Virus record (IMG/VR): IMGVR_UViG_3300029448_000380
Location: 1 to 25,780 of that record
Source of the DNA: a virus
DNA length: 25,780 nucleotides
Reading direction: 5' to 3' (one strand)
The notes under the pieces are model-generated. The model searched no databases. It saw only the letters and a list, made by a program, of their open reading frames with translations, and was not told the origin of the DNA. Numbering within the stretch: position 1 is the first letter of the stretch; each line of letters starts with the position of its first letter. This document shows positions 1-25,780 of this stretch, piece by piece. The position numbers were made by a program, and so were the translations under genes.

Positions 1-1
1 A

Positions 2-67
2 GCAGGTGACAGTGCCAAGAGAGCAGAAGACATCTTGAAGTTGATTAGATCAAGACAAGCAAAATAA
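2..67 (+). CDS. C-terminal end of an unidentified protein (5' end outside the window)
   Basis: An open frame enters from the left edge and ends with TAA at 65-67. It encodes about 21 residues rich in Lys, Arg, Ala and Asp (ending in RSRQAK), which is too short to identify. It is followed by a hairpin and then by the promoter of uvsX, so it is probably the last gene of the preceding transcription unit. In T4-like phages DNA polymerase or clamp-loader genes often sit near uvsX, but nothing here allows that assignment. Confidence 0.5.
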   Translation, partial: AGDSAKRAEDILKLIRSRQAK

Positions 68-77
68 TCTGACATTT

Positions 78-113
78 TACCACGGCCCTGATATTGACGT
101 CAGGGCCTTGGTA
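78..113 (+). terminator. Stem-loop after the upstream gene (terminator-like, no U tract)
   Basis: The left arm (78-91) pairs with the right arm (100-113) around an 8-nt loop (92-99). Thirteen of 14 pairs match, with one C/T mismatch at 83/108, and the inner eight pairs are GC-rich. There is no run of T after the stem, so it is either a weak or factor-assisted terminator, or an RNA processing or 3'-protecting hairpin for the upstream gene. The -35 box of the uvsX promoter lies in the loop. Confidence 0.6.
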
Positions 114-122
114 TGCTAAAAT
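94..122 (+). promoter_or_regulatory. Sigma70-like promoter for the uvsX operon
   Basis: TTGACG (94-99) and TAAAAT (117-122) are separated by 17 bp. Each matches five of six bases of the host sigma70 consensus at the preferred spacing. Transcription would start near 129, a few bases before the AAGGA ribosome-binding site (about 134-138) of the uvsX ATG at 146. This fits an early or middle phage promoter read by host RNA polymerase. Confidence 0.65.
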
Positions 123-145
123 AGATTACACAAAGGACAAAAATT

Positions 146-1198
146 ATGACAAAAGTATTTGACGCAACAAAATTTAGAAAAAGTATAACGAAATCAATAC
201 AGGGTTTAGGAATTGGATTCAGTGATCCAACAGATTGGATATCAACAGGAAACTATGCATTAAATTATCTAATGACCAGTGACTTCAACAGAGGTATCCC
301 ACTAGGCAAGGTAACAGTACTTGCAGGTGAATCAGGAGCAGGTAAAAGTTACATAGCATCAGGAAACATTATCAAGAATGCACAGGATCAAGGTATCTTT
401 GTTATACTGATCGACACAGAGAACGCACTAGATGAACAATGGCTACAAGCATTGAAAGTGGACACATCAGAAGATAAACTTTTAAAATTAAGCATGTCAA
501 TGGTTGATGATGTTGCAAAAACTGTTTCTGAATTCATGAAAGGATACAAAGAGCAACACGCAGACAACAAAGAAGGTGCACCTAAAGTGTTGTTTGTTAT
601 AGACAGTCTAGGCATGATGCTTACCCCAACAGATGTCAATCAGTTCGAAGCAGGTGACATGAAAGGTGATCTAGGTAGAAAACCCAAGGCACTAACGGCA
701 CTAGTAAGGAACTGTGTTAACATGTTTGGTTCATGGAACGTGGGACTTATAGCAACCAACCATACATACGCATCACAGGATATGTTTGACCCGGATGACA
801 AGATATCAGGTGGACAAGGATTTATCTATGCCAGTTCGATTGTGGTAGCAATGAAGAAATTAAAACTTAAAGAAGACGAAAAAGGTAACAAGGTTACTGA
901 CGTGAGAGGTATCAGAGCCGCTTGTAAAGTTATGAAGACCAGATATGCCAAACCATTTGAAGGGGTACAAGTCAAGATTCCATATGATACAGGCATGGAT
1001 CCTTACAGTGGACTAGTTGACTTGTTTGAGAAAAAAGGATTACTAGTACAACAAGGTAATAGACTAAAATACATTGATTCGAAAGGCAAAGAACACATAG
1101 ACTTCAGAAAAGCATGGACAGGTGATAAATTAGATATGATAATGGCGGAATTTAAAGAAGAAGTGCCTGCAGAAACAACGGAAGAAAACGAAGAGTAA
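146..1198 (+). CDS. uvsX: UvsX, RecA-like recombinase (strand-exchange ATPase)
   Basis: This 350-aa protein is a T4-type RecA homologue. It forms filaments on single-stranded DNA and drives strand invasion for recombination-dependent replication and repair. Visible motifs are the Walker A loop GESGAGKS (61-68), the DTENALD segment matching RecA's DAEHALD with its catalytic Glu (about 90-96), the Walker B strand VLFVID (148-153), and ISGGQG (220-225) at the end of the L2 DNA-binding loop. The C-terminus is acidic, as in RecA proteins. Length is normal for UvsX (about 340-390 aa). The ATG follows AAGGA by 7 nt. The stop overlaps the next start (TAATG), so it is probably cotranscribed and translationally coupled with the next two genes, the second of which looks like its loader UvsY. 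Confidence 0.95.
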   Translation: MTKVFDATKFRKSITKSIQGLGIGFSDPTDWISTGNYALNYLMTSDFNRGIPLGKVTVLAGESGAGKSYIASGNIIKNAQDQGIFVILIDTENALDEQWLQALKVDTSEDKLLKLSMSMVDDVAKTVSEFMKGYKEQHADNKEGAPKVLFVIDSLGMMLTPTDVNQFEAGDMKGDLGRKPKALTALVRNCVNMFGSWNVGLIATNHTYASQDMFDPDDKISGGQGFIYASSIVVAMKKLKLKEDEKGNKVTDVRGIRAACKVMKTRYAKPFEGVQVKIPYDTGMDPYSGLVDLFEKKGLLVQQGNRLKYIDSKGKEHIDFRKAWTGDKLDMIMAEFKEEVPAETTEENEE

Positions 1199-1431
1199 TG
1201 ATAGATTTTACACATGAAGATATCGAACGTTTATGGAATTCGATAATCCACTATGTGCCAGAAAGACAAAAACTGGACATGGCAATTGACTTTATAAAGA
1301 GCCTAGAGGACATTGGTGTAGAACATGATGAGATAAAAGCGTCTGCAGAATACGATCCTAAATTAGAAGAAGCAATTAATACTGTATTCGAAGAGGACGA
1401 TGAGTCAGACGGATATGGTGATGATGATTAA
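1198..1431 (+). CDS. Small acidic conserved hypothetical protein between uvsX and uvsY
   Basis: A 77-aa protein starting inside the uvsX stop codon (TAATG). It has a predicted helical N-terminal part with a WNSIIHYVPERQKLD segment (about 13-27) and a very acidic tail rich in Glu and Asp from residue 57 on. I recall similar small acidic proteins next to uvsX in marine T4-like phages, but no function is known to me. Its position between the recombinase and a UvsY-like mediator suggests a role in recombination or simple cotranscription. The acidic tail could mimic DNA or contact UvsX or the single-strand binding protein; that is inference only. Its end overlaps the next gene by about 30 nt. Confidence 0.8.
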   Translation: MIDFTHEDIERLWNSIIHYVPERQKLDMAIDFIKSLEDIGVEHDEIKASAEYDPKLEEAINTVFEEDDESDGYGDDD

Positions 1432-1885
1432 TTGGTACAACGAAGTAAGTAGAAATCTCGACAAGATACCTGACTGTGTCGCATACTTTGACAAAGAACT
1501 ACTAGAAGCAAAGAAGCAGTGCAAAATATACGGTAATCTAGAAAGAGCAAGTGCATCACTACCAGGAATAGTAGAAGAAAGATTCAGTCAGTTGCAACAA
1601 CTGGAAGCGATATTAGAATACCTCAACATTGAATTAAGAAGACTAAGATCAAAAACTTTTAGGAAATATTTAGAAAATTACAACAGAGCATTATCAAGCA
1701 GAGATGCAGAGAAGTATGTTGACGGCGAGGACGATGTTGTTGACATGGATAAAATTATAAATGACTTTGCATTGATAAGGAATCAATGGTTAGGCATCAC
1801 CAAAGGTTTAGATCAAAAACAATGGCAAATTACAAACATTGTTAAATTGAGAGTAGCAGGAATGGAAGATGCCGACATCAAATAG
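1400..1885 (+). CDS. uvsY: UvsY-like recombination mediator
   Basis: A protein of up to 161 aa, resembling UvsY, which helps UvsX displace single-strand binding protein and load on ssDNA (T4 UvsY is 137 aa). The second half aligns by eye with T4 UvsY: a helical region, then a SSRDAEKY stretch where T4 has a DRYEKSE-type segment, then IRNQWLGITKGLDQKQWQI (about 126-144) where T4 has its GALDAIKSRGFAI-type helix, then a short basic/hydrophobic end. No enzyme motif is present, as expected for a mediator. The start is uncertain: ATG 1400 overlaps the upstream gene and has AGAGG too close for ideal use, while in-frame ATGs at 1415, 1421 and 1424 would remove 5-8 residues. Adjacency to uvsX supports the call, although in T4 itself the two genes are apart. 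Confidence 0.65.
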   Translation: MSQTDMVMMINWYNEVSRNLDKIPDCVAYFDKELLEAKKQCKIYGNLERASASLPGIVEERFSQLQQLEAILEYLNIELRRLRSKTFRKYLENYNRALSSRDAEKYVDGEDDVVDMDKIINDFALIRNQWLGITKGLDQKQWQITNIVKLRVAGMEDADIK

Positions 1886-2495
1886 AGTAATCCTTACAGA
1901 CGTTGATGGCGTACTGTTAGAGTGGGAACACCATTTCACAAAATGGATGTTACAAAGAACACTGTTTGACCAAAGAGGTGCTAGGTACCACCCTTACAGA
2001 TTGTTACCCAATAAACAAAATACATACGAGATGGCAGACCGTTTTGGGTTGACCAAAGATGAAATACGTAAAGAGATCAGGGAGTTCAACAGGAGTGCAT
2101 GGATGGGAACACAAAGACCCATGCTTGAGTCACAAACTTGGGTGAAACTTATGGCCGCAGAAGGTTGGACATTTATTCCTATCACATCGCAGACGTCAGA
2201 CATACCTGCACAGCATTTACGTAAGAAAAGATTAGGAGAATTATTTGGAGATCATGTTTTTACCAATTACCATATTTTAGGCACAGGAGCCGACAAAGAT
2301 TCGGCATTAGCAGAGTTTCACAACACCGGACTATATTGGGTCGAGGACAAGCCAAAGAACGCTGTAGCCGGGCTCAAATACGGTTTAAAGCCTATATTAA
2401 TCGACCATGAATACAATCGAGACTTTGATCATCCTGAGATTATACGTGTAAGTAATTGGAAAGAAATACACCAAATTACGTCGGGAAGAAAATGA
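1869..2495 (+). CDS. HAD-superfamily hydrolase (probable nucleotide or sugar phosphatase)
   Basis: A 208-aa protein with the four HAD signatures: motif I DVDGV (11-15, nucleophile D11 and acid/base D13), motif II ITSQ (106-109), a possible motif III lysine in ADKDS (141-145), and motif IV WVEDKPKNA (157-165) with acidic E159/D160 for Mg2+. HAD enzymes of this size usually remove phosphate from nucleotides, sugars or DNA ends. The substrate cannot be read here. Related proteins occur in marine T4-like phages as unassigned hydrolases. It overlaps the uvsY-like gene by 17 nt and the next glycosyltransferase start by 4 nt (ATGA), so it may serve DNA-end or nucleotide metabolism, or supply a dephosphorylated sugar to the adjacent glycosyltransferase. 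Confidence 0.8.
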   Translation: MPTSNRVILTDVDGVLLEWEHHFTKWMLQRTLFDQRGARYHPYRLLPNKQNTYEMADRFGLTKDEIRKEIREFNRSAWMGTQRPMLESQTWVKLMAAEGWTFIPITSQTSDIPAQHLRKKRLGELFGDHVFTNYHILGTGADKDSALAEFHNTGLYWVEDKPKNAVAGLKYGLKPILIDHEYNRDFDHPEIIRVSNWKEIHQITSGRK

Positions 2496-3166
2496 AAATA
2501 TATGTAGGACACGACAGTAGAGAAGACATAGCATATCAAGTTTGTGAACACAGTATAAAAAGAAGAGATCCTTCTGCTGAAGTAATACCACTGAAACAGA
2601 AACAAATGAGGGATCAAGGATTGTACACCAGACCAGTGGACAAACTAGCCTCCACAGAATTTACTTTCACTAGATTCTTTGTACCATATATCAATGACTT
2701 CAAAGGTTGGGCAGTTTTTTGTGACTGTGACTTCCTTTGGAAAATACCATCGCACGAACTTATAAAACACTGTGACAACTCGAAAGCAGTGGTTGTTGTG
2801 CAACATGATTACACACCAAAAGAAACTACAAAAATGGACGGGCAGGTGCAGACAGTGTACCCAAGGAAAAATTGGTCTAGCATGGTGCTTTGGAATTGTG
2901 AACACCCAAAGAACAAAATACTTACTCCAGAATTGCTCAACGAAGAATCGCCAAAATTCTTGCACAGGTTTGGTTGGTTGGATGAGAACGAGATAGGATC
3001 TCTGCCTCTAGAATACAACTGGTTAGTTGGTTGGTATAAGGAACCAAACGACGGACATCCAAAGATCCTACACTACACTGAAGGTGGTCCATGGTTTGAT
3101 GGTTATCGTGATTGCGAGTACGCGGACGATTGGAAGAAAGAACTTATAAATTTATTCAGTGCGTGA
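2492..3166 (+). CDS. GT-A fold glycosyltransferase with DxD motif
   Basis: A 224-aa protein with an N-terminal MKIYVGHDSRE strand and nucleotide-binding region, STEFTFTRFFVP (about 55-66), and the metal-binding motif FCDCDFLW with DCD at 78-80, as in GT8-like and related retaining glycosyltransferases. Near the C-terminus HYTEGGPWF resembles the substrate-binding end of this group. It would transfer a sugar from a nucleotide-sugar donor. I choose ATG 2492, which overlaps the upstream TGA (ATGA) and follows GGGAAGAA, over an upstream in-frame ATG at 2456 lying inside the HAD gene. Acceptor unknown: protein, surface polysaccharide or modified DNA base. It is the first of several glycosyltransferases in the region but belongs to the rightward uvsX transcription unit. 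Confidence 0.85.
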   Translation: MKIYVGHDSREDIAYQVCEHSIKRRDPSAEVIPLKQKQMRDQGLYTRPVDKLASTEFTFTRFFVPYINDFKGWAVFCDCDFLWKIPSHELIKHCDNSKAVVVVQHDYTPKETTKMDGQVQTVYPRKNWSSMVLWNCEHPKNKILTPELLNEESPKFLHRFGWLDENEIGSLPLEYNWLVGWYKEPNDGHPKILHYTEGGPWFDGYRDCEYADDWKKELINLFSA

Positions 3167-3603
3167 TGGACTGGACAAAATTAAAACTAGATCACTATCA
3201 CGACCAACCTGTAGAGCACATCTGCATCACCAGTATGATCGACACAAATACCTACGATAGGTTATACGAAAATCAAAAAGATTTGAATCACCAAAGTTGG
3301 CAAGAATTCAAAAAAAAGCACAATACTAATTGTTCTTTGCGAGAAAATATATCAGACATCGATTTAAGCAATGACGTTATTTGGCTTTGGTTCTTCAAAG
3401 AAAGAAGTGATCAGACTGCATCTTACGTTCATATAAAAGGCAAACAAATAAGGTACAGGCCGAACGTTTTCTTAATATCTAAATGCAAAAATTTTAAGTT
3501 TGTGCATGCCTCGAGGAAATATATTAGAAGTCCGTTTGTTCAATTGGACATGAATGTAGATGACTATAATAAAATACTAAAAAGATTTAATAAAACTACG
3601 TAA
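3166..3603 (+). CDS. Hypothetical basic protein
   Basis: I do not recognise this 145-aa protein. It starts with ATG overlapping the upstream TGA (TGATG at 3164-3168); a frame opening at 3112 would add 18 residues from inside the glycosyltransferase gene and is less likely. It is rich in Lys, Asn, Tyr and His, has no signal peptide or membrane segment, and carries a WLWFFKERS aromatic stretch near residue 75. Its DNA is more AT-rich than uvsX. It ends tail to tail with the leftward glycosyltransferase gene, overlapping its 3' end by 27 nt, and no convincing terminator is visible there. Cotranscription with the DxD glycosyltransferase is the only hint of role. Confidence 0.7.
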   Translation: MDWTKLKLDHYHDQPVEHICITSMIDTNTYDRLYENQKDLNHQSWQEFKKKHNTNCSLRENISDIDLSNDVIWLWFFKERSDQTASYVHIKGKQIRYRPNVFLISKCKNFKFVHASRKYIRSPFVQLDMNVDDYNKILKRFNKTT

Positions 3604-4287
3604 CGCATCTACATCAGATTTTAAATGCCTGTCTCTGACTTTAGTCCATACGAAGTTATCTCTTTCTCGAATGTTTAAATTTTCCCGTATTTGTTTTCCT
3701 GCATTGTCATCTAGTATCTTTTTTGCTTTGAATTCAACGTCAGGAAGATAAAGACATCTGTTAAGTTTACGTGCAACTTTTTGTGTGTATGAATCAACAT
3801 GCCAATGCCAAAAAAATGCAGGAGCCAAATATCCTAAAGTATTTGTCCAATTTTTATGAACTGCAAAGTGGGCCGCTGGTAAAGGTTCGTCAGGCCATAG
3901 CGTTGCTTTACTACCAAAGTCCTTGTTGCCTTTCGTACGCCCATCGCTTGGCACTACCATCAGGATCTTGTCTTTAAACTTGTTAATCTCGTCAGTTATA
4001 ATTTTGTCCCAGTGTTTGGTTTTAATTTGCACGTCATCACCCATTAACATTACAACATCATTAGTTGCCTTGTCGCACATCAGATTCCAACTATAACAAG
4101 TTGACTGATTGCGTCCTACCACGTAGTGTTTTTGGTCTAATAGGTCTTTGTACTGTGCTAAAGTTTTGTCATCGTAATTAAGATAAAAAAGAAACTCTGT
4201 GTTACCTTTTTGTGTCTTTAAGGCAGTGTCTATTAATCTTTTTGCTAGTTCAGGTCTACCCCTTGATGGACAGCACAAGGAAATCAT
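3577..4287 (-). CDS. GT2-like glycosyltransferase
   Basis: A 236-aa protein beginning MISLCCPSRGRPE, the typical first strand and loop of family-2-like GT-A enzymes. It continues with a YLNYDD segment (35-40) and MLMGDDVQI (80-88), whose GDD acts as the DxD-type metal/nucleotide motif. A WHWHVDSY segment in the second half could form the acceptor side. It probably adds one sugar to the glycan made by this cluster. It is the last gene of the leftward arm; its ATG overlaps the end of the epimerase gene by 4 nt, so translation is likely coupled. The gene is on the short side for GT2 enzymes but appears intact. Confidence 0.8.
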   Translation of the reverse strand: MISLCCPSRGRPELAKRLIDTALKTQKGNTEFLFYLNYDDKTLAQYKDLLDQKHYVVGRNQSTCYSWNLMCDKATNDVVMLMGDDVQIKTKHWDKIITDEINKFKDKILMVVPSDGRTKGNKDFGSKATLWPDEPLPAAHFAVHKNWTNTLGYLAPAFFWHWHVDSYTQKVARKLNRCLYLPDVEFKAKKILDDNAGKQIRENLNIRERDNFVWTKVRDRHLKSDVDALRSFIKSF

Positions 4288-5288
4288 ATCAATTTATTTT
4301 TCCAAGTTTCCGGAGTGATATCATTAACAATTTCTAAAGGCAAGTGATACTGGAATTTTTTAGTTCCCCTTGTCCTTATATATTCCGCAGTCTTACTCAC
4401 AGACTGTCGCATATTTGTTGATGTTTTGTAGTCCAATAATTCTCGTGCTTTGTCTGACGAACAGGTTGCAAGTTTAACTTCTTTGGGCCTATCTTTGTGA
4501 TGTATTGGATCGAGATTAATTCCTGTTTCATTTGCACAGGCTTCTGCTAATTCGTTTATCGTTACAGGCTCTTCGTCTGGGCCTATGTTTATTACTTCAC
4601 CAACAACGTTGTCATGAAATGCAAGTGCGTTCAAACAATATAGACAATCGTCTATGTAACTGAAACATCTTTTTTGTTCACCGTCTCCGTATATGATAGG
4701 TTGTTTACCTTGCAACATCCTGTTCAACATAATAGACATTACGTTCCTAAAAGGATCGTCATACTTCTGCCTCGGGCCTACAATGTTGTGAGGAACAGCA
4801 ATCACATACTCAACTCCGTGTGTTTCACACAAGTTTCTCAATACGTCTTCTCCGGCCTTCTTTGCAATACCGTATGGATCCTGCGGTCGACATTCGTAAT
4901 CTTCTTTGTAAGGCAACTTGTCATGCTGACCATACCTGGCCATGCTTGAACAGTACACGATACGTTTGACCTTGTTTCTTATTGCGGCAGTAATGGTTGT
5001 GACAGATGCTTCAAAAATATTTCTAGTAACTAACACAGGAGAAAATACAGACAGTCCTTCATAGGCAGTGGCGGCAGTGTGGTACACTATGTCACAACCC
5101 ACCATTGCCTTGGTCATGTTCTCCAAATCGCAACAGTCTACTTGGTGAAACTCAACATCCTGTGGTACATTATCTGTGTAACCACCAATCATGTTATCAT
5201 TACCAGCAACGGTATGACCTTGCGATATCATTAAGTCTGCTAGATGTGATCCTAAAAAACCTGCTACACCTGTGATAAAAATTTTCAT
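4284..5288 (-). CDS. NAD(P)-dependent sugar epimerase/dehydratase (extended SDR)
   Basis: A 334-aa protein of the extended short-chain dehydrogenase family that acts on nucleotide sugars. It has the Rossmann motif TGVAGFLG (6-13), YHTAA (69-73), the catalytic CSS (113-115) and YGIAK (Y139, K143), and a C-terminal substrate domain. The closest known types are UDP-glucose/UDP-N-acetylglucosamine 4-epimerases and related dehydratases; exact specificity cannot be told by eye. It would prepare an activated sugar for the glycosyltransferases around it. A 19-bp gap (5289-5307) separates it from the FkbM methyltransferase upstream, and no strong Shine-Dalgarno sequence is visible. Confidence 0.9.
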   Translation of the reverse strand: MKIFITGVAGFLGSHLADLMISQGHTVAGNDNMIGGYTDNVPQDVEFHQVDCCDLENMTKAMVGCDIVYHTAATAYEGLSVFSPVLVTRNIFEASVTTITAAIRNKVKRIVYCSSMARYGQHDKLPYKEDYECRPQDPYGIAKKAGEDVLRNLCETHGVEYVIAVPHNIVGPRQKYDDPFRNVMSIMLNRMLQGKQPIIYGDGEQKRCFSYIDDCLYCLNALAFHDNVVGEVINIGPDEEPVTINELAEACANETGINLDPIHHKDRPKEVKLATCSSDKARELLDYKTSTNMRQSVSKTAEYIRTRGTKKFQYHLPLEIVNDITPETWKNKLI

Positions 5289-5307
5289 TTTGAGTATTTA
5301 ATTTAAG

Positions 5308-5934
5308 TTATGGACGGTAGAAAACTTTGTCTGGCCAGTGGTCCATCAGTACCTTGTATCCTAAAGTTTTTATATGTGTTTCGATTTCAATATTACTACT
5401 ACCATATTTTCTAGTGTTGTTGTTCAACTCTATCATTATGTACTGCACATTTTCCAACGTGTTCTTTGCACCTTTTAACACTTCCATTTCATAACCTTCT
5501 ACGTCTATTTTAATTAAATCTACGTCAGGAAGTTGTAGACTATCTATTGTGGTCATGGTAATGGAACCCTCACCAATTACTCTTTTACTCTGTGTAAAAT
5601 TATCTTCTGACAAAGATATCTTTGTTTGTTCGGCACCTATGGCAAGTTCATGTGTATCTATATTACCATCAACATTTTTTGCAAGACACGAATAATGAAG
5701 TTTTTCTGGCTCAAACGCAACCACATGATCGCAGTACTGCTTCATTGCCATACTCCATGTGCCCACCCATGCACCTATATCTAAAGCACATTTGAATTTC
5801 TTATTATCTTTACTACAATAATCTTGGAATTTTAAAAGACATTTGTTCTGAGTGAATGGTTTTCCTGCTCTCCAATCTTCTATGTGGACATCATTGCTAG
5901 GCACCCAAAACCCATTAATTTTTTCTATGTTCAT
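5308..5934 (-). CDS. FkbM-family SAM-dependent methyltransferase
   Basis: A 208-aa class I methyltransferase. The SAM-binding motif I is LDIGAWVGTWS (51-61), the ribose-binding acidic loop is AFEPE (73-77), and the FkbM hallmark KIDVEGYEMEVLKGA (142-156) is complete. FkbM enzymes O-methylate sugars and other small molecules and are common in polysaccharide and LPS clusters, including those carried by marine phages. Here it most likely caps or modifies a glycan residue. Its start overlaps the end of the upstream SGNH-like gene by 4 nt, so both are likely on one leftward mRNA. No truncation is seen. Confidence 0.9.
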   Translation of the reverse strand: MNIEKINGFWVPSNDVHIEDWRAGKPFTQNKCLLKFQDYCSKDNKKFKCALDIGAWVGTWSMAMKQYCDHVVAFEPEKLHYSCLAKNVDGNIDTHELAIGAEQTKISLSEDNFTQSKRVIGEGSITMTTIDSLQLPDVDLIKIDVEGYEMEVLKGAKNTLENVQYIMIELNNNTRKYGSSNIEIETHIKTLGYKVLMDHWPDKVFYRP

Positions 5935-6710
5935 AGTATTTCTTCAACTAGCGGCATCAATTGTTCCGCCCATGCTGTCTGGCCTTCCACGTTTGGATGT
6001 TCGTCTAACTCCGATACAACCATTTTATGTTTTAGGCACCAACCATGTTGCGTTTCATTGAAACTGCCTTGCAATCTATAATAATTTTTTTGATCAACCA
6101 TACCTAATAATTTTTTACACTCATCAGTTAACGGGTCATCGAATCCATTGTAAAGGGCATTGTACATTAAGTAAGGTACACGATTTGCATTACAAAAATT
6201 TTGCATATAGAGTATCTGCATCGCTGTCCTTATCTGCCCTTCTTCTTCTATGGCAGGGTAGTATTCTCTAACACCTTTGTTTATCCATGGATCGAATTTT
6301 ACATCCTTGTAGTTGACCTGTTCATCTATGCCTACCATCTTCCAGGTGTGCCAGTGGCTAGGATTACTGTGATACTTTTCTCTTACTCTAGTAAGTCCTT
6401 CTCTTCTGTTGTGACTGGTGATACCGATCAACACAAACGTTTTTCTAAACTGTATATGTAACAATCTTCGCAATATCATCTCGTTGCTGGCACCGTTTTG
6501 TGAAATAGGATTGTACTTCCGATCTAGTTTATCCGCTAATATCTTGCCAACGTTGGTGGGCTCGTTAGGAATTATCAATCCGTGTTTTTTCTCAAACTGT
6601 TTCTTACGATTTTTAAAATGTAGGTTGGCTCCCCTCTCCAGTCCGGGTATAAATGTTGGTACTGCGTTGCCAACAGCCATGGAACATCCTAAATGTATCA
6701 ATCTTTTCAC
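5931..6710 (-). CDS. SGNH/GDSL-hydrolase-like protein (putative glycan esterase or acyltransferase)
   Basis: A 259-aa protein with a degenerate SGNH layout: HLGCSM (S10 as candidate nucleophile), NGASN (72-76, the Gly/Asn oxyanion block), and DEHPNVEG near the C-terminus (D236, H238) as the Asp-His end of the triad. The usual DxxH is here DxH, as in some remote members of the fold. It shares the GCS start and the HP-x3-G-x3-WA-x-QL ending with the other SGNH-like protein at 7494-8183, so the two are probably distant paralogs. Expected role: adding or removing acetyl or other acyl groups on the glycan. No signal peptide is seen, which favours a cytoplasmic role. Function is inferred from motifs only. 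Confidence 0.65.
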   Translation of the reverse strand: MKRLIHLGCSMAVGNAVPTFIPGLERGANLHFKNRKKQFEKKHGLIIPNEPTNVGKILADKLDRKYNPISQNGASNEMILRRLLHIQFRKTFVLIGITSHNRREGLTRVREKYHSNPSHWHTWKMVGIDEQVNYKDVKFDPWINKGVREYYPAIEEEGQIRTAMQILYMQNFCNANRVPYLMYNALYNGFDDPLTDECKKLLGMVDQKNYYRLQGSFNETQHGWCLKHKMVVSELDEHPNVEGQTAWAEQLMPLVEEIL

Positions 6711-7519
6711 AGCAATCCCTTGTCCATCAATATTTCTATTGCACGCCCATTTGCTAACTCCTCAGGGGTAAACTGTTGGTATGCAAGACTGTACAACCAC
6801 TCTTCGGGACCTCCGTAGTAAGGATTTTCTATGTCGGCCAATTCGGTTCCTGCTACGTCAGTGGCAAAGCTCTTCTCATGACAGAACACCGGGACACCTT
6901 CACACATGGCCTCCACCGCGGAGATAGAACAACTGGTCACAACACACCACGCCTCTTTAAGATCCTCAGATAGGGGTATCTTGGCTTCACTCGGTCCTGA
7001 TGTACCCCTGCCCCTAGGCTTGAGTCGAAGTCGTATAGGTCTGTCTGTGTATCTCTTTATTTTTTCTATAGTACGATTTGTCCAATCAGGCTCATCTATA
7101 TAAGTGTTAATGCTGTCCGAACTAGGACAAACCAATACGTACTTGCCAGCGAACGCAGGCGCCTTTAACTTCATGCCAAACTTCTCGAATCTGTCTGGCT
7201 TACAGTCTTTAATGTAAGGTACGTGTATGTTGTTCTTGCAAATACGCCAGTAATGATTGTCTGCTTTGAGATTGCTGTTGTCAAATCTTCCAAAGTATGG
7301 AGTATCCGCAAACCAATAATTATGATTACGTGCCTCCAACTGCTGTATCATTCCCATGTTGTTGTTAACAAATCCCCAAAACATGCTGTTGCTGGCAGGG
7401 TCTGTCTCAACTGCATTGTCTAGTTTTGTTATCTGCTCAGGCCAAGATTTTGCTACACCGTTGAAAACTTCCCACGCCTTGCTTTTTGGATTATTAAATG
7501 GTGCGTAAATTGTTAGCAT
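6707..7519 (-). CDS. KpsS-like GT-B glycosyltransferase, paralog 1 of 4
   Basis: A 270-aa protein of a family that recurs four times here. The C-terminal half carries the family signature: a basic LRLKPRG loop (164-170), VVTSCSISAVEAMCEGVPVFC (193-213, the usual sugar-phosphate-binding Ser/Thr loop followed by G-x-P), ADIENP (228-233), and a closing W-x3-L-Y-x3-F-x2-E-E-x-A-N-G block. This resembles the capsule polysaccharide KpsS/KpsC-type GT-B domain. The N-terminal half shares a YWFADTPYF (68-76) and HYWRICKN (89-96) pattern with paralog 2. It probably transfers a sugar to a growing surface glycan. It overlaps its neighbours by 4 nt (downstream) and 26 nt (upstream). Confidence 0.65.
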   Translation of the reverse strand: MLTIYAPFNNPKSKAWEVFNGVAKSWPEQITKLDNAVETDPASNSMFWGFVNNNMGMIQQLEARNHNYWFADTPYFGRFDNSNLKADNHYWRICKNNIHVPYIKDCKPDRFEKFGMKLKAPAFAGKYVLVCPSSDSINTYIDEPDWTNRTIEKIKRYTDRPIRLRLKPRGRGTSGPSEAKIPLSEDLKEAWCVVTSCSISAVEAMCEGVPVFCHEKSFATDVAGTELADIENPYYGGPEEWLYSLAYQQFTPEELANGRAIEILMDKGLL

Positions 7520-8183
7520 CTATAAATTTCTTCAATTGAGTTGCCCAGTCTTTGTGTCCTGCTGTTGACGGATGTGGATCGTCAGGTGCACAGTGTTGAT
7601 TATTTTGCACCGTGTAGTCTAAATGGCTGGTGTCTGGTTTGAAGAATCTTTTTGTATCTATCTTGTCAAACATTAACTTTATATCAGGATTTTTTATGTC
7701 TGCGTCTGATAGTGTGTTGTACATGACATATGGATACTTCCTTAATTTGAAGAAATCCTGTAGATCGTGTATAGCAAGAAGAGATTCAATTTGAGTCGCC
7801 TGCTCTATGTCTAAACCTTTTGCAAAAAGATATTTGAAAAAAGATTCTGTGTTGCTGTCACGGTTTGGATCCCATGTCTTCCAGGTGGTCTCCATTGAGG
7901 GAAACTTACGTTTCTTAAAACCATCACCCGTGGGAAAGTCAAACCTATCACCACCACTGGATCCTATGACAAAAAAACATTCACTTGCCAGATCTGGAAA
8001 CTTTTCACACCAAACCCTAGTCGTCCACATTAGGCGTTTGTTGCCACGTCCGCCGCCTGCCAGGTTCTCAGCAATTGGAAGATCCAACATGCTTGACAAT
8101 TCCTTTCCACAGTGCGTGAGGACTCCACACTTGGGTCTGGTCGTCAAGAAAGAACAACCATTTATGAACATTTTTGTTGGCAT
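7494..8183 (-). CDS. SGNH/GDSL-hydrolase-like protein, first gene of the leftward arm
   Basis: A 229-aa protein with the SGNH pattern: FINGCSF (S11 candidate nucleophile), LAGGGRGNKR (41-50, Gly/Asn blocks), FVIGSSGGDR (71-80), and PDDPHPSTAGHKDWA (200-214) giving a DxxH/DxH triad end at D201 or D202 and H204. It is a probable esterase or acyltransferase acting on a sugar, a relative of the protein at 5931-6710. The first codon, ATG 8181-8183, lies only a few bases from the predicted leftward transcription start, so the mRNA may be nearly leaderless; an in-frame Met at residue 5 is an alternative start. No membrane segment or signal peptide. Confidence 0.65.
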   Translation of the reverse strand: MPTKMFINGCSFLTTRPKCGVLTHCGKELSSMLDLPIAENLAGGGRGNKRLMWTTRVWCEKFPDLASECFFVIGSSGGDRFDFPTGDGFKKRKFPSMETTWKTWDPNRDSNTESFFKYLFAKGLDIEQATQIESLLAIHDLQDFFKLRKYPYVMYNTLSDADIKNPDIKLMFDKIDTKRFFKPDTSHLDYTVQNNQHCAPDDPHPSTAGHKDWATQLKKFIDANNLRTI

Positions 8184-8188
8184 GTGAC

Positions 8189-8198
8189 TATAATTATA
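8189..8198. promoter_or_regulatory. Palindromic divergent -10 element (bidirectional promoter of the glycan cluster)
   Basis: The 32-bp gap between the leftward gene (ATG ending at 8183) and the rightward GT61 gene (ATG at 8216) is AT-rich and contains TATAATTATA, a perfect palindrome. It reads as TATAAT on + (8189-8194) and again as TATAAT on - (complement of 8193-8198). Possible -35 boxes are weak: TGAACA at 8165-8170 for + and TTGCAT (complement of 8216-8221) for -. The two transcripts would start about 15 bp apart and could not initiate simultaneously. Confidence 0.55.
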
Positions 8199-8215
8199 TA
8201 CTACTTATTCATGGT

Positions 8216-9307
8216 ATGCAAACGGTAAAAAACATAAGTTCTTTGAAGTATTTCTTGGATCGTTGGGAGACGGTGGATCCAGAATACAATTACACTGTTC
8301 CCTATCATGATTCGATTGATCCAAAATTCTCAAGTTTACCAACCTTTGTAGCGGAGTTCCATAATTGCAAAGTGCATACTTGTCCTTTGTTGCTAACAAG
8401 AGAAAATAAATTAATCACAAACCATGTTTGGACACTCACACACAAGAGCAGACACAAGCCACACAAGAGTCACAACCTCTGGTCCGAATGGGACGACACA
8501 GTAGATTTACAAATACCACCGGTAACAGAATTTTTCCATGAGAAAGACACATACGTGTGGTTACCTGTAGATGAAGAGAGCAAAGGCAACCCATGGCACA
8601 TCTGGATAGATGTAATATCTAAATTTAGACTGCTTGAAAAAAGATGGTCTACCAACTTCGCTAGGTATTGCTTTGTGTTGGCGAATCATAGTCCTTACTT
8701 TGAAAAAGTTTGCAAGGAACTTTTTCCTGATGTAAAGATAGTTGTTATGCCAAAAGGCGACACATGGCATTTCAAACATCTCATCGTGCCAAGCATGAGT
8801 AACGTAAGGGATGGGGTAATCGTGCCACCACTGGCACCTTGGCTGAGACATTTCAAAGGGGCAAATAACCTTAAAGGGATAAAACCTCACAGAAAAATAG
8901 TTGTTTTACGACCTGGAGCGAAAACTAGAAGAATGTTGAATTCAGATGAATTGTTGCTGAAACTTAAAGGATGGGACACAGTCACTCTTGAAAATTTAAG
9001 CATTAAAGATCAAATGAAAACATTTGCAGAGGCATCTCACGTGCTGGCGGCCCACGGCGCAGGTATGGTTAATTTGTTATGGTGCCAACCTGGAACAAAG
9101 GTCATAGAGATCCAAGACAGGAACATGATACACAAAAAAGTATATCCATTGCTGTCGCACAACCTTAACCTAGAGCATAAGTTATATCTAGCAGATGTGG
9201 TTCCTATACCGAGGGAGAATAATTCAAAACCAACAGGAGTGAAAAGGTTCAGCGATATGATAAACTTTAAAATTAATATTCCTGAAATTATGGAGCACTT
9301 AGAATAA
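8216..9307 (+). CDS. Family GT61 (DUF563) glycosyltransferase
   Basis: A 363-aa protein with the GT61 pattern: NPWHIWIDV (125-133) in the N-terminal half, then a conserved VVLRPGAKTRRMLN segment (229-242), a K-x-W-D-T-V strand, and the hallmark LAAHGAGMVNLLWCQPGT (278-294). Bacterial and phage GT61 members build capsule or LPS; plant members include xylosyl- and arabinosyltransferases. The frame stays open leftward to a TTG at 8174, but that would overlap the divergent gene and the promoter, so ATG 8216 is preferred. It is the first gene of the rightward arm. Its TAA overlaps the next ATG (TAATG at 9305-9309). Confidence 0.85.
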   Translation: MQTVKNISSLKYFLDRWETVDPEYNYTVPYHDSIDPKFSSLPTFVAEFHNCKVHTCPLLLTRENKLITNHVWTLTHKSRHKPHKSHNLWSEWDDTVDLQIPPVTEFFHEKDTYVWLPVDEESKGNPWHIWIDVISKFRLLEKRWSTNFARYCFVLANHSPYFEKVCKELFPDVKIVVMPKGDTWHFKHLIVPSMSNVRDGVIVPPLAPWLRHFKGANNLKGIKPHRKIVVLRPGAKTRRMLNSDELLLKLKGWDTVTLENLSIKDQMKTFAEASHVLAAHGAGMVNLLWCQPGTKVIEIQDRNMIHKKVYPLLSHNLNLEHKLYLADVVPIPRENNSKPTGVKRFSDMINFKINIPEIMEHLE

Positions 9308-10059
9308 TGTTGTCAGTCTTACGAAAGATACCTATACTAATAAAAGAACCTTATCCTCATTTTATCATAGAGGATTGCTTACCAGATGACATGTATGATC
9401 AACTGGAAAAAGAATGGCCAACTGAACAACTACTTGCAACCGAACCATTCGACGACGGTATATGTTACAGGCTGAAGTCTGATGAAATGTTAAAGCAGGG
9501 GGTTGTAACTGATCTCTGGAAAGAGTTTGCAGAGTACCACACTTCCCCGGCATTTTACAAAGAAGTAAAAAATATTTTTGGCGATCTAATGCCTACTGTC
9601 AAGGACATAGAGCATACATTAAGTCCACGTGGTTGGGATAAGGGTGGAGACCACATAGGATCAGACTGTCAGACAGTGATGCACAAACCTGTAGATTTCA
9701 GTTCGAGGACACCACACATAGATAACCCTAGAGAAATCTACGCCGGATTACTTTACATGCCATACGCAAATGATAAAAGTTCTGGAGGAGAATTCCAGAT
9801 ACACAAGGCAACTTCTGATATTACCGAGGTAAACAAAAACGGAGGCAGAGCCGTAGGGGACAAAGCAGGAGACGTTCTGAAATCCGTGCCCTACAAACGC
9901 AATACATTTGTTATGTTTTGCAACAATTCAACAAGCACTGTGCATAGTGTTTCTGCTAGGAAAGATGCAAAATTACATAGGAGAAGTGTCAACATTATTG
10001 CAGAATACAATAGAGCGTCTAGACGTTCGATGTTTCACGTGAAAGAACTTAGGAAATGA
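9307..10059 (+). CDS. 2-oxoglutarate/Fe(II)-dependent oxygenase
   Basis: A 250-aa double-stranded beta-helix oxygenase. The iron-binding facial triad is HID (H137, D139) and VHSVSA (H213), and RRSVNI (225-230) supplies the Arg that holds 2-oxoglutarate. The N-terminal HFIIEDCLPDDMYDQLEKEWP matches the start of many phage and bacterial prolyl-hydroxylase-like oxygenases. Such enzymes hydroxylate sugars, lipids, nucleobases or protein side chains. Placement between two glycosyltransferase genes suggests a glycan or lipid-linked substrate, but marine phages carry many 2OG oxygenases of unknown target. Start overlaps the GT61 stop; stop overlaps the next start (ATGA). Confidence 0.85.
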   Translation: MLSVLRKIPILIKEPYPHFIIEDCLPDDMYDQLEKEWPTEQLLATEPFDDGICYRLKSDEMLKQGVVTDLWKEFAEYHTSPAFYKEVKNIFGDLMPTVKDIEHTLSPRGWDKGGDHIGSDCQTVMHKPVDFSSRTPHIDNPREIYAGLLYMPYANDKSSGGEFQIHKATSDITEVNKNGGRAVGDKAGDVLKSVPYKRNTFVMFCNNSTSTVHSVSARKDAKLHRRSVNIIAEYNRASRRSMFHVKELRK

Positions 10060-10874
10060 ACATAGCAGGAATACACACAACCAAGCCACGTACACAACGT
10101 TACGTTGACGCTTTTGTAAAGGGCAGTCCCGGTTCTACAAAAAAAATATACCAATTCAGAGAACTTAAAAATTTACCAGAAGAAACTCTTACAATGTATG
10201 GAATACTCGCTGGGTCTGGTGAAGTGTACAAATGGTGTGAGAAGGAAAACAAAGATTTCTATTTTATGGATCATGGTTACTTCACTAATGCACATGACAG
10301 TCCTCACTGGTTGCGAATAACAAAAAACAAACACTGTCAAAACATCATGCAGGACAGGCCACATGATAGATATGAAAAATATTTCAAACAAGGAGTTGAC
10401 CCATGGAACAAAAAAGGAAGCAAGGTACTCGTGCTTCCGCCTACAAATGCTATTGCTAATTTTTTCAATGCCGAAGACTGGTTGGCAAAAACACTAGCAA
10501 CATTAAGACAAAACACAGACAGGCAAATAGAAGTAAGAGAAAAACCTTACAATCCAACTGTTATATTAGATCATGTTGGCGCCACAGTCAAAATAGACAA
10601 GCCGACAGTCCACAAGGGCAATATAGATTGGAAAGATTATCATGCAATAGTAACATATAATTCTAACACGTTAGTTGCAAGCCTTGAAAATGGTGTACCT
10701 GTTTTCTGTGAACCCTCTTGTGCCGCGGCACCCATATCCGAGACAGATTACAGCAAAATAGAAACACCTAAATACGGAGACAGGATTGCATTGTTCTCAA
10801 GTTTAGCGTATAATAATTGGACTATGAAAGAAATGGCCAATGGTACAGCCTGGAGAATGTTGAATGAAAGTTGA
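10056..10874 (+). CDS. KpsS-like GT-B glycosyltransferase, paralog 2 of 4
   Basis: A 272-aa protein most like paralog 1 on the opposite arm. In the N-terminal half FYFMDHGYF (68-76) and HWLRITKNKH (84-93) line up with equivalent segments there. The C-terminal signature is VREKPYN (160-166), IVTYNSNTLVASLENGVPVFC (198-218), SKIETPKYGDR (233-243), and LAYNNWTMKEMANG (250-263). The HP of the usual R-x-H-P loop is replaced (EKPYNP), so catalytic use of that loop may differ. It probably adds a sugar to the cluster's glycan. Its start overlaps the oxygenase stop by 4 nt and its end overlaps the next gene by 11 nt. Confidence 0.65.
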   Translation: MNIAGIHTTKPRTQRYVDAFVKGSPGSTKKIYQFRELKNLPEETLTMYGILAGSGEVYKWCEKENKDFYFMDHGYFTNAHDSPHWLRITKNKHCQNIMQDRPHDRYEKYFKQGVDPWNKKGSKVLVLPPTNAIANFFNAEDWLAKTLATLRQNTDRQIEVREKPYNPTVILDHVGATVKIDKPTVHKGNIDWKDYHAIVTYNSNTLVASLENGVPVFCEPSCAAAPISETDYSKIETPKYGDRIALFSSLAYNNWTMKEMANGTAWRMLNES

Positions 10875-11847
10875 AATATTTAGAAGGACAGTAAAAGATC
10901 GTAAGCGTGGTAACAGTTATGAATTACTTTACCATCTTAAAAAGGGTATCGAAGCCGCAGGAGACCAACCTATTATAGTTAACGAGGACAGATCTGGCCC
11001 AACTGTGGAAGGTGAAATGATGCCTACTGCACCCATGGCGGCCATGTTTGGCTACGGTGGCGACAAGCAGATGCACCACACCAAGGGCAGACGGAGAGAA
11101 CTGGCCGATAACTGCCGAGAGAAAAAAATTCCCTTGATCACATTCGACGGTGGACTGTTGTCTAGTTTTGGCAATGTGTCGACCTCGTCAGAACATCACT
11201 TTCGGGTCTCACTCTACACGCCAATGAACGACGGTGACTTCCTGTCCGACAACAGTCCTAGTGATCGTTGGGACATGTTGGTCAAGAAGTTTAATGTTAA
11301 GTATGAACCATGGCGTAAATCTAATAAAGAGGATCCAATAATATTTGTGCTACAACCCAAGGACAACTGGAGCATGAATGAACTAGATCCCATAGATTGG
11401 TTCAACAGTGTGTATAACAAACTGAGACCAATGACTAATCGAAAGTTCATAGCACGTCCTCATCCAAACAATGTGTCTAACATATTAGAACGTAAAAATG
11501 AACTGCCCGACGACGTTGAAATTCAGTATACACAAAAACATTTTGTAGGAGACGAAAAAAAATTCTATAGATTTCATTTCCAAGAAGCGATAGCGAAGGC
11601 ACACGCTGTGGTGACACACAACTCAACGGCCAGTGTGGACAGTTGTATACGCGGCATTCCTACTTTCTGTACGTCAGACTTAGCATTGTGCTGGGACGTG
11701 TGTAACAAGGATCTTGCAGACATAGAGACTCCCAAAACTACAGACAGGACGCAATGGGTAAACGATCTTGGCTACAAACTATGGAGCATCGATGAAATCA
11801 AAAACGGCACCGTCTACAAAAGATTCAAATCGAAATTAGGTCTGTAA
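10864..11847 (+). CDS. KpsS-like GT-B glycosyltransferase, paralog 3 of 4
   Basis: A 327-aa protein, the longest of the four. It has an N-terminal domain with FGYGGDKQMHHTKG, then a FVLQPKDNWS strand, the complete R-x-H-P loop (ARPHPNN), VVTHNSTASVDSC followed by GIPTFC, LADIETPKTTDRTQWVNDLGY, and a closing W-S-x-D-E-I-x-N-G block. RPHP plus the H-N-S loop matches the KpsS/KpsC-type capsule transferases most clearly. It is closest to paralog 4: both have D/E-R-W followed by a KFN-V/I segment before the GT-B second domain. GGAG lies a suitable distance before ATG 10864. The TAA overlaps the next ATG (TAATG). Confidence 0.7.
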   Translation: MKVEIFRRTVKDRKRGNSYELLYHLKKGIEAAGDQPIIVNEDRSGPTVEGEMMPTAPMAAMFGYGGDKQMHHTKGRRRELADNCREKKIPLITFDGGLLSSFGNVSTSSEHHFRVSLYTPMNDGDFLSDNSPSDRWDMLVKKFNVKYEPWRKSNKEDPIIFVLQPKDNWSMNELDPIDWFNSVYNKLRPMTNRKFIARPHPNNVSNILERKNELPDDVEIQYTQKHFVGDEKKFYRFHFQEAIAKAHAVVTHNSTASVDSCIRGIPTFCTSDLALCWDVCNKDLADIETPKTTDRTQWVNDLGYKLWSIDEIKNGTVYKRFKSKLGL

Positions 11848-12767
11848 TGAGTAGTCTAGCAGTAATAACAACGTTCCCACCAAACAGGTGGACCACATAC
11901 GCAAAAAGGATGATCGAGAGCCATGTTAAATTTTGGCCAGACGACGTAGTGCTTTATGCATACCATGAAGGTGACAGACCAAATTTTGATCATGCCAAAG
12001 TAAAATTTATCAACATTGAAGAAGTTAATCCAGAACTTGTCAGATTCAAACATAGGCACAAGCACGATCCCGTTGCCAATGGCGAAATAAACGAAATACC
12101 TGGCGGCGTGAGGAGAGATCCGACCGCGGGAAAAAACGATAAAGGCAAGGGTTCTTACCTGTGGGACGCAGTAAGATTTTCTCACAAAACATTCGCTGTT
12201 GATCATGCAATTAAAACAATTGATGCTGACTACATATTATGGTTAGACGCAGACACTTACACGTTCAGGAGCATCACGACAGACTTCGTCACTGGCCTAC
12301 TACCAAGTGATAAACTTGTGAACTTCTTAGGTAGGGGAGAAAAGTATCCCGAATGCGGTTGGGTGTGTTATAACAAGAAGCACCCTAAGATCACACAGTT
12401 CATGAAGTACTGGACTGATCTGTACATAAAAGATACCATATTTAAAGAACTAGAATGGCACGATAGTTACGTGTTTTGGCAATGTGTCAAGAGGATAGCA
12501 CCCAACGATGGTGTTGACATAGGCAAGGGAGCAGGTGCCAAAGGACATCATGTGTTCATTAACAGTGTCCTTGGTGGTTACGTGGATCACATGAAAGGCA
12601 AAAGAAAAGTTTTAGGAAAAAGCAGTAAGAGTGATCTGCGTGGTGATCGCACAGAAGATTACTGGAAGAACGTGGAGAACTATGATCCTTTTGGTGGCGT
12701 CAAGTTCGATGCCAAACAAGCAGAGGACATAGTAAGCAAAGTTGCAAAGGGAAAGCAAGGCAACTAA
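11847..12767 (+). CDS. GT-A glycosyltransferase with DxD motif
   Basis: A 306-aa protein starting SSLAVITTFPPNRW, with a GT-A nucleotide-sugar domain and the metal motif ILWLDADTYTF (130-140; DAD at 134-136). SYLWDAVRFSHK (103-114) precedes it, matching the donor-binding region of this group, and WHDSYVFW lies in the acceptor half. It is GT8-like in outline and distinct from the DxD enzyme at 2492-3166. It is likely to add one residue to the glycan. It lies between KpsS-like paralogs 3 and 4 and shares TAATG overlaps with both, suggesting coupled translation of the whole arm. Confidence 0.8.
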   Translation: MSSLAVITTFPPNRWTTYAKRMIESHVKFWPDDVVLYAYHEGDRPNFDHAKVKFINIEEVNPELVRFKHRHKHDPVANGEINEIPGGVRRDPTAGKNDKGKGSYLWDAVRFSHKTFAVDHAIKTIDADYILWLDADTYTFRSITTDFVTGLLPSDKLVNFLGRGEKYPECGWVCYNKKHPKITQFMKYWTDLYIKDTIFKELEWHDSYVFWQCVKRIAPNDGVDIGKGAGAKGHHVFINSVLGGYVDHMKGKRKVLGKSSKSDLRGDRTEDYWKNVENYDPFGGVKFDAKQAEDIVSKVAKGKQGN

Positions 12768-13642
12768 TGAAGATAGAAATTTGGCCAGACCATGGTCCAT
12801 TAAATTCCAAAGACATATTCTCAAAGTTTATTCATTCTTTACGGCAGTCAGGGGAACAGGTGTGGGAGAACAAGCAGGCACCTGATGCCGACGTGGCGGT
12901 TATATGGAGTGTGTTGTGGCAAGGTCGCATGCGGCATAACAAAAATGTATGGGACAGATATAGGAATGCCAACAAGCCAGTGATTGTTTTAGAAGTGGGT
13001 GGTATCAAAAGAAACGAAACATGGAAGATAGGAATCAACGGTGTCAATAGAGAAGCAGACTTTCACAACGAAGCCGTTGGCGGAGAACGCTGGAACAAAT
13101 TCAACATTGAACTTAAGCCATGGATGCAGACAGGAGACGACATAATAGTATGCGGACAGCACACTAATAGCCATCAATGGAGAAACAATCCTCCCATGTC
13201 AAAATGGTTTGAAAATCAAATTACTGAGATCAGGAAGCACACAGACAAACCTATAGTGATCAGGCCGCACCCGAGGAATCATGTTGCAATAGACACGAGA
13301 AAATATAAGAACGTTAGAATAGTAGGACCCAAAAGAGACACCAACACCTATGACGACACAGACCTGGCAGACAGATTACAATCAGCATGGGCGGTAGTAA
13401 GTCACTCAAGTAATCCTGCCATGACAGCAGTGTTCTCAGGAATACCTGTGTATGTATCTGAAACAAGTTTGAGTCACGATGTTGGTAATAAAACTTTTGA
13501 AAACATCAACAATCCTTCAATGCCCGATAGACAACAATGGGCAAACCGTTTATCATACACAGAATGGTGGCCTGAAGAGATAGAGCAAGGACTACCATGG
13601 AAACGAATTAAAAAGCGACTTGAGGAGAAATATCTTAAATGA
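12767..13642 (+). CDS. KpsS-like GT-B glycosyltransferase, paralog 4 of 4
   Basis: A 291-aa protein with VIWSVLWQGRM near residue 50, GGERWNKFNIELKPW in the linker, and the C-terminal signature VIRPHPRN, VVSHSSNPAMTAVFSGIPVYV, FENINNPSMPDRQQWANRLSY and WWPEEIEQG. These align block for block with paralogs 1-3, and the R-x-H-P and S-H-S-S loops are intact. It is expected to be a cytoplasmic glycosyltransferase of capsule type. It follows the DxD glycosyltransferase with a TAATG overlap and overlaps the next ATG by 4 nt. Confidence 0.7.
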   Translation: MKIEIWPDHGPLNSKDIFSKFIHSLRQSGEQVWENKQAPDADVAVIWSVLWQGRMRHNKNVWDRYRNANKPVIVLEVGGIKRNETWKIGINGVNREADFHNEAVGGERWNKFNIELKPWMQTGDDIIVCGQHTNSHQWRNNPPMSKWFENQITEIRKHTDKPIVIRPHPRNHVAIDTRKYKNVRIVGPKRDTNTYDDTDLADRLQSAWAVVSHSSNPAMTAVFSGIPVYVSETSLSHDVGNKTFENINNPSMPDRQQWANRLSYTEWWPEEIEQGLPWKRIKKRLEEKYLK

Positions 13643-14352
13643 TCACACCAATTAATTGGAGCACGTATACGGGCGAAAAGGTTTGTGTTAAGACAACTAT
13701 ACGTGGAGGTAAAAAAATACAAGAATGGAAGTTCTATGAAGACAAAGTAAAAGCGTTGCCACGGGGCAATGGCTACATCATAGGAAACGGACCGTCTCGT
13801 AAAGACTTTGATCTCAACAGACTTAAACCATCAGGACAGACTTATGGTTGTAATGCTTTGTACAGAGATTTCATGCCGGACTTCATATTCTCTGTCGATA
13901 GTAAAATGACCAAGCGAATGATAGAAGACGAAGTCGGACTAAAGACTTTCCACTACGCACCAGCGTTAGAAGTAAACAGAGATGAAAAACAAATGTTACA
14001 TTTGATCCCACATAATCCGCACTGGATATCAGGTAACGTGGCTTTCTGGACTGCAGGAGTTCATGGACACAAAAACATCTATCTAATAGGATTTGATTTT
14101 AGAGAATACGGAGCAGGACAAATAAACAACATCTACCAAGACACTGAATGCTATGGTGAACGTAATGCAGACACCGTATTTGATGGATGGTTGAAGCAAT
14201 TCAGAGATATGATAAAAATGAGACCAGAAGTCCAGTTCACCGTGGTGCACGATAACCCACCCGAGTACCTACAAAATTTGCAGACAGGCACGGACCTAGG
14301 CAATAGTAAAGTTATATCTTACGCTGAGTTTGAAAAAGTTTTAACACCTTGA
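13639..14352 (+). CDS. GT42/DUF115 (MptE-like) fold protein, possible sialyltransferase-like enzyme
   Basis: A 237-aa protein with YIIGNGPSRKDFDLNRL (46-62), TYGCNALYRDFMPDF (68-82), SVDSKM, an ISGNVAFWTAG segment and NIYLIGFDF. This order matches bacterial GT42 sialyltransferases, where the known Campylobacter enzyme has AGNGPSLKEID, RCNQFY, ITSG and KEIYLSGIDF. The same core appears in DUF115/MptE proteins and flagellin glycosylation accessory factors. It could transfer a CMP-linked sugar to the end of the glycan. Sialic-acid synthesis genes are not seen nearby, so the donor is unknown. It is the last gene of the rightward arm; GAGGAG precedes the start, and its stop overlaps the SprT-like gene's 3' end. 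Confidence 0.6.
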   Translation: MITPINWSTYTGEKVCVKTTIRGGKKIQEWKFYEDKVKALPRGNGYIIGNGPSRKDFDLNRLKPSGQTYGCNALYRDFMPDFIFSVDSKMTKRMIEDEVGLKTFHYAPALEVNRDEKQMLHLIPHNPHWISGNVAFWTAGVHGHKNIYLIGFDFREYGAGQINNIYQDTECYGERNADTVFDGWLKQFRDMIKMRPEVQFTVVHDNPPEYLQNLQTGTDLGNSKVISYAEFEKVLTP

Positions 14353-14817
14353 AAGGTTTAAACCTGCAAGTTTAAACTTATTTTTCCAAGCAAAGAAGTT
14401 TTTATTATGATTTGCATAAGGATCTCTAACCCAAGTCATCTGATAAAGATGAACCATTTCATGAGCTAACGTTTCAATAAAATCTTTCCATCTAGGAAAC
14501 TTACAGTGTATTTCAAAATAGTACTCACAATCGATATGGTAAGGAATTATCCTTTGATTGAACTTGCCTTTTGGTGTTTTTCTATTGTCCCAATTTACCA
14601 CACATCTTCCCCAATCCTTATGTAATTTTTTGATGTGCAATGGTACCATTGGTAATCTACTGTTGAACAGGCCTTTGTTTATGATCCTGAACCAATGGTA
14701 TGCCTGCTCTTGTGTTGGTCTGAACCCAACTGTATTTTTATGTCTTGTCAGAGTGTTCTCCAACCTGACCTTAAGTTGTTTCCTTACATTTACCGTTTTA
14801 TTTTTCGCTTTCTTCAT
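14341..14817 (-). CDS. SprT-like zinc metalloprotease domain protein
   Basis: A 158-aa protein with the gluzincin signature LAHEMVHLYQ (HEMVH at 119-123 from ATG 14817) and a downstream His in NHNKNF (H137) as likely third ligand. A W-G-R-C-V motif precedes it, as in SprT/Spartan-type domains. SprT-like proteases cut proteins bound or crosslinked to DNA. The C-terminal zinc ribbon of many SprT proteins is missing; the chain ends soon after the active site. I prefer ATG 14817 over a TTG six codons earlier, as no Shine-Dalgarno sequence supports the latter. The gene is isolated on the - strand between the glycan arm and the HARP/uvsW unit. Basic N-terminus suggests DNA binding. Confidence 0.8.
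   Translation of the reverse strand: MKKAKNKTVNVRKQLKVRLENTLTRHKNTVGFRPTQEQAYHWFRIINKGLFNSRLPMVPLHIKKLHKDWGRCVVNWDNRKTPKGKFNQRIIPYHIDCEYYFEIHCKFPRWKDFIETLAHEMVHLYQMTWVRDPYANHNKNFFAWKNKFKLAGLNLSRC
14354..14385. terminator. Rho-independent terminator at a convergent gene junction
   Basis: Left arm AGGTTTAAAC (14354-14363) pairs with right arm GTTTAAACTT (14370-14379) over ten pairs, one of them G-U, around a 6-nt loop. ATTTTT follows on the + strand. It lies just after the stop at 14352 and would end the rightward glycan transcript. Read leftwards the hairpin is followed by a short T-containing stretch, so it may also act on the SprT-like gene, whose last codons it overlaps. Confidence 0.6.
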
Positions 14818-14819
14818 GG

Positions 14820-14847
14820 TTGACAGTATTACCAATTATGTTATAAT
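14820..14847 (+). promoter_or_regulatory. Consensus sigma70 promoter for the HARP-like/uvsW unit
   Basis: TTGACA (14820-14825) and TATAAT (14842-14847) are both perfect six-base consensus matches, separated by 16 bp. Transcription would start near 14854, about 18 nt before the ATG at 14872. The -35 begins three bases from the divergent SprT-like start codon. This looks like a strong early promoter for host RNA polymerase. Confidence 0.8.
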
Positions 14848-14871
14848 ATACTAATAATTACCTAAAATACT

Positions 14872-16227
14872 ATGACTAATATGCACACAGATTTGCCAAA
14901 AACAATTAACGAAGCCCTTAAAATATTAGCATATAATGATTATTTTTGGACTGATGCTCAAAATGTTCAAAAGATTAAAATTAAACCCCATCCTAAGGAT
15001 TATGAAACTGTGAGATCACTAGCAGAATCACAGTACGCATGGACGGAGAAACAGGCAAGACTTGCATTGGTTATTCTTAAGAGATATCTAACCAAGTTCC
15101 AAGCACATGGCATGGACATAAGCAAGTTGCTAGACAAACCAGAATATGACGACGACTTCAGGGTAATAAGTTTTGACAAAGTAATTGAGAAGTATACAGA
15201 TGAGGACAACGTTGACAAGATAGAAATGCGATTTCCTTACAACAAGAAAGTAATACAACTGATACGTTGCATGAAGGACACTCGTGACCTACCTGGCATG
15301 TATGCCATGTATGATGGCGAAAGAAAGAAATGGACATTCCAACATAGTGACGTCACTGCTTACTACCTGACACTGATTGCTGTAAGGTACGATTTTAAAT
15401 TTACGGACGATAGCCTACTAAATGATTACGAATTAATTAAAAAAGAAATAGTCGGACATCGTAAACCCACAGCACGATTAGTTGCCGGAGAAATTGTTTT
15501 AAATGATGCACCGGAATCCTTACAAGAATACTGGGACGACAACTTGAAAAACAAGCCAGCGTTGACACAAGTAGATTCATTAAAGAACTTCAATATACCA
15601 ACCAAAGGAATCAACGTAGAGGCCGGAACTACGATAGGTCACAAGATTGCACACAATGACTATCACAAGTTATGGATAGACTCAAAAGGGTTTTCAAAGA
15701 ATGATGTTGTTAAAGGATTAATAGAACTGGATTGCTTTCCGTTGATGATGCCTGTAAGTGGAGACATACACATGGAAGACGATGTAAAAGATTTCTGGGG
15801 ATGGTTAAGGGTATTCCAAGCACACGGCATAGACATACTGAATGATTGCAGTTGGGGTTTCGATATTAAAGAACCTATGTACGAAAAAGATTATGCCAAG
15901 AAGGGTAACAATAGAGTCACACTACTGAACAATAATAGATCGCAAGATTTTTTTGAGAACTTGTTTGAACTACACCAAATGAGTAAGCAATTCAAACATA
16001 TAAGTGATAATACCAAAATAATATTTGTTAGGAACAGGATACCAAGAGCATTGATCAAAAGCAAGATAAAACCAAAGGCATCGTTAGTTGCATTGGGTGG
16101 TGGTTACTATGCCACAGGCACTGACAATCTAAAAAGAATGCTTGAAAATCTTCCAAAAAAGTTGTATTATAGTGATCACCAACCGAGTAGTTGGGATTGG
16201 CATGATCACATAATAGTAAAACTTTAG
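14872..16227 (+). CDS. Conserved phage protein with a HARP-like segment, upstream of uvsW
   Basis: A 451-aa protein, first gene after the consensus promoter. I recall homologues before uvsW in marine T4-like phages without assigned function. Residues about 117-175 read as a HARP-type module: a strand pair with MRFPYNKKVIQLIR, then YAMYDGERKKWTF (144-156), then a helix. In SMARCAL1 the HARP domain has the same PY-x3-hydrophobic plus YD-x4-KWSF layout and confers DNA annealing and fork binding. The N-terminal WTEKQARLALVILKRY (57-72) is a likely DNA-binding helix. No helicase motif is present; the helicase (UvsW) is the next gene, one base away. I infer a fork- or branch-recognition partner of UvsW. 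A standalone structural or regulatory role is possible. Confidence 0.6.
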   Translation: MTNMHTDLPKTINEALKILAYNDYFWTDAQNVQKIKIKPHPKDYETVRSLAESQYAWTEKQARLALVILKRYLTKFQAHGMDISKLLDKPEYDDDFRVISFDKVIEKYTDEDNVDKIEMRFPYNKKVIQLIRCMKDTRDLPGMYAMYDGERKKWTFQHSDVTAYYLTLIAVRYDFKFTDDSLLNDYELIKKEIVGHRKPTARLVAGEIVLNDAPESLQEYWDDNLKNKPALTQVDSLKNFNIPTKGINVEAGTTIGHKIAHNDYHKLWIDSKGFSKNDVVKGLIELDCFPLMMPVSGDIHMEDDVKDFWGWLRVFQAHGIDILNDCSWGFDIKEPMYEKDYAKKGNNRVTLLNNNRSQDFFENLFELHQMSKQFKHISDNTKIIFVRNRIPRALIKSKIKPKASLVALGGGYYATGTDNLKRMLENLPKKLYYSDHQPSSWDWHDHIIVKL

Positions 16228-16228
16228 A

Positions 16229-17695
16229 ATGAGCAGTTGTAAATTAATAATAAAAGATGAAGTGAACGTGAAGTTCGAGAACCTAAGCCTCGAATGGCGA
16301 AAGAGACTGTCCAATAAATTCAAATATGAGATTCCATATGCGAGGCATCTGCCAGCGGTCAAGTTAGGTAGATGGGATGGTAAGATCAGTTTCTTTGGGT
16401 TGGGCGGCACCACATATCTGAATCTCGTTGATCAAATCATTCCAATACTAGATGAAGGCGGGGTGTACATAGATGTTGAAGACAAAAGGAAACAGCACGA
16501 CTTTGAATTCAAAGCAGTAGACAAAAATTACCTATCGCATATAAGATGGCCAGAGAATCATCCGGCGGCGGGACAACCAATCGAATTAAGAGATTATCAA
16601 GTAGAGACAATAAACAAATTTATCGAACATCCACAAAGCATACAAGAGATAGCCACAGGTGCAGGTAAGACCATAATCACAGCGGCACTGTGCCAGTTAG
16701 TCGAGCCATATGGCAGAACGCTAACCATTGTGCCAAACAAAAGTCTTGTGACACAGACCGAAGAGGACTTCCTTGCTTGTAATTTAGATGTTGGTGTATA
16801 CTACGGAGACAGGAAGGAACTGGGACGTTTCAACACAATAGCAACATGGCAATCACTGAATGTTTTAGAAAAGAAAAGCAAAGACGAACACACCACAGAT
16901 TTTTTAGAAGCCATACAAGGAATAAACACAGTAATTATTGATGAGGTCCACATGGCCAAAGCAGATGTACTGAAGAGATTATTGACAGGACCGTTTGCAC
17001 ACTGTGGTATACGTTGGGGACTAACAGGTACAGTACCCAAAGCAGATTACGAATTCATGGGACTAAAATGCAGTATAGGTGAAGTTTCAAACAGGATAAA
17101 GGCCAGTGAACTACAAGATAAAGGTGTGTTGGCAAACTGCCACGTAAATGTTTTACAAACACAGGACCATCCACAGTTCAAGACGTACGGTGAAGAGTTG
17201 AAATGGCTCACAACAGACCCAACGAGAATGACTTGGGTGGCAAAAACTATCCAAGACATAGCAACATCTGGAAACACACTGATACTAGTCGACAGGATAT
17301 CAGCAGGTGAAATACTAGAAAAGAAAATCAAGGATGCCGTGTTTGTATCCGGGGCAACTAAAAACACAGACAGAAAGGAACAATATGATGAAATATCTAC
17401 TGCAACAAATAAAGTTATTATCGCCACATATGGAGTTGCCGCTGTTGGTATTAATATTCCTAGGATTTTTAATCTTGTTCTCGTAGAACCAGGAAAATCA
17501 TTCGTGCGTGTGATACAAAGCATAGGACGTGGAATAAGGAAAGCAGAAGACAAAGACAGCGTTCAGATTTGGGACATTACCAGTAGTTGCAAGTTTGCAA
17601 AAAGACACTTGGGGGCAAGGAAAAAGTTTTACAAAGAGGCCAATTACCCGTATAATATACAAAAGATTAATTATGAAAATCCTTACATTAGATAA
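16229..17695 (+). CDS. uvsW: UvsW, SF2 ATP-dependent DNA/RNA helicase
   Basis: A 488-aa SF2 helicase, close to T4 UvsW (about 500 aa), which unwinds R-loops, D-loops and Holliday-type branches and moves replication from origin-dependent to recombination-dependent mode. Motifs: Q-like ELRDYQVE (119-126), Walker A ATGAGKT (142-148), Ia TIVPNKSLV, II DEVH (238-241), III GLTGT (264-268), IV LILVDR, V ATYGVAAVGINI, VI QSIGRGIRK. The N-terminal ~115 residues form the UvsW-specific nucleic-acid-binding domain with RLSNKFKYEIPYARHLPAVK. It starts one base after the HARP-like gene and its 3' end overlaps the next gene by 23 nt. Confidence 0.95.
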   Translation: MSSCKLIIKDEVNVKFENLSLEWRKRLSNKFKYEIPYARHLPAVKLGRWDGKISFFGLGGTTYLNLVDQIIPILDEGGVYIDVEDKRKQHDFEFKAVDKNYLSHIRWPENHPAAGQPIELRDYQVETINKFIEHPQSIQEIATGAGKTIITAALCQLVEPYGRTLTIVPNKSLVTQTEEDFLACNLDVGVYYGDRKELGRFNTIATWQSLNVLEKKSKDEHTTDFLEAIQGINTVIIDEVHMAKADVLKRLLTGPFAHCGIRWGLTGTVPKADYEFMGLKCSIGEVSNRIKASELQDKGVLANCHVNVLQTQDHPQFKTYGEELKWLTTDPTRMTWVAKTIQDIATSGNTLILVDRISAGEILEKKIKDAVFVSGATKNTDRKEQYDEISTATNKVIIATYGVAAVGINIPRIFNLVLVEPGKSFVRVIQSIGRGIRKAEDKDSVQIWDITSSCKFAKRHLGARKKFYKEANYPYNIQKINYENPYIR

Positions 17696-18176
17696 CAGAA
17701 CATACACTCTGGAAAAAGTACCGGAATGGGTTGACGAGAAACTGCGTTTTGCAGTGCTTGACAATTCTGATCCTGCAAATCCTGATTTCTTTTACATACC
17801 TTTGATATTCCTTGAGAGTTTCAACGCACCGGCGGCCGTGCTTGAGATTGGTAGGCACAAGATCAAAATGCCACTAGACTGGAAGATGCTAATAGGTGAA
17901 CAGGGACAATCAGAAATGCATGTGTTACCAATCACTAGTTTGAACGATAGAGGGTTTGACGCTTTTACTTTCAATCCTTTGTCTAGTCCTAAGCCAGATT
18001 TTATACCAATAGACGTCGTTGACATATACACAGAAGTAAAATGGTACTTTCCAAAAATAAAGACAGGACAGATGTTGGCAGTGCCGTTGACAAACGGTCC
18101 AAAACCAATGTGTGCCTACTTTGTAAAGGATATATCGAGACAGTGCGAACAGGTGGACTATGGCTCAGTCTGGTAG
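17673..18176 (+). CDS. Conserved hypothetical protein downstream of uvsW
   Basis: A 167-aa protein starting at ATG 17673 inside the uvsW 3' end (23-nt overlap). The frame is open to 17595, but the additional residues lie within uvsW coding DNA and the MKILTLDNRTY start looks natural. It is beta-rich with several Pro, and has VLEIGRHKIKMPLDW, PITSLNDRGFDAF and EVKWYFPKIKTGQMLAVPL segments. I recall proteins of this look next to uvsW in marine T4-like phages, with no known role. No catalytic motif, membrane segment or signal peptide is visible. Confidence 0.75.
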   Translation: MKILTLDNRTYTLEKVPEWVDEKLRFAVLDNSDPANPDFFYIPLIFLESFNAPAAVLEIGRHKIKMPLDWKMLIGEQGQSEMHVLPITSLNDRGFDAFTFNPLSSPKPDFIPIDVVDIYTEVKWYFPKIKTGQMLAVPLTNGPKPMCAYFVKDISRQCEQVDYGSVW

Positions 18177-18393
18177 GAAAACAATCACAATAGATGCACC
18201 CGTGATGATAACCAGCAACAAAATTGCTGTGTGGATGGACGAAGATTGGATGCATGATTTTTTTGATTTTATAAAGAAACATAAATTACAACTTTCAGGT
18301 ATGAATCACCTGCAAAAGAAAATAAAATTAACATTTGTAACTGCAAAGGAATGTACAATGTTTGGATTAAAATATGCCGGCAGAAAAAAATAG
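18160..18393 (+). CDS. Small hypothetical protein
   Basis: A 77-aa protein, basic at both ends, with three or four predicted beta strands around an aromatic, acidic middle (WMDEDWMHDFFDFIKKH). It is not recognised. Start ATG 18160 overlaps the preceding gene by 17 nt and its end overlaps the gp62-like gene by 20 nt, so it is embedded in the tight uvsW transcription unit and likely real. Size and charge would suit a small nucleic-acid-binding or protein-adaptor role, which is only a guess. Confidence 0.65.
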   Translation: MAQSGRKTITIDAPVMITSNKIAVWMDEDWMHDFFDFIKKHKLQLSGMNHLQKKIKLTFVTAKECTMFGLKYAGRKK

Positions 18394-18826
18394 AAAATTC
18401 TTTGATCTAAGAAACGGACTCAAAGCAGTAGACTTTAGGAACAAGGACTACTTTGACAGGATAGACGACAAAGAGCAATCTCTGTACTCACCCTACATGC
18501 TGATGAGATACGTGTCAAGCACATCGTCTAAGGATCAATTTTACGTCGAACACTACGTAGAGATGGTCAATGAGTGTGTAAACAAACACTGCTTTACGCT
18601 AGGCAAACACAAAAAATTATTATGGATATTGACTGCTATGTGTGGATCACTGCAACAACAGTTCCACCCATGGATAAAACCAATGAAGCGTGTACCAAAC
18701 AAAAGTTTAAAAAAACTGCAACAAATATATCCAACATGGAAAGAATCTGATCTCGAGACATTAGATAAAGTAATAACAGATAGAGAACTAGAGGAACTAA
18801 TGGAAGCACATGGCATCGACCAATAA
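18374..18826 (+). CDS. Clamp-loader small subunit gp62-like protein
   Basis: A 150-aa protein. The pattern SLYSPYMLMRYVSS (36-49), then YVEMVNECVNKHCFTLGKH (61-79), LLWILTAMCG and a HPWIKP segment matches what I remember of clamp-loader subunit gp62 from marine T4-like phages, which is short (about 140-150 aa) and differs strongly from T4 gp62 (187 aa). gp62 forms a 1:4 complex with the gp44 ATPase to load the gp45 sliding clamp. Neither gp44 nor gp45 is in this window, unlike the T4 order 45-44-62, so the call rests on pattern recall. It overlaps both neighbours by 17-20 nt. Confidence 0.5.
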   Translation: MPAEKNRKFFDLRNGLKAVDFRNKDYFDRIDDKEQSLYSPYMLMRYVSSTSSKDQFYVEHYVEMVNECVNKHCFTLGKHKKLLWILTAMCGSLQQQFHPWIKPMKRVPNKSLKKLQQIYPTWKESDLETLDKVITDRELEELMEAHGIDQ

Positions 18827-19493
18827 ATGCACTTACTGTGGGAAAGAGTTTGCAAAGGCAAGGACACTGCAAGTACACTTATGTGAACCAAAACGTAGAT
18901 ATCTACAACGAGATGAGAAGTGGGTTGTAAATGCGTTCATGGTGTTCCAAAGATTCTATCAGATACATCAACATAATTCAAAGCCAAAGACGTATGACGA
19001 CTTTGTGAAAAGTGCATACTACAATGCGTTCGTTAAGTTTGGTAGATACATTATGCACATCAATCCGTTGTATCCAGACAAGTACATAGATTATGTTTTG
19101 CAATCAAAAGTAAAATTAGATCATTGGTCAAGAGACGACTTGTACGAATTATATCTCATAGAAACTTTAAAGTCAGAACCCGTTGAGGCCGCACTACAAA
19201 GAAGCATAGCGACAATGATGGACTGGGCAACAGAACAGAATGCACAATGGAGCGACTACTTCCGACTTGTAAACACAAACAGAGCGGTGCAACACATCCA
19301 ACAAGGAAAGATAAGTCCGTGGTTGCTGTTAGGTTGCAGTGCAGGGAAAAGAATGTTAAAATCATTTAACGATGAACAATTACAAATGATTGAAAGATTT
19401 ATAAATCCAAGTTTCTGGCCGAGCAAGTTGAAGAGCTATCCTGCTGATCACATGCTGGTGCAAGACACGGCAAGGGAGGCAAAAATTGTCTAA
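18810..19493 (+). CDS. Zinc-finger conserved hypothetical protein
   Basis: A 227-aa protein opening with a C2HC finger: KCTYCGKEF (C7, C10) and VHLCE (H23, C25). The remainder is mostly helical, with FVKFGRYIMHINPLYPDKY (about 72-90) and GKISPWLLLGCSAGKRML near residue 170. I recall a conserved protein with the same finger and the same FVKFGRY and ISPW segments in marine T4-like phages; its function is unassigned. A finger of this type could bind nucleic acid or a replication protein. Position after the gp62-like gene and before the DnaE-like gene places it in the replication block. Confidence 0.75.
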   Translation: MASTNKCTYCGKEFAKARTLQVHLCEPKRRYLQRDEKWVVNAFMVFQRFYQIHQHNSKPKTYDDFVKSAYYNAFVKFGRYIMHINPLYPDKYIDYVLQSKVKLDHWSRDDLYELYLIETLKSEPVEAALQRSIATMMDWATEQNAQWSDYFRLVNTNRAVQHIQQGKISPWLLLGCSAGKRMLKSFNDEQLQMIERFINPSFWPSKLKSYPADHMLVQDTAREAKIV

Positions 19494-19719
19494 AATTGAT
19501 TTACAGGTTGCAGATACCTTAGAATTCGAAGACGGTGATATTGCAATCACTATAAAGCGAGACGGATCTATTGGGAAAGTTATCTTACCAAAAATGGATT
19601 TGAAAACACAACAAAGTAATGGGTACAAAGCCATGCTTGAAATTGTTGAACTATTACAACCAGGAGCAAAACAAGAGTTTATCAAACACAATGAAAAAGA
19701 AAAAGGAAGTGTACACTAA
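19486..19719 (+). CDS. Small conserved hypothetical protein with TTG start
   Basis: A 77-aa protein that opens at TTG 19486, inside the end of the zinc-finger gene. The start is supported by GGGAGG at about 19473-19478, a near-perfect Shine-Dalgarno sequence at good spacing. The only later Met in the first half is residue 37, which would remove the conserved-looking beta hairpin DGDIAITIKRDGSIGKVILP (17-36). The second half is a helix ending in a Lys/Glu-rich tail. Role unknown. The stop overlaps the next ATG (TAATG), so the gene may couple translation of the DnaE-like protein. Confidence 0.75.
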   Translation: MSKIDLQVADTLEFEDGDIAITIKRDGSIGKVILPKMDLKTQQSNGYKAMLEIVELLQPGAKQEFIKHNEKEKGSVH

Positions 19720-20309
19720 TGCCTGACGTAGATATAGACTTCTATGATAGAGACAACACGTTGAAGTTTTTTAAACACACACCAGCATCAATTATCAAGG
19801 ATGGAAAATCCGAGAAACACAAGACAGGAGTTTACTTCCACGCTGTTCCGGAACACCCAGTGACAGGACACGCATCTCTAGACTACAAGAAAGCAGAGGA
19901 TAGAGGATACTTCAAGATAGATTGCTTGAATGTCAATATCTATAAAGATGTCAAATCAGAACAAGAACTGGTAGAACTTATGATACAAGAACCAGATTGG
20001 GAGATGTTGGAAGATCAAAAAGTTGTGGATGACCTTTTCCACCTAAATGGCCATTACAACATAGTTTCAAAATTACAGCCAAAGACAATAGAACAACTTG
20101 CGGCTGTGTTAGCAATAATACGTCCTGCCAAGAGACAGCTCATGCACAAGGATTGGTCGGATATTACAAAAGAGGTATGGACTAAACCAACAGATGGCAG
20201 TTACTTCTTCAAGAAGTCACACGCAGTTGCATATGCACAGGCAATCGTAGTGCAGATGAATTTGATGAGCAGAGCTAAATATAGTTTTGATGCACCATCA
20301 AAAAAGTAA
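19719..20309 (+). CDS. Miniature DnaE (Pol III alpha)-like protein retaining polymerase carboxylates
   Basis: A 196-aa protein that reads as collapsed pieces of the bacterial DnaE polymerase core, in the right order. MPDVDIDFYDRD (1-12) matches DnaE's PDFDVDF loop with the two catalytic Asp (here D5, D7). EKHKTGVYF (32-40) matches the KHAGGVVI region, and HPVTG (46-50) is also shared. ERGYFKIDCLNV-type residues 61-72 match GLVKFDFLGL, with the third Asp at D68. Residues 94-138 (FHLNG, LQPKTIEQLAAVLAIIRPA) match FQLES and LQPDCFEDMIALVALFRPG. FFKKSHAVAYA (163-173) matches FNKSHSAAYA. The PHP domain, most of the fingers, the tandem HhH and OB regions are missing; DnaE is over 1,100 aa. Whether it polymerises, primes, or only binds DNA or a partner is unknown. 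The ATG overlaps the upstream stop. Confidence 0.75.
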   Translation: MPDVDIDFYDRDNTLKFFKHTPASIIKDGKSEKHKTGVYFHAVPEHPVTGHASLDYKKAEDRGYFKIDCLNVNIYKDVKSEQELVELMIQEPDWEMLEDQKVVDDLFHLNGHYNIVSKLQPKTIEQLAAVLAIIRPAKRQLMHKDWSDITKEVWTKPTDGSYFFKKSHAVAYAQAIVVQMNLMSRAKYSFDAPSKK

Positions 20310-20436
20310 AAAGAAAAAATCCAAAAAACACAGTAAAAGAACCTCCAGTCGGAACTGGATCGACAATGCTTATGATCCTAAGAATCCGTTGACGATATAC
20401 TACGCCAAGTATATTAATAAAGACGGAAAAGTTTAA
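20290..20436 (+). CDS. Small lysine-rich protein (48 aa)
   Basis: An ATG at 20290 inside the last codons of the DnaE-like gene opens a 48-codon frame ending with TAA at 20434-20436. The first 20 residues are mostly Lys, Ser and His (a run of four Lys at 7-10). The second half (RNWIDNAYDPKNPLTIYYAK) looks like a folded or conserved peptide rather than random sequence. It fills the 123 bp between the DnaE-like stop and the convergent gene, overlapping both slightly. A basic tail of this type could bind DNA or RNA. No clear Shine-Dalgarno sequence is visible, so expression may depend on coupling. Confidence 0.5.
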   Translation: MHHQKSKKKKSKKHSKRTSSRNWIDNAYDPKNPLTIYYAKYINKDGKV

Positions 20437-20807
20437 ATAGGTCTTCTTACTAACTGTATAGTTCTTCTTTTGACTCTCTTCTTGGAAATTTCAGAAAGTC
20501 TCACAGTTGGTCCATGAACTATTTCAATGTCTTTTGAATTAAGGGTTACCAACGTTGAACGGAAATATCTAAACTCTCCTTTGAGGAATATGTTTATTGG
20601 TAATTTACGGTTTGACTCATGCCACCAAATTTCTCCACATTTCAAATATCTCATCTTATCCTGAGGCATCATAAGCCTACCGTAGTCATAAAAACTTATG
20701 ACATTTGCATCCTCATTCTGCACTATGCCCACATACTCCAAGTCGCCCTTTCTGATAAGGCTTAAAAATGGGAATTTGTCTCTTAGGGTGTTAAAAATCT
20801 CGATCAT
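20433..20807 (-). CDS. Conserved hypothetical protein, lone leftward gene
   Basis: A 124-aa protein with EYVGIVQNED (24-33), VISFYDYGRL, EIWWHESNRKLPINIFLKGEF and a basic C-terminus KKRVKRRTIQLVRRP. I recall closely similar small proteins with the WWxESNRxxPINIFLK and KKRxKRRTIQLVR segments in marine T4-like phages; no function is assigned. The basic tail suggests nucleic-acid contact. It lies on the - strand between two rightward units, its stop overlapping the lysine-rich small ORF by 4 nt and its start only 9 bp from the late promoter of the structural gene, so late transcription could diverge from this point. No separate promoter is obvious. Confidence 0.75.
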   Translation of the reverse strand: MIEIFNTLRDKFPFLSLIRKGDLEYVGIVQNEDANVISFYDYGRLMMPQDKMRYLKCGEIWWHESNRKLPINIFLKGEFRYFRSTLVTLNSKDIEIVHGPTVRLSEISKKRVKRRTIQLVRRPI

Positions 20808-20815
20808 TCTATTCC

Positions 20816-20823
20816 TATAAATA
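20816..20823 (+). promoter_or_regulatory. T4-type late promoter (TATAAATA)
   Basis: TATAAATA, the exact consensus recognised by RNA polymerase carrying the T4 late sigma factor gp55, lies 16 bp before the ATG (20840) of a virion structural gene. Late promoters have no -35 box, and none is needed here. It explains how one structural gene is expressed late inside a replication region. Confidence 0.75.
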
Positions 20824-20839
20824 CTGTTAAATATGTACT

Positions 20840-21661
20840 ATGCAAACAGTTCAAAGGTATTTACTATCGCAGTCGGTAATTGTTTACCAAAGCGGTTATC
20901 ACGGGAGGAACTCAAAAGTGTACGATAGACGGTTAACGGTATACAGAGGAGTGAGCAACCCGCTGACCTTCACGTTCAAAAATGAAGATCAGAAGTCCCA
21001 GGATGTATCTGCTAAGTCTGTGTCAAGCGGAAACTATTACCAATTAGAGGTGATAGACTCTGAATCACAGCAATCTGTTATTACAAAAACATTGAAAATC
21101 ATAGATGACGGCAGTACCATAGCAACAAAAGGGCAAGCCAGTTGTGAGATATCCGAGGGGGATCTACTGAGTCTAGATGCTAAATTTTACACATATGCAA
21201 TCAAAGAAATCAAATCGGATGGAAGCACTTTAGTGACTTATGCAGATACCAGTTATGTGGCTGGCGGGACCATTGAGGTCTTGGATGGTGCCTATGCACA
21301 ATTCTTACCAAGTACCAGTATCTCAACATTCACAGCAAGTGGTGGACCATTGGAATACACAACATCAAAAATAAATGCCAAGCCAGGCATAAACAACAAC
21401 AAGGCTTTACACACCATTGCAGTGTACACTAAAAATTTCACAGGAGCATTAAGGGTTCAAGGCACGATGAGTACCTCCCCTAGTGAAACTGATTACTTCG
21501 ATATCACAATGGAAGATGCAGGATCAACTGCAAACTCTTTCACAAGTTCTACCACAGTTACGAATTTCAACTTCACAGGTGTTTACCAGAATGTGAGATT
21601 CAGTTGGGGCAACAGCACTGGTAACACAGGTGTGATTGACAAAATCCTATATAGACAGTAA
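20840..21661 (+). CDS. Virion structural protein with BppU-like N-terminal domain
   Basis: A 273-aa protein. The first ~120 residues (RLTVYRGVSNPLTFTFKNED near 30-49, YQLEVIDSES, KTLKIIDDG, EGDLLSLDAKFYTYAI) have the beta-sandwich pattern of phage baseplate upper protein BppU N-termini. The central GGTIEVLDGAYAQF links to a second beta-rich domain from about 165 (NAKPGINNNKALHTIAVYTKNF) that ends GNTGVIDKILYRQ. I recall similar proteins, also ending in a V/ILYR motif, among structural proteins of marine T4-like phages. Likely a baseplate, tail-fibre or head-decoration component. It is the only structural gene in the window and is driven by its own late promoter. No signal peptide or enzyme motif. 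Confidence 0.7.
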   Translation: MQTVQRYLLSQSVIVYQSGYHGRNSKVYDRRLTVYRGVSNPLTFTFKNEDQKSQDVSAKSVSSGNYYQLEVIDSESQQSVITKTLKIIDDGSTIATKGQASCEISEGDLLSLDAKFYTYAIKEIKSDGSTLVTYADTSYVAGGTIEVLDGAYAQFLPSTSISTFTASGGPLEYTTSKINAKPGINNNKALHTIAVYTKNFTGALRVQGTMSTSPSETDYFDITMEDAGSTANSFTSSTTVTNFNFTGVYQNVRFSWGNSTGNTGVIDKILYRQ

Positions 21662-21674
21662 AATAGTACTGATT

Positions 21675-22688
21675 ATGAATCTTATACAGAATACAATTCT
21701 GACTAGTCTGCCTGCGAATAGAAAGAAAACGCCAAGCGGTTGGATCAGTTTCAATGCACCGTGTTGTGTATACAACGGTGAGACTGCTGACAAAAAGAAA
21801 CGCGGTGGACTGATGACCAGTGCAGACGGAACTGTGAGTTACCATTGTTTCAACTGTGGATTCAAGGCCAGTTATGTTATAGGACGTAAACTGACCTACA
21901 AGATGAGACAGTTCATGAGTTACATAGGCATACCTGAGGACACCATACGTAAGTTGGCCATAGAAGCCATGCGTGAAGAGGAGAGTGACATCAAGTATGA
22001 AAAGAAAAAATTTATTACATTCAACAAAAAGAATTTGCCAAACAACACCAGGCCGTTGGACACATGGTTAGAAAAATACACAACAGGAACATTATCAGAC
22101 ACAGAACAGAAAAGTATAGACAACTTGTTGACCTATCTATCTAGTAGAGGCATTGGACCTGATTGGTATGACTTCATGTATTCGTCTAGTAAAGTGTGGG
22201 ACGTATATCAAAGATTATTAATTCCATTCTATTGGCGAGGCGAAGTTGTTGGATTCACGGGAAGGATGTTTGAAGAGTCTAACGGAGTAAAATACTACAC
22301 AGACGTATGGCCAGGATATGTGTTCAACATGGACGCACAGGACTGGACAAGGAAATTTGTTATAGTCACGGAAGGGCCATTTGATGCAATTACCGTTTCT
22401 GGTGTCAGCATACTAGGGTCAGAGATAAATGATACACAAAGAGAGTTGATTGATGGACTGGGCAGGAGAGTTATTGTGGTGCCAGACAGAGATGCTCCTG
22501 GAGAAAAACTGATAGGACAAGCAAAAGAATTTGGATGGAGCGTGGCCTTCCCAGAATGGGGAGATGACGTAAATGATGTCGCCGATGCTGTAGCAAAATA
22601 CGGAAGACTATTTGTCCTACAGTCTATACTGAAGACAGCAGAATCCAATAAACTGAAAATAGATCTCAAAAGAAAAATGTATGGTTAG
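21675..22688 (+). CDS. 61: DnaG-like DNA primase (T4 gp61 type)
   Basis: A 337-aa primase, near T4 gp61's 342 aa, that makes RNA primers for the lagging strand with the gp41 helicase. The N-terminal zinc ribbon has C30, C31 and HCFNCGF (57-63; C58, C61). The TOPRIM catalytic core has VTEGPFDAI (231-239, E233) and VVPDRDAPGEK (268-278, D271 and D273). Between them lies LLIPFYWRGEVVGFTGR (181-197), the usual RNA-polymerase-domain signature. I choose ATG 21675; the frame opens earlier at 21636, but that part overlaps the structural gene. The 3' end overlaps the radical SAM gene by 8 nt. Confidence 0.92.
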   Translation: MNLIQNTILTSLPANRKKTPSGWISFNAPCCVYNGETADKKKRGGLMTSADGTVSYHCFNCGFKASYVIGRKLTYKMRQFMSYIGIPEDTIRKLAIEAMREEESDIKYEKKKFITFNKKNLPNNTRPLDTWLEKYTTGTLSDTEQKSIDNLLTYLSSRGIGPDWYDFMYSSSKVWDVYQRLLIPFYWRGEVVGFTGRMFEESNGVKYYTDVWPGYVFNMDAQDWTRKFVIVTEGPFDAITVSGVSILGSEINDTQRELIDGLGRRVIVVPDRDAPGEKLIGQAKEFGWSVAFPEWGDDVNDVADAVAKYGRLFVLQSILKTAESNKLKIDLKRKMYG

Positions 22689-23589
22689 TTTTCACATAGA
22701 ACCAACAAGTAAATGCACACTAGAGTGCCCACTGTGTGACAGGACATGGTTCTACGAAACTTTTAAAAGAAGAAACTTGCATGAAATTAACATAGAGCAC
22801 CTTGTTGAATTTGTAGGAGTGAACAAAAATATTACCATGTGCGGTAATAATGGAGATCCAATATATCATTCGCAATTTCTCCAATTGTGCCAACGGTTGA
22901 AAGATAATAATTGCAAAATTAATATTACCACTAACGGATCGGCAAAGACAAAATCATGGTGGAAAAAATTAAACAGCATACTAGATGAAAATGATATACT
23001 ACAATTTTCCATAGATGGATTAGAAGACACAAATCATTTGTATCGTAAAAATGCAAAGTGGAATTCAATAATGGAGGGTATAAAAGTTTTTGCAGAACGT
23101 AAATGTAAACTTTCATGGAAATATATTGTTTTCAAACACAACCAGCATCAAATAAAAGATGCCAAAGGGTTATCTGAAAAATTTGGATTTGACCATTTCC
23201 AATTAGAACACAGCGACAGATGGTTAGGTAAAAAAGAACTAATGCCTGATAGAGAATTTGTTGACACATATTACCAACAGCAACAAAAAGTTTTGATTGA
23301 TCGGGAATTTAAAACTGACATGGAGCCTATGTGTCTTGTTGATGGCCTACCAAGCAAAGCGTTATACATAGATGCAGAAGGAGATTTTTATCCTTGCTGT
23401 TGGATGGGGACATACAGATACAAATATAAAAGTTTGTTTTCCCCAAAAAAGAACAAATTTAATATAGCAGGCACCACATTAGATGGTATTTTAAATAAAA
23501 ATGAAATAAAAGATTTCTTTAAATCAACAAAACAATTTACATCTGCTCATGATTGTTGTAAAATACAGTGTGGAAAGAAAAATGGCTGA
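22681..23589 (+). CDS. Radical SAM protein with SPASM-like C-terminus
   Basis: A 302-aa protein with the radical SAM cluster motif CTLECPLC (C12, C16, C19), followed by a CGNNGDP segment (54-60) in place of GGEP and ITTNGS (80-85), all features of the partial TIM barrel. The C-terminal part has ALYIDAEGDFYPCCW and a final CCKIQC, resembling a SPASM-type domain binding extra Fe-S clusters. SPASM enzymes modify peptides, sugars or cofactors. The substrate is unknown. The gene sits between primase and helicase genes, overlapping both (8 nt each), and its DNA looks more AT-rich than theirs, suggesting a later insertion. It may be an auxiliary metabolic gene or may modify a phage or host protein. 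Confidence 0.85.
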   Translation: MVSFHIEPTSKCTLECPLCDRTWFYETFKRRNLHEINIEHLVEFVGVNKNITMCGNNGDPIYHSQFLQLCQRLKDNNCKINITTNGSAKTKSWWKKLNSILDENDILQFSIDGLEDTNHLYRKNAKWNSIMEGIKVFAERKCKLSWKYIVFKHNQHQIKDAKGLSEKFGFDHFQLEHSDRWLGKKELMPDREFVDTYYQQQQKVLIDREFKTDMEPMCLVDGLPSKALYIDAEGDFYPCCWMGTYRYKYKSLFSPKKNKFNIAGTTLDGILNKNEIKDFFKSTKQFTSAHDCCKIQCGKKNG

Positions 23590-25024
23590 ATACACATTTG
23601 ACGTACAGAAACTTTATATAGAAATGCTCCTTGCAGATGCAGAGTCATTCGCACGGGCACAAAACATATTCAAACCAGAATCGTTTGATCGTAAACTGCA
23701 ACCAATCGCCAAGTTCGTTAAAGACTACATGGACGAGTACAAGGTCATGCCGGAAGTTGAGCAGGTTAACGCATCTCATGATATAAAATTAAAAACAGCA
23801 AAAGATCTAGACCCAGCACACTTCAACTGGCTACTAGACGAATTTGAAACCTTCTGTAGACACAAAGCACTGGAACAGGCAATACTTTCATCTGCCGATC
23901 TTCTCGAGAAGGGTGACTATGGTCCGGTTGAAGACATGGTCAAAGAAGCAGTCAACGTAGGATTGACCAGAGACCTCGGTACAGACTACTTCGAGGATCC
24001 AAAGGCAAGACTTATGGCCCTCAAGGACAACAACGGACAGATTAGCACTGGCTGGAATAACTTAGACAAGAAACTATTCGGTGGATTCAACCGAGGCGAA
24101 CTAAACATCTTTGCAGGTGGATCAGGAGCAGGTAAGAGTTTGTTCTTGCAGAATCTTGCAGTCAATTGGGCACAGGCTGGTCTGAACGTTTGTTACATAT
24201 CTTTTGAATTGAGCGAACAACTTACTGCCATGAGACTAGATGCCATGATGACTAATATCCCAACCAAGAAAGTTTTTCCTGAGATAGACAATGTTGAAAT
24301 GAAAGTTAAGATGTTAAAGAAGAAGTCAGGAACATTGCAGATCAAATACTTGCCAAGTGGTAGCAACGTGCTAGACGTTAGGACGTATCTAAAAGAATTA
24401 GAATTAAAAAACAAAAAGAAAGTAGACTGTATTTTAATTGACTATTTGGATCTCATGATGCCTAAAAGTAAAAAGATCAGTCCAGCAGACTTATTCATAA
24501 AAGACAAATACGTGTCTGAAGAACTAAGAAACTTAGTTGTTGAGAAACATTGTGTATTGGCAACAGCATCTCAGTTGAACAGGGCCAGTGTTGAAGAGAT
24601 CGAGTTTGATCACTCTCACATATCAGGCGGACTGTCTAAGATACAGACAGCAGATAACGTGATAGGTATATTCACAAGTAGGGCAATGAAAGAGCGTGGT
24701 AGATATCAGATACAGTTCATGAAGACAAGATCAAGTTCAGGTGTGGGTCAGAAAGTGGATCTGGAGTTTGACGTTGACAGTTTACGTATCAGAGACTTGG
24801 CAGATGATCCAGAGTACAAACAATTTGACAAACAAAGAAGTACAATATATGATTCACTTAAACAAACATCCAAAGTTTCTGCATCGGACGGAACACCCAA
24901 AGACGCAAGACCGGAAGTGCCGGATCCACGTAAGGGAGACACAATAGGTAAAGTAAAGGCCACAGTAGAGGGTGGCAAACTGAGACAACTTCTAAACGAA
25001 CTACACTCAGATGAAGAACAGTAA
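23582..25024 (+). CDS. 41: Replicative DnaB-type helicase (T4 gp41)
   Basis: A 480-aa hexameric 5'-3' helicase, near T4 gp41's 475 aa, that unwinds the fork and pairs with the gp61 primase. Residues 1-120 are the helical N-terminal collar. STGWNNLDKKLFGGFNRGEL (155-174) leads into the RecA-like core with Walker A GGSGAGKS (179-186), ISFELS, Walker B VDCILIDYLDLM, TASQLNR and a GGLSKIQTADNVIG arginine/sensor region. The C-terminal ~70 residues are charged and probably flexible, the usual site for partner contacts. I choose ATG 23582, after GGAAAG, overlapping the upstream TGA; a frame opening at 23549 is less likely. The end overlaps endonuclease III by 14 nt. Confidence 0.93.
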   Translation: MAEYTFDVQKLYIEMLLADAESFARAQNIFKPESFDRKLQPIAKFVKDYMDEYKVMPEVEQVNASHDIKLKTAKDLDPAHFNWLLDEFETFCRHKALEQAILSSADLLEKGDYGPVEDMVKEAVNVGLTRDLGTDYFEDPKARLMALKDNNGQISTGWNNLDKKLFGGFNRGELNIFAGGSGAGKSLFLQNLAVNWAQAGLNVCYISFELSEQLTAMRLDAMMTNIPTKKVFPEIDNVEMKVKMLKKKSGTLQIKYLPSGSNVLDVRTYLKELELKNKKKVDCILIDYLDLMMPKSKKISPADLFIKDKYVSEELRNLVVEKHCVLATASQLNRASVEEIEFDHSHISGGLSKIQTADNVIGIFTSRAMKERGRYQIQFMKTRSSSGVGQKVDLEFDVDSLRIRDLADDPEYKQFDKQRSTIYDSLKQTSKVSASDGTPKDARPEVPDPRKGDTIGKVKATVEGGKLRQLLNELHSDEEQ

Positions 25025-25685
25025 TGACATCAATTACATATACGAGAAATTAAGTTCTCTATATCCCAACTACGCCAACAGGAAACCCAAAGCAAAAATA
25101 TATTCAAAGGCGTATACCAGTCTCATAGGTGTGATGCTTTCTGCACAGTCGCAGGATAAAAGAACGGCAGTGGCCTGCAGACAACTGTTCGCACTGGCAG
25201 ACACACCGGAGGACATGTTAAAATTATCACAGGAAGAAATAATTGACGCCATTAAACCTGCAGGACTATTCAATGCCAAGTCTAAAAATATTCTCGCCAC
25301 TAGCAAGATGTTGATAGAAGAGTTCGACGGACAAGTACCAAACACCCAAAAAGAACTTATGACACTACCCGGAGTTGGACGTAAGAGCTCTGACATAGTC
25401 ATGAGATTTGTTTTTGGAGAACCACACATAGCAGTGGACACACACGTGTTCCGGATGTTGTGGAGATTAGGTTGGGCAGACAGTCTAGACGAGGGCAAGG
25501 CATCTATCACAGTCAATGATACAACGCCTGGCAAGTACAAGTACGGCGCCCACATGTGGTTGATCACACACGCCAAAATGTTATGTAAATCAAGGTCACC
25601 ATTGTGCGAAGAATGTGTGATCAGTGCCGCCTGTGATCGCAGAGACATCACAGTTCCTAAAAGTAAATTACGCCAAAAAGTATAA
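25011..25685 (+). CDS. nth: Endonuclease III (DNA glycosylase/AP lyase)
   Basis: A 224-aa base-excision repair enzyme that removes oxidised pyrimidines and cuts the abasic site. LSAQSQDKRT (43-52) is the N-terminal signature. The helix-hairpin-helix LPGVGRKSSDIV (119-130) carries the catalytic Lys K125, and AVDTHVFR (141-148) carries the catalytic Asp D143. The [4Fe-4S] ligands are complete with canonical spacing: C192-x6-C199-x2-C202-x5-C208. Length is like E. coli Nth (211 aa). It appears functional. It is the last gene of the primase-helicase run. T4 instead uses DenV for UV lesions, so this is an alternative repair gene, probably acquired from bacteria. Confidence 0.93.
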   Translation: MKNSNDINYIYEKLSSLYPNYANRKPKAKIYSKAYTSLIGVMLSAQSQDKRTAVACRQLFALADTPEDMLKLSQEEIIDAIKPAGLFNAKSKNILATSKMLIEEFDGQVPNTQKELMTLPGVGRKSSDIVMRFVFGEPHIAVDTHVFRMLWRLGWADSLDEGKASITVNDTTPGKYKYGAHMWLITHAKMLCKSRSPLCEECVISAACDRRDITVPKSKLRQKV

Positions 25686-25702
25686 CCAAAATAATATACG
25701 TA

Positions 25703-25710
25703 GATAAATA
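25703..25710 (+). promoter_or_regulatory. T4-type late promoter (GATAAATA)
   Basis: GATAAATA differs from the T4 late consensus by only its first base, a change tolerated in T4-like phages. It lies just after the endonuclease III stop and before the next gene, which leaves the window. It marks the start of a late transcription unit to the right. Confidence 0.6.
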
Positions 25711-25759
25711 TTCCTGTCCAGAGCTTTAATGCGAGAGGCGATAACAGGCAAACATAGGC

Positions 25760-25780
25760 ATGAAAAATAAAGAACTAAAC
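25760..25780 (+). CDS. Possible start of the next gene (3' end outside the window)
   Basis: ATG 25760 opens a frame to the window edge (7 codons, Lys/Asn-rich), downstream of the late promoter. An earlier ATG at 25729 gives only a 13-codon peptide ending at 25770 and is less likely to be the gene. The Shine-Dalgarno sequence is weak (AGGC). Too little is visible to identify a product. Confidence 0.3.

Follow-up and report, generated by a model that had tools for sequence, protein, structure and literature searches.

Four phage paralogues with a predicted KpsC-type fold and no QXXXD nucleophile in a conserved marine phage island

Four related open reading frames lie in the window, which is the whole 25,780-nucleotide stretch of viral DNA analysed here (IMG/VR record IMGVR_UViG_3300029448_000380). 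A sequence-only reading took them for KpsS-like glycosyltransferases that had been duplicated and rearranged within the cluster. The genes are as follows.

Copy A (P0001): 6707–7519, minus strand, intact open reading frame of 270 aa.
Copy D (P0002): 10056–10874, plus strand, intact open reading frame of 272 aa.
Copy B (P0003): 10864–11847, plus strand, intact open reading frame of 327 aa.
Copy C (P0004): 12767–13642, plus strand, intact open reading frame of 291 aa.

All-against-all alignment confirms that the four proteins are paralogues, as proposed. All six pairs exceed chance, with Smith-Waterman scores of 138–253 against shuffled means of 34–38 and shuffled maxima of 54–77 (z = 18.8–39.6, 500 shuffles per pair), and the most similar pairs are A and D (28.8% identity) and B and C (25.2%). 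Searching the entire window record with a family profile matched exactly these four copies and no fifth. The four-way alignment has invariant residues (R..F, V, W, T, R-x-x-P, V, S, G-x-P, I, P, L-x-Y, E and G), the majority of which stay invariant or nearly so across 41 diverse family members, so the C-terminal signature described earlier is real. The RW...KFN linker, thought to be private to B and C, is not, since [DE]R[WFY]..K[FY] is present in all four copies, but an intact RPHP is indeed found only in B and C among the four; its counterpart is RLKP in A and REKP in D.

The annotation libraries searched leave these proteins unnamed. Scans of copies A–D against Pfam, PHROGs and NCBIfam gave no family above cut-off. 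Capsule_synth (PF05159) matched neither the four copies nor the 41 family members, and the bacterial relative L332 scored 17.8 bits, below the cut-off of 20. For DUF6716 (PF20471; cut-off 27), copy B scored 15.5 bits and copy C 11.6 bits, with no listed match for A or D, and a profile search of PDB sequences returned nothing related. The hhalign comparisons of single groups with KpsC/KpsS were mostly of low probability (the best, group B against KpsS, reached 79%), and the KpsC/KpsS link therefore rests on intermediate sequences and on the fold. The AlphaFold models of copies C and A are confident (pLDDT 92.6 and 90.7, respectively) and match KpsC (8fuw) with Z scores of 15.0 (237 aa, 3.8 Å) and 12.5 (234 aa, 5.0 Å). 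KpsC tops the Foldseek and VIA lists for both, followed by WbbB and KrkA, with other GT-B enzymes below. The models thus predict a GT-B fold of the KpsC/WbbB/KrkA type for A and C, and we infer the same for B and D by homology. The label "KpsS-like" holds at the level of the fold, where KpsC is the best match; it does not extend to a working retaining Kdo transferase, since the QXXXD nucleophile is missing.

In KpsC, the D160A substitution is inactive and D160N yields ~3.5% product, while Glu66 serves as general base (PMC10148158); published accounts call the QXXXD Asp absolutely conserved among Kdo transferases and state that its loss abolishes activity (PMC10148158, PMC12887879). We counted the corresponding positions in 353 orthologues of five groups, A–E. 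None of the five groups has a conserved Asp at the aligned nucleophile position, which is Asn in group B (85/85), Ser in C (77/77), Ala in D (60/62), Gly or Ser in A, and Ala or Ser in E. The Gln of the motif and the histidine of the (K/R)XHP motif are also gone from A, D and E. The position of the KpsC general base, by contrast, is acidic in 353/353 orthologues, being Glu in group C (77/77) and Asp in A, B, D and E (276/276). R-x-H-P is kept in B (85/85) and C (77/77), while A (107/107) and D (62/62) carry RxKP, and the residues that replace the lost ones (RxKP, PPTN, CPSS) are equally invariant. In the window the active sites read as follows.

Copy A: base D72; PSSDS in place of the nucleophile motif; R-L-K-P (165–168) in place of the HP motif.
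Copy D: base D72; PPTNA in place of the nucleophile motif; R-E-K-P (161–164) in place of the HP motif.
Copy B: base D95; Q164-P-K-D-N168, with Asn at the nucleophile position and Asp one residue earlier; R198-P-H-P201 intact.
Copy C: base E76; Q131-H-T-N-S135, with Ser at the nucleophile position; R166-P-H-P169 intact.

The motif alignment is anchored by a fifth paralogue found in relatives (F), a podovirus protein (L194) and the bacterial L332, all of which keep the Glu, QxxxD(AS) and RPHP. Aligning B and C pairwise with relatives that carry QXXXD gives the same result; for A and D, these alignments require gaps. The Asp of PSSDS in P0001 can be aligned as a nucleophile, but this role was rejected, as only 16 of 107 group A orthologues share the residue. 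Judged by these motifs, copies A–D are not canonical Kdo transferases, as the QXXXD nucleophile is missing from them. The active-site motifs are nearly invariant within each orthologue group and particular to it, so the proposed divergence of specificities is plausible.

The phylogeny places the copies among relatives from elsewhere. The proposed pairing of A with D is supported (95/97), together with other phages and a bacterium inside the same subgroup, while B and C do not come out as a pair, though the AU test does not reject one (p = 0.22). Copy A is sister to gene M1 of pelagiphage Mosig (100/95), and copies D/E group with Mosig M2 and the bacterial L331 (98/95). The AU test rejects a single clade of the lineage's copies A–E that excludes other phages and bacteria (p = 0.0003), as well as a clade of A, D and E (p = 0.007). 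Given this rejection and the Mosig relatives of the first pair, the tree indicates that the duplications predate the lineage or that genes were exchanged, contrary to the sequence-only proposal of duplication inside the cluster. Scanning genome contigs with a profile of the four-row alignment found two MAG contigs; one of them, L191, has GT61-D/E-B arranged as in the window and comes from a phage rather than being a bacterial homologue.

The copies are embedded in an island of putative sugar-modifying genes.

2489–3166, plus strand: core gene, GT8-like, with DxD-type CDCDFLW by inspection and no Pfam match.
3577–4287, minus strand: variable gene, GT2-like glycosyltransferase, just below the Pfam cut-off.
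4284–5288, minus strand: variable gene, NAD-dependent sugar epimerase/dehydratase.
5308–5934, minus strand: FkbM-type O-methyltransferase, in 51/62 haplotypes.
5931–6710, minus strand: variable gene, SGNH-like esterase, with G-C-S and D-x-H-P by inspection; DUF6071-like, below cut-off.
7494–8183, minus strand: neighbour of copy A, SGNH-like esterase with its motif by inspection, in 58/62 haplotypes.
8210–9307, plus strand: GT61 glycosyltransferase, in 61/62 haplotypes.
9307–10059, plus strand: variable gene, 2OG-Fe(II) oxygenase, in 44/62 haplotypes.
11847–12767, plus strand: core gene, putative GT-A enzyme, with LDADTY by inspection and no Pfam match.
13639–14352, plus strand: core gene, GT42 sialyltransferase-like, with GNGPS (PHROG 4603, E = 9.8e-4; CstII, E = 0.006).

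A fixed core of seven genes lies between uvsX and uvsW, and the core set is present in 62/62 haplotypes, a presence partly selected by the use of four of the seven core genes as search baits. Copies A–D are under strong purifying selection (median dN/dS 0.03–0.07). The lineage that carries them, widespread T4-like marine phages with four siblings per phage and sometimes five, seemingly never loses A–D; comparing 25 kb of window sequence with annotated phages by Megablast gave no match. Several neighbours recur beside family members elsewhere: homologues of the GT8-like gene in Mosig, Caulobacter phages C1 and CcrColossus, and an Omnitrophota MAG; of the GT-A-like gene, near family members in Mosig and podovirus ct7QV12; of the GT42-like gene, a weak one in CcrColossus; and of the SGNH-like gene at 7494–8183, near the fifth paralogue. 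In the Caulobacter phages, the family genes follow the tail genes, in the tail-to-lysis region, beside homologues of the window's neighbours. This adjacency to tail genes belongs to the Caulobacter phages and not to the present lineage.

Together, we favour, with a probability of roughly 0.55, the reading that A–D are ancient paralogues of a phage-rich KpsC/KpsS branch, forming in the fixed core of the island a glycan-assembly module without the nucleophile. Each copy would be an active glycosyltransferase adding one specific residue, in sequence. Lacking the nucleophile, it could not perform the covalent double displacement of KpsC; instead, the R-x-H/K-P loop would hold a nucleotide sugar, and the conserved Asp/Glu would activate a hydroxyl of the acceptor to attack that sugar directly, that is, by inverting chemistry. 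The copies, with the GT8-like, GT42-like, GT61, GT2, methyltransferase, SGNH and oxygenase genes, might build and decorate one oligosaccharide. A crude hydropathy scan of the window's island, from an incomplete phage genome, detected no clear membrane segments and no flippase, polymerase, ligase or membrane glycosyltransferase; for this reason the acceptor is probably cytoplasmic, with a virion (tail) protein or a lipid-linked precursor of the host as the likeliest candidates. Against this reading, the invariant Asp of group B could be a shifted nucleophile, the group A alignment at the QXXXD motif needs gaps, the use of a CMP-sugar is deduced from a motif itself altered in A and D, and loss of the nucleophile is also compatible with a pseudoenzyme.

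A competing and quite possible role, which we rate below the glycan-assembly module, is remodelling of the host surface (LPS/O-antigen) that blocks superinfection. Published work on pelagimyophages and cyanophages takes this view (PMC7029224, PMC7824862, PMC3037559), and such a role fits both the Gmd-, DegT-, AsnB- and sulfotransferase-like island cargo and the cellular relatives L192/L333 in apparent polysaccharide loci. The missing membrane functions and the tail-to-lysis position of the Caulobacter phage genes argue against it. Host enzymes could stand in for the absent flippase, polymerase or ligase.

A more specific extension of the module reading is tentative: a clade of the KpsC fold, seen in this analysis mostly in phages, may have switched from retaining double displacement to inverting chemistry, with at least four fixed enzymes writing an oligosaccharide on a phage component. 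If so, the nucleophile-bearing basal members F, L194 and L332 would be living intermediates of the switch.

That some copies are catalytically dead subunits scaffolding or regulating active island glycosyltransferases is unlikely. Groups A, D and E, without Gln, nucleophile Asp and HP histidine, always accompany the RPHP-keeping B and C, but their replacements are equally invariant and the acidic base is never lost, a pattern more suggestive of altered chemistry than of decay; Mosig-type relatives with the KP motif exist without a B or C orthologue.

It is still less probable that the copies are working retaining transferases of Kdo or another ulosonic acid, with a relocated nucleophile and host CMP-Kdo as donor. 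The KpsC fold, the intact RPHP of B and C, the Asp of group B at Q+3 (85/85) and the relocation of the general base during the evolution of known Kdo transferases (PMC12887879) speak for it, and no CMP-sugar synthetase was found in the complete phages Mosig, C1 and CcrColossus or in fragments of eight relatives, which fits use of host CMP-Kdo. The Asp described as indispensable is, however, gone from all five groups, and the Gln from three.

Tandem duplication and inversion within the phage cluster is very improbable: four homologues within 7 kb, the adjacent and overlapping B and D, and the inversion of D and B relative to the remaining genes in L087 are outweighed by the rejected clades, the Mosig affinities of A and D, and a lowest identity of 46–63% within groups against 23–30% between groups of the four copies.

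Among glycosyltransferases, double displacement through a covalent Asp adduct has so far been described as peculiar to these Kdo transferases (PMC12887879). A large family in nature that shares the fold but lacks the Asp, alongside Asp-keeping relatives, would make a change of glycosyltransferase mechanism testable by simple assays; it assigns a predicted fold, and an active site that can be tested, to four unnamed genes and points to an uncharacterised phage glycan.

Among known systems, KpsC, the dual retaining beta-Kdo transferase of group 2 capsules (GT107), is the nearest solved fold for two of the four copies, which share with KpsC/KpsS the GxP segment and, in the same order, the base site, the Q-motif strand and the R/K-x-H/K-P loop. 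The copies differ in lacking the QXXXD nucleophile, in having KP for HP in two copies and Asp rather than Glu as base in three, and in being single domains of 270–327 aa with no Pfam Capsule_synth match. KrkA (GT140) and the WbbB GT99 domain share the fold class (Z 8.9–13.3) and, as divergent retaining Kdo transferases, are a precedent for negligible sequence similarity to KpsC, but they keep the nucleophile Asp and the HP motif (PMC12887879). DUF6716, a putative glycosyltransferase family, shows weak C-terminal similarity to 11 of 41 members; L332 passes its cut-off, whereas all four window copies fall below it, and the match spans ~50 residues. The island resembles the glycosyltransferase/LPS islands of pelagimyophages and large cyanophages, likewise T4-like marine phages, in its wealth of glycosyltransferases and sugar-modifying cargo (PMC7029224, PMC3037559); the literature presents those islands as variable genes for host recognition or LPS, whereas here a seven-gene core is fixed.

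Four open reading frames in the window encode homologous proteins:
6707-7519, minus strand, copy A
10056-10874, plus strand, copy D
10864-11847, plus strand, copy B
12767-13642, plus strand, copy C
All six pairs are homologous, with local scores of 138-253 where shuffled sequences average 34-38 (z 18.8-39.6), and the four-way alignment contains 18 invariant columns, mostly in the C-terminal half, including R-x-x-P, V..S, G-x-P, I-x-x-P, L-x-Y and E...G. The shared C-terminal signature described by the sequence-only reading is confirmed. A profile search across the window record recovers exactly these four family members and no fifth copy. The presence of genes for uvsX, a uvsW-like helicase, a primase and a gp41-like helicase in the window, an IMG/VR record of 25,780 bases, identifies a T4-like phage, and the top annotated matches of the window helicase are jumbo Pseudomonas phages (55%). 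The protein at 20840-21661 resembles, by eye, a T4-like phage virion or tail component.

Scans of viral contigs, with either the four proteins or an alignment of them as query, yielded about 190 loci, whose family members sort into four clean orthologue groups, A, B, C and D, plus a group E that substitutes for D at the same site in some contigs. The lowest within-group identities are 46-63%, and mean identity across groups is 23-30% for the four copies and 41% for D against E. Median dN/dS is 0.027-0.073 by group, from pairs at 90-99.5% identity, indicating strong purifying selection. Gene order among relatives is strongly conserved:
first part: uvsX, four small genes including a GT8-like gene (2489), a variable stretch, then, on the minus strand, A and an SGNH-like gene
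second part: GT61 gene, optional 2OG oxygenase gene, D, B, GT-A-like gene (11847), C
end: GT42-like gene (13639), SprT, uvsW
Seven core genes occur in 62/62 distinct haplotypes spanning the interval: the GT8-like gene, A, D or E, B, the gene at 11847, C and the GT42-like gene. This frequency is not unbiased, because four of the seven served as baits in the searches and the sample was delimited by g2489, A and SprT, although a contig retrieved through one gene need not contain the others. Other island genes occur in 61 (GT61), 58 (SGNHb), 51 (FkbM), 44 (2OG), 23 (epimerase) and 20 (GT2) of the 62. By inspection, cargo in the relatives' counterpart of window 3166-6707, the variable stretch, includes AsnB-like, FkbM, sulfotransferase-like, GDP-mannose dehydratase-like and DegT-like genes. 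At one locus (L087), the D and B genes lie in inverted orientation with respect to the remaining island, showing that local rearrangement occurs.

AlphaFold models were made for C and A (input, 41 window and locus sequences), with mean pLDDT of 92.6 and 90.7, respectively. KpsC modules are the top solved structures for both, at VIA-align Z 15.0 (237 residues, 3.8 Å) for C and 12.5 (234 residues, 5.0 Å) for A. WbbB and KrkA rank next, and scores are lower for other GT-B enzymes (10.6 and 8.5). Predicted viral structures matched as well, among them a protein of the Caulobacter phage CcrColossus and Tetraselmis virus proteins named capsule biosynthesis proteins. Because the best structures are all retaining Kdo transferases, the KpsS-like label, assigned by eye, is right at the fold level, and the four copies are members of the KpsC-fold superfamily, B and D by their homology to the modelled copies. 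Sequence searches with the four gave no match to Capsule_synth and only below-threshold matches to DUF6716; a bacterial family member (L332) links the family to both profiles (DUF6716, 4.9e-8; Capsule_synth, 0.0024).

In KpsC, WbbB and KrkA, the Asp of QXXXD is the nucleophile, (K/R)XHP binds CMP, and the base is a Glu (PMC10148158, PMC12887879). We aligned family members together with the KpsC and KpsS proteins of bacterial genomes and tabulated the motif positions over 353 orthologues. The nucleophile position is occupied by Gly or Ser in A, Asn in B (85/85), Ser in C (77/77), Ala in D (60/62), and Ala or Ser in E. An acidic residue occupies the KpsC Glu66 position in 353/353, Glu in C and Asp in the other four groups; RPHP is retained in B and C, and RxKP is found without exception in A and D. 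A fifth paralogue, F, the podovirus ct7QV12 (L194) and the bacterium L332 retain all three KpsC features, their Q motif reading QxxxDAS, and these members anchored the motif alignment. In pairwise alignments with them, the Q motif agrees in every case for C and B, and gaps are required for A and D. Because QxxxDAS-bearing relatives anchor the alignment and the pairwise alignments of C and B agree, the nucleophile has been lost from a canonical ancestor-like state rather than missed in alignment. Group B retains an Asp one residue before the nucleophile position, which may serve as a shifted nucleophile. The KpsS-like identity therefore holds for superfamily membership, but not for the nucleophile that defines the mechanism of retaining Kdo transferases.

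The sequence-only reading also proposed duplication inside this cluster and two subgroups, A with D and B with C. A 64-row tree with a KpsC/KpsS outgroup recovers each orthologue group at 100%. Copy A is sister to the M1 group of the Pelagibacter phage Mosig (100/95), and D/E clusters with Mosig M2 and the bacterial member L331 (98/95). The A+D subgroup is real (95/97) but not private, being common to the Mosig groups and L331; B and C are deep branches whose pairing is neither recovered nor rejected (AU p=0.22). Forcing A-E into a single clade costs 75.9 log units (AU p=0.0003), and the A+D+E constraint is rejected as well (AU p=0.007), arguing against duplication inside this cluster. Because these constraints are rejected and A and D/E group with Mosig and L331, the paralogy either predates this lineage or was assembled by exchange. 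The deepest branches carry a long-branch warning, and we therefore draw no inference on the root.

Among genomes drawn from two bacterial phyla, the family is rare: it occurs in 1/285 from the phylum of an Omnitrophota MAG, the MAG itself, and in 3/397 from that of a Gammaproteobacteria MAG, not counting G001, whose match is a phage fragment. The contig binned in the latter MAG (L191, VGUW01000086.1), on which GT61, an E-type member and B follow one another as in the window, is almost certainly a fragment of phage DNA. The Omnitrophota MAG (L192, L333) has three members, two in tandem, with RPKK, RPRK or RPKP at the HP motif; a GT8-like homologue adjoins one member in an apparent polysaccharide locus.

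A hydropathy scan found no clear membrane segments in proteins of the window's island. Because three complete phages contain no CMP-sugar synthetase, any CMP-sugar donor would be host-supplied. Such phage glycosyltransferases have been placed in host LPS change (PMC7029224, PMC7824862); virion glycosylation is the other published view, as cited in PMC12619734. The evidence points, not decisively, towards a cytoplasmic acceptor for the predicted glycosyltransferases. Overall, the observation is confirmed and its original interpretation partly supported.

In two longer relatives, F lies beyond the counterpart of the window's right end, in a second island past gp41 and an endonuclease III gene:
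L235, 8696-9601, complete KpsC motifs
L236, 9335-10237, complete KpsC motifs
Its neighbours are an SGNH-like gene, FkbM genes and several radical-SAM-like genes. Homologues of the window's SPASM-domain radical SAM protein (22681-23589, lying between the genes for the primase and the gp41-like helicase) recur in this island. Among known phages, Mosig carries its two members alongside homologues of the GT8-like, 11847 and FkbM genes and a gene with a sulfotransferase annotation. The Caulobacter phages C1 and CcrColossus have two members each, after the tail genes and before the lysis genes, adjoining homologues of the window's GT8-like gene, and in CcrColossus a gene weakly homologous to the GT42-like gene lies at the same place.
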